A stretch of 63,874 nucleotides of DNA, taken from an uncultured Ignavibacteria bacterium. GTDB lineage: Bacteria; Bacteroidota; Ignavibacteria; Kapaibacteriales; Kapaibacteriaceae. Made by a program: the position numbers and the translations under genes. The stretch lies in NCBI GenBank assembly GCA_937870915.1, contig CALMZQ010000088.1, positions 1 through 63,874 on the forward strand, in the 5' to 3' direction. Positions 1-63,874 of the stretch are shown here, piece after piece (position 1 is the stretch's first letter; each line of letters opens with the position of its first letter). The notes under the pieces are model-generated. The model saw nothing but the letters and a program-made list of their open reading frames with translations. It had not been told where the DNA came from and ran no database searches.

Positions 1-27
1 CTATTCACTATTCGCTATTCACTATTC
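1..27 (-). repeat. Stop-anchored tandem array, unit GAATAGY (7 bp)
   Basis: Read on the minus strand, this is about four 7-base units (GAATAGT, GAATAGC, GAATAGT, GAATAG) running to the window edge. The first unit supplies the last sense codon GAA and the TAG stop of the glycosyltransferase gene beside it. The same unit family recurs at 24578-24605 and 25478-25568. The true length is unknown because the window ends here. Confidence 0.85.
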
Positions 28-1023
28 ATAAAACGTTTTCTCAAAAGCCCCTTGCTCGGGCTTGTTTAGGATAACGCGCCAGATCATGCCGCGGATGAAG
101 CCGGTGCCGTAGCCGATGAGTTGCACATAGGATGCTTGGACGCATCGAAGTCCGGATGTGGCAGAGTGATACCGAAGTGAGCTCTCGATAAACAGGGCAA
201 GTGTGTAGACACCTAATGGTATCAGCGTTGTCCAACCGTACGGGGCAAAGAGAGTATAGCCGAGCGCGAGCACCACGTAGAGGGTAAAGGCTGTGGGGAA
301 GAAGTGGGTGATCTTTAACGTGCCGGGGTGACGCAGCGTGATATTGATACGCGCTATGCCGCTGTTGTGGACCTGCTTGAAAAATTTCTTGAGATCTGTG
401 CGCCGTTTGTGATAGACCCATGCGTTGGGAATGAGTTGCACGTTGTATCCCATGGACATCATGCGAATACTGAACTCTACGTCTTCACCAAAACGCATGC
501 GGGCAAAACCATCGGTTGCATTGAAGACTTTGCGTGAGATCCCCATGTTAAATGAACGTGGGTGGAACACACCGCCAACACGTACCTTGCCACCACGAAT
601 ACCACCGGTGGTAAGGAACGACGTCATCGCGTAGCTGATGGCCTTTTGCACGGGAGTGAAACGTTCGTGTTCTCTGTCTGGCCCTCCAAACGCGTCAAGC
701 CCCTTCTCAGATACTTCAGCATCAATAGAGGAAAGGTAGTGAGGGGGCACGGTGCAATCGGAATCGATGAACAGGAAGTAGTCGCCCGAAGCTCGTCTAC
801 AACCGTAATTCCGGGATGGTCCGGGACCACTATTATCCTTGAAGAAATATCGGATGGTAAGCCGTCCACCATATCGGGCACACACAGTCTCTGAGCTTAC
901 CGTGGAGCCGTCCTCAACGATGATGATCTCAAAGTCCGTGAACGACTGAAGAGTAAGGCTCTCGAGGAGCTCGTTAAGTTCGTCCGGCCTGTTAAAGACG
1001 GCCACAATGATGGAGTACTTCAT
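22..1023 (-). CDS. Family 2 glycosyltransferase, membrane-anchored
   Basis: This 333-residue protein has a GT-A fold start: a hydrophobic strand and nucleotide-binding stretch at residues 1-41 (VEDGST near 36-41), the DxD-type metal site IDSDC at 86-90, and the acceptor-side GED motif at 179-181. Two hydrophobic segments at about 238-285 should anchor it in the inner membrane. GT2 enzymes of this layout move a sugar from a nucleotide sugar onto surface glycans or lipid carriers; the substrate cannot be read. The ATG at 1023 lies about 11 bases after a TATCTTTG promoter box shared divergently with the next gene. The gene ends inside a tandem repeat. Confidence 0.9.
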   Translation of the reverse strand: MKYSIIVAVFNRPDELNELLESLTLQSFTDFEIIIVEDGSTVSSETVCARYGGRLTIRYFFKDNSGPGPSRNYGCRRASGDYFLFIDSDCTVPPHYLSSIDAEVSEKGLDAFGGPDREHERFTPVQKAISYAMTSFLTTGGIRGGKVRVGGVFHPRSFNMGISRKVFNATDGFARMRFGEDVEFSIRMMSMGYNVQLIPNAWVYHKRRTDLKKFFKQVHNSGIARINITLRHPGTLKITHFFPTAFTLYVVLALGYTLFAPYGWTTLIPLGVYTLALFIESSLRYHSATSGLRCVQASYVQLIGYGTGFIRGMIWRVILNKPEQGAFEKTFYE

Positions 1024-1033
1024 AGAAGGTGCG

Positions 1034-1041
1034 CAAAGATA
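1034..1041 (-). promoter_or_regulatory. TAnnTTTG promoter box (TATCTTTG)
   Basis: This perfect match to the Bacteroidota -7 element sits just upstream of the glycosyltransferase ATG at 1023, which implies a very short leader. It is paired with a divergent box at 1058-1065. Confidence 0.5.
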
Positions 1042-1057
1042 CGGTGGCGCTCCGTGC

Positions 1058-1065
1058 TATCTTTG
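1058..1065 (+). promoter_or_regulatory. TAnnTTTG promoter box (TATCTTTG)
   Basis: This perfect TAnnTTTG element ends 8 bases before the ATG at 1073, so the transcript of the methyltransferase/GT4 operon should start at or within a few bases of the start codon. Confidence 0.55.
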
Positions 1066-1072
1066 ACGTTAC

Positions 1073-1900
1073 ATGAGCCCCCTACCTCAAGACCTTGTTA
1101 ACCTCGTAGAACAGATGGATCTGCACCCACGCACGATCCGTAACGTGCGAATGCAGTACCGACTGGCAGAACACACTCTTATTCCCTGGCTGAAGGATCT
1201 TGGACACATGCCGTCCGCGGCCGCGGTGTGCGAGATTGGTTGTGCTGAGGGTGGAGTACTAGCTGCGTTTGCAGAGCAGGGCGCATCCTATATGTTGGGG
1301 ACGGATATTCAGGGGGCACTCCTCACACAGATCAGTGATCCGTTGTGGAAGGGGCTTGGACTAAACATGGTGTTCACGCAGCACGATGTGATCTACGAGG
1401 AGATACCGGAAGAATGGCGAGCTCGTTTTGATGTAGTGTTGCTACGTGATGTGATAGAGCATTTGGACGACCCTGCCATTGCGCTCAAGAATATCGCACG
1501 TCTGCTCAAACCGGGCGGTGTAGTGCTTGTAACGTTTCCGCCGTATACCTCGGCTTTTGGCGGACATCAACAATTGATGGGAACCAAGGCCGGCTCTATA
1601 CCCTTCCTGCACATGTTACCGTGGTCCTTGTTTGGTGGCTTTGTAAAGGGCGGAGACCCTGTAAATCAAGAAGAACTCGAGCGACTTCATACCATTCGAT
1701 GTTCTGCACGGAAGGTGCTATCCTCTGCACATGCTGCCGGACTCCGCGTTTGCTCTGAGCGCTACTTCGGACTGCGCCCTGTATTCCGGTGGAAGTACCA
1801 ACGCCCCATACCAAGCATGGAGATCACGGCACTGCGAGCGATACCCGGCGTGCGCGCACTTGCGATGGAAGCAGCATTTGTCTTTCAGTTGCCTGCATGA
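1073..1900 (+). CDS. Class I SAM-dependent methyltransferase
   Basis: This is a 275-residue Methyltransf_11/23-type protein. Motif I (CEIGCAEGG) is at residues 53-61 and the post-strand 4 motif DVIEHLDD at 126-133, followed by LLKPGGVVLVTFPP. These are the SAM-binding core of the family, and the substrate is not visible. It overlaps the following glycosyltransferase by ATGA, and a GT2 lies divergently upstream, so modification of a surface glycan or lipid is a reasonable inference. The first codons (ATGAGCCCCCTA) contain a copy of the abundant ARGGGGC motif in reverse. Confidence 0.85.
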   Translation: MSPLPQDLVNLVEQMDLHPRTIRNVRMQYRLAEHTLIPWLKDLGHMPSAAAVCEIGCAEGGVLAAFAEQGASYMLGTDIQGALLTQISDPLWKGLGLNMVFTQHDVIYEEIPEEWRARFDVVLLRDVIEHLDDPAIALKNIARLLKPGGVVLVTFPPYTSAFGGHQQLMGTKAGSIPFLHMLPWSLFGGFVKGGDPVNQEELERLHTIRCSARKVLSSAHAAGLRVCSERYFGLRPVFRWKYQRPIPSMEITALRAIPGVRALAMEAAFVFQLPA

Positions 1901-3210
1901 AGACCGTTCTCGTAATTGCCTACCATTTTCCCCCGGGCGGCGGTCCGGGCGTCCAACGCGTACTGAAACACGTTACCTACCTGCGAGAATCCGGATGGCG
2001 TCCCGTGGTGTTAACCGTGGAGAATGGCGACTTCCCTGCGCGGGATGAATCACTTCTCGCTAAGATCCCATCAGATGTAACGGTCGTTCGTGTGCCAATT
2101 CTTGAACCATATGACCTCTACCGAAGGTTCATGGGTAATAAGTCCGCGGCGATCGATGTAAACGTGAACAAGGCTAGCTCTGAGCAACGGGGCTGGAAGG
2201 AACACGTCACCAACTGGATCAGGGCCACACTCTTTATTCCCGACGCTCGCGTAGGCTGGCTCCTCACCGCCGTAAAGAAGGGGATGGAGATGGTAGAAGA
2301 ACATCACGTAGATGCCATCTACAGCTCGTCTCCACCCTACACGTGCGCCCTTATCGCTCGATCCATTAAACGCAAAACCGGGTTGCCATGGGTGGCCGGT
2401 TTTAGAGATCCTTGGACGGAGTTTCTTACCACGCCTGATAGGTGGTTTCTTCCGGCGGCCATCGACCGTTCTCTTGAACGATCGGTCTTTCGGGAAGCCG
2501 ACCTCATCGAATGTGCGTGGACCGGGATCATAGACGATGCCGTACGGAAGTATCCCGAGCTCGATCGTAAGCGCTTCAGACACGTACCCAATGGATTTGA
2601 TGCCTCCGACTTTCCAAAGGTCTCGTATTCCCGTAATGAACGATTCACGGTAACCTATACCGGCTCCATGTATGGACGTCGCACGCCAAAGGCCTTTCTT
2701 GCTGCTTTGGACAGACTTCTCGACCAAGGGCGTGTGGTTCCCGCAGATGTACACATCAGGTTTGTAGGACGGTTTGGAGACGAGGTTCACGAAATGCTTG
2801 ATACGTCGCGGTTTGCCCCCTCCATCGAACGTATTGGCTATGTGCCACATGATGTGAGCATAGGATACCTCATGCAGAGCGAGGCATCACTCTTGATTGT
2901 GGATGATGCAAAAGAAAGCGCCGAGATCGTACCAGGAAAGGTCTACGAATACCTGGGCGTTGGACGTCCGATCATTGCCCTTGCCCCACAGGGAAGTGCC
3001 ATTGCCACCCTGATCAAAGAAACATCTGCCGGTGCCAGTGCAGCACAGGACAACATCGAGGGCATTGCCGAGATCATAGGCACGTTTCTTGATCGATGGA
3101 AAAGGGGCGAGCAGATCACACACCCGAACACGGCTGAAATCGTCAAGTATGAACGCCGTGCAGCAGCCCATCAGCTCGGTAGCATGTTACACGAATTACA
3201 ACGTCCATGA
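1897..3210 (+). CDS. Family 4 glycosyltransferase (GT-B fold)
   Basis: This is a 437-residue protein when started at the ATG overlapping the previous stop (ATGA); the frame is open 108 bases further up, but that part only covers the upstream gene. The N-terminus has the glycine-rich acceptor-domain loop YHFPPGGGPGVQR. The C-terminal Rossmann half carries VPNGFD, TYTGSMYGRR and an E-x7-E type donor site around ESAEIVPGKVYEYLGVGRP. Enzymes like this extend polysaccharides at the cytoplasmic membrane. It is translationally coupled to the methyltransferase before it and the small membrane protein after it. Confidence 0.88.
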   Translation: MKTVLVIAYHFPPGGGPGVQRVLKHVTYLRESGWRPVVLTVENGDFPARDESLLAKIPSDVTVVRVPILEPYDLYRRFMGNKSAAIDVNVNKASSEQRGWKEHVTNWIRATLFIPDARVGWLLTAVKKGMEMVEEHHVDAIYSSSPPYTCALIARSIKRKTGLPWVAGFRDPWTEFLTTPDRWFLPAAIDRSLERSVFREADLIECAWTGIIDDAVRKYPELDRKRFRHVPNGFDASDFPKVSYSRNERFTVTYTGSMYGRRTPKAFLAALDRLLDQGRVVPADVHIRFVGRFGDEVHEMLDTSRFAPSIERIGYVPHDVSIGYLMQSEASLLIVDDAKESAEIVPGKVYEYLGVGRPIIALAPQGSAIATLIKETSAGASAAQDNIEGIAEIIGTFLDRWKRGEQITHPNTAEIVKYERRAAAHQLGSMLHELQRP

Positions 3211-3389
3211 ACTTCAAAAAGATCCTCGCAATAATCCTCGCTCTCGCCGTAGGGTATATCGTGTTCAAAGTGTTGTGGTGGATTGTTCGGCATGCATTTG
3301 CGCTTGCCCTTGATGTGATGGGTCTTGTACTCATTGCACTGATCGCAGTTCCGATCTACTTTGTCATTCGAGCAAAACTGCTGCGATAA
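3207..3389 (+). CDS. Small two-helix membrane protein
   Basis: This 60-residue protein has a lysine-rich start, a hydrophobic helix at about 6-28 containing WW, and a second helix at about 32-55, ending in a basic tail. It overlaps the GT4 stop by ATGA and is followed two bases later by the next gene, so it is a genuine operon member. No family is recognised; it could be a small partner of the glycosyltransferases or an envelope protein. Confidence 0.65.
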   Translation: MNFKKILAIILALAVGYIVFKVLWWIVRHAFALALDVMGLVLIALIAVPIYFVIRAKLLR

Positions 3390-3391
3390 CG

Positions 3392-4672
3392 ATGCGAAAG
3401 CCCCTTTCAATACTCCTCCTGTTGATCGTAGCCATAACGGCAAATGCACAACAGTTATACAACCCGCTGGCAGTGGATCTAACACGATCAATCCTCAAAG
3501 ATCTGTTTGAGAGCAACGCTGTGCCGTATATCCAGCCAATGGTGAATACGATCAATGCAACTTCGAATGCGAGGTTTTACGATAGGGCCTATGTTCCGAA
3601 GTCGGTTGAAAAACCTTACATACGTGTAAGTGTGAATGGCATGGTTGGCTATATCAACGAAGATCAACGTTGGTATGTACCAACCATAGATCTCGGTCCA
3701 CGTGTGAATGTCTTCACGGAACTCCCGAAGTATGGTAAGATTGTCATTGATCTCAACGGCCCGCGCTTTGAGATAGGGAACACCTATCAGGACACCCTTG
3801 GTCTTGCAACGATGCTCGTAAAGGAGCTCTTCAGAGACTGCCAAGACAGTGGCTACATCGTTACGCCGGATAGTGCTGCTACGCTCTTTGGATACAAACC
3901 TGATAACAAGGTATTACTCCCAACGAACGAACAGTTGCTTACGGTGCTTCGTAACAGACCCGAGTACAAATATCTCGATAGTGCTGGCCAGTCTAACCTA
4001 GAGAATCTACTCGCCAACGTAAAGATGGTTGGTTTTCTTACGCTTCCGCCCGGTGTGGACATGTCTAAGATCATTGCAGCCGTGCCTCAGATAGAGATCG
4101 GTTCCATCTTTGGAACGGAGCTCCTTGTTCGGTATGTGCCACCAGTTGAGTTCGACCCCAACGTTGGGAAGTTCTCGTTCTGGGGAATTGGTCTCAAGCA
4201 TAGCCTTTCACAATATTTCCCTGAGCGATATTTCGACCTCGCTGTGCAGGGTATCTATCAAGGCACGTCTCTTCGTAACACCGTAGGTTTCACGGAATCT
4301 AAACTCGAAGCCGACGCCACGATCTTTAGTGCAAACATCCACGCGAGCAAGAATCTTTGGGATGTGGTTGATGTCTATACAGGCTTAGCATGGGAAACCA
4401 TTTCCGTTACAAGCACCTATACCTACGTTCTTCCGCAGGAAACACAGATCGAACTGGGACTGCTTCCAAAACCGCCTCTAGGAGAACCGGCAGTTCCCAC
4501 ACCAGAGCAGCCCGGAGATCAGAACCCACAAACGTCCGTGGTTACGGCCGGCAATACGAACGTGAAGTGGACCATCGGCGCATCCGTGTATTATGGTCCG
4601 GTGCGTTTAGCGCTCGACTATAACGTAAGCACGTTCAACATTTTCTCTGCGGGCCTATCCGTCCAATTCTAA
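3392..4672 (+). CDS. Outer-membrane protein of DUF6588 type
   Basis: This 426-residue protein has a clear signal peptide (residues 1-19, ending NAQ). The mature part alternates polar and aromatic residues as in a beta-barrel, with a TYVLPQETQIELGLLPKPPLGEP insertion (proline-rich loop) near 345-375 and a C-terminal aromatic end (LSVQF) typical of BAM substrates. It resembles the DUF6588 outer-membrane family; the function is unknown. Its end overlaps the convergent mutY gene by 4 bases. Confidence 0.7.
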   Translation: MRKPLSILLLLIVAITANAQQLYNPLAVDLTRSILKDLFESNAVPYIQPMVNTINATSNARFYDRAYVPKSVEKPYIRVSVNGMVGYINEDQRWYVPTIDLGPRVNVFTELPKYGKIVIDLNGPRFEIGNTYQDTLGLATMLVKELFRDCQDSGYIVTPDSAATLFGYKPDNKVLLPTNEQLLTVLRNRPEYKYLDSAGQSNLENLLANVKMVGFLTLPPGVDMSKIIAAVPQIEIGSIFGTELLVRYVPPVEFDPNVGKFSFWGIGLKHSLSQYFPERYFDLAVQGIYQGTSLRNTVGFTESKLEADATIFSANIHASKNLWDVVDVYTGLAWETISVTSTYTYVLPQETQIELGLLPKPPLGEPAVPTPEQPGDQNPQTSVVTAGNTNVKWTIGASVYYGPVRLALDYNVSTFNIFSAGLSVQF

Positions 4673-5556
4673 TCGGCTAGGCGCACACCCCACCGTGTCC
4701 GCAAGATCAACCCATCAGCTTCCAGTCTGTTCAAGACAGCCGTGAACCATTCCTCTTCGTGAGCTGATAAGGGGCTTTGTGTTGCAAGTGCAAAGAGTTG
4801 AGCAGGACGTAGATGCGTGTGTGGCTTCTGCCCCCTCAACACTTCTATAAACCGGCCGCGCCAGATTCGCTGTGGTTTCCCTCGAAACTCGGGTTCCTTC
4901 TTGCGCGTGCGCGAAACCGATTGGAGGACGTTGTTGGATGGACACAGACTTGCGAGCGGACACACGGTGCATTGTGGAGCGCGCGCCGTACAAATGGTTG
5001 CACCAAGGTCCATCACAGCATGGTGCCATTGTGAAGAGGTGCGTTGTGGAATCAGAGATTCAGCAAAGCGTGTCAGCACTTCGTCGGGCTCTACATCCGT
5101 TGTGTACTTCTGGCGTTTCACCAGACGCGAGTAGACTCGTCGGACGTTTACATCAAGCACCACAACTCTTGTGTTGAAAGCGAAACAAGCCACAGCCGCA
5201 GATGTATATGGACCTACGCCCGGAAGTGATAACAAGATCTCCGGGGAGGACGGGATTACCCCATCATATTCCCGGACGATTGTTTTAGCAGCATCTCGAA
5301 GCCGTAGAGCGCGCGAGTTATAACCCATACCCTGCCATTGTCGGATTATCTCTCCATTGCCTGCACGGGCCAGATCAAACACCGTTGGGAATTGCCGGAG
5401 GAAACGCGGAAGAGCTTCCGAAACGCGCGACGTTTGCGTTTGCTGAAGCATTATCTCCGATACGAGTACCACATATGGGTCAAGTTTTCCGGAACGCCAT
5501 GGAAACGTTCTCCCGTGTTTCCTATACCAACGCAGAAGCGAACGTGCATGATCCAT
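4669..5556 (-). CDS. mutY: A/G-specific adenine DNA glycosylase
   Basis: MutY removes adenine mispaired with 8-oxoguanine. Started at the ATG giving MDHARSLLRW, the protein has 295 residues. Catalytic Glu34 lies in SEIMLQQTQ, the helix-hairpin-helix LPGVGPYTSAA is at 111-121, catalytic Asp135 is in LDVNV, and the 4Fe-4S cluster cysteines are C189, C196, C199 and C205 (C-x6-C-x2-C-x5-C). The C-terminus is short, about 75 residues, and looks like a winged helix rather than the usual full Nudix-like 8-oxoG recognition domain. It is divergent from cdd, 15 bases away. A longer upstream start would run into cdd. Confidence 0.93.
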   Translation of the reverse strand: MDHARSLLRWYRKHGRTFPWRSGKLDPYVVLVSEIMLQQTQTSRVSEALPRFLRQFPTVFDLARAGNGEIIRQWQGMGYNSRALRLRDAAKTIVREYDGVIPSSPEILLSLPGVGPYTSAAVACFAFNTRVVVLDVNVRRVYSRLVKRQKYTTDVEPDEVLTRFAESLIPQRTSSQWHHAVMDLGATICTARAPQCTVCPLASLCPSNNVLQSVSRTRKKEPEFRGKPQRIWRGRFIEVLRGQKPHTHLRPAQLFALATQSPLSAHEEEWFTAVLNRLEADGLILRTRWGVRLAD

Positions 5557-5571
5557 ACGTAGATTGGCAAA

Positions 5572-5982
5572 ATGAAGAGGGAGATAGATCCGCAACTTGT
5601 GGAAGCCGCCGTTACCGCGGCGCAGAACGCCAGAGAGCAAGCTTATGCTCCGTACTCTGCATTCCGCGTTGGCTCGGCAGTTGTTGATGCCGATGGCGGC
5701 ATCCATGTTGGCTGCAATGTAGAAAATGCAAGCTATGGACTTACGAATTGTGCGGAGCGAGCCGCCGTGGCGGCTGCAACGGTAGCCGGACGTCGAGATC
5801 TGATCCTCTGTGTGGTTGTTACCGATACGGAGGCCCCCACAGCCCCCTGCGGAGCATGCAGACAGGTCCTAACCGAGTGTTCCGTGTCTATGTCCATCCT
5901 TTGCACCACTGCGCAGAGAAACGACGTGTGGTACGATCTGTCTGATCTGCTTCCTCATGCTTTTGGTCCCGATTCTCTCTGA
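5572..5982 (+). CDS. cdd: Cytidine deaminase
   Basis: This 136-residue zinc enzyme of pyrimidine salvage converts cytidine to uridine. The zinc and proton-shuttle motif C60-A-E62 and the PCGAC pair C93/C96 are intact, as is the substrate loop NVENASYG at 49-56. Size and motifs match the small homotetrameric class. It is followed after 9 bases by an MFS carrier, which might share the transcript. Confidence 0.95.
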   Translation: MKREIDPQLVEAAVTAAQNAREQAYAPYSAFRVGSAVVDADGGIHVGCNVENASYGLTNCAERAAVAAATVAGRRDLILCVVVTDTEAPTAPCGACRQVLTECSVSMSILCTTAQRNDVWYDLSDLLPHAFGPDSL

Positions 5983-5991
5983 TCATCACCT

Positions 5992-7245
5992 ATGGTCCTT
6001 CGTTCACAGAATTCTGAAACATCATCGCGTATCTGGCTAACAGTGCTCGTCTGTGGCCTTGGGTACTTCGTAGACATCTACGACCTGATCCTCTTCTCCA
6101 TTGTACGCCCTGAATCTCTCCGGGCCATTGGGGTATTACCTACGCAGATGCAGGACGCCAGCGAGATCATCCTTAACGCACAGATGGTGGGAATGCTCCT
6201 GGGCGGTCTGATCTTTGGGGCATTGGCCGACAAGCGGGGCAGGCTATCCGTGCTTCTCGCTAGCATCCTCATGTATTCCGTAATGAACATTGCAAACGCC
6301 TTTGTTTCCAGTGTGCCAATGTATGCGATGTTTCGTTTTTTGTCGGGGATAGGTCTAGCAGGAGAACTCGGAGTAGCCATCACCCTTGTTAGCGAGGTGA
6401 TGCCGAAACACTCCCGCGGCTATGGAACCACCATCGTTGCCTCCATGGGTATTCTTGGCGCTGTAGGAGCCTACGTAGTGCACCAGCTCTCGGATTGGCG
6501 GGTAGCCTTTATCATCGGCGGTGTGATGGGTCTGTGCTTGCTTGTCATGCGCGTACGGGTTAGAGAGTCTGGCATGTTCAACAAGATCGAAGACGCACCC
6601 GTTTCCCGCGGAAACGTCTTCATGATCTTCACCCGGAAACGCATCGGAACATATCTCTCAAGTGTAGCCATCGGCGTTCCTATCTGGTACGTGATAGGCA
6701 TTCTTGTGACCTTTGCCCCGGAATTCACAAAGGAGGGAGGGGGCTCCACAGAGATCTTAGCCGGACAGGCCGTGATGTGGGCCTACGTTGGGCTGGCGGC
6801 GGGCGACCTTGTAAGTGGACTCATCAGTCAGTTCCTCAAGAGCAGACGCCGAACAATACTCCTCTTCCTTGTCTTCACCTCGGCCGCCGTAGCGTGGTAC
6901 CTCTTCACGCCTGCCAAATCTGCAACGCTTACCTATCTGCAAACCGGTGTGTTGGGCTTCACGGTTGGTTATTGGGCGGTATTCGTAACCACGGCGGCTG
7001 AACAGTTTGGCACCAATCTGCGCGCTACTGTTGCAACCACCATTCCAAATGTGGTCCGTGGTGGTCTGATCCCGGCCTTGCTGGTCTTTGCTGCTCTTCG
7101 CAAGGGAGACGCCGTGTTGTTTGCTGGTCAGCCCCTTGTTTCCAGTGCCGTTATTGTGGGCAGTGTAACAATGCTCATTGCCTTTATCGGACTTGTGTTT
7201 CTCAAAGAAACCTATGGTAAGGAACTTGACTACGTGGAGGAGTAG
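5992..7245 (+). CDS. MFS transporter, metabolite/sugar-phosphate type
   Basis: This 417-residue protein has about 12 hydrophobic helices. The MFS signature GALADKRGRL lies between helices 2 and 3 and a second basic loop (KSRRR) between helices 8 and 9. An aspartate-rich helix 1 (GYFVDIYDLILF) resembles the metabolite:H+ symporter subfamily. The substrate is not determinable; the neighbouring cytidine deaminase and guaA hint at nucleotide metabolism, but this is weak. It should act in the inner membrane. Confidence 0.82.
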   Translation: MVLRSQNSETSSRIWLTVLVCGLGYFVDIYDLILFSIVRPESLRAIGVLPTQMQDASEIILNAQMVGMLLGGLIFGALADKRGRLSVLLASILMYSVMNIANAFVSSVPMYAMFRFLSGIGLAGELGVAITLVSEVMPKHSRGYGTTIVASMGILGAVGAYVVHQLSDWRVAFIIGGVMGLCLLVMRVRVRESGMFNKIEDAPVSRGNVFMIFTRKRIGTYLSSVAIGVPIWYVIGILVTFAPEFTKEGGGSTEILAGQAVMWAYVGLAAGDLVSGLISQFLKSRRRTILLFLVFTSAAVAWYLFTPAKSATLTYLQTGVLGFTVGYWAVFVTTAAEQFGTNLRATVATTIPNVVRGGLIPALLVFAALRKGDAVLFAGQPLVSSAVIVGSVTMLIAFIGLVFLKETYGKELDYVEE

Positions 7246-7276
7246 GCGAGATACTGCAAGCAGAGTGCGAAGGTGG

Positions 7277-7284
7277 TAACTTTG
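7277..7284 (+). promoter_or_regulatory. TAnnTTTG promoter box (TAACTTTG) of guaA
   Basis: This perfect element has its last G exactly 5 bases before the guaA ATG at 7289, so the mRNA is predicted to be leaderless or nearly so. Confidence 0.55.
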
Positions 7285-7288
7285 CATT

Positions 7289-8830
7289 ATGACACATGCA
7301 GAACGGATCATCATTCTCGACTTCGGATCGCAGTACACACAGCTTATAGCACGTAAGGTGCGAGAAGTTGGCGTCTATGCTGAGATCCATCCATACTCCA
7401 TCTCCCGTCAAGACCTTTCTGATCTATCACCACGAGGAATCATCCTATCAGGTGGACCTTCCAGTGTATATGCAGAAGGTGCGCCAATCCCAGACTTTGA
7501 TGTCTTTGCCATGGGTGTACCGGTACTTGGCATCTGTTACGGTCTGCAGTTGATTGCACATCAACTCGGTGGAGTAGTAGATAAGGCTGCGCGACGTGAG
7601 TTCGGCCGAGCCATGTTGGAAGTTGATGACAAGAGCGACCTCTTTACGGGACTCAGTTCCACAACACAAGTGTGGATGAGTCATGGTGACCACATAACCG
7701 AGATTCCACCAGGCTTTGAGAGGATCGCTCATACAGAGAACGCCGGCATCTGTGCTATTCGAGACGTACAGCGGAAGATCTGGGGCGTCCAATTCCATCC
7801 CGAAGTGCATCACAGCACGGAAGGCAAGAGCATCCTCCGGAACTTTGTAACGCAGATCTGTGGCTGTGCAACAACATGGAATGCCACATCATTCATTGAT
7901 GCAGCGGTTGCAGAAATCCGCTCCAAGGTTGGAGACGGTGGTGTGATCTGCGCATTGAGCGGTGGTGTTGATTCTACCGTTGCTGCAGTACTCCTTCACA
8001 AAGCCATCGGCGACAAGGTTCACTGTATTCATATTGACAGTGGTCTAATGCGTAAGGGTGAAAGCGAAAACATCATAGAGATGTTCAAGCAGCACTTTTC
8101 GATGACAGTTGACCTCGTTGATGGAACGGAGATGTTCCTATCTCGTCTGCATGATGTTGACGATCCAGAACGAAAACGGAAGATTATTGGTGGTGCCTTC
8201 ATCGATCTCTTCGATGTAGAAGCCAAGAAATTCGCCGATGCAAAGTTCCTTGCTCAAGGAACCCTCTATCCGGACGTTATAGAATCTGTGAGCACCAAGG
8301 GGCCGAGTCAGACCATCAAGACGCACCACAACGTTGGTGGACTCCCGGAAAAGATGAACCTCAAACTCATCGAACCATTCCGCGAGCTCTTTAAGGATGA
8401 GGTACGTGCTGTAGGGAGAGAACTTGGGATCCCGGATTGGTTCGTTGAGCGCCATCCCTTCCCGGGACCAGGATTGGCCATCCGTATTCCCGGAGCGATC
8501 ACTCTGGAGAAGCTCAACATTCTACGCGAAGCTGATGAGATCTACCTAGAGGAGATTCGTAATGCCGGACTCTACAACGAGATCTGGCAGGCATTTGCCG
8601 TGTTGCTGCCCGTTCGCACCGTTGGTGTGATGGGAGACGAGCGCACGTATGAGCACGTATGTGGACTACGAGCTGTTACAAGTACCGATGGTATGACAGC
8701 TGACTGGTATCACATGCCCTACGATGTGCTTGCACGGATGAGCAATCGCATCATCAATGAAGTTCGAGGTATCAATCGAGTGGTTTACGACATCTCGTCG
8801 AAGCCCCCTGCCACTATCGAATGGGAGTAA
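7289..8830 (+). CDS. guaA: GMP synthase (glutamine-hydrolysing)
   Basis: GuaA makes GMP from XMP, ATP and glutamine. The 513-residue protein is full length. The class I amidotransferase triad is Cys83 (GICYG), His170 and Glu172 (FHPEV); the PP-loop SGGVDST is at 224-230; and the dimerisation domain ends in the canonical [20 protein letters not shown] box lies 5 bases upstream, so translation probably does not use a Shine-Dalgarno site. The next gene starts 3 bases after the stop. Confidence 0.98.
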
Positions 8831-8833
8831 GTC

Positions 8834-9310
8834 ATGAATGAGCTACAGATCCACCTGTTTTTAAACCACGTGCCGATCCTCGGCGCTTTGGCTGCATTGC
8901 TTGTGGTGATCATCGGCGTTGTTATCAAGAACAACACCGTTCGGATGTCCGGCCTTGCTGTCTACATCGTGATGGCCCTAGCAGTAATCCCTACCTATCT
9001 CAGTGGGGAAGGTGCAGAAGAGCGTATTGAGAACATTGCCGGCATTAGCGAGACAGTGATTGAGTCTCACGAAGAAATGGCAGAGCTCTCTCTGTGGATT
9101 ATGTTGGTTGCAGCCGCGGTAGGTGCAGCGGCATTGTTCACACAGTGGAAGGGCAAGAGTATTGCCGGCACACTCTCCATACTCTTTGTTCTTGTGGCCG
9201 TTGGGGCCTTTATTCAGATCGGTCTCACAGGACATGAAGGGGGCAAGATCCGGCGTCCGGACATGACGTCCAATGTAGCAGCTCCAGCAGCTGCAGAGGA
9301 TAACGACTGA
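8834..9310 (+). CDS. Four-helix membrane protein, DUF2231-like
   Basis: This 158-residue protein has four hydrophobic helices and conserved-looking histidines in HLFLNHVPILG, ESHEEMAELS and GHEGG, plus YLSGEGAEER after helix 2. This arrangement resembles the DUF2231 family, where the histidines suggest a heme or metal site. It follows guaA by 3 bases and precedes the DJ-1 gene by 2 bases, so the three are probably co-transcribed. The role is unknown. Confidence 0.65.
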   Translation: MNELQIHLFLNHVPILGALAALLVVIIGVVIKNNTVRMSGLAVYIVMALAVIPTYLSGEGAEERIENIAGISETVIESHEEMAELSLWIMLVAAAVGAAALFTQWKGKSIAGTLSILFVLVAVGAFIQIGLTGHEGGKIRRPDMTSNVAAPAAAEDND

Positions 9311-9312
9311 CC

Positions 9313-9864
9313 ATGAAGAAGATCTTAGTTCCGATAGCCAACGGCACGGAAGAGATGGAGGCAGTGATCATCATCGACATGTTACGGCGTGCATCGATGG
9401 AGGTGACCATTGCAGGAGACGGAAATGTTGTTGTGTGCTCGCGTGGCGTACGAATGGTGCCAGACATTATCATCGAGGACATCACAGAGGATGAGCGATT
9501 TGATGCGATCATTATCCCTGGTGGCAGTCAAGGTGTTGGCAATTTTTTGAACAATCATGCCTTGGAGCAGATCCTCCTTCGTCACATGGCAAAGAAGGGT
9601 CTTATCGGTGCCATTTGTGCAGCACCAATGGTGTTGCATGAGTTTGGCCTACTTCATCAAGGGGCAGTGGTAACATCCCATCCGTCCATTGCGGATGTGC
9701 TAGCCCCCTACACCTATACTCTTGAGCGTGTGGCAATCGATGGAAACATTGTTACGAGCAGAGGTGCAGGAACAGCCTTTGAGTTCTGTCTGGCACTTAT
9801 TCGGAAACTGGCCGATGAAGCAACGGCAACGAGGATTGCTACTGACATTGTGATGTACGAATAA
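9313..9864 (+). CDS. DJ-1/PfpI family protein
   Basis: This 183-residue protein is the size of DJ-1/YajL/ThiJ. It has the GTEEMEA glutamate motif at 11-17, the nucleophile elbow with Cys102 (GAICAAP), and the later HPSI and GNIVTSRGAGTAFEF segments. Family members are protein or nucleotide deglycases, chaperones or redox sensors in the cytoplasm, and the exact activity cannot be told. It is probably in an operon with guaA. Confidence 0.9.
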   Translation: MKKILVPIANGTEEMEAVIIIDMLRRASMEVTIAGDGNVVVCSRGVRMVPDIIIEDITEDERFDAIIIPGGSQGVGNFLNNHALEQILLRHMAKKGLIGAICAAPMVLHEFGLLHQGAVVTSHPSIADVLAPYTYTLERVAIDGNIVTSRGAGTAFEFCLALIRKLADEATATRIATDIVMYE

Positions 9865-9895
9865 CATCACCACTTTGAACAATTGACCTGAACCA

Positions 9896-11998
9896 GTGAA
9901 ACGATACCTCATAACCTCGGCACTTCCGTATGCAAGCGGAGTGACCCACCTCGGAAACGTTGTGGGTTCAACACTTCCGGCGGATATCTATGCACGCTAT
10001 TGCAGACTTCGTGGGAGAGACACGCTCTCCATATGCGGTTCGGACGAGCACGGCGTTGCAATCACCATTGCTGCCGAAAAAGAGGGGATCTCACCTAAGG
10101 AAGTGATTGATCGATATCACGAGGCAAATGCGCGAGCATTGATGGGTCTTGATATCAACTTCGATCTCTATGATCGCACGTCCAACCCGATCCATGCAGC
10201 AACAGCCCAAGAGTTCTTTCTTGTATGGAAGGAGAAGGGGCTTCTTGTTGAACGCGAGGACGACCAGTTCTACGATGATGAATCAAGGATCTTCTTGCCC
10301 GACCGATATGTAGAGGGCATCTGCCCAAACTGCGGATACGATAAGGCGCGAGGAGATCAATGCGACAACTGCGGTGCCTACTACGATCAGCTGGATCTGA
10401 AGAGTCCACGCTCTCTTGTAAGCGGTAAGACACCGGTTGTTCGAAAGACAAAACACTGGTACTTCAAGCTCAATGAATTCCAGCGGTGGTGTGAGCGCTA
10501 CATCGAATCACATGCCGGACAATGGAAGGATAATGTTCTTCAGCAAAGCAGATCGTGGCTCAAGCAGGGTCTCGCAGAACGATCTGCAACACGAGACATG
10601 ACTTGGGGAATACCTGTACCGGTGGACGGTGCAGCGGGGAAGGTTCTCTACGTATGGTTCGAAGCTGTCCTCGGCTATATCTCCATCACAAAACAATGGG
10701 CCATCAACGAAGGAAAACCGGAAGATTGGCGCAGGTGGTGGTGTGATGCAGAAACGGAGTACACGGCCTTCCTTGGCAAGGACAACATCGTCTTCCACAC
10801 TATCATCTTTCCGATTCTCCTCAACACACGAAGCGAAGAAGGCTATATACTTCCGGAGAACGTGCCCGCCAATGAGTTTCTGAATCTCGAAGGCAAGAAG
10901 TTCTCAAAAAGTAGAAACTGGGCCATTGATGTGATGCAGTATCTCGCTGCATTTCCCGAGGCGCAGCATAAAGACATCGTGCGGTATGTGCTCACGATGA
11001 ATATGCCCGAGACAAAGGACAGTGACTTTACGTGGAGAGACTATCAGGCGCGTACGAATAACGAGCTGGCTGCTATCCTTGGCAACTACGTCAACCGTGT
11101 GATGCAGTTCGTGCAAAAGAACTTCAATGGCACTGTTCCCGCTCTTGCTAGCGGGTATGAGCACGGTGAACATGAAACAGTATTGCTTGCGGCCCTACGT
11201 GATGGACACAACGCTGTAGGACTGAACCTCGATGCGTATCGTTTCCGCGATGCTGCAACGGAGGCAATGAACATTGCACGTGCTGCCAACAAGTACTTCA
11301 ATGACAAAGCGCCGTGGAAGACCATAAAGAGTGATCCCGCTGATTGCGCCTCAACGATGAATGTCTGTCTCCAGGCTATTCGAACACTATCCATGGCCTT
11401 TGCCCCCTTCTGCCCCGTTGCATCAGCAACCATGCAGTCCATGTTGGGTCTTCCGGTGAACGTAGGCGCACCAAAACAGGGCCAGATTGGCGTAGATCTG
11501 TGGTCGCACTCTCACGAGTTTCAGTTAGCGGCAGGTTCGCCCCTTGCCGAGCCTACTATCCTGTTCACGAAGGTGGAGAACGACGTGGTTGAACGCGAAA
11601 TCGAAAAACTTGTTGGCTCCGTCACTCCGAGCGGACCCGTCACGCCGAGCGTGGTAGAAGAGCCGGATGACCGCATCGCCATCGATGACTTCTCAAAGGT
11701 AAAGTTGCGCACCGCAGTGATCATAGAAGCAGAGCGAGTTGCAAAGTCAGAGAAGCTGCTCAAGCTCCAGGTAGACATCGGCACTGAACGCAGGCAAATC
11801 CTTGCCGGAATAGCAAAACACTACGCTCCTGAAGATCTTATTGGCAAGACCATTGTTGTTGTTGCCAATCTCAAGCCAGCCAAACTTATGGGTATGGAAT
11901 CGCAGGGCATGGTCCTGGCTGCATCCAATGCAGAAGGTAAGCTCACTCTGGTCACTCCATCGGATGCCGGCATAGGTGCAGGAGCTGAGGTTCGCTGA
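9896..11998 (+). CDS. metG: Methionyl-tRNA synthetase
   Basis: This 700-residue class I synthetase charges tRNA-Met. It has the HIGH-like PYASGVTHLGN at 11-21, a zinc knuckle with two CxxC pairs at about 142-160 (CPNCGY, CDNCG), the KMSKS-like KFSKS near 335, and a C-terminal EMAP-II/Trbp111 tRNA-binding domain from about 590. The start is GTG. The stop overlaps the start of the ftsL-like gene, which couples translation to cell division genes. Confidence 0.97.
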   Translation: MKRYLITSALPYASGVTHLGNVVGSTLPADIYARYCRLRGRDTLSICGSDEHGVAITIAAEKEGISPKEVIDRYHEANARALMGLDINFDLYDRTSNPIHAATAQEFFLVWKEKGLLVEREDDQFYDDESRIFLPDRYVEGICPNCGYDKARGDQCDNCGAYYDQLDLKSPRSLVSGKTPVVRKTKHWYFKLNEFQRWCERYIESHAGQWKDNVLQQSRSWLKQGLAERSATRDMTWGIPVPVDGAAGKVLYVWFEAVLGYISITKQWAINEGKPEDWRRWWCDAETEYTAFLGKDNIVFHTIIFPILLNTRSEEGYILPENVPANEFLNLEGKKFSKSRNWAIDVMQYLAAFPEAQHKDIVRYVLTMNMPETKDSDFTWRDYQARTNNELAAILGNYVNRVMQFVQKNFNGTVPALASGYEHGEHETVLLAALRDGHNAVGLNLDAYRFRDAATEAMNIARAANKYFNDKAPWKTIKSDPADCASTMNVCLQAIRTLSMAFAPFCPVASATMQSMLGLPVNVGAPKQGQIGVDLWSHSHEFQLAAGSPLAEPTILFTKVENDVVEREIEKLVGSVTPSGPVTPSVVEEPDDRIAIDDFSKVKLRTAVIIEAERVAKSEKLLKLQVDIGTERRQILAGIAKHYAPEDLIGKTIVVVANLKPAKLMGMESQGMVLAASNAEGKLTLVTPSDAGIGAGAEVR

Positions 11999-12360
11999 TG
12001 GCAGCACGGGGGATCATACCCGAACCGCCGATCGATGAGCTATTGCCCACAAAGGAGCCAACGGCACTTGTAAAGCAGCGTCGGCTACTCAACCGCTGGA
12101 GCATATTCGCGCTAGTCTTCGTAAGTGCAATCTTTACTGTGTTGTACGTGAGTAATGTGATAGCAGTGAAGAAACTTCTTGTTGAAACGGATGCACTCAA
12201 GCGCAGTATCGATTCATTGCGTACGGTAAACGAGAGTCTGCGAACGGAGTCGTACCGACTCCAGTCAGCAGAGCGTATCACTCGTATCGCTCAGGAAAAG
12301 CTCGGACTCATTCCGCCCCCTCAAGCGCCTACCGTGTTGGAAGACACAGAAAAGAAGTGA
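11998..12360 (+). CDS. ftsL: FtsL/DivIC-like septum protein
   Basis: This 120-residue bitopic protein has a cytoplasmic tail of about 35 residues, one transmembrane helix at about 37-57, then a coiled coil (VKKLLVETDALKRSIDSLRTVN) and the ERITRIAQEKLGLIPP tail typical of FtsL-type proteins. It precedes a class B PBP with a GTGA overlap, the classical ftsL-ftsI order. The exact assignment between FtsL and DivIC rests on this context. Confidence 0.72.
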   Translation: MAARGIIPEPPIDELLPTKEPTALVKQRRLLNRWSIFALVFVSAIFTVLYVSNVIAVKKLLVETDALKRSIDSLRTVNESLRTESYRLQSAERITRIAQEKLGLIPPPQAPTVLEDTEKK

Positions 12361-14420
12361 ACGAACAGTCCCAACCATACGAACCCATTCGATGGAAGTC
12401 GGGCCTGCTTACGTTGGTCTTCTCCATAGCCTTCATGATCATTCTCGGACGACTCTTCTGGGTGCAGGTTGTAGAAGGTGCTCGGTATAGAGACCTTGCA
12501 AAGAAGCAATATGAAAGTAGAGTCCCGTTGCGTGCAGAGCGCGGTAGATTACTCGACCGCGAAATGCGAGACCTGGCAACGATGATGAAGACCACGTCGT
12601 TTGCTGCAGACCCAAGCATGATAGAACATCCGGAGATGTGTGCTCAGCTTCTTTCAGCCGCCGCCGGTGAATCTGCACAGAGTTATCTGGATCGCCTCCG
12701 CTCAACACAGGCACGGTTTGTATGGCTTGCTCGGGGTGTGAACACCGTGATGTTCCCTGTCCTCGATACGATCCGTGATAGGGGGCTTATCCGGGTTAAG
12801 GAACCAAAACGGTCCTTCACTCATGGACCGCTAGCCGCGCAGGTGATAGGAACAACAGATGTAGATAACAATGGGTTGACGGGACTTGAACTCCATTACG
12901 ATGGCATTCTCCGTGGACAGAGCGGTTTTGTTGTTATGCAACGCGATGGTAGGGGAAGACTCCGTCCGGGCGTAGATCCCGAACGCGAAGCACCACGAGA
13001 CGGGCAAGGACTTCAACTCACGATTGATCTCGAAATGCAACGTGTTGCCGAGCAAGAACTCGCACGAGGTGTTAGAGAAAGCGGCGCTCTCTCCGGAACA
13101 GTGATAGCCATCGAGCCATCAACAGGTGAGATCCTCGCAATGGCTTCGTATCCAAGTTTCGATCCCAACAGATTAGATAAGGCCAATGACGATGCCATTC
13201 GTATTCGCGCCGTAACGGACCAATATGAGCCCGGGTCAACGATGAAGGCCATAACCGCTGCTGCCCTGTTGGAGGAACGGAAACTTGCTCCAACAGACAA
13301 GGTGGATGGAGGAAATGGAGTTCTGATGATGTCAGGGGGCGTGCAGATCAAGGACGATCACCCCGTGGGTCAAACCACGTTTGCCGGTGCAATGGAGCAA
13401 TCTTCCAATGTTGTTTTCGCCACGTTGTCGCGCAAGCTTGATGACCGCGTCTACTACAAATACGTGCGCGACTTCGGCTTCGGCATTCCTAGTGGCATAG
13501 ACCTTCCGGGTGAAGTGCGAGGCAGACTCAAACGTCCAAATGAGTTTGATCAATCAACAAAACAATACATGTCGTTCGGCTACGAGGTAAGTGCTACGGC
13601 ACTCCAGGTTCTTGACGCATATGCAGCTATTGCCAACGGAGGTGTGCTGATGCAGCCACGCGTTGTAAAGGCCTTGTTGGCCAGTGATGGTAAGGTCACA
13701 TCAGAGATACCACCGCAACAGATACGTCGAGTTGTTAGCACAGAGACTGCTCGCATCCTCACGGAAATGCTTGTTGGTGTTGTTGAACGTGGCACAGGTC
13801 AAGAAGCACGAATTACCGGTGTGCGAATCGCAGGAAAAACAGGCACAGCCCAACAGTTAACGCAGGGCGAATACGGCCGAAAGAACTATACCGCTTCCTT
13901 TGTTGGCTATTACCCGGCAGACAAACCTCGTGTGGCCATGATCGTGATGTTGGACAGACCTACAACTAGCATCTATGGCGGAACAACTGCGGCACCAATC
14001 TTTCGGCGTATCGTACAGAAGACCATGACGATGCTGAAGTTGGACGCAGCTACCCAACAACGGATTGCCGCGTCAGCCGAGGCAGACACAGTTATCGTTC
14101 CTGACGTGCGGGGCCTTGCTCTCCAAACGGCAGACAGCGTACTCCACAGACTCGGCCTTCGCGCAGAGATGTCCACCGGCAATGGCCTTATCATGCGCCA
14201 AACCCCCGCCAACGGCTCCAGACTCGAGCGCGGCTCAGTAGTAAAGGTTGAAGGCCAAGCACAACAAGGGGCTCACCAGCACCCCGATGTTTTCGGATTC
14301 CCCCTCAGACGCGCAGTTACCGTCCTCCATGCCGCCGGCTACGATGTTCGGATCAAAGGATCCGGGCGAGTCGTTCGCCAACAATGGGAAGGCGAAACCT
14401 GTATCGTCTACGCAGAGTAA
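12357..14420 (+). CDS. ftsI: Class B penicillin-binding protein with PASTA domains (FtsI-like)
   Basis: This septal or elongation transpeptidase cross-links peptidoglycan in the periplasm. The 687 residues comprise an N-terminal membrane anchor (about 20-40), a dimerisation domain, then the transpeptidase with S294-T-M-K297, an SSN motif (EQSSNVVFA), and KTGT at 494-497. Two PASTA-like repeats follow from about 580 (VPDVRGL, PDVFGF). The start is GTG overlapping the ftsL stop. The TAA stop forms part of the first unit of a tandem repeat. Confidence 0.92.
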   Translation: MNEQSQPYEPIRWKSGLLTLVFSIAFMIILGRLFWVQVVEGARYRDLAKKQYESRVPLRAERGRLLDREMRDLATMMKTTSFAADPSMIEHPEMCAQLLSAAAGESAQSYLDRLRSTQARFVWLARGVNTVMFPVLDTIRDRGLIRVKEPKRSFTHGPLAAQVIGTTDVDNNGLTGLELHYDGILRGQSGFVVMQRDGRGRLRPGVDPEREAPRDGQGLQLTIDLEMQRVAEQELARGVRESGALSGTVIAIEPSTGEILAMASYPSFDPNRLDKANDDAIRIRAVTDQYEPGSTMKAITAAALLEERKLAPTDKVDGGNGVLMMSGGVQIKDDHPVGQTTFAGAMEQSSNVVFATLSRKLDDRVYYKYVRDFGFGIPSGIDLPGEVRGRLKRPNEFDQSTKQYMSFGYEVSATALQVLDAYAAIANGGVLMQPRVVKALLASDGKVTSEIPPQQIRRVVSTETARILTEMLVGVVERGTGQEARITGVRIAGKTGTAQQLTQGEYGRKNYTASFVGYYPADKPRVAMIVMLDRPTTSIYGGTTAAPIFRRIVQKTMTMLKLDAATQQRIAASAEADTVIVPDVRGLALQTADSVLHRLGLRAEMSTGNGLIMRQTPANGSRLERGSVVKVEGQAQQGAHQHPDVFGFPLRRAVTVLHAAGYDVRIKGSGRVVRQQWEGETCIVYAE

Positions 14421-14458
14421 CTGGTAACTCGTAACTCGTAACTAGTAACTAGTAACTT
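14417..14458 (+). repeat. Stop-anchored tandem array, unit GTAACTN (7 bp, 6 units)
   Basis: There are six consecutive 7-base units (GTAACTG, GTAACTC twice, GTAACTA twice, GTAACTT). The TAA of the first unit is the ftsI stop codon. Since 7 is not divisible by 3, the array places TAA in all three frames. Confidence 0.9.
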
Positions 14459-14493
14459 GTCTCTCCCTCACGGGTTTCTCCTCCACGCCCATC

Positions 14494-16245
14494 ATGCAAA
14501 AACACCTCATCATTCTGTTCTTGATTCTGAGCGCTGTTCCGGCCTATGTAGAGGCGCAGCCGGTTCGGGTCATCAATGAGTCCATGAACTTCCCGCCGAT
14601 GCCTATAGGTACGCGGAAGGAGCTAGAGGTGCGGATTGGCGGGCTTGTGGGCACCGGTGGTTTTGTCGTTGTGGATTCGTGCCGCTCGCCGTACACGATG
14701 AAGACCAAACCCCAGGATCTGATGATATCCGACGGCGAGATTCGGATACGAGTGGAGTTTGCTCCCGTAGATCCAAAAGATTACCGTGACGAGATCATTC
14801 TCGAAAGACGTCCGGCTGTTCCGCCCCCTAATGACCAGATCCGGCTCCGTTTGTTCGGGACAGCATTCCGCCTTGTTCGTGATGAGAAAATTGAATTCGG
14901 CAACGTCCTGATTGGTGATTCTAATCGTAGGCTTGTGCTTATCCGCAAAGATCTGGCTGATGAATCCCGATGGGAGATCGATGGATCATTGGAAGAGCCT
15001 TTCCAACTCCTCAACCGCAATCCTGCTGTAATAGGTGACACACTGGCCTTTGCCTTCTCCTTCCAGCCAGAAACCGTAGGGCGGAGTATTGATTCTCTTG
15101 GTTTGGTTCGGATTCATAGGCAGACAGGGAAGCCCCTTGACACCATCGTTGTCTACTTTATGGGCAATGGCGTTCGGATGCCCGCAGAGAAGGCTACAGT
15201 ATTTACCAACATGATGGTGGGGCAGGTACGCAAGGACACAATTGCCGTTGAACTTGGTACACAGGTGTATTCGCAGGAGTTTTCGTACTCCATTGAGCCA
15301 ATAGAAGTACAGAGTACTGTTACTACCGCCCTCCTCCTCACAAAGAACCCTACAAAGGAGAACCGGATATTGGTAGAGGTTACGTGTGCGCCAACAACGT
15401 ATGGCGACGGGCGATATGGCTTTGTCCTGCGCAGAACACTGCTCGGAAGAGATGCCATAGACTCTACGAATATTGTTGTGAATCTCACGATGGTACCCCG
15501 TCCGGTAACGCTTTCAATGGGTTTTGTAGCAGATACGTTCTACCATCGTATTGGGGACACTGCTACGTTTGATGTAGTGGTTACCACAGATGACCCCATT
15601 GATGTGCCCCTTTCTTTGCAGTCCTTTGTATGCGACGTTACCTACAACCCCACGATGTTCGTTGCGCTTTTGCAAAGTGGCCAACAACGTGATGTGATTG
15701 ATGATAGGTCCATCCTCAAAGTGGGTAAGACGGGGCTTAATGGTTCCGTGCTTATCGGAAGCAGCGGCCAGGTGATAGGTCAGGCCCGTGGTGTAATTGT
15801 CCTGGGTGATGCGGACCGCACGCCCCTTACCATCACCGAAGCTTCCATCACAACGAACAATGGAACTAGGTCCGTAGAGCCACATTCATCCGTGGTACTC
15901 GTTACCAATGTCTGGAGATATCAGGACGGACGACCGCGATATGTGAACCCCATGCAGGGGACGCTTGTGGCTGATGTGGACCCTAATCCGGTTGTTTCGC
16001 AATCGACTCTGAGGATCGCCAATGTCCCGGCACAGAATGGGCGACTGGATGTAATCGATGCACTTGGACAGGTTCGTGTAGACCTCACAACACAACTCCG
16101 GGCAGGTAGCCGAGTGTTCTCCATTAGCTCATCTGGGGCGGCAGATATCGCCCTGCCGGCAGGCTCGTATTATGCCCGATTAGTGGTTGAAGGAGCTTCC
16201 GGAAACACGATCAATAGTGTTGTTCGCTTATTCGTGGTGCAGTAG
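14494..16245 (+). CDS. Secreted protein with T9SS-type sorting domain
   Basis: This 583-residue protein has a signal peptide (1-21, ending EAQ). The body is all-beta, with a repeated pattern of about 100 residues (FGNVLIGDSNRR, MGNGVRM) like ASPM/SPD2/Hydin or choice-of-anchor beta domains. The last 85 residues (DPNPVVSQSTLRI, IDALGQV, LPAGSYYARL) match the T9SS type A sorting domain pattern, so it should be exported and attached to the cell surface. No enzymatic motif is seen. Confidence 0.8.
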   Translation: MQKHLIILFLILSAVPAYVEAQPVRVINESMNFPPMPIGTRKELEVRIGGLVGTGGFVVVDSCRSPYTMKTKPQDLMISDGEIRIRVEFAPVDPKDYRDEIILERRPAVPPPNDQIRLRLFGTAFRLVRDEKIEFGNVLIGDSNRRLVLIRKDLADESRWEIDGSLEEPFQLLNRNPAVIGDTLAFAFSFQPETVGRSIDSLGLVRIHRQTGKPLDTIVVYFMGNGVRMPAEKATVFTNMMVGQVRKDTIAVELGTQVYSQEFSYSIEPIEVQSTVTTALLLTKNPTKENRILVEVTCAPTTYGDGRYGFVLRRTLLGRDAIDSTNIVVNLTMVPRPVTLSMGFVADTFYHRIGDTATFDVVVTTDDPIDVPLSLQSFVCDVTYNPTMFVALLQSGQQRDVIDDRSILKVGKTGLNGSVLIGSSGQVIGQARGVIVLGDADRTPLTITEASITTNNGTRSVEPHSSVVLVTNVWRYQDGRPRYVNPMQGTLVADVDPNPVVSQSTLRIANVPAQNGRLDVIDALGQVRVDLTTQLRAGSRVFSISSSGAADIALPAGSYYARLVVEGASGNTINSVVRLFVVQ

Positions 16246-16260
16246 TCCTATTTTGCACCG

Positions 16261-18279
16261 ATGCCACGGTTCCTTTTTGTCCTCCTCACCATAGCTACGG
16301 TAAGAATCGCTGCACAGGAAGCACCACTTCCTCTTGCATTCGATGCGCTTGCAGGCATTAGTGTTGTGGCTCCAAGCGGCTCATTCCTCTCGGTGCCTGG
16401 GATATCTTCGCCAGGACAACTCACGTTTGAACCAACGAGTGGCTCACTAGGTTGGTGGTTTGGTCTTGGAGCGGATCTTCCTGTTGTGGAGAAGTTGAGA
16501 GGGGGCCTTCGTCTCAACCTATCCCACGCGTCGCTTACGTATCAGGCAGGAGAAACGGTACCCATTGCAACCGAAGACGGAGAGATCTACCGTGCATCAT
16601 TGGCCCACGAACTTCGTGGCACATTCACGGTTATAGAGATTCAGCCGTATTTGAGGTTCGAACCACTTTCATGGCTCAGCCTTCGAGTTGGCATCCCGGT
16701 ATCGTTTGCACTATCCACAGACTACCTGCAAACGGTTCGTTTCACCGATCCCGAGGGGTTGCCCTTTGTTGACGGGTCAATTGAACAGGTGTCAGGTCAG
16801 GGTCAAATTCCCAACACCTCAACGATCTTTGGTGTAAGCTTCGGTGCCGAAGGAAAACTCCCTCTCAGCTCTGCAGAGAATCTCTTCCTCGTGCCCCATG
16901 TTGGCTTCACAAGCATGTTCAACTCCGTTAATGCTGATGGAGCGTTCACGGCGCAGAGTCTCACCATCGGTGTTGGTGTTCGTTATATACTTGGAGCAAC
17001 AACCAACATCGAAACGTCGGAAGTAATACCGGTTCGAGAACGTCTCGTAACTGTTATTCGAGATACAACTGTAGATCTCAGTGCCCAAGTTCGCGAGCCA
17101 GTTACCTCCCTTGCATCAACAGTAACGGATTCTCTTATCGATGGCTCTGTTGTTCGCGTAACAGTACGCGAGAGTTATCGCACGTTATTACCAAAGCCCC
17201 CTTCTGTCCTTCGTGGATCATTACGATTGTCATTTGTCCACGATGATGGAACGGTAAGCGAAGATGCGCGACTAAGTGCTCAGCGAGTGCGACTAGAACG
17301 TACCGTGCCCTTTATGCCTCTCGTGATCTTTGATGATACATCATCAACACTCCCGGCGCGATATGTACAGCTTACGTCTGCTGTTGCCAGTACGTGGAAG
17401 GAGACATCTGCCCTTGTAGATGCTGCAACACATTGGCAATACAATGTTCTCAATATCATTGGATTTCGGTTGCGGGTGAACCCATCAGCAACCGTAACAC
17501 TGCTTACCTATGACGATGGAACGGACCAAGGTAAGGGGCTTGCAGAACGTAGGTGCGAGGCGGTTCGTGCCTACCTCACCGAGACTTTTAATGTATCTGC
17601 GCGTAGACTCTCTGTTGAAGTGAAGCGCGGACAAGCATCACAACCGGCGTGGGTGATGTTTGTTGAGCCAAGCCGTTTGTTGGTGAGACCACTCTCTGCC
17701 ACTAACATTCAGAATGAGACACGGCTTCCGAGTGTGCGAGTAATGCCCGATGTTGTGAGTGAAGCGGGCATAGAAAAGTGGTCTGTGTCGATGTTCCAAT
17801 CCGGACGTGCAGTGCGCACCTTTGCCGATAGTGGAGCTGTTCCTCAAGCCATTCTTTGGAACATGAACGATAACCTCGAGACTGATGCCGTGTTATCACA
17901 GCAGATCCTCGTAGAGCTGAAGCTTCAGGACAAAGAGGGTGCTACTACAAAGAGTGAGCCAGGAAGGGTTGTTGTTCGTTCGCAGTCTGTGACGGATGCA
18001 ACCGGCGTACCTTCTACACGGGTTGAAGTGCTTCGTGTATTGCCCCCTGACTTCCTGGCAACACCCGATATTGAGCTCTTCCATGGGGCTCCTGTCTTTA
18101 CATCCATTGAATTCTATCCAGCTGCACCAAATGATGAGGCAGAGTACCTGCAATCATCTGCTCCGGTTTCGCGCAAGGCAGTGAACGCCGACGTATGGTT
18201 CCGCCGTGGACTTGTTAGTCCTGAGAAAGAATTCTACCAGCGCGCAGAGCTCTATATAAAAGCAGAACGGCGACCGTAG
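16261..18279 (+). CDS. Outer-membrane protein with C-terminal OmpA-like domain
   Basis: This 672-residue protein has a short signal peptide (ending AAQ), an N-terminal beta-barrel-like half to about residue 240, and a later region (about 385-450) resembling an OmpA-type peptidoglycan-binding fold: LNIIGFRLRVNPSATVTLLTYDD, then ERRCEAVRAYL. It lacks the strict NxxLSxxRA motif, so peptidoglycan binding is uncertain. It lies 15 bases after the T9SS cargo gene and probably shares its transcript. Confidence 0.68.
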   Translation: MPRFLFVLLTIATVRIAAQEAPLPLAFDALAGISVVAPSGSFLSVPGISSPGQLTFEPTSGSLGWWFGLGADLPVVEKLRGGLRLNLSHASLTYQAGETVPIATEDGEIYRASLAHELRGTFTVIEIQPYLRFEPLSWLSLRVGIPVSFALSTDYLQTVRFTDPEGLPFVDGSIEQVSGQGQIPNTSTIFGVSFGAEGKLPLSSAENLFLVPHVGFTSMFNSVNADGAFTAQSLTIGVGVRYILGATTNIETSEVIPVRERLVTVIRDTTVDLSAQVREPVTSLASTVTDSLIDGSVVRVTVRESYRTLLPKPPSVLRGSLRLSFVHDDGTVSEDARLSAQRVRLERTVPFMPLVIFDDTSSTLPARYVQLTSAVASTWKETSALVDAATHWQYNVLNIIGFRLRVNPSATVTLLTYDDGTDQGKGLAERRCEAVRAYLTETFNVSARRLSVEVKRGQASQPAWVMFVEPSRLLVRPLSATNIQNETRLPSVRVMPDVVSEAGIEKWSVSMFQSGRAVRTFADSGAVPQAILWNMNDNLETDAVLSQQILVELKLQDKEGATTKSEPGRVVVRSQSVTDATGVPSTRVEVLRVLPPDFLATPDIELFHGAPVFTSIEFYPAAPNDEAEYLQSSAPVSRKAVNADVWFRRGLVSPEKEFYQRAELYIKAERRP

Positions 18280-18319
18280 GGATCCGGGCGCCGTCCTTGG
18301 AACACACATAACAGGGCAT

Positions 18320-19213
18320 TTATCTTTTTTCTAGTTCCTCAAGAGCTGTTGACCAGCGTCGCGTATTCTTCTGTTGCGCCTGACCGATATCAATGGCGCG
18401 TCGGAACGCAGCTGCAGCGCGTTGTTCATCACCTTCGGTGCGTGCAAGCAGCCCGAGCTCACCATTTGCATCCATCTCGAACTCGGCAAGCTTCAGTGCT
18501 CTTGCATGTCCGATGGCTGCTTCGAGATACTGACGAGATTCTGATGCGTGATCATCTTTACGCAGCTTGATCCCGATCTGCAATGCGAGTTGTGCGCAAC
18601 GAACCTGATCATTTGAGCCCTTGCACTTTTCGTATTCAGCAATGATCTGCTTTGTAACCGGGTCGGGTTCAGTTGTGTTTGCGTTGAGCTCAACACTACT
18701 ATGAGTAGTCTCCGTTGACGCGAGTGCAGGTTGCGGTTTTGTGTTTGGGCGCGTAACCACAGGACTTGTTGTTACTACAGGCGTTGGCTTGGGAGCAACA
18801 ACTGTTTGGGCGTTGCCGGGAGCCGGAGCTGACGCTGAGATGGTAGCACGTGTTGGAGGAATTGGCTCTGTGGTGGACGTAGTGGCGAGATAGATGGCAC
18901 CGCCACCGATCACTACCGCTGCCGTTCCGCCTGCTATCCACGTCCAAGCACTCTGTGCAAGACTTGTAAAGAATCCAGATGCAGTTGCACCGGCCGCTAC
19001 CTTGGTGGCAATGGCGGATTCGACCGAGGCGAGGAACTCAACCGGGTACCGTACGCGAGGTGCAGCAGCGGTGAGGAGATCCTCAACGGCAAGCATTTCA
19101 CGTACTTCGCTCGCGAATTCAGGCGACGCGGTCTTGCGTGCTTCGAACTCGAGAAGGCCATCTTCGCTCAGAGAGCGATCGAGGAAACCGGCGAGTAGTT
19201 CTTGATTCGTCAT
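18320..19213 (-). CDS. Membrane anti-sigma factor-like protein with helical repeat tail
   Basis: This 297-residue protein has a cytoplasmic N-terminal region of about 85 residues, one transmembrane helix (about 92-112), a Ser/Thr/Pro-rich periplasmic linker and a C-terminal helical region (about 195-297) that looks like TPR repeats (YEKCKGSNDQVRCAQLALQIG, AFRRAIDIGQAQQ). It overlaps the sigma factor gene by ATGA, the usual arrangement of an anti-sigma partner. No zinc-binding HxxxCxxC motif is visible, so it would be an atypical anti-sigma factor. Confidence 0.65.
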   Translation of the reverse strand: MTNQELLAGFLDRSLSEDGLLEFEARKTASPEFASEVREMLAVEDLLTAAAPRVRYPVEFLASVESAIATKVAAGATASGFFTSLAQSAWTWIAGGTAAVVIGGGAIYLATTSTTEPIPPTRATISASAPAPGNAQTVVAPKPTPVVTTSPVVTRPNTKPQPALASTETTHSSVELNANTTEPDPVTKQIIAEYEKCKGSNDQVRCAQLALQIGIKLRKDDHASESRQYLEAAIGHARALKLAEFEMDANGELGLLARTEGDEQRAAAAFRRAIDIGQAQQKNTRRWSTALEELEKR

Positions 19214-19758
19214 CGTAGTTCGTCAATTATCGTGGACATTGATTGCTGGATCAGTTTTTTTGCTCTGAACACCCTCACCTTTGCAAGTGAGACCGTGATG
19301 TCTAGGGCCTTTGCGATGTCTTCATACGGTAAGTCTTCAAAGTATTTCAACTCCAAAGCCTCTCGAAACTCCTGAGGCAGACCACCGATCGCTTTGTGAA
19401 GAGCTTGTCGGAGTAAGAAGTCCTGACTTCGACTCTCATCCTCTTCGATCGGAAGGATGTCATCGGTAAGCTCCGTGGTATGTTTTCGTCCTCGCAGTGC
19501 CTTGAGGCAGAAGTTGCGAGCGATTGTGAACAACCACGCTGCGAATGATCCATCAGAGAAAGACGCCCGTTTGTCAAACACCGTCAATGAGATCGTTTGA
19601 AACATGTCTTGGGCATCGTCATGAGAACCAAGTGCCCGCAAACAGTAGGCGTAGACCCGCTTGTCATATCGCTTGAACAAAGTCCTGTAGGCCTGTTCAT
19701 CGTTGCCGTCGCGAACAAGCGCAAACAGCTCTTCGTCGGTTAGGAGGGTGTACGTCAT
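19210..19758 (-). CDS. ECF RNA polymerase sigma factor
   Basis: This is a 182-residue protein from the ATG giving MTYTLLTDEEL. Sigma region 2 is at about 25-90 (DDAQDMFQTISLTVFDK and FAAWLFTIARNFCL), and region 4 at about 120-175 (FREALELKYFEDLPYEDIAKAL, AKVRVFRAKKLIQ). Upstream in-frame codons exist but add an unlikely histidine/cysteine-rich leader. It is paired with the putative anti-sigma gene and faces an outer-membrane protein gene 122 bases away that could be a target. Confidence 0.92.
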   Translation of the reverse strand: MTYTLLTDEELFALVRDGNDEQAYRTLFKRYDKRVYAYCLRALGSHDDAQDMFQTISLTVFDKRASFSDGSFAAWLFTIARNFCLKALRGRKHTTELTDDILPIEEDESRSQDFLLRQALHKAIGGLPQEFREALELKYFEDLPYEDIAKALDITVSLAKVRVFRAKKLIQQSMSTIIDELR

Positions 19759-19879
19759 GTCCAATCGTTCACAGTGACAATGGGAAGAAACCCCGAGCCC
19801 CATATGCGTTACAGGTCTGATTCCATCGTATTTTTGCATGGGCTACGAGAAAATACGTACAAATCGCCGGAGAGGGATT

Positions 19880-20659
19880 ATGAGATCAATGGTTCTCGTG
19901 TTGATGTTTTTGGCCTTTGCCATAAACGCCGTTGCGATGGAGCATGCGGTACAAGTTGTTGACTCAACAGGTCAGAAGGACACTGTGGGGTTTGCAGCTG
20001 CAGAACCGGCAAAGGAGAAGTACGTTCTTCGTGTTGGTCCAACGATTGGAATCGTCTCGGGCGCTATTGTCTTGGAGAATGCAGACGGACGAAAGGTGAA
20101 CCCGGATGTATGGTTCATGCAGAACTATGGTGTGATGATCTTCGCCCCATTCACAAGTGGTTCCTCGATGGGCGCCCGGCTTGACATTGGCATCACGTCG
20201 GTGGGTACACGAACACGTCCATATGAGTTCTATGACAGTGAGACTGATTGGAAGGGGTACGTCATTGAACGCTACAGCCATTTCACGATCGCACCTCAGG
20301 TGAGCTTGTTCGGTGTGATGATGGGCGCAGGATTCAATTTTCCCATGAAGGGAGAAATCTGGCACCCTCAACGTTCAGATAACAAGTACGTTGTAGATAA
20401 GAACACCATGAAGATGGCGATTGATGTTCGTTTTGGTGGAGCGATCAATGTCTGGAACTCTAGTCTTGGCATACTAACCATAGATCTCCTTGCCAAATAC
20501 TACGTTACCGGACTCTACGAGGATGGCACGTATACGAACGGATTCCCCGTGACGAATTTGGGCGTACCGAAGGCGTCTACCAAGACCTCCGACCTGATCA
20601 ACCTCACGCCGGTCTCTATCCAGCTAGGCCTGAGCTATCAATTCAAGCTCGGTCTTTGA
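19880..20659 (+). CDS. Predicted outer-membrane beta-barrel protein
   Basis: This is a 259-residue protein from the ATG at 19880, preceded by AGAGGG. The signal peptide covers about 1-19 (ending VAM). The mature protein has alternating beta-strand patterns and a C-terminal strand (IQLGLSYQFKLGL) as in porin-like barrels. It is transcribed away from the ECF sigma gene and followed by a lipoprotein gene 27 bases later. No specific family is recognised. Confidence 0.65.
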   Translation: MRSMVLVLMFLAFAINAVAMEHAVQVVDSTGQKDTVGFAAAEPAKEKYVLRVGPTIGIVSGAIVLENADGRKVNPDVWFMQNYGVMIFAPFTSGSSMGARLDIGITSVGTRTRPYEFYDSETDWKGYVIERYSHFTIAPQVSLFGVMMGAGFNFPMKGEIWHPQRSDNKYVVDKNTMKMAIDVRFGGAINVWNSSLGILTIDLLAKYYVTGLYEDGTYTNGFPVTNLGVPKASTKTSDLINLTPVSIQLGLSYQFKLGL

Positions 20660-20686
20660 TATACACCAACAAATAAGGCAACAACT

Positions 20687-21346
20687 ATGAAGATGATGAC
20701 CATACTTTCGATGTGCGTATTTGCTCTCTTCGTTACATCATGCGAAGAAGGACCGAGCGGACCACATCCGTCGCTTGAACTCAAGACCATCTACGACGAG
20801 CCACCTCGTACAGGAATTCAGGTAGAAGTGAGTGGCAGAATGATCGTTCACGGGCCTGTGGTGACGATGACATCAACGGCATTGCCGAAGGATTCAATCT
20901 TCAGTAGTGAGATTCATTTGAGCACCTCCAGCATCAACATTAATTCCACGCCGACACTTCGCCTCGTTTTTAAGACGCTTCCAACTGCTCCTGGTTCGTT
21001 TGCATTCACAGCGGCCACGGCTGTTGTCGGGAATGGTAACTATGTTCCATCTAGCGATCAAGGCGCATTTGTTAGCACTGCCGGAAATCTCTATGGCCCG
21101 GTCAGTGGCACCATTACGATCACGGAAGTCCGCAAAGACGGTGAGGATATCATCGGCTACAGTGGATATGTAAACGGCACGCTCAAGGCCGTGTTCCCAC
21201 GCGGATTCACAACGTCAACAGCCCAACCGTATCCACCCGGCTTCAGCGTTGCAAATCCTACGCTTGTTGGTGAAACACTCACGTTGCATAGCGCGGTCTT
21301 CACAACACGCAGCCCTTCGCGTGTGCGCCCAACACGTCCACAGTAA
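20687..21346 (+). CDS. Predicted lipoprotein
   Basis: This 219-residue protein has a lipoprotein signal with the lipobox VTSC at residues 16-19. The acidic EEGPSGPH after the cysteine fits surface export in Bacteroidota-type lipoproteins. The rest is beta-rich with no recognised domain. It follows the outer-membrane protein gene and may be its partner. Confidence 0.65.
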   Translation: MKMMTILSMCVFALFVTSCEEGPSGPHPSLELKTIYDEPPRTGIQVEVSGRMIVHGPVVTMTSTALPKDSIFSSEIHLSTSSININSTPTLRLVFKTLPTAPGSFAFTAATAVVGNGNYVPSSDQGAFVSTAGNLYGPVSGTITITEVRKDGEDIIGYSGYVNGTLKAVFPRGFTTSTAQPYPPGFSVANPTLVGETLTLHSAVFTTRSPSRVRPTRPQ

Positions 21347-21355
21347 CACATCCGC

Positions 21356-22489
21356 ATGAGAAGCTTTTGGGAACATGAATCGTGGCTGACGTATGACGTA
21401 GTTATCATCGGCGGCGGTATCATCGGAGTTAACACAGCAATTGAATGTGCAACGCGCCACCCTGAGTGGCGCGTTCTGCTTTTAGAGCGCAACCTGCTGC
21501 CTACAGGTGCATCAACGCGCAATGCTGGCTTTGCCTGTATGGGCTCGTTAAGCGAGATCGCGTCTGACATCGACCTCATGGGCAGCGATGCCGCGCGCAA
21601 CCTCGTGCAGCAACGTCTTGATGGACTCACACTCCTACGAGAACGGTGCTCTGGTTATGATGTTGGGTATACCGAGGATGGTGGCTCGGAGATCTTCCTC
21701 GAAGATCATCCGTCGCTTTCTCGTCTTGAGGAAGTGAATGATCTGCTTGCTCCAATCTTTGGTTGTGCTGCGTTCACACAGCGTAATGACCTAATAGCAG
21801 CCTATGGTCTGTCACCTTCGGTGACTACACTGATGTTTACACCCTTCGAAGGCACACTCCATTCCGGCAAACTGATCGCTGCCTTGTGGGATTTGGCCTC
21901 TCGTGTCGGCGTGCACATTCGAACAGGCGCAGAGGTTGTGACCATGCGGGAAACACATACGTCTGTAGAGCTTAACGTCCGAACCGCATATCAGGACATC
22001 TTGGTCACTGCCGGTCAGACAGTTGTTGCCACCAACGCAATGATTCCGAGTCTCGTTCCCGCTACAACGCTACCTGAGATCCTCCCCGGAAGAGGTCAGG
22101 TAGTCATCACGAAGCCCCTTACCAACCTAAAACTCAAGGGATCCTTCCATGCCGATGAGGGCTATTACTACTTCCGATCGGTTGGAAACAGGGTGTTGTT
22201 AGGGGGCGGGCGGAACCTGGACTTTGAAGGGGAACGCACTACTTCACACCAGACAACGGAGCATATTCAGTTGGTGTTGGAGAACATGCTTCGCTCTGTG
22301 ATCCTGCCAAACCATCCGGAACTGGAGATCGAGCACCGCTGGGCGGGCACGATGGCGTTTACGGCAACAAAACAACCGTATGTTGGGAACGTCTCACCAC
22401 GTTGCGTTGTGGCATTCGGGTGCAATGGAATGGGTGTGGCGATTTCGTCGAATGTGGCCGTGCAATGTGCTAATGTGCTAATGTGCTAG
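21356..22489 (+). CDS. FAD-dependent oxidoreductase (DAO family)
   Basis: This 377-residue protein has the dinucleotide-binding motif VVIIGGGIIGVNTAIE at about 15-30, the conserved STRNAGFAC segment near 50-58, and the C-terminal HRWAGTMAFTATKQPYVG and FGCNGMGVA motifs of D-amino acid or glycine oxidase-like enzymes. The substrate is unknown. The last codons, encoding CANVLMC, and the TAG stop are made of TGTGCTAA repeat units, so the array has altered the C-terminus. Confidence 0.88.
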   Translation: MRSFWEHESWLTYDVVIIGGGIIGVNTAIECATRHPEWRVLLLERNLLPTGASTRNAGFACMGSLSEIASDIDLMGSDAARNLVQQRLDGLTLLRERCSGYDVGYTEDGGSEIFLEDHPSLSRLEEVNDLLAPIFGCAAFTQRNDLIAAYGLSPSVTTLMFTPFEGTLHSGKLIAALWDLASRVGVHIRTGAEVVTMRETHTSVELNVRTAYQDILVTAGQTVVATNAMIPSLVPATTLPEILPGRGQVVITKPLTNLKLKGSFHADEGYYYFRSVGNRVLLGGGRNLDFEGERTTSHQTTEHIQLVLENMLRSVILPNHPELEIEHRWAGTMAFTATKQPYVGNVSPRCVVAFGCNGMGVAISSNVAVQCANVLMC

Positions 22490-22513
22490 TGTGCTAATGT
22501 GTTAATGTGCTAA
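22466..22513 (+). repeat. Tandem array, unit TGTGCTAA (8 bp, 6 units) spanning a stop codon
   Basis: There are six perfectly phased 8-base units with one A-to-G and one C-to-T change. The first two and a half encode the C-terminal residues of the oxidoreductase; its stop is the TAG created by the A-to-G change in unit 3 (22487-22489). Confidence 0.92.
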
Positions 22514-22525
22514 TAAGAGTGTGAA

Positions 22526-23635
22526 ATGGCAAAAGCAAAGAGAGACATAGTTGACGGACCTATCGAGCTCAAGGGGCATCCCCTTGGTGAGCTTGAAAAG
22601 ATGTTCGTTGATGCGGGCGAGCGCAAGTATCGTGCGCAACAGGTCTACGATGGGATCTACATCCAGCGGCTTGACAGTGTGCAGGAGATGGCGCTATTGC
22701 CGCAGGCGTTGCGTGAGAAACTCGGAACTGAGTATCGTACGCAGAGTGTGAAGCTGCAGACCGTGCAAGAGTCTGCTGATGGAACAAAGAAGTTTCTCTT
22801 TGAACTCTGGGATGGGAGAGCAGTTGAAAGTGTTCTCATTCCAAGTGAGATGGTACCGGATGGTGAGCACCCTCGCAGACTTACGCTTTGCGTTTCAACG
22901 CAGGTAGGCTGCAACCTCGGCTGTGTATTCTGTGCAACGGCGTCTCTAAAGCTCGCGCGTAATCTCACGTCGGGTGAGATCGTTGATCAGTTTCTCCAGG
23001 CGCAAAAATTCTCTACCAAGCCCATCACGAACATTGTGTTCATGGGTATGGGTGAGCCGATGAACAACTACGACGAAGTGATGCGTGCCACGCAGATCTT
23101 TACGGACCAACGAACAAAGATGGTAGCACCACGTCGCGTAACCATCTCTACTGCAGGTGTTGTGCCTGGGATCATCCGTATGGCCGACGAAGGTCAGATT
23201 ATCAAGCTTGCCGTGTCCTTGCACGCAACGGTGCAGGATGTACGTGCAGAACTCATGCCTATCGCAAAGAAACATCAACTGCCGGAACTGATCGAGGCAC
23301 TTGAGTACTACTATCGAAAGACACGCAAGTCTGTGACCTATGAGTACATTCTCTTCAATGGGATCAATGACAGCCTTGCAGATGTAAAGAGACTTGGTAA
23401 ACTTGCTCGCCGTATGCCAACGCGCGTGAATTTGATCCCCTTCCATGAGATCGACTTCGCATTGCCGGAAGGGTTTGATATGTCGCTCAAGCCTTCTACA
23501 CCAGAACAATTTCAATGGTTTGCCGATAGTCTACGTGCAGAAGATGTCCAAGTGAATGTGCGTTCGTCAGCCGGACTCGACATCGACGCAGCATGCGGTC
23601 AGCTCGCATTCTCGCAAGAAGGGGCGGGCCAATGA
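22526..23635 (+). CDS. rlmN: Dual-specificity 23S rRNA/tRNA A2 methyltransferase RlmN
   Basis: This radical SAM enzyme methylates C2 of A2503 in 23S rRNA and A37 in some tRNAs. The 369-residue protein has the 4Fe-4S binding C129-x3-C133-x2-C136, the GEP motif MGMGEPMNNYD, the SLHAT motif and a C-terminal SSAGLDIDAACGQL with the methyl-carrying cysteine. The stop overlaps the next start (ATGA). Confidence 0.97.
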   Translation: MAKAKRDIVDGPIELKGHPLGELEKMFVDAGERKYRAQQVYDGIYIQRLDSVQEMALLPQALREKLGTEYRTQSVKLQTVQESADGTKKFLFELWDGRAVESVLIPSEMVPDGEHPRRLTLCVSTQVGCNLGCVFCATASLKLARNLTSGEIVDQFLQAQKFSTKPITNIVFMGMGEPMNNYDEVMRATQIFTDQRTKMVAPRRVTISTAGVVPGIIRMADEGQIIKLAVSLHATVQDVRAELMPIAKKHQLPELIEALEYYYRKTRKSVTYEYILFNGINDSLADVKRLGKLARRMPTRVNLIPFHEIDFALPEGFDMSLKPSTPEQFQWFADSLRAEDVQVNVRSSAGLDIDAACGQLAFSQEGAGQ

Positions 23636-24579
23636 GCCCCCTACTCAAACTCATACTCGGTTGTATCGTGCTAGTATGCACACTTGTTGGTGCACCACCA
23701 CTCATGGCACAGCAGGGTATGTCAGACGATGCACTAGAGCAGTATGAGTTTGATACTGAGTTAGACTACTACGTGCGTCTTGTGAACGGCGATGTGGTTT
23801 CGGGTCCAGTAAGCGAAACAGCATCTGATTCCGTTGGCGCCTATATCCGCATCAAGACTCCGTTTGGTAGAGCAAAGATCTATGCGGCAGAAATCTCGTG
23901 GATCGGACTGCTCGAAGAATCGTATCGAGCGCGCAACAGAGGTTTGATCCTACCAACAGCCGAGGCTATCAAGAGCGACCACTATCTCGCGCTCGTAGAA
24001 GGTGTGATGCCAACACTAGGCGTAGGTATTGCAGACTTCATGAGCATCACCGGCGGTCGAACAGTTGTACCCGGCATTGGCTGGCAGAACCAATTCAGCA
24101 CCGTGAACATCAAGGGCACTGTGTATGAGGGTAAGAACGGATTAGTGGAAGGGGGCAAGCAGATCTATGCCCTTGGCGTAAACGGCTCGTGGATCAACGA
24201 TGTGAACTTCATGGGTCACATCTACGGCGTTGCCACATTCACCGGCAAACGCACGCGCATCAGCACAATGATTCATGCCAAAGTAGCCGGCAAGGAATCC
24301 TACGTTGTGAGTGGCGGCACTCTTTTTGATCCCTTTACGTTCCCCTATGCCAACGGTACCATCGGCGTTGCCTTTATGATGGACGTGCGATTCCCTGAGA
24401 TGCATGACCTGCATTTCTTGGGCGAGTTGTGGAACGCAGATCTCACACGGCCGTCTCAAAGCGCGTTATTCCTTGGACTCCGCCAGTGCAACACTGCTGT
24501 AACGTTCGACTTCGGCCTTACGCTCCTGCCCGGTCCAAACGTAGCACCGGCGTTTGCTGTGTCGTGGACACCGTGGTGA
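23632..24579 (+). CDS. Secreted or outer-membrane hypothetical protein
   Basis: This 315-residue protein starts at the ATG overlapping the rlmN stop. The signal peptide covers 1-27 (ending LMAQ). The mature part begins with an SM-like small beta region (YYVRLVNGDVVSGPV, PFGRAKIYAAEISWI) and continues with barrel-like strands ending FAVSWTPW. A homologous pattern occurs in uncharacterised proteins of this phylum; the function is unknown. The TGA stop lies at the edge of a GAACAGC array. Confidence 0.65.
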   Translation: MSPLLKLILGCIVLVCTLVGAPPLMAQQGMSDDALEQYEFDTELDYYVRLVNGDVVSGPVSETASDSVGAYIRIKTPFGRAKIYAAEISWIGLLEESYRARNRGLILPTAEAIKSDHYLALVEGVMPTLGVGIADFMSITGGRTVVPGIGWQNQFSTVNIKGTVYEGKNGLVEGGKQIYALGVNGSWINDVNFMGHIYGVATFTGKRTRISTMIHAKVAGKESYVVSGGTLFDPFTFPYANGTIGVAFMMDVRFPEMHDLHFLGELWNADLTRPSQSALFLGLRQCNTAVTFDFGLTLLPGPNVAPAFAVSWTPW

Positions 24580-24605
24580 ACAGCGAACAGAGAACAGCGA
24601 ACAGC
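24578..24605 (+). repeat. Stop-anchored tandem array, unit GAACAGN (7 bp, 4 units)
   Basis: There are four 7-base units (GAACAGC, GAACAGA, GAACAGC twice) followed by a decayed unit GAATGAT. The first unit overlaps the TGA stop at 24577-24579. It belongs to the same unit family as 1-27 and 25478-25568. Confidence 0.85.
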
Positions 24606-24642
24606 GAATGATGTTGAAGCCCACGACGAGGTTGTCGGACAT

Positions 24643-25410
24643 TTAAAGCGATGGCGGAGCGATCGTTATCGGAATCTCCTTGCCGGCTTTATCGAAGATG
24701 TGAACGCCAACGAGGCCATATTTATGGTTGGTAACCCAGATGATCTTTGAGAGCAGTGGGTCGTTCTCTTGAACTTGTTCGGTTTTGAAGACCTTGAGTC
24801 TCCAGAAGATAACTTCGTAGTCATCATCTGTTGAGTGATACACAACCTTGCGTGTGATTTTCACGCCATCGGAGCGTGTGAATGACCAGCTGTCTCCCAC
24901 GTTCATGTTGTATTTGATGATCGTGAAAGGCTTGGACTCATCGCCCTTGGACGCTACAAAGTCTTGGATGCCTTCTGAGGATACGCGGAACTTGGGTTCT
25001 GCATGAATGATCATGCGGTCTTTGTTGGTGGTATCCAGGGTAGCCCCATACTGAGCTAGGTAGGTATCGATTAGGGACTTTTTGGCATCTACCGGTAAAA
25101 TGGTAGTCCCTAGGAGCGTGTCGAGTCGTAGGGTGAATGCTGTGTCAAAGGTCACATTAAAATCCACCACCACTACGCCGTTATTCCTCGACTTGATGAT
25201 GATACTATCTCGAGGCGTCATTTCATCCGGCAACCAGTCTCCCAATTCCGGATATGCGGAGTGGCGTGCACCGGGCTCTGTGTCCTCGAGTTCTGTATTG
25301 CCCCCTACCGGATCATTAGGATCTGCGGGGTCTGACTCTGTCAGCCCACATGAGCCGATCAATACGGACGCGGCAAGTGATACGAAAGCGGTAGTGAGAA
25401 TGCGTTTCAT
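24643..25410 (-). CDS. Predicted lipoprotein
   Basis: This is a 255-residue protein from the ATG giving MKRILTTAF. The lipobox IGSC is at about 17-20, followed by an acidic/Asp-Pro-rich linker (SDPADPNDPVGG). The body is beta-rich (DSWSFTRSDGVKITRKVVYHSTDDDYEVIFWRLKVF, read in part) without a recognised domain. A start seven codons further up is possible but would precede a less typical signal peptide. Confidence 0.65.
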   Translation of the reverse strand: MKRILTTAFVSLAASVLIGSCGLTESDPADPNDPVGGNTELEDTEPGARHSAYPELGDWLPDEMTPRDSIIIKSRNNGVVVVDFNVTFDTAFTLRLDTLLGTTILPVDAKKSLIDTYLAQYGATLDTTNKDRMIIHAEPKFRVSSEGIQDFVASKGDESKPFTIIKYNMNVGDSWSFTRSDGVKITRKVVYHSTDDDYEVIFWRLKVFKTEQVQENDPLLSKIIWVTNHKYGLVGVHIFDKAGKEIPITIAPPSL

Positions 25411-25463
25411 GGGGGGTCTCCTAGTTGACAATGGGAAACTAGGAGATTGGGAGGGGGGATACC

Positions 25464-25490
25464 ATGACGAAAGTCATGAATAGCGAATAG
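25464..25490 (+). other. 8-codon open frame ending in a repeat unit
   Basis: A G-rich possible ribosome site (GGGAGGGGGG) precedes ATG and seven more codons (MTKVMNSE); the TAG stop belongs to the second unit of the array at 25478. It may be a remnant of a deleted gene whose stop seeded the array, or chance. Confidence 0.25.
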
Positions 25491-25568
25491 CGAATAGCGA
25501 ATAGAGAATAGAGAATAGAGAATAGCGAATAGAGAACAGCGAACAGCGAACAGTGAATAGAGAAGAGC
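25478..25568 (+). repeat. Long tandem array, unit GAAYAGN (7 bp, 13 units)
   Basis: There are thirteen 7-base units: mostly GAATAGC/GAATAGA, then three GAACAGN, one GAATAGA and one GAAGAGC. It lies between a lipoprotein gene and a small membrane protein gene, and is the longest member of the family also present at 1-27 and 24578-24605. Confidence 0.92.
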
Positions 25569-25603
25569 GAAACTCTTTGAGGGGGAGAAACGTTAGGGCG
25601 CAC

Positions 25604-25837
25604 ATGAATACTACATTTGCCCGAATACTTTACGGCGGATTCCTGCTGTTCACAGTGTACCACGTTTTTGTAGCGCATGATTTGATGACGGCTGCATCGA
25701 ATCTGGGTATCGCGCTGATCTTTGATCCGTTTGATCAGAAGGTTCGTTGGAATGACCGCCCGGTATGGCAGCGCGGTTGGCTCATCGTACACCTGATCGT
25801 TATGTTCAGCCTCTTCGGTTATGCAATGGTAGTCTAG
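25604..25837 (+). CDS. Small membrane protein
   Basis: This is a 77-residue protein from the ATG at 25604; an upstream in-frame ATG at 25553 would run through repeat sequence and is unlikely. It has two hydrophobic segments (about 6-28 and 55-75) separated by a charged loop (FDPFDQKVRWNDRPVWQRG). No family is recognised. Its TAG stop starts an AGTTACTC array. Confidence 0.6.
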   Translation: MNTTFARILYGGFLLFTVYHVFVAHDLMTAASNLGIALIFDPFDQKVRWNDRPVWQRGWLIVHLIVMFSLFGYAMVV

Positions 25838-25890
25838 TTACTCAGTTACTCAGTTACTAGTTACTCAGTTACTCAGTTACATAGTTACTC
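25836..25890 (+). repeat. Stop-anchored tandem array, unit AGTTACTC (8 bp, 7 units)
   Basis: There are seven units, one shortened to 7 bases and one altered to AGTTACAT. The first contains the last two bases of the TAG stop of the small membrane protein. Its complement (GAGTAACT) is nearly the unit at 14417. Confidence 0.85.
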
Positions 25891-25950
25891 GAACTCCGTA
25901 TCTCTGTATCTCCGTAACTCCGTATCTCCGTATCTCTGTATCTCCGTAAC
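25891..25950 (-). repeat. Tandem array, unit TCCGTATC/TCCGTAAC (8 bp)
   Basis: There are seven or so 8-base units. On the minus strand they begin at the TAG stop of the CoA-binding protein gene (25950-25952), so two different stop-anchored arrays from convergent genes meet back to back. Confidence 0.85.
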
Positions 25951-26375
25951 TAAACACGTACGTATTGCTGAATGACATAGATACACGTATCCTCGATATA
26001 CGTGATGCCTGCTGCGGCACATTTGACAGCGCCATGTTTGCTTGTGATTCCTTGTTGAAGCCAGATGCACGAAACGTCTCCTTGTTGTGTTTTGCGCGTG
26101 ATGGCTTGATCAATAATGGCATCTGTGTCTTCAGAAGGACGGAAAACATTAACGATATCAATAGTAAAGGGGACATCCAGTAGAGTGTCCACCACGGGAA
26201 CGGTGGCTACTGCAGGTGTGGCGTGGGGGTTAACACCGATGATGTTGTACCCGGCACTAGCCATGAACAGCGGTATATCGTGAGCAGACTTGCCGGGATT
26301 GCGAGAAAGACCTACAACAGCAATATTCTTGGCTGCTTTGAGAGTTTCCACTGCGAGAGTGAGTTCTGCATTCAT
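25950..26375 (-). CDS. CoA-binding protein (YccU-like)
   Basis: This 141-residue single Rossmann domain of the CoA_binding_2 family has AVVGLSRNPGKSAHDIPLFM at about 18-38, YNIIGVNP, the FRPSED motif and SCIWLQQGI with a late conserved cysteine (EDTCIYV). The family binds CoA or a related nucleotide; its role is not established. It lies 5 bases after a GNAT acetyltransferase gene, which suggests an operon. Confidence 0.88.
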   Translation of the reverse strand: MNAELTLAVETLKAAKNIAVVGLSRNPGKSAHDIPLFMASAGYNIIGVNPHATPAVATVPVVDTLLDVPFTIDIVNVFRPSEDTDAIIDQAITRKTQQGDVSCIWLQQGITSKHGAVKCAAAGITYIEDTCIYVIQQYVRV

Positions 26376-26380
26376 AGGAG

Positions 26381-26911
26381 TTAGAGCGTGCGCATCATCA
26401 CAACGCTCTCATAATTTGTGAACGGTCGCCAATCACAGGTTCCAACAACTGCATACCCCCATCGCTTGTACATCGCAATGAGATGTTCTGCTGCGTTGGC
26501 TGTGTCTAGCGCAACACGTGTTGCACCTTGCTGCATTGCATAATCCAGCGCATGGTTGTGCAATGCCTTACCAATGCCCTTGCCCGCATGTTCCGGGATT
26601 ACAGCGAATTGATTGATGATCCATGTGGCTGGATCTCGATACTGCTCAACTTTGGATTCCGGTTCGGGCGGACGGATCGTAACCGTGCCAACGATTTCAC
26701 CCTCGAGTATGGCAAGAAACCCAGCCCCCTTGTTGAGTCGTTCAAGCGTGTCAGCGGGTGACTGATGTGTTCCCCAGAAGCGAAGTCCGTTTATCGCCAG
26801 TACAGCATAGCCCTTGTGGATGACCTCTGTGATACGTTCTAGGTCATCTTCACGGTGAAAGGGGCGAATGGTAACACGTGGTGTCACGAAGGTAGAACCT
26901 ACGAAGATCAT
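26381..26911 (-). CDS. GNAT-family N-acetyltransferase
   Basis: This is a 176-residue protein from the ATG giving MIFVGSTF; an extension of 26 codons upstream is possible but overlaps the ion channel promoter. It has the GNAT core: VGTVTIRPPE, INQFAVIPEHAGKGIGKALHNHALDYA (the acetyl-CoA R/Q-x-x-G-x-G/A loop as EHAGKGIG) and LYKRWGYAVV-like AMYKRWGY. The substrate is unknown. Confidence 0.88.
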   Translation of the reverse strand: MIFVGSTFVTPRVTIRPFHREDDLERITEVIHKGYAVLAINGLRFWGTHQSPADTLERLNKGAGFLAILEGEIVGTVTIRPPEPESKVEQYRDPATWIINQFAVIPEHAGKGIGKALHNHALDYAMQQGATRVALDTANAAEHLIAMYKRWGYAVVGTCDWRPFTNYESVVMMRTL

Positions 26912-26979
26912 CCCGTCAATTCTATCCTTTGTTTTAAGGTATTTTTCGGTTGAACACTCTATCACGAGGGGGGATGCGA

Positions 26980-27834
26980 ATGACTTCACGATCCTGGCTG
27001 GCGGAACTTCGCAGGGCAGTTAATGCACAGGAGAGCAACCTGCTCGATACGGTTGTTATCATACTCATCCTCATCTCAACGGTAGTTGTTGGATTAGAGA
27101 CTAGTCCGCAGATCACGGACGCACTGCCCGGATTTTTCGCCTGGCTCGATGTCTTCATCGTTATCGCTTTTGGCTTGGAGATCGGCCTCAAAATGGCGTT
27201 TCGTTGGCCGCGTCCGTGGGACTACTTCAAGGATGCCTGGCACATCTTTGACGCGGTGATCTTTGCACTCACCCTACTTCCCTATTTCGTGCTGGACGAT
27301 CAGGGGGCGGTTGGGTCCGCGCTGGCCCTACGAGCCCTCAGGCTAGCGCGTTCGTTCAGAGCCCTCCGCGTGTTACGTCTCGCATCCGAGCTCAAGGGTG
27401 TGCGTGTTGTTATCGAGACGTTGTTACGCTCCATCCCGCAACTCACGGTGGTGGCTATCCTACTTGGCTGTATTGTTTACACCTATGCCGTGATGGGCTA
27501 TAATCTCTTCCACACAAATGACCCGGAAAACTTTGGTTCGCTTGGGTTGAGTCTCTTGGCCATGTGTCAGTGTGCAGTTGGGGATTTTGCCGACATCATG
27601 CACACACAAATGAACGGTCCGGAGGGATTCCCCATCCTGTCTCCGCTGTTCTTCCTTTCATTTGTCCTCATTGCCGGACTCACCATTCTGAACTTCTTTG
27701 TGGGTACCATCCTCTCCGAATTGGAGTCGGTTCGGGAAGAAGAATCCGAGCAAACCACAGACATTCAGCAGATGCAGGAGCAACTCCGCCAAATGCAAGA
27801 AACGCTGGTTAGGATCGAAAAAAGGGCGTTGTAA
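26980..27834 (+). CDS. Voltage-gated-type ion channel subunit
   Basis: This is a 284-residue six-helix Ion_trans protein. S1 to S3 are at about 20-100, and the S4 voltage sensor RALRLARSFRALRVLRLAS carries regularly spaced arginines. S5, a pore loop and S6 (ILNFFVGTILSELESV) follow, then a C-terminal coiled coil rich in Gln/Glu. The pore loop reads LLAMCQCAVGDFADIM, unlike the TLESW filter of bacterial sodium channels or TVGYG of potassium channels, so ion selectivity is unclear. The start was chosen for its spacing from a GGGGGG stretch; ATG at 26974 and TTG at 26950 are alternatives. Confidence 0.85.
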   Translation: MTSRSWLAELRRAVNAQESNLLDTVVIILILISTVVVGLETSPQITDALPGFFAWLDVFIVIAFGLEIGLKMAFRWPRPWDYFKDAWHIFDAVIFALTLLPYFVLDDQGAVGSALALRALRLARSFRALRVLRLASELKGVRVVIETLLRSIPQLTVVAILLGCIVYTYAVMGYNLFHTNDPENFGSLGLSLLAMCQCAVGDFADIMHTQMNGPEGFPILSPLFFLSFVLIAGLTILNFFVGTILSELESVREEESEQTTDIQQMQEQLRQMQETLVRIEKRAL

Positions 27835-27847
27835 GGGGCTGTATGTC

Positions 27848-27910
27848 GCAAAATGGCATCAGAGTTGCCATAATGCATTGCAAAATGGCATCAGAGTTGC
27901 CATATTGCGA
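27848..27910 (+). promoter_or_regulatory. Two direct copies of an inverted repeat before the DUF4143 ATPase gene
   Basis: A 25-base sequence (27848-27872 and 27880-27904) is repeated with a 32-base period. Each copy contains the dyad ATGGCA-N7-TGCCAT; in the second copy the arms extend to 11 bases with one mismatch (GCAAAATGGCA / TGCCATATTGC). It ends right before the ATG at 27913, the position expected of an autoregulatory operator. Confidence 0.7.
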
Positions 27911-27912
27911 CC

Positions 27913-29049
27913 ATGTCAATGATAAGACAACGGATATTGAAGCCCCCTACCGGCAGCTTTTTCTTGCTTGGTCCACGAGGAACAGGGAAGTCCGTATGGG
28001 TACGAAGCACGTTTCCGGAGGCAATGTTCATTGACCTGCTCGACCCGGAAGTGTATCGTCTGTATGCGGCCAGACCTGAGCGGCTAAGAGAGAGAATAGC
28101 AGCGGAGACGCTGATACAAACAGTTGTGATCGATGAGATCCAGAAGCTTCCGGTTTTGCTGGAGGTAGTCCACCAGGTGATCGCGTCTGGCTCACTGATC
28201 AGATTTGTCCTAACCGGATCGAGTGCAAGAAAGCTGAGAAGAGGAAATGTGAATCTGCTGGGAGGAAGAGCATCACAGGTTTCGATGCACCCGTATCTGG
28301 CAATAGAGATGGGAGATAGTTTTTCTCTTGCGAGTGCTCTGGAGACAGGCCTTGTTCCCATCGTTGTTGAGTCTGCGTCACCAAAAGAGACACTCCGCGC
28401 CTACACATCGTTGTACATCAAGGAAGAAGTGTTTGCAGAAGGCCTCGTTCGAAATACAGAACACTTCTCTCGCTTTTTGGAGGCGATCAGCTTCTCACAT
28501 GGTGAAGTGTTGACGATCTCGAATGTTGCGAGCGAGTGTGGTGTAAGCAGAAAGACCGTTGAGAACTACATACAGATCATGGAAGATCTCATGTTGGCAC
28601 ATCGTGTACCGGTGTTTACCCGACATGCGAAGCGTGAGCTGGTAGGGCATCCCAAATTCTACTTCTTTGATACCGGCGTGTTTCGGTCACTGCGTCCAGT
28701 AGGTCCATTGGATGATCGATCGGCGATAGGTGGACATGCTCTTGAAGGGCTTGTTGCCCAACACCTCCGCGCCGCATGCGACTATGCAGCAGATGGTAGA
28801 CAGCTCTATTATTGGCGCACTCGTACTGGAATTGAGATTGACTTTGTTATGTACGGACCAGATACTCTTGAAGCATACGAAGTAAAAAGCACCGACGTGG
28901 TACGTGATGCAGATTTGAAAGCCCTACGAGCCTTTGTTGAGGAATACCCCGGTACCGCAGCAACATTACTCTACCGCGGTAATGAACGCCTTGTTCGACA
29001 TGGGATAACGATCGTTCCGATAGAGCAATGGATGAAGAGCGTTGTTTAG
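27913..29049 (+). CDS. AAA_14/DUF4143 ATP-binding protein (copy 1)
   Basis: This 378-residue protein has the P-loop LGPRGTGKS at 19-27, Walker B VVIDEI near 72, and sensor 1 FVLTGSSA. A winged-helix-like segment follows (TISNVASECGVSRKTVENYIQIMEDLMLA, read in parts). The C-terminal DUF4143 has a PD-(D/E)xK-like core: Glu in LEGLVAQ, Asp in EIDFV and the E-x-K of YEVKS. The family is common in this phylum and its function is unknown. Tandem dyads just upstream suggest autoregulation through the winged helix. It overlaps a convergent gene end by 4 bases. Confidence 0.88.
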   Translation: MSMIRQRILKPPTGSFFLLGPRGTGKSVWVRSTFPEAMFIDLLDPEVYRLYAARPERLRERIAAETLIQTVVIDEIQKLPVLLEVVHQVIASGSLIRFVLTGSSARKLRRGNVNLLGGRASQVSMHPYLAIEMGDSFSLASALETGLVPIVVESASPKETLRAYTSLYIKEEVFAEGLVRNTEHFSRFLEAISFSHGEVLTISNVASECGVSRKTVENYIQIMEDLMLAHRVPVFTRHAKRELVGHPKFYFFDTGVFRSLRPVGPLDDRSAIGGHALEGLVAQHLRAACDYAADGRQLYYWRTRTGIEIDFVMYGPDTLEAYEVKSTDVVRDADLKALRAFVEEYPGTAATLLYRGNERLVRHGITIVPIEQWMKSVV

Positions 29050-30164
29050 TCCATCTTCAATGCTATGGTTGTTCTCGCCTTATCGGACGAAGACACGTTT
29101 ACCTTTACTTTACGGATCGCAAGCACGTTAAGGAGTTCGTCTATCTGTTGTGTGAGATGTCCGGGCACACGTTCTATACGTATGCGTGTGGGTGCGGAGC
29201 CCCCTTCGAACATTTCTGATATCACCGTCCGTAGGGCAGTCTCTGATGATACAGGATCTTCGTAAACAGAGAAACCAAAGACCTGCTCGCCCCCTTTCAC
29301 TGTTGTGATTCCGCTTGATCTACAATGGTGCGTACGAATATCTGTATCGAACAATGAGAGGGTGTTAACGGTAACGTTGCATCGAACAAACGTACGTGGC
29401 TGGGCATCCTTGCAACACCGAAACTGCATGGTAGCAGTCTCTTGTGGGAGAGTGTTTTGAGAGGCATTGTCGAAGACAAGGCTTCCAATCATCACGTCCC
29501 GGCAGTTCAGAATGTTGAGATAGATATAGGACGTGTTTGAGCATGTAAGGTCCAACTCAACATTGCGCACAATGGTCCGTGGTGTTGCTCGGTACTTACG
29601 CACAGTGCCATTGGTAGCACGAAAGAACGTAAGAGTGGAGTCTTCCTTGCGGAGTCCAAACTCATCGGCACCCGTATTGATTCCATCCCCGTAGTTATAG
29701 GGAGACAACCACTTGAACTGGTTGATGATTGCATAGTAGTGAAGGGGCGAGAAGTACACGTCAACCCCACCAAGTCCGGGTAAAACATTCGACGCCAGGT
29801 ACATCGTATCGCTCGTTCGATTGAACGTTGTATCTGAACGATAGAACTCTATTCCATCCACTTCATACATCGTGAGCTTTGGCAATGTGGAGGCACCAAC
29901 ATGTGCAGCATCCTCGAACACCTCAACTACATCCCACATCGAACAACACGCATCCCACAATTCCACCTGTTGCGCTCCATGCTCTTGATCCACGCGCAGA
30001 TTGGGGATAGCATGAAGAACCTCTTGTCGGATACTATCACGCACCGACTGTTCGGTTGCCTTCCCATAGGCCACACGAAGTCGATACAGGTTCACCGCTT
30101 GTTGCTCTGCGGTTGGCCCATCGGCAGCAAGAGTGAGGAGGGAGGCGATGAGGAGGGAGAGCAT
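29046..30164 (-). CDS. Secreted hypothetical protein
   Basis: This 372-residue protein has a short signal peptide (1-14). The middle (about 190-280) has alternating short strands with isolated cysteines (LDLTCSNTSYIYLNILNCRDVMIGSLVFD) that look like a right-handed beta-helix or jelly-roll. No recognised domain was found. It follows the RCC1-repeat gene by 6 bases, so the two are probably expressed together and may act at the cell surface. Confidence 0.6.
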   Translation of the reverse strand: MLSLLIASLLTLAADGPTAEQQAVNLYRLRVAYGKATEQSVRDSIRQEVLHAIPNLRVDQEHGAQQVELWDACCSMWDVVEVFEDAAHVGASTLPKLTMYEVDGIEFYRSDTTFNRTSDTMYLASNVLPGLGGVDVYFSPLHYYAIINQFKWLSPYNYGDGINTGADEFGLRKEDSTLTFFRATNGTVRKYRATPRTIVRNVELDLTCSNTSYIYLNILNCRDVMIGSLVFDNASQNTLPQETATMQFRCCKDAQPRTFVRCNVTVNTLSLFDTDIRTHHCRSSGITTVKGGEQVFGFSVYEDPVSSETALRTVISEMFEGGSAPTRIRIERVPGHLTQQIDELLNVLAIRKVKVNVSSSDKARTTIALKMD

Positions 30165-30170
30165 GGATTC

Positions 30171-31583
30171 CTAGTACTTCACGATCATCTCAGTTGAAAA
30201 CGCTTCGGCCTGCGAACGCACCACTACGTAGACGCCTGGTGACTCAGATGACAGATCGAGTGTACATGTAGTTGTGGAAGGTGTAGGCATTACGCTGCGA
30301 ACTCGTTTCCCTTGCAATGTAAGAATCTCTACCCGCGTGGTACCTTCAACAAACGGGATCGTGAGGATATCGACAACGGGGCTTGGTGTGCATCGTGCAG
30401 TGGTTGTGTGATCGTCCGATGTGATACTGGATACAAGTCCACATGGCACAGGTAGCGGTACGGCTGTGTACTGACGTGGTGCATCGTCGCGGTTGAGTTG
30501 ACGATATGTGTTGTCGCCCCACCCGTGGAGTGTACCATCACGCATAATGGCATACGATGAGAACGAACCAGAGCCGATCGCAACCACGTTGGCAAGTCCT
30601 ATCGCTTTGACAGGATCAACCGTGTTGTTGTAGTATGGATTTCCTAGCTGACCAAAGCCGTTATCGCCCCATGTCCACACGGTTCCATTTTCAAGCAAGA
30701 CCACGGTATGGTATAGACCACCAGTGATGGCAATAACCTTGCCTGGCATAGTGATCTTCGTCGGCACCTTAACTCTCTTCGTGTTCGGTACACCCAGCTG
30801 GTTCTTGTCGTTCTGTCCCCATACCCACACGTCACCATCAACTGTGACGACTCGCATCGATCCGAATACATTCATGAACCCACTAGACGTTCCTAAGGTC
30901 AAAGCAACGCCCGGTGTCTGAAACATCTTTCTTGGCTTGTCATAGTACCAATTCGTTGAACCATCGATTTGATTCTCTTGATTTGAACCCCAAGCCCAAA
31001 CAGAACCGTCAGCACGAGCCGCGAACACCGTTGCTAAATCACAGAAGACGCTAACCACGCTATCTATGGGAACCAGAGAGCAACCGGAATCAAGTCTAGT
31101 TGTTGTACCATTTCCATACTGTGCCTGCGAGTTCACACCACTCACGAATACGCGTCCGTCGATCGAGAGGTAGACAACATTGCTACTACCGGTCACGGCA
31201 GTTCGAACACCCACTAGGTAGGGTACCGGCAGTGGCAATGGCTCCGTGACTGACCATGAGGGCATACCGAACTGATTTCCGGTTATTCCTCCCCAGGTGT
31301 AGACGCGACCATCAAAGTCAATAGCCATAACACCATCATGCCTACCGATCAGCCGAGTAGCTGGGGGCACCTTCGACCGTACAGCTTCCTGAGACGGAGT
31401 CTTTGTCCCGTCACCAAGAAGTCCGGCGTAATTCTCACCCCAAGAAAACACGGCTCCATCCACGCACAGAATAGAGGCATGCCTACCAGACCCAACGATT
31501 TGTTGGGCATTGGCTGCTAGCGTACTTATGAAGAGCACGACAATTGTGATGATCTGTGCAGTAGAAATGAAGTGATGTTTCAT
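30171..31583 (-). CDS. Secreted RCC1-repeat protein with T9SS-type sorting domain
   Basis: This 470-residue protein has a signal peptide (about 1-26, ending NAQ) and about seven RCC1-like blades recognisable from WGxNxxxQLG patterns (FSWGENYAGLLGDG, VWGQNDKNQLGV, TWGDNGFGQLGN, GWGDNTYRQLN). The C-terminal 80 residues (VDILTIPFVEGTTRVEILTLQGK, SSESPGVYVVVRSQ) form a T9SS type A-like domain. It is probably a surface-attached seven-bladed propeller; the ligand is unknown. The upstream DUF4143 gene ends 8 bases before it. Confidence 0.85.
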   Translation of the reverse strand: MKHHFISTAQIITIVVLFISTLAANAQQIVGSGRHASILCVDGAVFSWGENYAGLLGDGTKTPSQEAVRSKVPPATRLIGRHDGVMAIDFDGRVYTWGGITGNQFGMPSWSVTEPLPLPVPYLVGVRTAVTGSSNVVYLSIDGRVFVSGVNSQAQYGNGTTTRLDSGCSLVPIDSVVSVFCDLATVFAARADGSVWAWGSNQENQIDGSTNWYYDKPRKMFQTPGVALTLGTSSGFMNVFGSMRVVTVDGDVWVWGQNDKNQLGVPNTKRVKVPTKITMPGKVIAITGGLYHTVVLLENGTVWTWGDNGFGQLGNPYYNNTVDPVKAIGLANVVAIGSGSFSSYAIMRDGTLHGWGDNTYRQLNRDDAPRQYTAVPLPVPCGLVSSITSDDHTTTARCTPSPVVDILTIPFVEGTTRVEILTLQGKRVRSVMPTPSTTTCTLDLSSESPGVYVVVRSQAEAFSTEMIVKY

Positions 31584-31591
31584 GAAGCCCC

Positions 31592-32776
31592 TTATTCGAA
31601 GTTCAACCGTGAAGTGATCTCATCGAGCAAAATAGCGAGCGGTATTGCCTCGATAGTTGGGCTCAGAGGGTACTTTTCTGTGCCATTGTAGACAACCAGT
31701 GCGCGTTGGGGTGTGAGATCAGCAATTGCCTCGTGGAAGCCGCGACGTGGTGAGGGGGCTGTACTGCGTTTCACTTCAATTGCCCATTGTTCACCGTTGT
31801 CGAAGTTCAAAAGAACATCGATCTCCGCTCCACCAGAAGTTCGATAGAACGAGATGTTCAGGTTGTTCGAAGCAACGGCGCAGATCTGCTGGAGAACGAA
31901 ACCCTCCCAGCTCTGACCAATGATAGGATTGCCAAGAAGCTCATCAAATGAGCGAATGCCGAGAAGTGTGTGGAGGATACCACTATCACGAACGTAGAGT
32001 TTTGGTCGTTTCGTTAATCGTTTACCAGCGTTGGTGTGCCACGGCTGTAGGGTGCGTACAAGCAGGAGTTGTTCGAGCAGGGTAATGTATGACAGAACCG
32101 TTTTGTAGTCGACGCCGATACTACGAGCCAGCATGGAGGCATTGAGCACCTGACCCTGGAGATGAGCGAGCATCGTCCAGAGCTGTCGCATCTGTTCTGT
32201 TGATTTTCGGGGAGAGAACTGTGGGACTTCACGTTCCAAATATGTTCGAATGAAGTTCGATCGCCACGTATAACTGTGGCTCTCCGATGATGCAAGAGTT
32301 GAGTCCGGATAGCCCCCTCTCACCCACAATGACTGTAGTGGATTTGATGAGATACCCTGCACTTCGGACAATGAAAGAGGATGCAGTTCCACATAGCTAA
32401 TACGTCCGGCGAGGGACTCGGCAGAGCGGTCCAGCAGGTCGATAGATGCCGACCCAAGAAGCAGGTACATCCCACTTCGAATTCCCCTACGTCGGCCCTC
32501 ATCTATCCGTCCGCGCAGGACAGGAAAGAGGTCGGGCACACGATGAACCTCATCGAGGATCACTAACCGACCCATGTGTTCATTGAGATATGACTCCGGA
32601 TCTGCCAGTTTTGCCCTATCGGATGGGCTCTCGAGGTCGAGATACACAGCATCGCGTTCATCACCAATCTCCCGCGCGAGGGTCGTTTTACCAACCTGAC
32701 GTGAGCCAATGAGGACAACGGCTGGCGTGGAGTCGAGAAGTTCTCGGACCTGTCTGTTGAGATTTCTAGCTCTCAT
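31592..32776 (-). CDS. AAA_14/DUF4143 ATP-binding protein (copy 2)
   Basis: This 394-residue protein has the P-loop IGSRQVGKTT at 22-31, Walker B LVILDEVH near 71-78, and a winged-helix-like middle (MLARSIGVDYKTVLSYITLLEQLLLV, read in parts). The C-terminal nuclease-like core has Glu in WEGFVLQ, Asp in EIDVLLNF and IEVKRS. It starts a probable operon with the RCC1 and secreted-protein genes. A perfect inverted repeat with 10-base arms lies 7 bases before its start codon. Confidence 0.88.
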   Translation of the reverse strand: MRARNLNRQVRELLDSTPAVVLIGSRQVGKTTLAREIGDERDAVYLDLESPSDRAKLADPESYLNEHMGRLVILDEVHRVPDLFPVLRGRIDEGRRRGIRSGMYLLLGSASIDLLDRSAESLAGRISYVELHPLSLSEVQGISSNPLQSLWVRGGYPDSTLASSESHSYTWRSNFIRTYLEREVPQFSPRKSTEQMRQLWTMLAHLQGQVLNASMLARSIGVDYKTVLSYITLLEQLLLVRTLQPWHTNAGKRLTKRPKLYVRDSGILHTLLGIRSFDELLGNPIIGQSWEGFVLQQICAVASNNLNISFYRTSGGAEIDVLLNFDNGEQWAIEVKRSTAPSPRRGFHEAIADLTPQRALVVYNGTEKYPLSPTIEAIPLAILLDEITSRLNFE

Positions 32777-32782
32777 CCATGT

Positions 32783-32807
32783 AATTTAGGAAGTAGGTTC
32801 CTAAATT
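32783..32807. promoter_or_regulatory. Inverted repeat with 10-bp arms before DUF4143 copy 2
   Basis: The dyad AATTTAGGAA-GTAGG-TTCCTAAATT is perfect over 10 base pairs per arm. It sits between the divergent starts of the ATPase (32776, minus) and the secreted protein (32882, plus), where a repressor would cover the ATPase promoter. Confidence 0.72.
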
Positions 32808-32869
32808 GCAAGGATGAACAGCACGCCAATCCCTTAGGGGTGCTGCTATATGGACTTCGCGTTGTTAAG

Positions 32870-32877
32870 TTACTTTG
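32870..32877 (+). promoter_or_regulatory. Near-consensus TAnnTTTG box (TTACTTTG)
   Basis: It differs by one base from the -7 consensus. Its last G is 5 bases before the ATG at 32882, the same spacing as at guaA and pyk. Confidence 0.4.
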
Positions 32878-32881
32878 ACTC

Positions 32882-35563
32882 ATGTTTCGCATTCTACTGA
32901 TATCGCTAGGGCTTCTGATCCTGGCCCCTCTGGTTGCTTCGGCGCAGTTCGTGGTGCATGATGTGCACTTCTATGTGCGCCCGCTGAATACAGATTCAAA
33001 CCTATCCTTCACCAAGAGGCTCTCGGCAGATGAGTTTCGTGAGCGACTTGCTGGCGACATAAGACTCGATGCGATGCAGTTAAGGGTGATAATTAAATGT
33101 ACGAGCGAAGCACCGATAGACACTACGCGAGTTCGCTATCGTATCACAAATGATGCCACTGGTAAAATTGTCTATAACACAAGCAAGTGGATCACACTTG
33201 AGGCGTTACAAGATACTCTGAACTCTGGCATGAGCATTTGCGACTCAAATGGAAGACCTGTTCCCTTGATACCCCGCAGATATGCCATTGCTCCTGATGA
33301 ATTCGTTATTGTCAGGATGCCGCCATTCGAACCTGCAGAGTTTCTCGAGGACGTCATTGGTCGACTGTCATTCGATGCAATTGCAATTGATGGAAAGGAC
33401 ACAGTTCGCCACCTAGCTTACAAGGTGAGGCGACTTGGTCCAGGTTTCGGACTCAACCATTTCATTGCGAACATGCATCTGATGAAATCATCACAGATGG
33501 TAATTCCTTCTGTCTTACAAAGTGTGAATGGTGGCACAACTATTACATCTCTTGCACGGCCAAATCCTCAGCTATATCGAGAATCCAACATAGTTCAAGT
33601 GGCAAACAGCGCTTCTCTCACGATCAACAACCCGGTCATTCGTTTCGATCGTCGTAATGAACAAGGAGCCCCCTATCAAGGGGTTGTTACGGGCGATACT
33701 CTCACGTCCTACCCGATTAACCTATCACGTTCATCTTCTGCTACGCTTTCGCTCTCTGCTCGCCGCGTATATCCGCATGGGTTGACCCACCGACGATGGA
33801 TGAACGACACGCTGTATGGTCCGGAACCAACATCGCGATGGGAGAACACCGAATATCCCGGCGACAGTCTAGTTGTTGTGCTTCTCAAGCCATCGCCTGA
33901 CCAACTTAATGGCATTATCAATACCGTTGATTCAAACTGGATTGAACAGCCGGTGATGAAAACTGCGTTGGCCATGCGAGAGCCGAACTATCAGGATCGG
34001 TTTGATGTGTTCACAATACCAGTCCCCGACTCGATACTCAAGAGTCCTAATGAGGGGGCTCGCAATTTCCGATTTCGGATAATGCTGAAGGCAACTGCGC
34101 GAACTTCCTACGATGATGATGACCCATGGGATGTAGATCGGATAGATGTCTTTGTTGACGATCAGCGAGATCTCAGCATCAGTGATGTTGACGTGCCCCT
34201 TGCCTATAGCGTTATTCCATACAAACAGGCGGCATTGGCTCCACTTCGAGTACGGTTGGTGAATCATACGCAAAACCAACATCGTAGAGTGCGATTGCGC
34301 GTAGAGGCATACTCTGTTCGCGACACGATGAAGCGCACGGTTATCGAACGTTTTGTTGACTCCTTCAATGGTCTTGAGCAACGCACGATTGATATGCCAC
34401 CATTCAACCTCTCAGCGGTAGCAGTATCCGACATAGATACCGTGATTTTCAAAGCAATGATCTACGAAGGGAATGACACATCGTATGTAGACGAAGTGAT
34501 ACACAACAATACCATCTACAGAATACTACCTGTCAACCTTAGTAGAAGTCTTGCCTACGACAACTACAAATCTGAGGGACATCACGTAGTTGCTCAAGAA
34601 GCAGGTCGGGCGAACAACTTTGGTCTGCGCGCGCCCTCTGACAAAGGAAAAGACGATTCTGTCTCTCGATATGGGGGTACAGATACTCTCACAACTATTG
34701 ATCCTGGTGGTATATCGATGTCATTTACATTGAGTCAGCGTGACACGATCTTCGGCTACCAATTCGCCTTCGATAGAGATGAGCCACGTCAGGCAACATG
34801 TTTTGTGACCCTCGTACGATTTGTGCAAAGTTCATACCAACAGATCACCGATGCTTCGTTAACACTGCAACCTGGTCGCGACGATTCCGGTGTTGTGACT
34901 GATACTATCGGCACGTATTCACTTCCTGTGCCAATTGCTCTAGAACCGGGTACCTATAGGGTCACCTTACTTCAACAATCGCATGAAGATCTCAACCTCT
35001 GCGCTACGTCAGCACGAGCAGGCGTATTAGTGCAGACGGCCATTGACAGAGATCCGGAGCTAGGTGCAGAGATCATCGCCGACCCTAGTTGGTTCGTTGA
35101 CGCTGCACAACCATCATTTCCATTCAGATACGAAAGCGCCACAGCGCCTAGTCGCTTCTTTGTTGGTGACCATGCTTACCGCAGTTACACCTATGGAGAC
35201 TTTGGCGGAAGGGTCAACGGAGTGTTCACATTCAGAAGAGGGACATTCGTTCCCGTGATGCGTGTTGTTCTTGGACATCGCTCAGATTCCATTCCAACCT
35301 CTGTTGATGCTGTAGCGGGAACGAATAATGCGCCCCTTATCGCACTGTATCCAAACCCAGCATCCTCAGTTCTCACTACTTCTATGATAGGGGGCGGAGA
35401 GATTGATGTGAGCCTTGTTACCATGCAAGGCGAACGCATACTCAGTCAGCACATACGATCCTCTGCAGACATTGACGTGTCGATGCTCGCATCAGGACAA
35501 TACCTCATCCATGCAAGCGATGGTCGTAGGTCACATACGCAGACATTCAGAGTAATGCGGTAA
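32882..35563 (+). CDS. Large secreted protein with T9SS-type sorting domain
   Basis: This 893-residue protein has a signal peptide (1-21, ending SAQ) and a long beta-rich body without a recognised catalytic motif. The C-terminal 75 residues (LYPNPASSVLTTSM, LVTMQGERILSQ, MLASGQYLIHAS) match the T9SS type A sorting domain. The gene is flanked by two imperfect copies of a 42-base element (32775-32816 and 35582-35622), which suggests that this segment was inserted or duplicated. Confidence 0.8.
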   Translation: MFRILLISLGLLILAPLVASAQFVVHDVHFYVRPLNTDSNLSFTKRLSADEFRERLAGDIRLDAMQLRVIIKCTSEAPIDTTRVRYRITNDATGKIVYNTSKWITLEALQDTLNSGMSICDSNGRPVPLIPRRYAIAPDEFVIVRMPPFEPAEFLEDVIGRLSFDAIAIDGKDTVRHLAYKVRRLGPGFGLNHFIANMHLMKSSQMVIPSVLQSVNGGTTITSLARPNPQLYRESNIVQVANSASLTINNPVIRFDRRNEQGAPYQGVVTGDTLTSYPINLSRSSSATLSLSARRVYPHGLTHRRWMNDTLYGPEPTSRWENTEYPGDSLVVVLLKPSPDQLNGIINTVDSNWIEQPVMKTALAMREPNYQDRFDVFTIPVPDSILKSPNEGARNFRFRIMLKATARTSYDDDDPWDVDRIDVFVDDQRDLSISDVDVPLAYSVIPYKQAALAPLRVRLVNHTQNQHRRVRLRVEAYSVRDTMKRTVIERFVDSFNGLEQRTIDMPPFNLSAVAVSDIDTVIFKAMIYEGNDTSYVDEVIHNNTIYRILPVNLSRSLAYDNYKSEGHHVVAQEAGRANNFGLRAPSDKGKDDSVSRYGGTDTLTTIDPGGISMSFTLSQRDTIFGYQFAFDRDEPRQATCFVTLVRFVQSSYQQITDASLTLQPGRDDSGVVTDTIGTYSLPVPIALEPGTYRVTLLQQSHEDLNLCATSARAGVLVQTAIDRDPELGAEIIADPSWFVDAAQPSFPFRYESATAPSRFFVGDHAYRSYTYGDFGGRVNGVFTFRRGTFVPVMRVVLGHRSDSIPTSVDAVAGTNNAPLIALYPNPASSVLTTSMIGGGEIDVSLVTMQGERILSQHIRSSADIDVSMLASGQYLIHASDGRRSHTQTFRVMR

Positions 35564-35581
35564 GTGTCAGTGCTGGTTGAT

Positions 35582-35622
35582 ATCCATGTTGCTAAGGAGG
35601 TATGTTCCTTAGTGCAAAGATT
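35582..35622. repeat. Orphan diverged copy of the DUF4143 copy 2 operator element
   Basis: It is about 31 of 42 positions identical to 32775-32816. The dyad CTAAGGA-N7-TCCTTAG (35592-35612) is kept through paired, compensatory changes at two base pairs relative to the first copy. No DUF4143 gene is attached here. Confidence 0.6.
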
Positions 35623-36029
35623 CATCTCCCGCAGAACAACTCCAACGCCTTGGCGGTTGATCTCTTTTGCATCCATCGCACGAACGGTCTGCCGATTCTC
35701 GTTAGGGGGCTACCAGGTTTCGACCATGTTTCGATAGTGAACTCCACACCTTTAGGAACGCGGCGAACCTCAAAGCGAGCTACGCCACATTCAGGATGTC
35801 CGGTAGTTGTCACGTATGCAACAGACGTAACGTGCGCCTCTTCGCGCACCTCAATCACGCGCACAAAAGCCTTGATCTTGATCAGCGGCAGATGGAACCA
35901 CTGGGTAATGATCGCCCCTTCACAAAGACGTCCATCATTGGTATCAATCTGATACGACAGCACCCAGGGCGGAAAGATCTCATACCGCATGATCGCATCA
36001 ACGGCCGAGTCGTAGCTCCGCGAGCACAC
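35622..36029 (-). CDS. UPF0548 (DUF1990) family protein
   Basis: This is 135 residues from a GTG start. RYEIFPPWVLSY at about 15-26, EGAIITQWFHLPL, the TGHPECGVARFEV segment and FTIETWSKPGSPLTRIGRPFVRWMQKR match the UPF0548 pattern; the function is unknown. The reading frame stays open well upstream, and residues there (THDVHRVV) resemble the family's N-terminus, but no ATG, GTG or TTG in frame was found, and that stretch runs into the divergent LysE gene. The start is therefore uncertain and the N-terminus may be damaged. Confidence 0.62.
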   Translation of the reverse strand: MCSRSYDSAVDAIMRYEIFPPWVLSYQIDTNDGRLCEGAIITQWFHLPLIKIKAFVRVIEVREEAHVTSVAYVTTTGHPECGVARFEVRRVPKGVEFTIETWSKPGSPLTRIGRPFVRWMQKRSTAKALELFCGR

Positions 36030-36146
36030 GACGCGGTGTACATCGTGAGTGAAGGAGTCATCGAGTGTGGAGGGGTGGGCGGTATTGATACTGTACTCGC
36101 TGGTTGCGTTGAAGCCATGTGTTTGAAAAAGTACTACCTTAAAGCC

Positions 36147-36773
36147 ATGGACACAAGCATGTTGCTGGAGGGTGCTATCATTGGTTTGCTGATCGCTGCC
36201 CCGGTGGGGCCGATCGGCGTTCTTTGTATCAAGAGAAGTCTTGCCAATGGACCAATTGTGGGATTCGCCACAGGGTTAGGGGCTGCAACTGCTGATGCCT
36301 GTTATGGGGCGATCGCTGCATTTGGCTTGACCTTTGTTTCAGAGTTGATTACGGGGCATCAGACTGCGATACAGATACTTGGTATTCTCTTCCTTACCTA
36401 CTTGGGCGTAACGACCTTCTCAGAAGCACCGTCGCTTGAAGAACAACGTAACGCTAGTGGGAGGGGATTGCTCGTTGTTTACGCAACTACCGTTCTCCTC
36501 ACATTGACGAACCCAGCAACGATCGTCTCATTTGCAGCCATATTCGCGGGCTTCGGGATCACAACGTCAACTTCATATATAGGCGCTGTCCTGCTGGTTG
36601 CTGGCGTGTTTATCGGATCTGCAGTTTGGTGGCTCATCCTAAGCAACGGAGTAGGCCTTCTACGAACCAGAGTCAATCATCATATCCTAACGTGGGTAAA
36701 CAGGATCTCTGGGATCGTGATCTTGGGTTTCGCCATTGCATTGTCAATACGACTCGCACGGCAAGTAACATGA
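36147..36773 (+). CDS. LysE/RhtB-family amino-acid exporter
   Basis: This is a 208-residue protein with six hydrophobic helices. The family hallmark GAIIGLLIAAPVGPIGVLCI opens the protein, followed by GFATGLGAATADACYG and a TLTNPATIVSFAAIFAGFG segment. It is an inner-membrane exporter of amino acids or similar compounds. ATG at 36117 (MCLKKYYLKAMDTS) is an alternative start. It ends just before a hairpin shared with the convergent tRNA-Phe. Confidence 0.87.
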   Translation: MDTSMLLEGAIIGLLIAAPVGPIGVLCIKRSLANGPIVGFATGLGAATADACYGAIAAFGLTFVSELITGHQTAIQILGILFLTYLGVTTFSEAPSLEEQRNASGRGLLVVYATTVLLTLTNPATIVSFAAIFAGFGITTSTSYIGAVLLVAGVFIGSAVWWLILSNGVGLLRTRVNHHILTWVNRISGIVILGFAIALSIRLARQVT

Positions 36774-36779
36774 ACCACA

Positions 36780-36814
36780 AAGCCCCTTGCAAGTCATTGA
36801 CCTACAAGGGGCTT
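36780..36814. terminator. Bidirectional hairpin terminator made of ARGGGGC copies
   Basis: The arms AAGCCCCTTG and CAAGGGGCTT are perfect over 10 base pairs with a 15-base loop, between the ends of lysE (plus) and tRNA-Phe (minus). Each arm is one copy of the abundant ARGGGGC heptamer. A weak T-run follows (ATTTAT). Confidence 0.55.
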
Positions 36815-36828
36815 AGCATTTATCTGGG

Positions 36829-36901
36829 TGGTCAGGGAGGGAGTTGAACCCCCGACACATGGATTTTCAGTCCATTGCTCTACCAACTGAGCTACCTGAC
36901 C
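36829..36901 (-). tRNA. tRNA-Phe (GAA)
   Basis: This is a 73-base cloverleaf on the minus strand. The acceptor stem pairs GGTCAGG with CCTGACC, the D arm is GCTCAGTTGGTAGAGC, the anticodon stem is ATGGA/TCCAT with loop CTGAAAA (anticodon GAA), and the T arm carries TTCAACT. The discriminator is A and CCA is not encoded (ACCC follows). It lies downstream of the DsrE gene in the same direction. Confidence 0.96.
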
Positions 36902-37040
36902 AGAAGGGCTACAAGTATACGAAAAAGGTGCTCAATGAATATGCGCAGCATCCTGCGTAAAATTGAACAGTATACTGCGCAAAACTTCTAAGAGTGAGGT
37001 ATGTGGTTGAACATCAAGGGGTTGCAGTTGGTGCAGTTCT

Positions 37041-37397
37041 TCAAAACGTCAATACCTTATCACTCGAGACCACCCATTCACCAAGCTCGGACATCGTGGA
37101 TCTCTGAGCCCCTTCGTAGTATGGTTCATTGCGGTACATCCCGCATCGAGCCATGCAGGTGCCGCAGACCTTCACCTCTACGCCGGTGGCGATGAGAGAC
37201 TTGACCATTCCAACGAGGTCTTGGTCATAACTCGGGGGCATCACACAGGAATTTCTGGCAAGATCAACGGCGTCATTCATGAGGAAGAGTCTAACGGCGT
37301 TTCCTTGGTCGCGGAGGGTACCAGCAAGACGAAGGGCATTCCACGTAACGTCCGTTGCATCATACGGTGGGCGGTTGAGTATGAGGAGGGTCTTCAT
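37041..37397 (-). CDS. DsrE-family protein
   Basis: This 118-residue DsrE/F-like fold starts MKTLLILNRPPYDATDVTWNAL and has the cysteine-rich VCGTCMARCGM near 78-88, where the family usually carries its sulfur-relay cysteine. Such proteins handle sulfur transfer in the cytoplasm. A near-consensus TAnnTTTG box (TACTTTCG) ends 5 bases before the start, and a CRP/FNR-type dyad lies 36 bases further up, which would fit redox or anaerobic control. Confidence 0.85.
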   Translation of the reverse strand: MKTLLILNRPPYDATDVTWNALRLAGTLRDQGNAVRLFLMNDAVDLARNSCVMPPSYDQDLVGMVKSLIATGVEVKVCGTCMARCGMYRNEPYYEGAQRSTMSELGEWVVSSDKVLTF

Positions 37398-37432
37398 GAT
37401 GCGAAAGTAGCATTTCGTAGTACCTTCGCACA

Positions 37433-37446
37433 GTGACGTGGATCAC
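37433..37446. promoter_or_regulatory. CRP/FNR-family dyad GTGA-N6-TCAC
   Basis: AGTGA-CGTGGA-TCACA matches the GTGA-N6-TCAC core used by CRP, HcpR and related regulators. It lies between the divergent dsrE gene and the asparagine locus. Confidence 0.45.
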
Positions 37447-37477
37447 AGACTTGCCCCGTTAGGATAAGGGGCTGAGC

Positions 37478-37543
37478 ATGACATACATCATAGAAGGCAA
37501 ATGCCGCGTGGGCTTGGTTGCTGTGTGTGAAATCACTGCGTGA
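37478..37543 (+). other. 21-codon frame, ferredoxin-like start
   Basis: ATG to TGA, encoding MTYIIEGKC followed by RVGLVAVCEI. The opening resembles the first residues of small 4Fe-4S ferredoxins (MTYxIxxxC...C), but only two cysteines remain and the frame stops after 21 codons. It is either a decayed ferredoxin remnant, a leader peptide for the porin gene, or chance. It is preceded by AAGGGG. Confidence 0.25.
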
Positions 37544-37551
37544 GGCTTGGA

Positions 37552-38856
37552 ATGAGGACTTCACTGGTACGACTCTTCTTGTGGACGATGAGTATCGCAG
37601 CGGTGATGACCGTTGCCACGTCCACGCTTACTGCCCAAACAACGGGCAAGACTTTTGGGAACGAGGTCTCGTTCGTTACGCCCCCTAATCTCAGATTGCT
37701 GTCGAACGACTCCATCAATGGGAAACCAGCGTTTGATTTCTTTCTGCTTGTGAAGGCAAAACTGAATGGTGTCTATGATATCAGTGGTGGACTCCAGGAC
37801 TACGAAACGTTCAATGTTGGACAGATAGATGTATGGGGCTCTAACAATGAGAACCGCTTCTGGATGGACATGCATCAAACGCAGATCCGATTCCGCGGAC
37901 AACGCGAAACAGAAGCAGGAACGTTGATCGGATATCTCGAGGGCGACTTCTGGGGTGGAAGTAAACACTTCCGACTACGTCATGCATGGGTGGACTTCAA
38001 GTTCATTCACTTCGGCCAAGACTGGAGCTTCTTTGGCGACAAAGACATCTGGCCGAATGTGCTCGATTGGGATGGCCCTCCATCAGGTGTGTGGCGGAGA
38101 GCTCCTGAACTGAAGTTCTACTTTGATGTGGCTGAACACTCACGCTTCGATATTGGTCTGGGTTCTCCCGGGGCAGACGTGATGTATAGCAGTGATATCG
38201 ACTCAACAGTATCTGCTGCATCGCAACGTATGCCCGATGTAATTGCTGCGTGGAAACAAACCACATCCTTTGGTCACCTACGCGCTACAGCTATCTTCCG
38301 CAACCTTACCTAGACCAGTGGAACAGATATTCGATCTGTTCCGGGATATGGGGCTACTGTCTCCGGACTCATCAAAACGAGTTCTGTTCTGCCCAACACA
38401 TTGCAATTTCAGTTCGTTGGTGGTGCCGGTATCGGCACATACCTCGCATCATTTGGCGGATACAATTTTGATGCAGCACCCAATGCCAAGGGTGAGATCG
38501 AAACCGTTCCAACGTTCGGTGGTTGGGCTGCCTATGAACACTACCTCTCCAAGAAATGGCACTTCAACCTCATCGGAGGTCTGTCGCTCTTTAGAACACA
38601 TGAGATTGCAGCGTATGGCATTCCGGGACCGGGATATACAGCTATAGATAGTAAGATCTCGCTCGACATGCTCTATGGACTGGTGAATCTGATGTTCGAT
38701 CCTGTACCGAACCTCATCCTCGGTCTCGAATACAACTATGGATACAAGCGGTCCACACATGATGGATCCATCACTACACCAACCGCAGTGGTCACATCTA
38801 TCGATCAGTCTCGTCCGGCTCACCGGATCAGCTTTGGAATGTTCTTCGACTTCTAA
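37552..38856 (+). pseudogene. DcaP-like outer-membrane porin interrupted by one in-frame TAG
   Basis: A signal peptide (1-27, ending TAQ) is followed by DcaP-type features: MDMHQTQIRFRGQRE, GYLEGDFWGG, RHAWVDFKFIHFGQDWSFFGDKD and DWDGPPSGVWRRAPEL. At 38311-38313 a TAG follows FRNLT, then the same frame continues with TSGTDIRSVPGYGATVSGL to a normal barrel end (ISFGMFFDF). One base change (TAC or TAT) would restore a porin of about 434 residues. It precedes asparaginase by 20 bases. The TAG may be a recent nonsense mutation, a sequencing error or a readthrough site. Confidence 0.8.
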
Positions 38857-38876
38857 CTCACTAAGGAAATCAGATC

Positions 38877-39941
38877 ATGAAGAATACACTACTCGTTTCG
38901 TTGGCCCTAGTCCTGTCCATACATGCAACACCTCTGCTTGGACAAACAACGAAACTTCCGCACGTGATGATCCTGGCAACGGGCGGCACTATCGCCGGTT
39001 CTGCAGAGAGTCAAACATCGGTTGGTTACACCTCCGGCGCTGTTACGGTTGATGTGCTCATCAAGGCCGTACCGGGCCTCACAAAGATCGCTCGCATCTC
39101 CGGCGAGCAGGTTGCCAGCATCGGTAGTCAGGACATGAACAATGAGGTGTGGCTCAAACTCGCAAAACGTGTGAACGAAATACTTAAGGCAGATACGGTT
39201 GATGGCATCGTTATCACACATGGTACGGATACCATGGAAGAAACTGCGTACTTCCTTCAGCTCGTTGTAAAAGGGCGTAAGCCCGTTGTATTGACCGGAT
39301 CGATGCGTCCGTCCACAGCACTCAGCGCGGATGGACCGCTCAACATCTACAATGCCGTAGCCGTAGCCGGTGATACAGGATCGCGCGGACGTGGTGTACT
39401 TGTTGCAGTGAATGACAACATTCATGGCGGACGCGAGATCACGAAAACCAACACCACATCGGTGCAGACGTTTGAGTCACCACAATATGGACTCATCGGC
39501 ACAACCCTCTACGGTAAACAAAGCTTTTTCCGCTACCCCTTCCGCAAGAACACCACGTCATCAGAATTCACCATCGATGGTGTTACAGCTTTCCCCCGGG
39601 TAGACGTGATCTATGCACATGCCAACATGTCACCGGATCTCATCGATGCCGCTGTGAAGAATGGTGCTAAGGGGCTCATCATTGCTGGCGTAGGTGATGG
39701 AAACATGACCACGCCCGCACTCGAAGCACTTGCACGTGCTGTACGGTCAGGCGTTGTTGTTGTACGTTCCTCACGTGTACCATCAGGTCATACGTGGCGC
39801 AATTCCGAAGTTGACGATGACAAGTATGGCTTTGTAGCCGCCGGCGAACTCCTTCCGTCAAAGGCACGCGTGCTACTCATGCTTGCACTTCTAACGTCGA
39901 ACGAGCCTCTCGCCATTCAGAAAATGTTCGACACCTACTGA
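38877..39941 (+). CDS. ansB: Periplasmic L-asparaginase (type II)
   Basis: This enzyme hydrolyses asparagine to aspartate and ammonia. The 354-residue protein has a signal peptide (1-23, ending GQ), so it should work in the periplasm. The catalytic threonine lies in LATGGTIAG at 33-41, the second triad threonine-aspartate in HGTDTMEET at 115-123, and the lysine-containing stretch near NIHGGREITKTNTTSVQTF. AAGGAA before the start is a plausible ribosome site. It sits between the DcaP-like porin and an AspT-like carrier. Confidence 0.94.
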   Translation: MKNTLLVSLALVLSIHATPLLGQTTKLPHVMILATGGTIAGSAESQTSVGYTSGAVTVDVLIKAVPGLTKIARISGEQVASIGSQDMNNEVWLKLAKRVNEILKADTVDGIVITHGTDTMEETAYFLQLVVKGRKPVVLTGSMRPSTALSADGPLNIYNAVAVAGDTGSRGRGVLVAVNDNIHGGREITKTNTTSVQTFESPQYGLIGTTLYGKQSFFRYPFRKNTTSSEFTIDGVTAFPRVDVIYAHANMSPDLIDAAVKNGAKGLIIAGVGDGNMTTPALEALARAVRSGVVVVRSSRVPSGHTWRNSEVDDDKYGFVAAGELLPSKARVLLMLALLTSNEPLAIQKMFDTY

Positions 39942-39953
39942 TCAGCATTCAAC

Positions 39954-41645
39954 ATGTTCATGCTTGAGCATCTATTTGATATCCTCCACACTAACGCAGA
40001 GCTTGCGTTCTTTCTTGCTCTTGGCGGAGGATATCTTCTAGGGCGGATCAAGGTTGGCGGTCAGCCCGTAGGGGCCGTTCTCGGCGTGCTTATTGTTGGG
40101 CTCATTGTTGGTCAGATTGGGATATCCATTGCTGATGATGTGAAGTGGATCTTGTTCTACCTCTTCCTCTTTGCAATCGGTTTCAAATGTGGTCCTCAGT
40201 TCGTACACGGACTGCGCACAAGTGGCGCGGTACAGATCGGACTTACGGTGATCTTCTTTGGTGTGGCTTTGGCCGTTGTATATGCATGCGCAGTTGTGTT
40301 CAGTTTTGATGCCGGTACAGGCGCTGGGCTCTTCTCTGGTGCACTTACCGCTTCTGCGGCATTGGGTGTTGCCGGAGACCTTGTATCCTCATTGCCCCTT
40401 TCTGCAGCTGAGAAACACGTACTTCTCACAAACATGACAAGCGCTTTTGCAGCGAGTTACTTCATTGGTGTGATCTTCACAACATGGTTTCTCTCGCGTA
40501 TGGGGCCGGTGATCATGCGATCCAAGCTTGCTGTTGACTGCAAAACACTAGAAGCAGAGATGGGTGTACGAGATGTATCCCTTCAGCAAGAGTCTGCCTA
40601 TCGTGCCATTGATGTGCGCGGCTATCGCATCCCTGTCACGATGGCGGGCATCACCGTGTTAGAGCTGGAGGAGCTATTCGCACAAGGGCGTGTCTTTGTA
40701 GAGCGCGTAATCTCCAATGGAGCGGAGTGTGAATCTCAGCCAACAAGGATCTTGCGCGAAGGAGACCTCGTTGGGTTGTCGGGAAGAGATGAAGTTCTTG
40801 TTAGCGCTGCAAATCCTCTACGCAACGAAGAGATTAGTGACCGGCGACTTTTGGATATCCCAACACAGACAATATCGGTTGTAGTTACCTCCACCCGGTA
40901 CAGTGGCAAACAAATAGGAGAACTAGCAAAGGAAATAGTGGCACGCGGGATATTCTTGATCAAGCATGAACGCGCCGGACATACTCTGCCCGTATCGATG
41001 TCAACGGTGCTCGAACAAGGTGACGTGCTTACGCTGATGGGAAGAACCAGTGCGATTGACGCAGCTACAACAGTGTTGGGGAAGAGAAAGGAAACAAGCA
41101 TGTCTACGGACATGGTTATTGTGAGTTTGAGTATCGTTCTTGGCGGACTCATCGGGATCCCTGCCATCTCTCTATCCGGCATCAGCATTGGCCTGAGCAT
41201 AAGTGTGGGGATCCTCATCGGTGGACTGGTTCTTGGGTGGTGGTACTCCACGCATCCAACGATGGCTCGTATTCCTGATTCTGTTCTCTGGTTCTTTGAC
41301 TCCGTTGGCTTGACCGGATTTGTAGCTGTTACTGCACTAGGCGCCGGTTATGCCTTCATTGCGTCCATTCAGCAGTCGGGTGTAGCTCTTGTTGTTGGAA
41401 GCATAGCCGTTACCATCATACCGCACCTCGTAACAATTCTTGTTGGACGCTACGTGTTCAAGGTTCATCCCGGCATATTGCTCGGCATCAGTGCAGGAGC
41501 AGGTACGTCCGCTCCCGGCTTGGCCGCCGTTCAAGAGGCAGCACAAAGTCAGATACCAACACTTGGATATGGTGTGACCTATGCGCTCGGCAACATCCTT
41601 CTCGCACTTGGTGGCTCGATCATCATTTCACTGCTTGCCCCCTAA
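39954..41645 (+). CDS. AspT/YidE-family carrier with two TrkA-C domains
   Basis: This 563-residue membrane protein has an N-terminal membrane half with GGYLLGRIKVGG and FLFAIGFKCGPQF, two soluble TrkA-C domains in the middle (about 205-370; EGDLVGLSGRDEVL and EQGDVLTLMGR), and a C-terminal membrane half ending with GISAGAGTSAPGLAAVQEAA. This is the aspartate:alanine exchanger architecture. With the upstream asparaginase, uptake of aspartate released in the periplasm is the natural inference. Confidence 0.88.
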   Translation: MFMLEHLFDILHTNAELAFFLALGGGYLLGRIKVGGQPVGAVLGVLIVGLIVGQIGISIADDVKWILFYLFLFAIGFKCGPQFVHGLRTSGAVQIGLTVIFFGVALAVVYACAVVFSFDAGTGAGLFSGALTASAALGVAGDLVSSLPLSAAEKHVLLTNMTSAFAASYFIGVIFTTWFLSRMGPVIMRSKLAVDCKTLEAEMGVRDVSLQQESAYRAIDVRGYRIPVTMAGITVLELEELFAQGRVFVERVISNGAECESQPTRILREGDLVGLSGRDEVLVSAANPLRNEEISDRRLLDIPTQTISVVVTSTRYSGKQIGELAKEIVARGIFLIKHERAGHTLPVSMSTVLEQGDVLTLMGRTSAIDAATTVLGKRKETSMSTDMVIVSLSIVLGGLIGIPAISLSGISIGLSISVGILIGGLVLGWWYSTHPTMARIPDSVLWFFDSVGLTGFVAVTALGAGYAFIASIQQSGVALVVGSIAVTIIPHLVTILVGRYVFKVHPGILLGISAGAGTSAPGLAAVQEAAQSQIPTLGYGVTYALGNILLALGGSIIISLLAP

Positions 41646-41656
41646 GGATATAAATC

Positions 41657-41726
41657 GGGTTGAAGTGGTGGATGGTTGCTTTCTTTATGTTTGACAATGG
41701 GTACTAACCAACGCTAACTTCAACCC
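41657..41726. terminator. Possible bidirectional hairpin between convergent genes
   Basis: GGGTTGAAGT (41657-41666) pairs perfectly with ACTTCAACCC (41717-41726); the second arm lies inside the last codons of the hydrolase gene. The loop is long (50 bases) and contains TTTCTTT, so terminator function is only a suggestion. Confidence 0.3.
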
Positions 41727-42780
41727 ACCACGGAGTAGTGGGCATTGCTGCTCGAATAACAACTGGCTCACCGATGCGAGGTGTTGTCACTTGAAGTCCT
41801 TTACGTTGCGCCTCTGCAGTAAACCGCTCCACGGGTTCGAACCACGGATGTAGTGCAAGCGTGAATGCAGCCCAGTGAATGGGCATGGCAACAACAGCGC
41901 GCAGATCGATAGCTGCTTGAACCGACTCTTCGGGCATCATGTGGATGGCCTGCCACTTGGCGTTGTATTGTCCGCATTCTATGAGGGCAAGATCAAATGG
42001 CCCATACGTCTGGCCGATCTCAGCGAAGTGCGGACCATATCCGCTGTCGGCATTGAAGAAGATTCGTGTTTGCGGAGAGGAGATCACCCATGAACTCCAC
42101 AGTGACTTATGACGATCCCATAAGCCCCTTCCCGAGAAATGTCGGGCAGGAGTACAGGTAAACACAACATCATTGATCTGTACAGCCTCATGCCAATCGA
42201 GCTCGATGATGTTCGATGGTGATACACCCCAACGGATAAGATGTCGAGCCACACCAAGGCACACGATCCATTGTTTGGTCTTCGGAAGGAGCTTCAAAAC
42301 CGAGCCGTGATCAAGATGATCATAGTGATCGTGAGAGATCAGCACCACATCGATATCGGGCAGTTCATCGATGTCGATCGGTAAAACCTTGCTGTATCTG
42401 TTTCTTCCGAGGAAAGGGAAGGGGGCAGGCACCCGACCCAACATTGGATCGAGCAACACAAACATGTCACTGATCTCGAGCATTACAGCAGAGTGCCCAA
42501 ACCATGTGAGACGCGGATCCGTGGGAGGCCCGAAAAAGGATGCAGGATCTATGCGGAGGACCGGAAGTTCGCCGGATGGCTCGCGCTGCGTATTGCGCGC
42601 GAACATTGCCTTGAGAAGGCCCGGCACATCGCGGATATGAACGTTGAGTTCCGTTGGTGTTGAGTTACGAAACTCACCATCGCGCCACTGAGGAGAGCGC
42701 TCGTAACGAGCGATCAGGTCTGTGGTGAGAGCACCGCCGAGAGCGGGAATGAGTGCAGTGAGGACGGAGCCAAGAGACAT
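41704..42780 (-). CDS. MBL-fold metallo-hydrolase (NAPE-PLD/UlaG-like)
   Basis: This 358-residue protein has a hydrophobic N-terminus that may be an anchor. It has LTWFGHSAVMLEI at about 94-106, the zinc motif ISHDHYDHLDH at about 150-160, the ARHFSGRGLWDRHKSLW segment and the metal-bridging FFNADSGYGPHF, with a final AMPIHWAAF histidine. This pattern is typical of NAPE-PLD-type hydrolases and UlaG-like proteins; the substrate (phospholipid or lactone) is undetermined. Confidence 0.88.
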   Translation of the reverse strand: MSLGSVLTALIPALGGALTTDLIARYERSPQWRDGEFRNSTPTELNVHIRDVPGLLKAMFARNTQREPSGELPVLRIDPASFFGPPTDPRLTWFGHSAVMLEISDMFVLLDPMLGRVPAPFPFLGRNRYSKVLPIDIDELPDIDVVLISHDHYDHLDHGSVLKLLPKTKQWIVCLGVARHLIRWGVSPSNIIELDWHEAVQINDVVFTCTPARHFSGRGLWDRHKSLWSSWVISSPQTRIFFNADSGYGPHFAEIGQTYGPFDLALIECGQYNAKWQAIHMMPEESVQAAIDLRAVVAMPIHWAAFTLALHPWFEPVERFTAEAQRKGLQVTTPRIGEPVVIRAAMPTTPWWVEVSVG

Positions 42781-42828
42781 AGCGCCATAGGACGATCCGG
42801 AAACACATCAAAGTGTAAATTCTGGCCT

Positions 42829-43455
42829 ATGCGCAGAATATCTTTACAGCTCATGCTCGTTATCGTTACTGCGGTACTTCGCGGACAAGAACCTGCGCAT
42901 CTACATGAAACGGCACCGTGGGAACCTCATGCCATGGCGTATGCCTACTTCACGCCAGATGATGGGTTCTTTATGATCCCTGTGGCGATGATGGAGAATG
43001 ACCGATGGCATTTGGAGTTGCGTTACAACTACGAGGACTTCAAAACCGCTTCTCTGTGGGCTGGACCGGTCTTCAGTTGGGAAGGGGCTGTAAGTGGCTA
43101 CGTCGCTCCAATGCTAGGTGTTGTTGCCGGCAACACAATGGGATGGGGCGTTGGGGTGGAGGCCGAAGCATCGTATGGGATATTGAACGTCTATATCGAG
43201 AACGAATTCGTTGTTGATGTGCGCTCGTCGGATGGGACGTTTTTCTATAGTTGGACAGAGCTAACTGGATCTATAACGGATAACCTTAGAATCGGCGCTG
43301 TTCTTCAGCGGACACGTGTACTTCATGACGTGGAGGACGTTTCAGCCGGACCGCTTTTTGGAGCAACGATGTATATGATCGATGCAGCTGTACACTGGCT
43401 TGGTCCCGGCTCAGACTATCAGTATTGGATCGTGACACTAGACATAGCGTTGTAA
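42829..43455 (+). CDS. Secreted hypothetical protein, barrel-like
   Basis: This 208-residue protein has a signal peptide (about 1-20, ending RGQ). The mature part alternates aromatic and polar residues (WHLELRYNYEDFKTASLWAG, YIENEFVVDV) and ends in strands (YQYWIVTLDIAL), suggesting a small outer-membrane barrel. No family is recognised. It is convergent with the next gene. Confidence 0.6.
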   Translation: MRRISLQLMLVIVTAVLRGQEPAHLHETAPWEPHAMAYAYFTPDDGFFMIPVAMMENDRWHLELRYNYEDFKTASLWAGPVFSWEGAVSGYVAPMLGVVAGNTMGWGVGVEAEASYGILNVYIENEFVVDVRSSDGTFFYSWTELTGSITDNLRIGAVLQRTRVLHDVEDVSAGPLFGATMYMIDAAVHWLGPGSDYQYWIVTLDIAL

Positions 43456-43459
43456 GAGC

Positions 43460-44110
43460 TCAACCGCCCATCAGAATAGCAACACCTACCATTACCAGTC
43501 CAAGGGCGAGGACAAAACCTGCGATCACAAACCGCATAGCCCCTTGCCATCCTGACCACCCGGCCCAGTAATATCCGATCACGGCCATGGTAGCGAGTAG
43601 TAGGATATTGGAGATTCGAAGGGCGTTTACATCATCTTCGAGTATGATCAATGGAGCGATGGCAGGGATAGAACAGATGGCCTCTATAGCAAGGAGTCCA
43701 AGTCCGCCATAGACTTCTTCACGTGTAAACCAGGGTCTATAGGGTTCGGATTCAAGAGCCACATCAATAACGTCGTGGTAGATCTCTTCGCGCATTTCAG
43801 GGCTGATCACGGCTGAATAACGATGATCAAACCCCTCACGGAGTCGAGCAACCGCCGTCTCTCTGTCAAGCGTACGGATCTCAGCTACAAGCTTCTCTTG
43901 GCGACCGCGCTGGAACAGAGAATTAAGCATGAAGATTGCACCGTCGATCACTCCCCATGCCAGAGCGCAACTCACAGCTCCAAGGACGAGCTTGTCTGGC
44001 GAAGCTTCCATCACACCACCAGCCAGAGTGAATGTGAGCAGCATGATCAGGCCACACAGGATCTCTGCGAAGCGGTCAGACGGTGGAACGTATTTACGAA
44101 GTGGGTTCAC
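43460..44110 (-). CDS. VIT/CCC1-related membrane protein
   Basis: This 216-residue protein starts at GTG. It has about five hydrophobic helices; the second carries WGVIDGAIFMLNSLF. The long hydrophilic insert (SAVISPEMREEIYHDVIDVALESEP, read in parts) between helices 2 and 3 resembles VIT1/CCC1 metal transporters, but the metal-binding glutamates are not clearly conserved, so the assignment is tentative. Confidence 0.6.
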   Translation of the reverse strand: MNPLRKYVPPSDRFAEILCGLIMLLTFTLAGGVMEASPDKLVLGAVSCALAWGVIDGAIFMLNSLFQRGRQEKLVAEIRTLDRETAVARLREGFDHRYSAVISPEMREEIYHDVIDVALESEPYRPWFTREEVYGGLGLLAIEAICSIPAIAPLIILEDDVNALRISNILLLATMAVIGYYWAGWSGWQGAMRFVIAGFVLALGLVMVGVAILMGG

Positions 44111-44279
44111 AAGAATGGTCGGTCACATTACAGTGAATAATAGCGACCTTTGCTGGCCGGCCACGCCCAATGTTACAGAAACAGACTGTGTTTCAATTAC
44201 GTAGGCCTAAGTACGGCAAGGTCTCACCACGGCCATTATCATCGTGCAATTCCATCATGTGATTCTCAAAGGAGCAACG

Positions 44280-46616
44280 ATGAACAAGCTGATACCACTC
44301 ATTGTATTGTTGACGCTGACAGCCATCGGGTCAGTAAATGCGCAAAAGAGCGGCGGAGCTGCATGGCGGGTTACCACGCAGGATGACTTTGCAAGCATTC
44401 GATATCCGCAGGACCGTAGTCATGTTGTTCTGGCCAAAGGGGCAAAGGTATGGTCGCATAACACCACCACAGGACAACTCGAGTGGACAATAGAAGTACC
44501 GGATCACGAGAGTGACGGCCTGGCCATGGTGATGCTCAAGGATAGATTCCTTCTAAGTTCAACCAAGAACAACATTGTGTGCTACGCCACAGCTGACGGG
44601 AAAAAGCTGTGGGAGCTTCCTCTTGATGGAATCGATCAAAGCAACTATTCTGCCTACACAGAAGAAGGGGGCGATCTGATCATCCTCCGTTACGAGGAAA
44701 AGATAGTTCAGATCAACACCTCCACAGGAAAAGAACAATGGCGTTCAACGATCAACATGGACCTGCGTGAAAAGGGAGAAGTGAGTCTCTACATGTTGCC
44801 GAAATCAAAACGCACGGTCGTATTTACCAAGGATGCTACTGCTGATGTTTTTGATGACGCGTCTGGTAAACGGATTCTGAGCGTGCCGTGTAAACCAAAT
44901 ATGGACATCGCCGGGACACGTAGTGAGTGGGTAAATGTTCCGGAAACACAGAATACGCTTGTCCTCTTGGATGAAGAAAGTGTGATCATCCTAGATGTTG
45001 TACAAGGAACAGAGCTTGCACGCAAACCTTTCAAGATCGATGGTGACCTGAAGCCCCTTTACCCGGATAGCATTGGCTGTATGATACTTGGTGCCGATGC
45101 ACTGATGTATGTGAACACGTCCAATGGCAAGTCTGTACAACGTCCGTTTTCCTACTCCGACATGCGTGGTCAAAGTCTGTTGAATGTGAATGGCAAGTGG
45201 CAGATCTGGATGGCATCTGTTGACAAGATGGTTGTTCTCGATGCAGAAGCACCCGCTCTGTTATGGGAATCAGCAGCAAACGACAAACAGTTTGCCGGGT
45301 TTGCTCATTCGGTGTTTGCCCCTAAAGGCGGAGTAAATGATAACGGGGGAATCGTCCTAGCTGCCTATGTAGAACCACGCTCCGACGGAGACAATCCCGG
45401 CACGTATCTCTATGCACAAGGCATCAATGCCCAAACGGGTAAGGTGGTGTATAAGAACGCGATCACGGTTGCTAAGGATGTGGTCTCTTCCAAGGAGTTC
45501 AAGGACATCGGCATGTGGTATTCGTTGTTCGAACTCAAGGGTACATCATGTATCGCCGTTGCCTCACGCGAGTCGTTACTGAATCCCTCTACAAAAACCG
45601 AACCGGGTGAAGGACTTGTTGCCTTCAACAGTAAGACTGGTGCTGTGCTATACAGCCAATATTTCGCTGTTGCTCAAGGAATGGACGAGGACTTTGGCGA
45701 GCCACCCGTTGAATGGATAAGTGGAGTGGCCTATATGGCTGGTAACAGATCTATTGTTGCAGTGGACCTTGCAACGGGAAAGAAGTTGTGGACGATCGAT
45801 AAAGATCTTGGTGGTCAGGCCTTTGCTATTGATCAGATCGATGGTGTGGTGTATGCGAAGATTGGAAAGAAGCAATTCACAGCAGTCTACACTCTTGGCA
45901 ATGACAGTTTCTTAGCGAACTACACAAGCACGTCCAGTGCGGATAAATTCACGGCGTCGGACGTATGGTCATCCAAACCCTTTGGCTTCACGGCCATCGA
46001 TGCCTCCACGGGGAAACTACTCTGGCATATGGGAGTAGAGAACGATCCGGAGATGGCAGTTGGTGAATTCGCAGTCCGCGGAAGCAACTTGATGAAGTCA
46101 TTCTCCTTCCGCGACTTTTATGATGAATCAAAGAAGCAACTCTATTACTCCGATCTCGACAACGTATACGCATTGAAGATGGGCCCACAAGGGGGCACTC
46201 TTGCATGGACCCTTTCCCTGGACGACGCAGGCCTAGGTGATGTTGAGTATGAGAATGCCTTTGGTTACGACACCAAGGAACAAACCCTCACGCAACCTGT
46301 GAAACTGAACTGGGATGGTAAGTCGCTTCTCATGTTCGGCCAAGACGCCATCGGAGCGTTGAATACCTCCAGTGGCAAGACAACCTGGGTTCACGAATGG
46401 CGGTATGGAAGAGACAAGGTGAAGTACGTCCCTCGGATGATTGGCACAAATCTCCTTTACTCCGTTCGAGGTAAGATCGTCTACCTTGATCTTGCAACAG
46501 GTTCAACTCTTTGGTCGGATGAGATAGCTGATGACGCCTCCATCAGCAGCATCAAGGATAGCCCCTTTCTCATCACGTGGGATGATGATGTGCTCGCCGG
46601 CTATAAGCTCAAGTAG
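44280..46616 (+). CDS. PQQ-like beta-propeller protein, secreted
   Basis: This is a 778-residue protein from the ATG preceded by AAAGGAG. The signal peptide covers 1-21 (ending VNAQ). It has several propeller blades with the PQQ-repeat signature: ATGKKLWTIDKD, STGKLLWHMG, SSGKTTWVHEWRY and LATGSTLWSDEIADD, plus earlier TTGQLEWTIEVP and STGKEQWRS. It is probably periplasmic or outer-membrane attached. No catalytic residues of PQQ dehydrogenases are seen, so it may be a scaffold or sensor protein. Confidence 0.85.
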   Translation: MNKLIPLIVLLTLTAIGSVNAQKSGGAAWRVTTQDDFASIRYPQDRSHVVLAKGAKVWSHNTTTGQLEWTIEVPDHESDGLAMVMLKDRFLLSSTKNNIVCYATADGKKLWELPLDGIDQSNYSAYTEEGGDLIILRYEEKIVQINTSTGKEQWRSTINMDLREKGEVSLYMLPKSKRTVVFTKDATADVFDDASGKRILSVPCKPNMDIAGTRSEWVNVPETQNTLVLLDEESVIILDVVQGTELARKPFKIDGDLKPLYPDSIGCMILGADALMYVNTSNGKSVQRPFSYSDMRGQSLLNVNGKWQIWMASVDKMVVLDAEAPALLWESAANDKQFAGFAHSVFAPKGGVNDNGGIVLAAYVEPRSDGDNPGTYLYAQGINAQTGKVVYKNAITVAKDVVSSKEFKDIGMWYSLFELKGTSCIAVASRESLLNPSTKTEPGEGLVAFNSKTGAVLYSQYFAVAQGMDEDFGEPPVEWISGVAYMAGNRSIVAVDLATGKKLWTIDKDLGGQAFAIDQIDGVVYAKIGKKQFTAVYTLGNDSFLANYTSTSSADKFTASDVWSSKPFGFTAIDASTGKLLWHMGVENDPEMAVGEFAVRGSNLMKSFSFRDFYDESKKQLYYSDLDNVYALKMGPQGGTLAWTLSLDDAGLGDVEYENAFGYDTKEQTLTQPVKLNWDGKSLLMFGQDAIGALNTSSGKTTWVHEWRYGRDKVKYVPRMIGTNLLYSVRGKIVYLDLATGSTLWSDEIADDASISSIKDSPFLITWDDDVLAGYKLK

Positions 46617-46656
46617 CGAGGAGTCTGTTCGTGAATGTTAAAAACCGGTAACCTGT

Positions 46657-46710
46657 CAAAAGTCATAGTCCACTCCTTGGGGTACTCCTAGGTTTGGACT
46701 ATGACCTTTG
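46657..46710. promoter_or_regulatory. Long dyad spanning the pyk promoter and start codon
   Basis: CAAAAGTCATAGTCCA (46657-46672) and TGGACTATGACCTTTG (46695-46710) pair over 16 positions with one mismatch. The right arm contains the pyk ATG (46701-46703), and a TAGGTTTG box (46689-46696) lies in the loop and right arm. An operator over the promoter or a start-blocking hairpin are both possible. Confidence 0.6.
46689..46696 (+). promoter_or_regulatory. TAnnTTTG promoter box (TAGGTTTG) of pyk
   Basis: This is a perfect element, with its last G exactly 5 bases before the ATG at 46701. It predicts a leaderless transcript. Confidence 0.5.
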
Positions 46711-48206
46711 AACCCGAATCGATTCATTCTGATCTGATCGATGCTCTCTCCGAGTTACGTACGAGTGCCCTGGAGACCGAAGACGAGTTTGCTGGTTCCA
46801 TAGAGAGAGTGCATCCGAAGTATCGTGATTCGGCAAGGAACCTTGCCCACTATCTGGCTCTCCGGCGGTCTGACGTTCGTGAGTTGCAGGATGAACTGCA
46901 CTTCCTAGGCCTGAGCGCTTTGGGAAGAAGTGAACCATGTGTCCTTAGTACGCTTACAAACGTCATTGCAGCACTGAAATGCATGATGGGAGAAGAGTAC
47001 ATAGCAGAAGAACCAGTCACCACAACGGTGAACGCAAGAACCGGCCCGATGTATCTCTCAGATCACGCTCGCACGTTGATGGGAACACCGAACGGTGAGA
47101 GGTCAGCGCGTATTATGGTTACCATGTCGAACGAGGCAGCAACGGACCCGTCGCACTTGTTAGAACTCGTACGCTCCGGCATGGACATCATGCGAATCAA
47201 TACTGCACACGACAACGTTGATGCGTGGAAGGCGATGATCGACAATCTACGTGCGGCTGAACAACAGACGGGGAAGAAGTGCAAGGTCTATATCGATCTC
47301 GGCGGACCAAAGTTTCGTCTCGGACCAATGGATCGTGTAAGGGTCCGCAAAGGAGATGTGATTCGATTTGCTAAGGGGCTCCATGGATACGCATGTGATC
47401 TGCGGAGCCCATCAGAAGAGACCATTCTCCTCTCTTGCGAACCGGAGGCCGTCTTCGATGCAGTACGTGTTGGAGATCCTTTGTGGATTAATGACGGCAA
47501 GGTTTCTTCTCGTGTGATCGAGGTTTACGATGATGGATTTGCAGTAGAGATCATACGAACCAAACATGGCGGCGCTTGGCTACGTGCTGAAAAAGGGATC
47601 AATCTTCCAGATACACCGATGCAGGTGGATGCACTTACCAACGATGACGTGCAACACCTTGAACAACTAGGTCACCTTGCTGATATCATCGGCATGAGCT
47701 TCGTGCGATCAGCACGTGATATTGCTTCACTCTTCAACCAAATGGAAAGACTTGGTCTTACGGATCGTGGTGTGGTGGCTAAGATCGAAACCCAAGACGG
47801 ATTCGAACATCTCCCCCAGATCCTCTTTGAAGGCCTACGTCATCCACCATTCGGTATCATGGTTGCCCGTGGAGATCTCGCAGTAGAGATCGGCTTTGAA
47901 CGTCTTGCAGAAGTGCAAGAAGAGATCCTGTGGCTGTGCGAAGCAGCACATGTGCCAGTGATCTGGGCAACACAGGTCCTCGAGGGCATGGCACAAAAGG
48001 GAATACCGTCTCGCGCAGAGGTAAGTGATGCTGCGATGTCAGTACGTGCGGAATGTGTAATGCTGAACAAGGGGCCATACATCGTTGATACTGTACAGTT
48101 CCTCAGCGATATTCTCCACCGCATGGCAGAGCACCACTCAAAGAAGCGATCACTTCTCCGCAAACTCAGCGTTTCCGGAGTCCGCCAGGATCTGGTAACG
48201 GAGTGA
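46701..48206 (+). CDS. pyk: Pyruvate kinase, atypical domain layout
   Basis: This enzyme converts phosphoenolpyruvate and ADP to pyruvate and ATP. The 501 residues comprise an unusual N-terminal helical extension of about 125 residues, then the catalytic barrel: RIMVTMSNEA, MRINTAHDN, DLGGPKFRLG, the K-x-E of VVAKIETQDGF, MVARGDLAVEIG and ATQVLEGMAQKGIPSRAEVSDAAMS (in parts). The C-terminal effector domain of classical enzymes is missing. It matches the extended bacterial/plant-like pyruvate kinase type. A dyad overlaps the start codon. Confidence 0.9.
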   Translation: MTFEPESIHSDLIDALSELRTSALETEDEFAGSIERVHPKYRDSARNLAHYLALRRSDVRELQDELHFLGLSALGRSEPCVLSTLTNVIAALKCMMGEEYIAEEPVTTTVNARTGPMYLSDHARTLMGTPNGERSARIMVTMSNEAATDPSHLLELVRSGMDIMRINTAHDNVDAWKAMIDNLRAAEQQTGKKCKVYIDLGGPKFRLGPMDRVRVRKGDVIRFAKGLHGYACDLRSPSEETILLSCEPEAVFDAVRVGDPLWINDGKVSSRVIEVYDDGFAVEIIRTKHGGAWLRAEKGINLPDTPMQVDALTNDDVQHLEQLGHLADIIGMSFVRSARDIASLFNQMERLGLTDRGVVAKIETQDGFEHLPQILFEGLRHPPFGIMVARGDLAVEIGFERLAEVQEEILWLCEAAHVPVIWATQVLEGMAQKGIPSRAEVSDAAMSVRAECVMLNKGPYIVDTVQFLSDILHRMAEHHSKKRSLLRKLSVSGVRQDLVTE

Positions 48207-48208
48207 CC

Positions 48209-49417
48209 TCAGCTACCGTCAAAATCAGCCTCCGGCCACAGCCGAGGGAATAGTATGCTGAGTGCGGAAAATGGAAGAGCAAAGCGTACCGGACCCCTGT
48301 GGGTCGTTGCGGTCAGTAGACCGTAGTCTAGGAGAGAAGCCAAGATCCGCCGTGACGTTCTAGTTGGAAGTCCGATCATGCTGATAAAGCGAGCTCGTTC
48401 AACTTCACCAGTATACATAGAGAACAAAAGGGGCTCGAGTGCATCGATCCGAATCACAGACCGTTCGGACCCCATCTGCCATGGTCGTGCTTCGAGTGAA
48501 CGTAGGAGCAGGCTAAGGTTATCGCGAAGGTTGGCCAGCTGAAGCAAACGGTCAACAAATGCAATCTGATCTAGACTCGTATCGAGCACATAATTCGCCC
48601 ATTGAACGAGCCCCTTCTGAGAAAGGTTACCACGACCATCGAGATCATTCATTCGGGGTTCATCTGCACTTGCAAGTCTGGCATAATACAGTCGGACGTC
48701 ACGGGCAAAGCCTCTGACAGGCGTCCAGAGTCCATTCGTGAGGCCAAGCGTGTGAAGAAGAGAATGCATGTGAAGTCGAGCTACACGACCATTCCCATCT
48801 CGGAATGGATGGATCCACGCCAACCTGTGGTGGGAGCAAAGAGCAGCAATCAGTGACCGCTCGGAACCACTCTGTTGCCTGTACATCTCAGACCACCGAT
48901 TGAGCTGATCCCTGATCTCTTGAGAATCAGGTGATATATGAATGCCGACGTAAACAGTGACATCCCTAAAGGCTCCAGGTTCAATGTGAGCGCCGTCTGT
49001 AGTGACCCTATCTTCTGGTTCGAGCCTAGCGTAGAGTGCGCCGTGGATTTTCTGGACAATACTTGGGCTATAGAGATCCGAGATCGCAAGCCCCCTACTT
49101 TCCTCTTCAAGCATGCGCTCTACATCCATGTGAGCAATGGCCAAACGCTGAAGTTGTGCTACTCTCTTATCGCCCGAATAGTCGCTCTTCATTGCGCGCT
49201 CGATATCGTATGGCGTAGTGTGCTGACCCTCGATCCGGTTCGTGTAGTACGAATTCATCGCTCGCAGAAGCAATGCCAACGATTCCTTTAACCCTGAGGG
49301 AACTATACCAGCTAATCCATGTGACTTGACGATCACATCGGATGCTTTTTCTAGAAGAGGGCTGATCGAACCATCTTCTGGGAAATACGGAGTTGGGAAC
49401 ACTATCTGGACACTCAT
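48209..49417 (-). CDS. Fic-family protein with N-terminal inhibitory motif
   Basis: This 402-residue protein has the Fic core motif HPFRDGNGRVAR at 203-214, complete for AMP transfer. An N-terminal inhibitory helix carries the T/S-x3-E-G pattern (TNRIEG, Glu63), so the enzyme would be self-inhibited (class II). A C-terminal winged-helix region (about 335-395, GLPTRTSRRILASLLDYGLL) may bind DNA. The target is unknown. Direct repeats upstream suggest autoregulation. Confidence 0.92.
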   Translation of the reverse strand: MSVQIVFPTPYFPEDGSISPLLEKASDVIVKSHGLAGIVPSGLKESLALLLRAMNSYYTNRIEGQHTTPYDIERAMKSDYSGDKRVAQLQRLAIAHMDVERMLEEESRGLAISDLYSPSIVQKIHGALYARLEPEDRVTTDGAHIEPGAFRDVTVYVGIHISPDSQEIRDQLNRWSEMYRQQSGSERSLIAALCSHHRLAWIHPFRDGNGRVARLHMHSLLHTLGLTNGLWTPVRGFARDVRLYYARLASADEPRMNDLDGRGNLSQKGLVQWANYVLDTSLDQIAFVDRLLQLANLRDNLSLLLRSLEARPWQMGSERSVIRIDALEPLLFSMYTGEVERARFISMIGLPTRTSRRILASLLDYGLLTATTHRGPVRFALPFSALSILFPRLWPEADFDGS

Positions 49418-49422
49418 AAGGA

Positions 49423-49467
49423 CAATATATATCTAAACGTAACTAATTGCAATATATGTATTAACGT
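49423..49467. promoter_or_regulatory. Direct repeats upstream of the Fic gene
   Basis: CAATATATATCTAAACGT (49423-49440) and CAATATATGTATTAACGT (49450-49467) agree at 15 of 18 positions with a 27-base period, starting 6 bases before the Fic start codon. It resembles an operator for the protein's own winged helix. Confidence 0.5.
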
Positions 49468-49473
49468 CTATTA

Positions 49474-49543
49474 TGGACAATCATTTGGACAGTACTTTGG
49501 ACATTCATTTGGACACTTCTCATTCCATTCACTTGAACGGACT
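49474..49543 (-). repeat. Irregular stop-proximal repeat, GTCCAAATGAAT-like
   Basis: On the minus strand, after the stop of the thioredoxin-like gene, TGTCCA recurs four times at spacings of about 12 bases with AATGA between. It is a decayed member of the class of arrays that follow stop codons here. Confidence 0.5.
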
Positions 49544-50068
49544 TCACCGACGAATTCTCTTCAAAACATCTATCACGGATGCAAAGCTCATGAGTGGGGT
49601 GGCAGAGTAGTATTCGAGCACTACTTGCCCCTTATCAAGAATAAGAAATGCATGTAGATCGGTAGTGGAGCCATCCTTCTCTGCGATGGTGGTGCCGAGA
49701 GCTCGGGAACAAGCGTTGTCCGTGTCACTGCAGATATCTATGACCGACGTGTCGATGTGATAGTCGTGCATAACCTCGGCACACTTAGAAGGCGGGTTGT
49801 TCGAGAAGGCTATGATGCGGGTGTTCAGGTCTGTGAACGTTAGCGCTTTCTCATTCAGGGTTACGAGTTGCTGCATGCAGTGACTGCACAGCGACCCTAA
49901 GAACCGTATCACGATAAGGGGCTGATCATACGACCGTTTCACGATATCTACGGATATGCTATCCGCAGATAAAACGGGCGGCAGTGAACCTACCGCCCGC
50001 TGTGCGTATGTATTGGAAATGCAGAGACCTGCAAGTAGGCATGCAACGAGAATGAATCGCGTCATCAA
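49544..50068 (-). CDS. Exported thioredoxin-fold (redoxin) protein
   Basis: This 174-residue protein has a signal peptide (1-22, ending YAQ). The redox motif is C-S-H-C (FLGSLCSHCMQQL, about residues 59-62), followed by peroxiredoxin-like IIAFSNNPPSKC and LHAFLILDKGQVVLEYY. It should act in the periplasm as a thiol oxidoreductase or, like Sco proteins, in copper delivery. It overlaps the multicopper oxidase stop by 4 bases and is co-transcribed with it, which supports a copper role by inference. Confidence 0.85.
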   Translation of the reverse strand: MMTRFILVACLLAGLCISNTYAQRAVGSLPPVLSADSISVDIVKRSYDQPLIVIRFLGSLCSHCMQQLVTLNEKALTFTDLNTRIIAFSNNPPSKCAEVMHDYHIDTSVIDICSDTDNACSRALGTTIAEKDGSTTDLHAFLILDKGQVVLEYYSATPLMSFASVIDVLKRIRR

Positions 50069-51879
50069 CGAACAAGCACGATCATGTCGGACTCGCGGTA
50101 TACGCCCCCATCATTCACGAGGAGGTAATACGTCCCGGCAGGAAGTGTTGACACGTCGATTGATACTTGACGTTTCAGCGAAGGATCAATAGTCTGCGAT
50201 GTAACAAGATTTCCTTCTACGTTGTGCAATGAAATGTTCAGCGTTCTACCCGAGAGGAATTCAGGGATGTTCACGTTCACCTGATCAATTCTGCCAACAA
50301 CGGGATTGGGGAAGGCAACCGGCGTTGTCCATGGTGCTTCATCGATACTCGTAGACTTCGGAAGAATGTCGATGAGATTCATCATGCCCCAATCCTCGTG
50401 CGGAAGGTAGTGGCAATGCATAACGGTCTTGCCACTAGCCGGACCAAAACGATGCCGAATCTTATAGGTGCTCATCGTATCGAGTAGCATCACATCCCAC
50501 CAGATGGGCGGATCGAACTTTACACCATTCTTCTCAATGGCCTGAAACTCATTCACGTGAATATGGAAGGGATGGAAGTCTGTGCTGTTGTTGATGATGG
50601 TCCATTCTTCTACGGCACCGGATTGCAACGTAATGTTCACAACGTTGTGATCGAACGGTGCGTTGTCGATTGTGAATGAGCGCGAAACAACCGTTGGGTC
50701 CGTGGCAAGGTTTGCAAAGTCTCCAACGTTGAAAACAATGGTACGACTTCCAGTGATCTCATCATCGCGAATGTCGCCCTGCGCCATCGGGATCGGTAGT
50801 CGGGTAGGCATGGACATCGTCGGTACAATTGGGTCTCCGGCTACAACGATGGTGATGAACTGCGGATCGGGTTGTGCAACAAGTTGCCGATCACGCGTGA
50901 GCACCTGCATCACGTATTCTCCCGGTTCGGACGGGGCCGTAACGAGGAAGTCCAAGCGTGCACCTGTTGGAATGATCTCATGCGACGAAGTCCTCATTGC
51001 GTTGAAATAGAGACCATCATTAGCAATGGCCTGATGGGCTACCTGCGTTGTGTCTCCTTCAACGATTTTCATAAAGCTAACGTCGATGTTCATCTCGTAC
51101 GTTGCATTGATCATCCGCCAGCGTTGGATCTCGCCCGGACGGAAGGTGACCTTTGGATTGAGCATTCCATTGACGAGTACGGGTGTGTCTGTTACAGTTC
51201 CGTATGGACTGAATGCTGTAGCGGCACTCGTATTCCGGACCGGATACGGAAGTGTGTTTGTTGCCGTATCGTACTGGAAGAGCGAGAACACAAAGATGCG
51301 GTCTTCGATTGCCAGAAGAGCCGGGTCTGTTACGAGAGGATCATTCACATCCTCAACGATGATCGTGCCAGCTAAGCCACTCACAACCTGACCATAGGTT
51401 GACGTATGGTGATGCGGATGATACCAATACGTACCCGCTGCATGATCTGTAGGAAGTTGGATGTGAAACTGGAAGTCTGTACCAGGAAGGATCTCCAACA
51501 GCACATTGTCAGAACTGTCGGATGGAGACACATTCAAACCATGTGTATGGAGATTGGTGGTGTTCAGTCGCTGTGGGAAGTTCCCTTGGTCTGCACTATC
51601 CTGATCTGGGTTAGGGGGCAATTGGTTCTTCAGCAGAACCCGAAGAAGTTCGCCGCGATGCAACCTGTATGTTGGCCCCGGCGATGTACCGTTATAGAGT
51701 CGGGACGTTAGCGTCTTCCCGGCTACCGTGATCGGCGATATCGCCAGCGTAAGCGTATCAGTGACAACACCATCTACGGCATGGACCTCTTCCGGTTGAA
51801 CAAGCTCTTCTTGCGCAGAGAGAACAGTGAGTGATGTAAGTGTGAAGACCACACCAACAAGGATAGAGCGGACGGACAT
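50065..51879 (-). CDS. Multicopper oxidase with T9SS-type sorting domain
   Basis: This is a 604-residue protein from the ATG giving MSVRSILVGVV. The signal peptide covers about 1-22. All four copper-ligand motifs are present: LHTHGLNV, WYHPHHHTS, FHPFHIHVNEF and HCHYLPHEDWGMM (type 1 methionine present). The last 85 residues (AFPNPVVGRIDQVNVNIPEF, LPAGTYYLLVND) form a T9SS sorting domain, so the enzyme is probably on the cell surface. Laccase/bilirubin oxidase or copper-oxidase activity is likely. It is divergent from the tyrosinase gene, 114 bases away. Confidence 0.93.
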   Translation of the reverse strand: MSVRSILVGVVFTLTSLTVLSAQEELVQPEEVHAVDGVVTDTLTLAISPITVAGKTLTSRLYNGTSPGPTYRLHRGELLRVLLKNQLPPNPDQDSADQGNFPQRLNTTNLHTHGLNVSPSDSSDNVLLEILPGTDFQFHIQLPTDHAAGTYWYHPHHHTSTYGQVVSGLAGTIIVEDVNDPLVTDPALLAIEDRIFVFSLFQYDTATNTLPYPVRNTSAATAFSPYGTVTDTPVLVNGMLNPKVTFRPGEIQRWRMINATYEMNIDVSFMKIVEGDTTQVAHQAIANDGLYFNAMRTSSHEIIPTGARLDFLVTAPSEPGEYVMQVLTRDRQLVAQPDPQFITIVVAGDPIVPTMSMPTRLPIPMAQGDIRDDEITGSRTIVFNVGDFANLATDPTVVSRSFTIDNAPFDHNVVNITLQSGAVEEWTIINNSTDFHPFHIHVNEFQAIEKNGVKFDPPIWWDVMLLDTMSTYKIRHRFGPASGKTVMHCHYLPHEDWGMMNLIDILPKSTSIDEAPWTTPVAFPNPVVGRIDQVNVNIPEFLSGRTLNISLHNVEGNLVTSQTIDPSLKRQVSIDVSTLPAGTYYLLVNDGGVYRESDMIVLVR

Positions 51880-51993
51880 GGCAGGAGCCCCTTGAATACA
51901 TGCGTAGATTTCCCGAACCCCTCGGGTGGGACAAACATAGGAGACTGAGCCGAAGATTGCAGTAGATTCAGAAAACAATTAGAAAGTGTGAGC

Positions 51994-53118
51994 ATGACCT
52001 ATCGCTACGGGATCGCCATAGCCATTGCAGTTTGTAGCCTTGTAATCGGCTGCTCTACCACAGACCCAGCAACAGAACAGACCGTTCGTGTGCGGAAGAA
52101 CGTATTGGCATTGAGTGCACAGGAGAAAGCAGACTTTGTATCTGCACTGAAGAAGTTGAAGGCAACACCTTCGCCCTATGATGCATCAATGAACTACTAC
52201 GACCAGTTTGTGTACTGGCACCTGAAGGCCTTCTATTGCACATCAGGCTCGGGACACGGTCTCGAAGGAATGTATCCTGCCCACATGAACCCGGCCTTCC
52301 TACCGTGGCACCGCGTCTACCTTGATCTATTCGAACAGGCGTTAAAAGAGGTGTCTGGCAAGGACATCGCCATTCCTTATTGGGACTGGATAGATCCTAG
52401 TAGTGTAGGCACCATTTTTACGCCTGACTTTATGGGGGGAGACGGAGATCCAACACAGGGGTATGCCGTTACCACAGGCCCCTTTCAAAAGGACTCGTTT
52501 GTAGTGCGAATCTTCGATACAGGTGATATCGACTCCCTCTTTGATGATGCCGATAACAATCCTAACCCCGTGCCATATTTGGTACGGGGCTTCACAATCT
52601 TCAAGGATAGCACGGTGGTGCTTCCATCGGCTGCAGAGATCGAGAATACTCTCGGTATAGCCACATATGACTCCGCGCCGTGGGACAGCTCAGTAGACAC
52701 AGCAATCAGTTTCCGCAACTCCCTTGAAGGATGGCGCGGTACGGCGGGTGAAGAGTGTGATGATGGTATCATGGACGTGATCCCCACGGCCCTTCGTCGA
52801 AGTCAGATGCATAACGTGGTCCACATTTGGGTAGGGGGCGTGATACCTTACAACGGCGGTTTGATTGCGGGAAACATGACGCAGTCTACGTCTCCGAACG
52901 ACCCATGCTTCTGGATCCACCATGCGAACATCGACAGACTCTGGTCGGCCTGGATGAAACGTCACGGTAAGACCTATGCGCCCACAACCGGTGGGCCACA
53001 TGGCTCAAATCTCAATGATGTGATGGAGCCATTCTCCTTCAAATCAAACGGAAAGAACACGCCGGCTTCGGTACTTGATGAGTCGGTACTGAACTATCGA
53101 TATGATGTTGTTCCTTGA
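51994..53118 (+). CDS. Tyrosinase-family type 3 copper lipoprotein
   Basis: This 374-residue protein has a lipoprotein signal (lipobox VIGC at about 15-19). CuA histidines are in FVYWHLKAFYC, GHGLEG and FLPWHRVYLDLFEQ; CuB histidines are in MHNVVHIWVGG and DPCFWIHHANIDRLW. These are the full six ligands of tyrosinases and polyphenol oxidases, which oxidise phenols to quinones. The start could be GTG at 51988. It is divergent from a multicopper oxidase; together they suggest phenol oxidation at the surface. Confidence 0.92.
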   Translation: MTYRYGIAIAIAVCSLVIGCSTTDPATEQTVRVRKNVLALSAQEKADFVSALKKLKATPSPYDASMNYYDQFVYWHLKAFYCTSGSGHGLEGMYPAHMNPAFLPWHRVYLDLFEQALKEVSGKDIAIPYWDWIDPSSVGTIFTPDFMGGDGDPTQGYAVTTGPFQKDSFVVRIFDTGDIDSLFDDADNNPNPVPYLVRGFTIFKDSTVVLPSAAEIENTLGIATYDSAPWDSSVDTAISFRNSLEGWRGTAGEECDDGIMDVIPTALRRSQMHNVVHIWVGGVIPYNGGLIAGNMTQSTSPNDPCFWIHHANIDRLWSAWMKRHGKTYAPTTGGPHGSNLNDVMEPFSFKSNGKNTPASVLDESVLNYRYDVVP

Positions 53119-53162
53119 TTTACTCAATGTATTGAGTTAATTTACTCAATGCATTGAGTTAA
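53119..53162. promoter_or_regulatory. Two tandem perfect dyads before DUF4143 copy 3
   Basis: ACTCAAT-GT-ATTGAGT (53122-53137) and ACTCAAT-GC-ATTGAGT (53144-53159) repeat with a 22-base period, about two helical turns, within nearly identical 22-base units. They lie 22 bases before the GTG start of the ATPase and just after the tyrosinase stop. Confidence 0.72.
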
Positions 53163-53180
53163 TTGTACATGGACGACTAA

Positions 53181-54353
53181 GTGTTTGAGCGTAAAGAGGT
53201 TGATATTCTTCGGAAAAGGCTCAATGAGCCTAGAAGATTCATCCATGCCATCACCGGACCGCGGCAAATCGGAAAGTCAACCGTGGTCCGACAGGCCCTT
53301 ATTGGGGTACAGGTTCCTGTGATATACGAGATTGCAGATGGAGCACTCACAAACCCGACGGAATGGCTAGAGCAAGTGTGGAGATCTGCTCGAGAGGCGT
53401 ACGATACAGGGCCGGTTATTCTTGTCATTGATGAGGTTCAAAAGATTCCTCAATGGAGTGAATGCGTTAAGAAGTTCTGGGATCAAGACACCTTTGAAGG
53501 CCGAGACATCCGGGTGATCCTCACGGGTTCGTCAACAACATTCATTCATAGGGGGCTTACCGAAAGTCTCGCCGGACGATTCGAACGCATTCGCATGATG
53601 CCATGGGCTTTCTCGGAGATGGAACGCGCCTTCTCATGGGACCTCGATACGTATCTGATCTATGGGGGCTATCCCGGGCCGGCAGACATTGTACACGATG
53701 CAGATAGATGGACGGAGTATGTGCGCTCATCGATCATCGAGCCCATTATCAGCCGCGATGTGCTGCAAATGAACCGCATCGACAAGCCATACCTCCTGAG
53801 ACAACTCGTGGAGATCGCCTCTCGCATGACAACTCGAGAAGTAACGTATACGAAGCTCATTGGAACCCTGCACGATGCTGGAAACACTACCACCATTGCC
53901 CACTACCTTTCACTCTTGGAAGATGCCGGGCTCTTGTGTGGAATCTCCAAGTTCTCTGGCAACATGGTCAGGCAAAGACGATCCAGTCCCAAGCTCCTCG
54001 CCTTTGCTAATGCCGTACCAACGGCAATGGGCGTTGGGTGGTCACGTTCAATGAACGAAACAATGCGAGGTCAGTGCGTTGAGAGCGCAGTAGGAACACA
54101 TCTGCGATGTATCGTTGAAGGGTCGAGCTCTGAATTGCAATGGTGGAGGCAAGGAGATGACGAAGTTGACTTTGTACTTAAACGCGGAGACAGAATACTT
54201 GGTATCGAAGTGAAAAGCGGAAACACTCATCACCTGCGCGGACTTAAAGCCTTTCAAGCAACATTTCCTAACGCAAGGACTGTTGTTGTTGGGAAGGGTG
54301 GTATGCCTGTTGCAGAGCTGTTACGATCAACCATTCATGACCTAATGCCATGA
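53181..54353 (+). CDS. AAA_14/DUF4143 ATP-binding protein (copy 3)
   Basis: This 390-residue protein starts at GTG. The P-loop TGPRQIGKST is at about 25-34, Walker B is ILVIDEVQK, and sensor 1 is ILTGSSTTF. A winged-helix-like section follows (YTKLIGTLHDAGNTTTIAHYLSLLEDAGLL, in parts). The C-terminal nuclease-like core has Glu in CVESAVGTHL, Asp in EVDFVLKR and IEVKSG. It overlaps the GyrI-like gene by ATGA. It has a different pair of upstream dyads from copies 1 and 2. Confidence 0.88.
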   Translation: MFERKEVDILRKRLNEPRRFIHAITGPRQIGKSTVVRQALIGVQVPVIYEIADGALTNPTEWLEQVWRSAREAYDTGPVILVIDEVQKIPQWSECVKKFWDQDTFEGRDIRVILTGSSTTFIHRGLTESLAGRFERIRMMPWAFSEMERAFSWDLDTYLIYGGYPGPADIVHDADRWTEYVRSSIIEPIISRDVLQMNRIDKPYLLRQLVEIASRMTTREVTYTKLIGTLHDAGNTTTIAHYLSLLEDAGLLCGISKFSGNMVRQRRSSPKLLAFANAVPTAMGVGWSRSMNETMRGQCVESAVGTHLRCIVEGSSSELQWWRQGDDEVDFVLKRGDRILGIEVKSGNTHHLRGLKAFQATFPNARTVVVGKGGMPVAELLRSTIHDLMP

Positions 54354-54817
54354 CGGCAACAATCGTTGAACTCGAAGCATTCACATTACGTGGTATTGCC
54401 CGCACATTCAAAGCAAAAACGCGACATCAGATATCCCAGTTATGGAATGAATCTGTGCCGCGTCTCTTTGCCTTACCGGGTCACAACCCACGTGCGCTTT
54501 ATGGCGCATGTATTGACATGATCGAAGGTGATGGACCCAATTGCGGTTTTGTCTACATGGTGGGAATTGCTGTGGACCCCTCAGCCCCCTCTATAGATGG
54601 GATCACAACAGTTTCTGTGCCGGCCGGACGATATGCGATGTTCACGTACGACGGCCCCATAGTCGGTTTCCCCCAGTTCATTGATACGGTGTGGAGAGAA
54701 CACTTCCCATCTACGGGGCTCATCAAACGAGATGCTCCGGACTTTGAACGATACGATGAAAGATTTAGCGCTGAGAGTGGTGGTGGAGTGGTGGACTACT
54801 ACATCCCGGTCGAGTAG
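54350..54817 (+). CDS. GyrI-like small-molecule-binding domain protein
   Basis: This 155-residue stand-alone effector-binding domain (AraC_E_bind/GyrI-like) has LRGIARTFKAKTRHQISQLWNESVPRL, then VYMVGIAVD, the VPAGRYAMFTYDGPI segment and the final DYYIPVE strand. It has no DNA-binding part. Family members bind hydrophobic cations or act as gyrase inhibitors. Coupling to an AAA/DUF4143 ATPase by an ATGA overlap is unexpected and may point to a shared role. Confidence 0.85.
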   Translation: MTATIVELEAFTLRGIARTFKAKTRHQISQLWNESVPRLFALPGHNPRALYGACIDMIEGDGPNCGFVYMVGIAVDPSAPSIDGITTVSVPAGRYAMFTYDGPIVGFPQFIDTVWREHFPSTGLIKRDAPDFERYDERFSAESGGGVVDYYIPVE

Positions 54818-54866
54818 CACTAACCTCGGGCTGTCCTCGGGCTGTCCTCGGGCTTAAGCCCGAGGT
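54818..54866. terminator. GC-rich palindrome and direct repeats between convergent genes
   Basis: The perfect 20-base palindrome CCTCGGGCTTAAGCCCGAGG (54846-54865) is preceded by two further CTGTCCTCGGG-type copies, giving three direct repeats. It sits between the stops of convergent genes and should form a strong hairpin; no T-run follows. Confidence 0.55.
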
Positions 54867-54877
54867 AATGCCCGACG

Positions 54878-56086
54878 TCACTTCGGGATCGGACTCCAGC
54901 CCCTTCTCTCCAAGATGGCGAGGGCATAGTTCATCATGCGGCGTATTGTGGGGGGCTCACCTGCAAAAACTTCGGTTTTGGCTTCTTTGTCATTCACAAC
55001 GATCACGAGTTCGCAGTGCGTAAGATCTGGGTGTTCGGCTTCATAGGTAGAGTCGTGATATGCAGGTGTAAGGGGCTCCTGGGCACAATCAGCCAACAAC
55101 ATGGACATCGTATCTAGTTCTTCCTGGGTAAGAATCATGGAAAACGTTGCCTTCCCGCGTGCTGCCCGGTTGGACCACACACTCATCCATCCGTCAGTGT
55201 AGAGCCGATAGTGATACATCAGGCATACATCACCGCAGGAGTGGCACTCACTGTTGAGGTAGGTCACATGAAGATCTTTGGCTAGAGCAGACGTAGAGAT
55301 CAATCCGGGGAAATCGCCATCCTGAACGAATTCGGCTATCTCTCTTACGTCGCCGTCTGTATAAGAAACGGCATCGACTGCTTGACGCAACAAGGGGCGA
55401 GTGGGGAGTTCACTTTCAGTATAGGCATCTAAGACGGAGATCACCACATGATCTATGCCCCATAACTTCTCGCACGAATCAAGCTTCACATAGGCAAGCA
55501 AGGAGGTGATGTCTATCGTGAGGGATGAAGACGAGTGCGAAACCGTGTTAATGGTCTCATACGTTGCGTCCATTGGTCCCGAATAGTCAATAGCATACGT
55601 ACACGGATAACCAAGCATGTTGCTGTTGCGTGTTCGCGTTCGAGGAGGCAGTTGTCTGGCATTTGTAGCATCTGGCCAAGTTTGTGTTGATGCTGTGTTG
55701 GAGAACGTTGCATCAACCATATTTCTTCCGTCTGCCATCACCATGAACCGGTCATTAGCTTCTGTGCCCTGCCACGGGCCGATGATATGCCATCCAAGTT
55801 CGATACGTACCAAGGAGTGTCGGGGTAGCCCCTTGAGCGTCAAGCGCAATGCATCTGCAGCCCCATAGGGACCGAGAAGGCGTATCCCTCGTGGGGACCT
55901 CGAAATGCGAGGGGTGGTCATTGTTGTGCCCTGGCGCAAGGTCCAGCTCATCATGGCGCTGTCTGCCGGCTTTGACGGATACCATTCTTGCAGTACAATA
56001 CGCCCCCCACGCTGTGCAGCAACGGTTGAAAACGCTGCGATGAACACAACAAGAGCGAGAAGTTGACGTTTGCCCCAGTTCCCCAT
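54878..56086 (-). CDS. Secreted hypothetical protein, DUF6438-like C-terminus
   Basis: This 402-residue protein has a signal peptide (about 1-25, ending VAAQ). The first two thirds contain a beta-sandwich-like region (VRIELGWHIIGPWQG, TIDITSL-like strands). The last 130 residues (YLNSECHSCGDVCLMYHYRLYTDG, in parts; LTQEELDTM; CELVIVVNDKE) resemble DUF6438, a domain of unknown function with cysteines near its start. The resemblance is by eye and needs a profile search. Confidence 0.6.
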   Translation of the reverse strand: MGNWGKRQLLALVVFIAAFSTVAAQRGGRIVLQEWYPSKPADSAMMSWTLRQGTTMTTPRISRSPRGIRLLGPYGAADALRLTLKGLPRHSLVRIELGWHIIGPWQGTEANDRFMVMADGRNMVDATFSNTASTQTWPDATNARQLPPRTRTRNSNMLGYPCTYAIDYSGPMDATYETINTVSHSSSSLTIDITSLLAYVKLDSCEKLWGIDHVVISVLDAYTESELPTRPLLRQAVDAVSYTDGDVREIAEFVQDGDFPGLISTSALAKDLHVTYLNSECHSCGDVCLMYHYRLYTDGWMSVWSNRAARGKATFSMILTQEELDTMSMLLADCAQEPLTPAYHDSTYEAEHPDLTHCELVIVVNDKEAKTEVFAGEPPTIRRMMNYALAILERRGWSPIPK

Positions 56087-56202
56087 GGCTCTAATGTAGT
56101 CAAGGCCGTTCGATGTTCATTCAGCAATGTTGCGTCCTTTTCCGCCCCCTACCGTCTTACTCCATACAAGCAGTATTTTTCATTCCTATACGGAGTTTGA
56201 TC

Positions 56203-56283
56203 ATGGCTACTTCATCAGATTGCTGCACCACATGTACGTGTGAGTCCTGCACCTGTAACTGTACGTGCACATGCAGCAAGTAG
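56203..56283 (+). CDS. 26-residue cysteine-rich, metallothionein-like peptide
   Basis: ATG to TAG, 26 residues. After MATSSD come nine cysteines in 18 residues, arranged CC, CxxC and a run of CxC (positions 7, 8, 11, 13, 16, 18, 20, 22, 24), separated mainly by threonine and serine. GGAG is 7 bases before the ATG. This is the composition of a thiolate metal-binding peptide. It overlaps the start of the SigZ-like sigma gene and leads a locus with TehB-like and ArsM methyltransferases, so binding of arsenic, tellurium, copper or zinc is plausible. It is too short for most gene callers. Confidence 0.75.
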   Translation: MATSSDCCTTCTCESCTCNCTCTCSK

Positions 56284-56813
56284 AACACAATTGGCAAGAG
56301 TATCGAACCCGTCTGGTTCGATTTGTTCGAAGCAAGGTTCACAACGATGTGGCTGCCGAGGATATCGTCCATGATGCACTCGTAAAGGCTTGGGCCAAGA
56401 GGTCTACACTTCGTGACGAATCGATGCTCCTGCCATGGCTGTTTCAGATTACCATGAATGCCGTACGCGACCATCATCGCGTGCGGCTTCATGACGTTGT
56501 ATCGGTCGAAGAGCCCGAGGACACTCCCACCCCGCAGGATCTCCATAACCTTGCATCTTGTCTTACATCGATGATTGATGACCTAGACGAGCCCTATCGC
56601 ACTGCGATACGTCGGAGTGAGATTGATGGGATCCCGATGCGTGCAATCGCCGAGGAACTCAATATCTCTGTATCGGGTGTGAAATCCCGCGTTCAGAGAG
56701 GCCGGGCTAAACTTCGCGATCAAGTCCTTGCCTGTTGCAAACTCGAAGTGAATGATCGTGGTGAGATCACGGAAGGCCCAGACCAAGCCTGCCTGGATTC
56801 ACATTGTGAGTAA
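56271..56813 (+). CDS. SigZ-like ECF sigma factor with cysteine-rich tail
   Basis: This is a 180-residue protein (GTG at 56265 would add two residues). Region 2 is HNDVAAEDIVHDALVKAWAKR with PWLFQITMNAVRDHHR; region 4 is DEPYRTAIRRSEIDGIPMRAIAEELNIS followed by VKSRVQRGRAKLRDQ (in parts). The tail carries CC near 152, then a C-x4-H-C motif at the very end (CLDSHCE), a likely metal or metalloid sensor that would replace an anti-sigma factor. The start lies inside the cysteine-rich peptide gene, so the two are coupled. Confidence 0.88.
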   Translation: MQQVEHNWQEYRTRLVRFVRSKVHNDVAAEDIVHDALVKAWAKRSTLRDESMLLPWLFQITMNAVRDHHRVRLHDVVSVEEPEDTPTPQDLHNLASCLTSMIDDLDEPYRTAIRRSEIDGIPMRAIAEELNISVSGVKSRVQRGRAKLRDQVLACCKLEVNDRGEITEGPDQACLDSHCE

Positions 56814-56840
56814 CAACCGCTTCGTACCTAGTTTAACGCC

Positions 56841-57446
56841 ATGAAAGATCAATGGAACCTACGGTACAGTACAAGCGAGTACGTATATGGAACAGAGCCG
56901 AATGATGTACTCCGAGAACAAGAACCACAACTACTCCGTGGGTCGAAGATTCTCTGCCTCGCTGACGGTGAGGGGCGTAACGGTGTCTTCCTGGCTGAAC
57001 GAGGTCATTCTGTTACAAGCGTTGATGCATCTGTTATTGGTCTCGAAAAAGCACAGCAACTTGCGTTGGAACGCGGTGTAGAGATCAAGACAGTAGTGGC
57101 AGATCTAGCTGAGTTCGATCTTGGAACGGGACAATGGGATGCGATCGTCTCGATCTTCTGTCACGTACCACCACCACTGCGCGTCAAGATCCATAGTCAG
57201 GTGTCGAGAGCGCTGCGAAAGGGAGGCGTGTTTCTGCTCGAAGCATATACTCCCGATCAGCTACAACATCACACAGGCGGCCCACCGTTTGCCGAGTTGA
57301 TGATGTCAGAAACATTGTTACGAAGCGAGCTAACAGGTATGGAGTTTGAGTTCTGCCACGAACGCGAACGCGAGATTCACGAAGGAGCACTACATAATGG
57401 CATCAGTTCCGTGGTGCAGTGTTTCGCACGCAGGATCGATCCATGA
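56841..57446 (+). CDS. TehB-like SAM methyltransferase
   Basis: This 201-residue protein begins WNLRYSTSEYVYGTEPNDVL, typical of tellurite-resistance TehB-type methyltransferases. The SAM motif is ILCLADGEGRNGVFLAE at about 37-53, with VTSVDAS next and FCHVPPPLR in place of the usual motif II. Family members volatilise or detoxify tellurite and similar compounds, or are small-molecule methyltransferases. It lies 27 bases after the sigma factor gene. Confidence 0.85.
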   Translation: MKDQWNLRYSTSEYVYGTEPNDVLREQEPQLLRGSKILCLADGEGRNGVFLAERGHSVTSVDASVIGLEKAQQLALERGVEIKTVVADLAEFDLGTGQWDAIVSIFCHVPPPLRVKIHSQVSRALRKGGVFLLEAYTPDQLQHHTGGPPFAELMMSETLLRSELTGMEFEFCHEREREIHEGALHNGISSVVQCFARRIDP

Positions 57447-57532
57447 TTGTTATGTGACCACGTCACGAAGTCAGCGACACTCAACCCGTATGTTTGTCTC
57501 AGTGACACGTCCACGCAACTGAAAGAACCGCA

Positions 57533-58339
57533 ATGGAAACTCCGACAGACCTCAAAGAACTTGTTCGCACGAAATATGGCGAGATTGCCCAGCAGTCCCA
57601 CGAGCAGAATGCTTCTTCGTGTTGTGGTGCAGGGGGCTGTTCAACTGTGGACTATACCATCTTTGCCGAGGACTACACAAAGCTCAACGGATATGTAGCC
57701 GACGCGGATCTTGCGCTCGGATGCGGAGTTCCAACGGAATTCGCTCAGATCCATGAAGGTCAAACTGTAGTTGACCTTGGTTCGGGTGCCGGTAATGACG
57801 CCTTTGTGGCACGAGCAATAACGGGAAACACTGGCAAGGTGATCGGAATTGATATGACGCCGGAGATGATTGCAAAGGCTCGCGAAAACGCCGATAAACT
57901 CGGCTTCAATAACGTTGAATTCCGACACGGTGATATCGAAAACATACCGATCGCAGCAAACAGCGCTGACGTCATTATCAGTAACTGCGTTCTCAATTTG
58001 GTTCCTGATAAACAACGTGCCTTCACAGAGATGTTTCGCATCCTAAAACCGGGTGGACACTTCAGTGTAAGCGACATTGTTCTCCGCGGTGAACTACCGG
58101 AACCCCTTCGCAAAGACGCAGAAATGTACGCTGGGTGCGTTTCGGGAGCCATACAAGAAAGCGAATACCTCCACCTACTTCAAGAAGCTGGTTTTAGCAA
58201 CATTACTGTACAGAAGGCCCGCCCCGTTCTACTGCCGGACGACATTCTCTCGGCGTATCTAACACCGGACGAGATCGCCAACATGAATGCAAGGGGTCAG
58301 GGCATCATTAGCGTTACGGTATATGGGGAGAAGAAATGA
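57533..58339 (+). CDS. arsM: Arsenite S-adenosylmethionine methyltransferase
   Basis: This 268-residue protein methylates As(III). It has the SAM motif VVDLGSGAGNDAFVA at 79-93, VIGIDMTPEMI at 103-113, and the three conserved arsenic-binding cysteines of the family at C64 (ALGCG), C152 (SNCVLNL) and C202 (AGCVSG). An extra N-terminal cluster SSCCGAGGC at 28-36 is also typical. It is the last gene of the metalloid locus. The TGA stop begins an array of TGACGT-containing units. Confidence 0.94.
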   Translation: METPTDLKELVRTKYGEIAQQSHEQNASSCCGAGGCSTVDYTIFAEDYTKLNGYVADADLALGCGVPTEFAQIHEGQTVVDLGSGAGNDAFVARAITGNTGKVIGIDMTPEMIAKARENADKLGFNNVEFRHGDIENIPIAANSADVIISNCVLNLVPDKQRAFTEMFRILKPGGHFSVSDIVLRGELPEPLRKDAEMYAGCVSGAIQESEYLHLLQEAGFSNITVQKARPVLLPDDILSAYLTPDEIANMNARGQGIISVTVYGEKK

Positions 58340-58530
58340 CGTAATGACTCAATGACGTAATGACTGATATGACGTTATGACATATATGACGTTATGACTA
58401 ATATGACGTTATGACTAATGTGACGTCATGCCCGTGACCAGGTCATGTTGTCACTACGTCACTACGTCACTACGTCATTACGTCATTGAGTCATTACGTC
58501 ATTGAGTCATTTCGTCTCTTAGTCATTGCC
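58335..58530 (+). repeat. Stop-anchored array with perfect 30-bp inverted arms (unit AATGACGT/AATGACTC)
   Basis: On the plus strand it begins AATGACGTAATGACTC at the arsM stop, then ATATGACGTTATGAC units. It ends with the exact reverse complement of the opening 30 bases (CATTACGTCATTGAGTCA type). The whole 196-base stretch is built from TGAC/GTCA octamers and could form a large cruciform or hairpin. Confidence 0.85.
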
Positions 58531-58599
58531 TTTCGAGATAGATATGTACTTTTACGACCAAGCATATTCGTTTCATAGATTTCAATGAGGGTAGAGGGT

Positions 58600-59424
58600 A
58601 TGAAGATCCCAAAGAAAGTTTTAGATCGCCTTGGCGCAACAGTGAAAGTGTTTCAGGCTGTTGCAGTACTTCAAAAGACACGGGACGTATCCGAAGCTGA
58701 TACAGTAACGCTCGTGAAGGACATCCTCGCAGATTCATTTGGCTTTGATAAGTACCTCGAACTCACTAGTGAGCAGCAAATACGAGGAACCTATTGTGAT
58801 CTCGCAGTGAAGATCGACAACAAAATCCGCTACTTGATCGAAGTGAAGTCCGCCGGTGTTGCTTTGAATGATTCCCATCTTCGACAGGCAGTTAATTATG
58901 GCGCAAATCAGGGGATTGAGTGGGTGGTTCTTACTAATGCCATCGATTGGCGTCTGTATCGTATCAAGTTTGGTCAACCAATTGACTTTGAAGAGGTGTC
59001 GTCCTTTAATCTTACCTCTGTGAACCTTAAGAACGACGATGATCTGAACAGGATATTCTTGCTTTGTAGAGAAGGTCTGAGCTCAGATGCCATGGATGTC
59101 TTCCACCAACAAGCGCAACTTGTTAATAAGTTTACCATCGCTCAGATTCTGATGAGTGATCCTGCTGTTGCGGTAGTTCGCAAAGAACTCCGCCGCCTCT
59201 TTCCAGAGCTCAAGGTTGAACAAGAACAGATTCTTGATATCCTCGTGAATGATGTACTTAAGCGTGAGGTTGTTGAAGGGGACAAAGTGAAGGAAACCCA
59301 ACTACGCCTAAAGAAAGCACTACAAAAGATCGCAAAGCAGACTGTGGCAAAGCCCGGACAGGTACCGAGTACCACGCCATCAACAACCGCTTCGAGTGTT
59401 TCAGCAGGTGAATCTGAGGCATGA
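58600..59424 (+). CDS. Stand-alone HsdR_N-type PD-(D/E)xK nuclease
   Basis: This is a 274-residue protein from the ATG after AGAGGG (an upstream ATG at 58585 is possible). The N-terminal 125 residues match the type I restriction HsdR N-terminal nuclease: Asp67 (YCDLAV), Glu81-x-Lys83 (IEVKSAG) and Gln96 (RQAVNYGANQG). The helicase part of HsdR is absent; the rest is helical with a Thr/Ser/Pro-rich tail. It overlaps the ion-channel gene by ATGA, an unusual coupling of a nuclease with a membrane channel. Confidence 0.85.
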   Translation: MKIPKKVLDRLGATVKVFQAVAVLQKTRDVSEADTVTLVKDILADSFGFDKYLELTSEQQIRGTYCDLAVKIDNKIRYLIEVKSAGVALNDSHLRQAVNYGANQGIEWVVLTNAIDWRLYRIKFGQPIDFEEVSSFNLTSVNLKNDDDLNRIFLLCREGLSSDAMDVFHQQAQLVNKFTIAQILMSDPAVAVVRKELRRLFPELKVEQEQILDILVNDVLKREVVEGDKVKETQLRLKKALQKIAKQTVAKPGQVPSTTPSTTASSVSAGESEA

Positions 59425-61280
59425 TCGAGCAAATTCGCTATCACATCGATAACCTCTTTGCGCGGGGAACGTGGGCTCTGCTCCTTGTTCTTGGTGTGGC
59501 TATGTTGGTGCTGATCGGAGTCATTACGATCGCGATGGTTGTGATCGGTGTGTCACCGGGAGAAGGTGCAACGTTATGGGACTCGATCTGGACCATCTTT
59601 ACCTATACATTCGACCCATCGGGGGTTCCGTATCAGGACGGAGTATGGACCTATCGGCTGTTAATGTTAGTTGCCAGCCTTGGAGGGATATTCATTCTGT
59701 CGTTGCTTGTAGGTATCCTCGCCAACGGCTTTGCTGACGCCGTGCAGACGCTACGGAAGGGCAAGTCCATTGTTGTAGAGACGGACCACACGCTCGTCCT
59801 TGGCTGGGGAGATCAAGTGTTCTCCGTTCTTCATGAGCTCATTGTTGCAAATGAAAACGTGAAGGGGGCATGTGTTGTGATATTGGCCGACATGGATAAG
59901 GTGGATATGGAAGACGCCATCCGTGCACGTATTGCAGACACGAAAACAACACGGATTGTGTGCCGATCCGGCTCGCCGATCGATGTGTCGGACCTGGCCA
60001 TAGTTCGACCGTCATTGGCAAAAAGCATCATTATCCTCGACCCTCAAACGGAGGACCCAGAAGTGGGTGATGCCTACACGGTGAAGACGCTGCTGGCATT
60101 ACAACGACTAGATAGTGCTCATTCGAAGGCCGCAGTTGTAGCAACAATGCGCTCGGAAGCTAATGTACGTGTGGCCGAACTCGTTACTGGCGGACGTGCC
60201 AACATCATTCCGAGCGAGGTGATGATCTCGCAGATCATCACACAGACATGTCGCCAGCCCGGACTTTCATTGGTCTACGCAGAGTTGCTGGACTTTGACG
60301 GCGACGAGCTCTATGTCCATAACGAACCGAAGCTTGTAGGCAAAACATTTGCCGAATCACTACTCTGGTACGAAGAGTCCTGTCTCGTAGGATTGAAGTA
60401 TGCAAATGGACAACTGAAACTGAACCCGCCCTTGGATTCAGTGATCGCGGAAGGCGATTCGATCATTGCTCTGAGCGCGGATGACGATACGATCGTTCTA
60501 CGAGATGCTCCAGCGCACGTCCAAACGCATCAGGTAGCAACCGGCATACAGCGCGCGCGTGCAGTAGAAAGGATCCTTGTACTGGGGTGGAATGAAAGAG
60601 GGCGCTTCATCATACGCGAGCTTGATGAATATGTGATCGATGGGACTGAGATCGTGGTAGTGGATCACATTGATAGATCAGCAGATGTAGCTACAATTCA
60701 GAACAGTGTGCAACATTCACGCCCGTCGTTCATTCAGGCCCGTACGACGTCGCGAGATGTACTCGATAGTCTTAATGTTGCATCGTTCAATAGTGTGATT
60801 GTTCTCGCAGATACTTCTCTTGATGTTCAACACGCAGATGCTAGAACGATCATGACGCTCATACATTTACGTGATATAACGGCAGGAGCCCATTCTGTCA
60901 ATATCGTTACAGAGATGCTTGATGAACGAAATCGTTCCTTGGCGTCTACAGACGGGTTAAATGACTTCATTATTAGCAATACAATCATCTCACTCCTACT
61001 TACACAGATAGCTGAGAACCAAGACCTGCATGCTGTGTTCCGTGACCTCTTTGATGCAGCGGGCAGTGAGCTCTATCTAAAACCGATCACTGAGTATATC
61101 GCTGAATCAACGCAATACTCTATGGCAACTCTTGTCTATGCTGCAACACAACGTAGTGAAATCGCTATTGGCCTCAAGTGCAAGGTCAATGGTGAATGGG
61201 CAGTACGTCTCAACATTCCAAAGTCCGAAACCCTCTCCTTCTCCGAAGAAGACCTCGTAGTCGTCATAGCGGAGAACTAG
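59421..61280 (+). CDS. CASTOR/POLLUX-like ion channel with two RCK domains
   Basis: This 619-residue protein has TM1 at about 18-42, a pore-like loop (50-70, FTYTFDPSGVPYQDG), TM2 at about 80-102, then two TrkA-N-type Rossmann domains starting HTLVLGWGDQVFSVLHEL (123-140) and RILVLGWNERGRFIIREL (about 387-404), each followed by a TrkA-C-like part. The order matches plant CASTOR/POLLUX and bacterial relatives, which conduct cations under nucleotide or calcium control. It is translationally coupled to the nuclease gene. Confidence 0.88.
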   Translation: MIEQIRYHIDNLFARGTWALLLVLGVAMLVLIGVITIAMVVIGVSPGEGATLWDSIWTIFTYTFDPSGVPYQDGVWTYRLLMLVASLGGIFILSLLVGILANGFADAVQTLRKGKSIVVETDHTLVLGWGDQVFSVLHELIVANENVKGACVVILADMDKVDMEDAIRARIADTKTTRIVCRSGSPIDVSDLAIVRPSLAKSIIILDPQTEDPEVGDAYTVKTLLALQRLDSAHSKAAVVATMRSEANVRVAELVTGGRANIIPSEVMISQIITQTCRQPGLSLVYAELLDFDGDELYVHNEPKLVGKTFAESLLWYEESCLVGLKYANGQLKLNPPLDSVIAEGDSIIALSADDDTIVLRDAPAHVQTHQVATGIQRARAVERILVLGWNERGRFIIRELDEYVIDGTEIVVVDHIDRSADVATIQNSVQHSRPSFIQARTTSRDVLDSLNVASFNSVIVLADTSLDVQHADARTIMTLIHLRDITAGAHSVNIVTEMLDERNRSLASTDGLNDFIISNTIISLLLTQIAENQDLHAVFRDLFDAAGSELYLKPITEYIAESTQYSMATLVYAATQRSEIAIGLKCKVNGEWAVRLNIPKSETLSFSEEDLVVVIAEN

Positions 61281-61317
61281 CCTTGCCGTCATATCCGTCA
61301 TACCCGTCATACCGTCA
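61281..61317 (-). repeat. Stop-anchored tandem repeat, TATGACGG-like (8 bp)
   Basis: Read on the minus strand, TGACGGTATGACGGGTATGACGG follows the TAA stop of the DUF2279 gene immediately, in four units. The same stretch also begins at the convergent channel gene's stop. Confidence 0.75.
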
Positions 61318-62178
61318 TTAAAATCTGAGACCATACCACACCACATTCGGCAGAATCCGCACTGCGGGTGCTGGCAAATGGTAGAGGTGAAGTACTCGAA
61401 GCACATCTCTTAGCCAAGGGGCGAGGTTAGGTATACGGTGCAGTTGCCAATCCAGAGAGAGATAGACAACGTGTTGACCGCCACCATTACCATCAAGGTT
61501 CTGAACGCTGTGTCCGATAGCAAGCCCGAGCCACGGCGGAAACCATGATTGCCACTGTGCAGGTGCAACATCGTAGGCGTTAAGTGTGAGCCAGTGTGTT
61601 GTAGATGTGTAGTCATCGATGATTGCGTTGTATTGATTGCTTCGAAACTCGTTCGATGGCCAAAACGAGAGTTGAAGGTCGATGCTACGCAAGGCCGGTA
61701 CATATCTCTGCGCTACAGGAAGTGAAGCGCCGACAGTATTCGCGGCGATATCGCCCCATGAGAAGCCATAACCGGCAGAAAAGCCATCGCGAACCTCAAC
61801 ATAGGTTTGATAGGTCATTGCAACACCAAACCCCGACCAAGCGGCGGTTGTTGAGTCCATGCCACACCAACGGAAGAGATCGCTATAGATCGTTGAGGCT
61901 GCGTATGAAAACGTCATATGCCCAAGCTTATCAGCGTTTAGCGCATAGGTGTAGTCAGTTGCTGTGTTCACGTGAAAGGGAACCTTTTCACCCTTCCACC
62001 AGAAGTCATTGACCAAGGCATGCCCAACTACAAATCCAGTAGCCGTGATACCTGCAACTACGCCAAGTCGAACAGGATCGATGGCAGTAGATAACGGAGC
62101 GGATGTTGTATCGGGCTGAGCACCGGACGATACGGCGTTCAGCATAAGGGCACATAATATGCACACTGACAAATGCAT
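61318..62178 (-). CDS. DUF2279-family protein
   Basis: This 286-residue protein has a signal peptide (1-20, ending SGAQ). WKGEKVPFHVN at about 62-72, ADKLGHMTFSYAAS at 85-98, EVRDGFSAGYGFSWGDIAANTVGA near 128-151 and DYTSTTHWLTLN are the typical DUF2279 segments, with conserved Asp, His and Gly. The protein is probably embedded in the envelope and its function is unknown. Its start overlaps the upstream stop by one base (TAATG). Confidence 0.85.
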   Translation of the reverse strand: MHLSVCILCALMLNAVSSGAQPDTTSAPLSTAIDPVRLGVVAGITATGFVVGHALVNDFWWKGEKVPFHVNTATDYTYALNADKLGHMTFSYAASTIYSDLFRWCGMDSTTAAWSGFGVAMTYQTYVEVRDGFSAGYGFSWGDIAANTVGASLPVAQRYVPALRSIDLQLSFWPSNEFRSNQYNAIIDDYTSTTHWLTLNAYDVAPAQWQSWFPPWLGLAIGHSVQNLDGNGGGQHVVYLSLDWQLHRIPNLAPWLRDVLRVLHLYHLPAPAVRILPNVVWYGLRF

Positions 62179-63512
62179 TAGAACCGAGCAACGATACCAA
62201 TAAGAGCGCCAATGCGTAGGAAGTAGCGACTGATCTTTACACCACTTAAGAGGCCAACGAACTGATCGAGTGACGAGGTGGATGCATTGTCCACAAAGCC
62301 CCCTCCAACAATACCACCTGCTGTGACCACAGTTTTGTCGATCGTGAATTGCCAGCCAAGAGTTGCATGATAGAGATCGTAGTTCACAACGGCATCGTCT
62401 GCAGCATCTGCTGCCTTTAGTGACGATCCATCGCGAATGAGCGAAACGTACATAGACGTAGTCTCAGACATCATCTGCCTCGCGGCCACACCAACATTAG
62501 CAATGCCATATCGCTTTACTGTTGTGCCATAGATGACTGTGGTAGCAGGTATTGTGCCTGTGAATGGTTCTGGTTGCAGCGGAGTATAGGCTTCCAAGCC
62601 ATCAAACCACTCAACAGTGACGAACACCGTTGTTTTGGGTGCATACCATGTGGCACCAATTGCAATGGAAAGGGGCGTTCTGTACTCCGCGTCAAGTCCG
62701 GTCTGTTTGTTGCCATAGAGGGTGATGACAGAGTCGTTCACCACGGTGGTTTGCGAGCTACGAACCTCACCGAAGGTATTGAACAACTTCAAACTTGGAG
62801 TGGTAATGGCCAGACCTAAACTGATCGGGCGCGCTTCGTAGAAATAACCAGCCTTTGCAAGGAATCGAATGTTGTCGAACGTCTGATAGTCCGTACTGCT
62901 CGAAGCGCCGGTGATGCCATTGCCGGATGTGCCGGTAGTGAGAACAGATGAATATGTGGAGGCAACGGCCGAGAAGTATCCCGTGATACCCACGGCATGC
63001 TTTTTACTAAAAGCCCTGGACCAGGTGATGCCGAACCAAGAATCGGACAACTCGCGGATGATCGACCCGGTGACAACAAAGTTGGTATCTGCACCGGCAG
63101 TCGTATACGCCATTCCATTAAGATTCAGCCGCACGTTTGTGCGTTTGAGAAACGAGAGTTGAAGTGCATGCGATCCAAAGAACTTGATCGGCAGGTTCAC
63201 CGATACCAGTGTGGGAAGGGGCGCAGCAGAACCCGAGCGCAATTCAAGATCCAAGTCTTTTGCTTCGATGCCGGTTCTCGACCAGTTAAAAGAAATGGCT
63301 GTTTGAAGTGCAGTTGTATCGGGATAGAAGGCGAGCGACGCAGGGTTATAGAACGTTGATGCAAGGTCAGTGCGTGAACCAACAACTGCTCCTCCTAGGA
63401 GCCACGACTCCGTGCCGTATTGATTGGTCCAATAGTGTGAGTCTTGAGCAATCATCGGCATGGCGAGGATGAGGAGAACAAGGGCACATATGGAGCGACG
63501 GAGCATGATCAT
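62178..63512 (-). CDS. FadL/OmpP1-like outer-membrane transporter
   Basis: This is a 444-residue protein with a signal peptide (about 1-22). The motif AVVGSRTDLASTFYNPASLAF at 42-62 corresponds to the NPA signature of the FadL/TodX family, which brings hydrophobic compounds across the outer membrane. Barrel-like strands follow, and it ends GALIGIVARF with a C-terminal aromatic residue. The ATG overlaps the stop of the dipeptidase gene (ATGA). Confidence 0.78.
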   Translation of the reverse strand: MIMLRRSICALVLLILAMPMIAQDSHYWTNQYGTESWLLGGAVVGSRTDLASTFYNPASLAFYPDTTALQTAISFNWSRTGIEAKDLDLELRSGSAAPLPTLVSVNLPIKFFGSHALQLSFLKRTNVRLNLNGMAYTTAGADTNFVVTGSIIRELSDSWFGITWSRAFSKKHAVGITGYFSAVASTYSSVLTTGTSGNGITGASSSTDYQTFDNIRFLAKAGYFYEARPISLGLAITTPSLKLFNTFGEVRSSQTTVVNDSVITLYGNKQTGLDAEYRTPLSIAIGATWYAPKTTVFVTVEWFDGLEAYTPLQPEPFTGTIPATTVIYGTTVKRYGIANVGVAARQMMSETTSMYVSLIRDGSSLKAADAADDAVVNYDLYHATLGWQFTIDKTVVTAGGIVGGGFVDNASTSSLDQFVGLLSGVKISRYFLRIGALIGIVARF

Positions 63513-63874
63513 TCATTCAAAATCGCGAATCGCTCCCACCCACGCAGATCAAAATGCCACCACTCACTCGGCAGGACGTCAAAACCGGCATCGGACATGA
63601 TCCTCTGAAGGAGTTGTCGGTGTGCCAAAACCTTCTCAGGCAGGTCCATATACGTAGCTGCGGCTCTCTCTGTGAACTCGTCGTAACCGGTACCCATGTC
63701 CAGTTCCTTGCCTGTACTATCGCATAATGTGAGATCAAGTGCACACCCTCGATTATGTCTCGATCCCTTTGCCGGGTCGGCCACATATCGTTCATCAGGC
63801 ACGATACTCCACATCAGCCGTTGAATACTCAGGGGGCGATAGGCGTCATAGACCTTGAGTTGCAACCCTCGTTC
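63509..63874 (-). CDS. D-alanyl-D-alanine dipeptidase (VanX-like), partial
   Basis: The frame runs open to the window edge, so the N-terminus is missing. About 121 residues are seen: VYDAYRP near the edge, the zinc motif SRHNRGCALDLTL, DMGTGYDEF and the second zinc/catalytic motif SEWWHFDLRG. These are the VanX/DdpX signatures of peptidase M15D. It would cleave D-Ala-D-Ala in peptidoglycan recycling. It overlaps the FadL-like gene by ATGA. Confidence 0.9.
   Translation of the reverse strand, partial: ERGLQLKVYDAYRPLSIQRLMWSIVPDERYVADPAKGSRHNRGCALDLTLCDSTGKELDMGTGYDEFTERAAATYMDLPEKVLAHRQLLQRIMSDAGFDVLPSEWWHFDLRGWERFAILNE

Follow-up and report, generated by a model that had tools for sequence, protein, structure and literature searches.

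The window, by which we mean the whole stretch of 63,874 nucleotides that was analysed, is one contig (C88) of a Candidatus Kapaibacteria MAG from a lake bacterium, which comprises 3.32 Mb in 233 contigs. Orthologues of its gene 12435..14420 are found in MAGs of Candidatus Kapaibacterium and Ignavibacteria and share at most 85% amino acid identity with it. The window arrays of short tandem units were located by TRF and by direct reading of the sequence (Table 1), and at all eight places named in the first-pass annotation a tandem array at, or no more than 5 nt from, a stop codon is confirmed. Two of the ten window arrays, 25478-25571 and 58450-58527, lie away from stops. Each of the convergent genes near 25.9 kb indeed has an array of its own, one at the TAG (25836-25890) and one at the stop of the minus-strand gene (25894-25948), and the two form an outward-polar pair.

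Table 1. Short tandem arrays of the window and the gene ends at which they lie.
Array	Position	Strand	Context
GAATAG-family heptamer (top strand CTATTC[AG]; CTATTCA)	1..28	-	holds TAG of minus-strand gene 22..1023 (glycosyltransferase family 2)
NGTAACT heptamer, 6 units	14416..14457	+	holds TAA 14418-14420 of 12435..14420 (PBP transpeptidase with PASTA)
GTGCTAAT octamer, 7 units	22460..22514	+	holds TAG 22487-22489 of 21356..22489 (FAD oxidoreductase)
GAACAGC heptamer	24578..24608	+	begins on GA of TGA 24577-24579, stop of 23704..24579
GAATAG[CA] heptamer (GAATAGC x13)	25478..25571	+	exception: at no called gene's stop; 67 nt upstream of a start
AGTTACTC octamer	25836..25890	+	begins at TAG of small ORF 25553..25837
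CTCCGTAT octamer (ATACGGAG reading out of the minus-strand gene)	25894..25948	-	meets stop of 25950..26375 (CoA-binding)
ATGACGTN (ATGACGT..)	58335..58430	+	holds TGA 58337-58339 of 57533..58339; left arm of inverted pair
GTCATTAC	58450..58527	-	inverted right arm, partner of 58335-58430; not at a stop
CCGTCATA (ATGACGG family)	61286..61318	-	between convergent genes 59421..61280 and 61318..62145, both stops touched

The last ~9 codons of the FAD oxidoreductase gene are encoded by the GTGCTAAT array itself, and the CCGTCATA array starts 5 nt past the TAG at 61278-61280 and touches the stop of the gene facing it. The small ORF 25553..25837 has a counterpart with 63% identity in a congener. The gene 57533-58339 encodes a SAM methyltransferase (Methyltransf_31), which we take to be possibly arsenite methyltransferase-like. 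Other repeats in the window include a palindromic 22-nt unit, ATTTACTCAATGCATTGAGTTA, that is present twice from the stop of 51994..53118 onward (53118-53164) and has the look of a tandem operator; two 32-nt copies of GCAAAATGGCATCAGAGTTGCCATAATGCATT, nearly identical and both containing an inverted repeat, in the gap from 26980..27834 to 28024..29049 (27848-27908); TGGACA every 12 nt in 3.5 copies (49474-49515), operator-like and just upstream of the minus-strand gene 48209..49417; and 2.8 copies of an 11-nt unit, CCTCGGGCTGT, which is not a 7- or 8-mer and follows the stop of 54350..54817 at a distance of 7 nt, in a gap where genes converge (54824-54854).

Placement around genes and stop codons

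Statistics are based on 1.32 Mb of the 3.32 Mb of the window genome (G000) and on 770 kb of its closest congener, G003, with about 72% nucleotide identity. Gene calls come from a simple finder based on a codon model and trained on these data; it misses some genes, and the stop positions of those called are exact. The unit lengths of 7 or 8 nt seen in the window are borne out in the 1.32 Mb, where periods of 7 and 8 nt account for 73 and 86 arrays, against 11 with a period of 9 nt, a single one of 6 nt, and none of 5 nt. None of the 98 seven- and eight-mer arrays in the first 926 kb is mainly coding. In the genome, such arrays number in the hundreds.

Contact with a stop was scored if the end of an array island overlapped it or lay within 5 nt of it, and the null was obtained by re-placing the islands at random within the same gaps (3000 placements). 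Stop-side contacts (87 of 129) clearly exceed the 51.6 ± 3.5 expected, as many being reached in none of the 3000 placements, and the excess persists without the window (82/123, null 49.2) and is replicated in G003 (38/55, null 21.3). Start-side contacts are depleted (11 of 81, null 20.7). The first-pass suspicion that the repeats are placed non-randomly relative to stops is therefore correct on the genome scale. Array density is highest in convergent gaps (2.54 per kb), intermediate in tandem gaps (1.0-1.2), and lowest in divergent gaps (0.49), values that are inflated by the choice of part of the contig sample for GTAACT repeats, a choice that does not affect where arrays lie with respect to genes. 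The stop excess, the start depletion, and the density between convergent genes all speak for a process favouring repeats at gene ends, as had been proposed, but simple local seeding is insufficient, as one finds the same units again at dozens of loci that are unrelated. An assembly artefact or mere chance seems hardly credible as a source of the pattern: although the MAG is split into 233 contigs and some of these end in arrays, the independent MAG G003 replicates the pattern and shares orthologous islands, and 131 pattern matches compare with 0 in the reversed control.

Arrays overlap ORFs typically by 2-5 nt and often take over the stop codon. TAG is the stop in 73 of 126 cases at arrays (58%) and in 290 of 1379 elsewhere (21%), an excess that matches the TAG contained in outward GTAAC and GAATAG units; at outward GTAAC arrays the stop is TAG in 25 of 29 cases, and at outward ATGAC arrays it is TGA in 10 of 13. 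The stop triplet agrees with that of G003 at 11 of 24 ends where only the window genome has an array, compared with 180 of 273 array-free ends. Together, the TAG excess and the lower agreement of stop triplets indicate that the array often supplies the stop of the gene. Protein ends at arrays are mostly unchanged and slightly more divergent than array-free ends. Of 33 orthologue pairs in which the stop lies at an array, about half show zero unaligned C-terminal residues on either side, and in the comparison with G003 the median is 2 unaligned residues at arrays versus 0 without arrays (p 0.006).

The first-pass annotation raised the idea of backup termination, in which arrays would be retained because they supply stops in all frames after the gene. 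Stop-overlapping arrays do carry three-frame stops more often on the sense (69/94) than on the antisense strand (53/94), and single GAATAG and ATGAC arrays at stops are mostly in their stop-bearing orientation. However, this overlap class is pre-selected for stop content, and in the unselected class 0-10 nt past the stop, sense (29/44) and antisense (28/44) strands provide three-frame stops equally. Furthermore, single GTAACT and TAGCAC arrays at stops show no preferred orientation, and several units, among them GAACAGC and GAGTTAC, lack a stop in any frame. The backup-stop reading is thus largely refuted and retains very little probability.

Repeat families and orthologous gene ends

Units differ between loci, as had been noted, within the window only; genome-wide they can be grouped into about six dispersed families, in which a conserved core is combined with a variable linker and which occur on both strands, at many loci, and in two species. 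These families are GTAACT+N, GAAYAG+N, ATGACG+NN (with the 7-mer form ATGACTA/ATGACGA), TAGCAC+A+Y, and the GTTAC/CGTAT octamers. In GTAACT units the core is ~93-100% constant per position and the linker is free, with base counts of A80 C37 G21 T6 in the window genome and A94 C90 G37 T4 in G003. Adjacent linkers are identical with a frequency of 0.459, versus 0.460 after shuffling within arrays, and identity at lag 2 is slightly raised. In the flanks tested, arrays share no element beyond a few dispersed palindromes. Other dispersed palindromes are GCGATAGCATGCTATCGC in G003 (C40) and TCGGGCTTTAGCCCGA in the window genome.

Array families turn over between congeners. GTAACT arrays exist in G000, G001, and G003 and are weakly represented in G006 and G012, the latter a member of another genus, and GAAYAG arrays are almost confined to G000. 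The reversed control word GAYAAG forms arrays in G001, G005, G009, and G012. Short stretches (13.5-34 kb each) of G002, G004, G006, G007, and G010 contain no arrays.

At individual gene ends, relatives display a range of states. At the 14417 site, 15 relatives are without an array and mostly possess a single TGTAAC a few bases past the stop, with TTCTA ~18 nt further on. The last unit of the NGTAACT array retains this TGTAAC-TTCTA spacing, which suggests that the array may have grown out of an existing motif. The TGTAAC ~18 nt before TTCTA (14421-14493) possibly forms an ECF-type promoter of 14494..16245. We considered whether the GTAAC array had arisen by amplification of a common promoter's -35 element and rejected this, since TGTAAC-N17..19-TTCTA is not enriched genome-wide. 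At the 22460 site, G003, G007, and G010 have no array, and arrays built from other units (AAGTACTG, GGTACTG, AATTACTG) are present in G001, G005, and G009 and extend into the last codons. At the 25836 site, G003 holds about two units. The 58335 array replaces the C-terminal tail of the methyltransferase (CxPGxGCC or similar), which is conserved in seven relatives.

Downstream of the methyltransferase gene, an HSDR_N-like gene and a gene for a Castor/Pollux-like channel (RCK/TrkA_N) occupy 58600-61280, separating genes that are direct neighbours in G003, and ATGAC-family arrays flank both ends of this two-gene block. In G003 (C35), the gap orthologous to the one with the 24578 array (L106 9037-9761) has GC-rich GGGGCGG repeats in its place, and the same gap appears by eye to hold a Y1-type transposase with an MPDHLHGIVW-like motif.

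Syntenic gaps of the window genome and G003 carry arrays in both genomes in 6 cases, in the window genome only in 11, in G003 only in 2, and in neither in 148. An array-bearing gene end therefore tends to keep an array, with changes in copy number and sometimes in the family. In orthologous islands of G003 both the families and their order are preserved, while copy numbers differ, and this comparison, made between species, renders the change of unit number by slippage, as suggested earlier, plausible. We also asked about arrays as synteny breakpoints and discarded the idea, adjacency being conserved in 17 of 20 cases with arrays and in 150 of 165 without, i.e., with no excess of breaks.

Strand order of neighbouring arrays

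Neighbouring arrays less than 200 bp apart follow a strict order, with outward-left preceding outward-right in 36 pairs and the reverse in 0, in addition to direct pairs numbering 4 and 1; the outward labels were set per family after part of the data had been viewed, at the cost of five binary choices. A label-free polarity based on G-C skew gives 28 versus 1. It is the G-richer strand that points away from the genes, and the 3' ends of the two strands are directed toward one another over the gap. The skew order is identical for the arrays that consist of other units in G001, G005, and G009. Among the 36 outward-polar pairs, 23 are inverted repeats of the same family, and 13 combine different families and are unable to fold into a hairpin over their length. 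A strand-asymmetric step is required to account for the strand rule.

Selection for RNA structure could be thought to produce such pairs, if they serve as 3' hairpins that protect mRNA ends or terminate transcription bidirectionally. Same-family pairs are the larger group, the inverted window pair (58335-58530) has a folding energy of -90 kcal/mol (z -10), array density peaks between convergent genes, and some long gaps contain hairpins followed by T runs. In contrast, 117 of 231 arrays have no partner within 250 bp, the 13 mixed pairs are unable to pair along their length, and long gaps often already have a terminator-like hairpin of their own between the arms. We consider this explanation unlikely, though deserving of some weight, and a hairpin role of same-family inverted pairs may be a secondary function.

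The handedness could also result from strand-polar addition, whereby a templated enzyme would add repeats to the 3' ends of broken DNA, which would then be rejoined head to head as in telomere fusions. This would accommodate that the 36:0 handedness holds for mixed families too, that the G-richer strand has its 3' end toward the gap centre, and that linker order is random within arrays. Nevertheless, RVT_1 is missing from 10 of the 11 congeners, including the array-rich G003 and G001, and occurs in the window genome alone (C129, L186), Ku is encoded in 0 of 11 genomes, and at some loci terminator-like sequence is conserved between the arms, so that not all arms are fused ends. Such addition is accordingly given a very small probability, and telomere-like addition by reverse transcriptase and end joining by Ku were both dropped as candidates. 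By eye, the gene downstream of the RVT_1 gene is similar to HsdR of type I restriction systems.

Dispersal by a mobile element or by a REP-associated (Y1_Tnp) transposase might account for families that recur genome-wide, the more so as Y1_Tnp genes are present in 10 of 11 congeners and dispersed palindromes exist. However, the flanks share nothing beyond a few such palindromes, Y1_Tnp is as common in the array-poor G002, G004, and G007 as in array-rich genomes, and units vary in number and linker and lack fixed ends, which makes this explanation very unlikely as well. Repair genes were likewise rejected as correlates, MutS being found in 10 of 11 genomes and SbcD giving weak sub-cut-off matches that do not follow the arrays. 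Across the eleven genomes, none of RVT_1, Ku, Y1 transposase, MutS, or SbcD tracks the arrays.

Origin of the arrays and related repeats

The explanation that we favour, with a probability of about 0.58, is that of dispersed intergenic 7/8-nt repeats driven by slippage, bounded by coding constraint, and growing in a strand-asymmetric manner. The window arrays would be local copies of the approximately six dispersed intergenic families. Units would be gained and lost, probably by replication or repair slippage together with recombination, and would spread into new intergenic gaps by a route that seems to require no conserved flanking element. Selection would purge arrays reaching into promoters, ribosome-binding sites, or coding sequence, and the stop codon would consequently be the point at which growth is free up to the gene. 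Since there are three stop triplets and each core contains TAG, TGA, or TAA, the stop can be overwritten without harm to the protein, and this may be why the boundary, with its observed takeover and mostly unchanged protein ends, is found there. Growth would be strand-asymmetric, with the G-richer strand outward from the gene, in line with the polarity observed.

Several observations do not sit easily with slippage under coding constraint. Single-unit slippage predicts that neighbouring linkers are alike, but lag-1 identity equals that of the shuffle. Local slippage leaves the recurrence of one unit at dozens of loci unexplained, and the strict strand rule does not follow from coding constraint. 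Finally, the array at the end of 57533..58339 removed a conserved protein tail, which means that the boundary is not always respected.

The arrays consist of tandem units within the 5-11 nt range, longer and commoner than by chance (0 in the reversed-pattern control), are mainly intergenic, and vary in unit number, as copy numbers at the orthologous islands of G003 attest. They are intergenic heptamer/octamer simple sequence repeats of the LSSR/STRR kind, in a new, non-quadruplex variant. For LSSRs with units of 5-11 nt, heptamers were described as most abundant, slippage was proposed, and units of a multiple of 3 were likeliest to be coding (Mrazek 2007, as far as summarised in PMC4679880). 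Different from LSSRs and from the cyanobacterial STRR heptamers, octamers are as common as heptamers here, and the stop boundary and strand rule are resolved. TAACTGA repeats of Beggiatoaceae, Cyanobacteria, and some Bacteroidetes are intergenic heptamers as well, some of which overlap upstream stops, and in the BOGUAY genome they lie mainly just upstream of starts and are nearly invariant in sequence (PMC4679880). The present units share with them the heptamer length, the intergenic location, a similar core (TAACT), and some stop overlap (PMC4679880), but they are TAACT-N-G among others, with position 7 free, and starts are depleted, so they are not TAACTGA repeats. Borg tandem repeats (PMC9879509) have longer, perfect, locus-specific units and about half of them lie inside ORFs. 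The arrays also differ from REP/BIME sequences with RAYT, for they have no conserved element around them and the Y1_Tnp distribution does not track them.

The closest resemblance is to the heptamers GGGAATC and GGGGA(C/T)T of Xanthomonas and Nostoc, which occur on the coding strand just after ORFs and on the non-coding strand just before them, form inverted pairs in convergent orientation, are rare between divergent genes, vary in length between related species, and have been studied as possible G-quadruplexes (PMC4692102). Like these (GGGANTN), the Kapaibacteria units combine constant and variable positions, are intergenic, form convergent inverted pairs, and are sparse in divergent gaps (PMC4692102), and the outward polarity is equally evident (36:0 and 28:1). 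Unlike them, 7- and 8-mers occur here in several coexisting and mixing families, with turnover among congeners, and the logos of the main unit cores display no GGG run. As the main units are devoid of G-tracts, quadruplexes cannot be the general cause of the strand layout.

A layout like that of Xanthomonas and Nostoc, built here from several unrelated non-quadruplex units, means that quadruplexes are unnecessary for it, and that it is shared points to a common growth process or constraint. This can be tested in the congeners, some of which have arrays and some none, and in which one gene end can bear differing units. It is conceivable, albeit rather improbable, that an as yet unrecognised strand-polar process is common to several bacterial phyla, in which free 3' ends at gene boundaries are extended outward by repeats of 7-8 nt; facing arrays would then invariably be arranged head to head, independent of the unit sequence.
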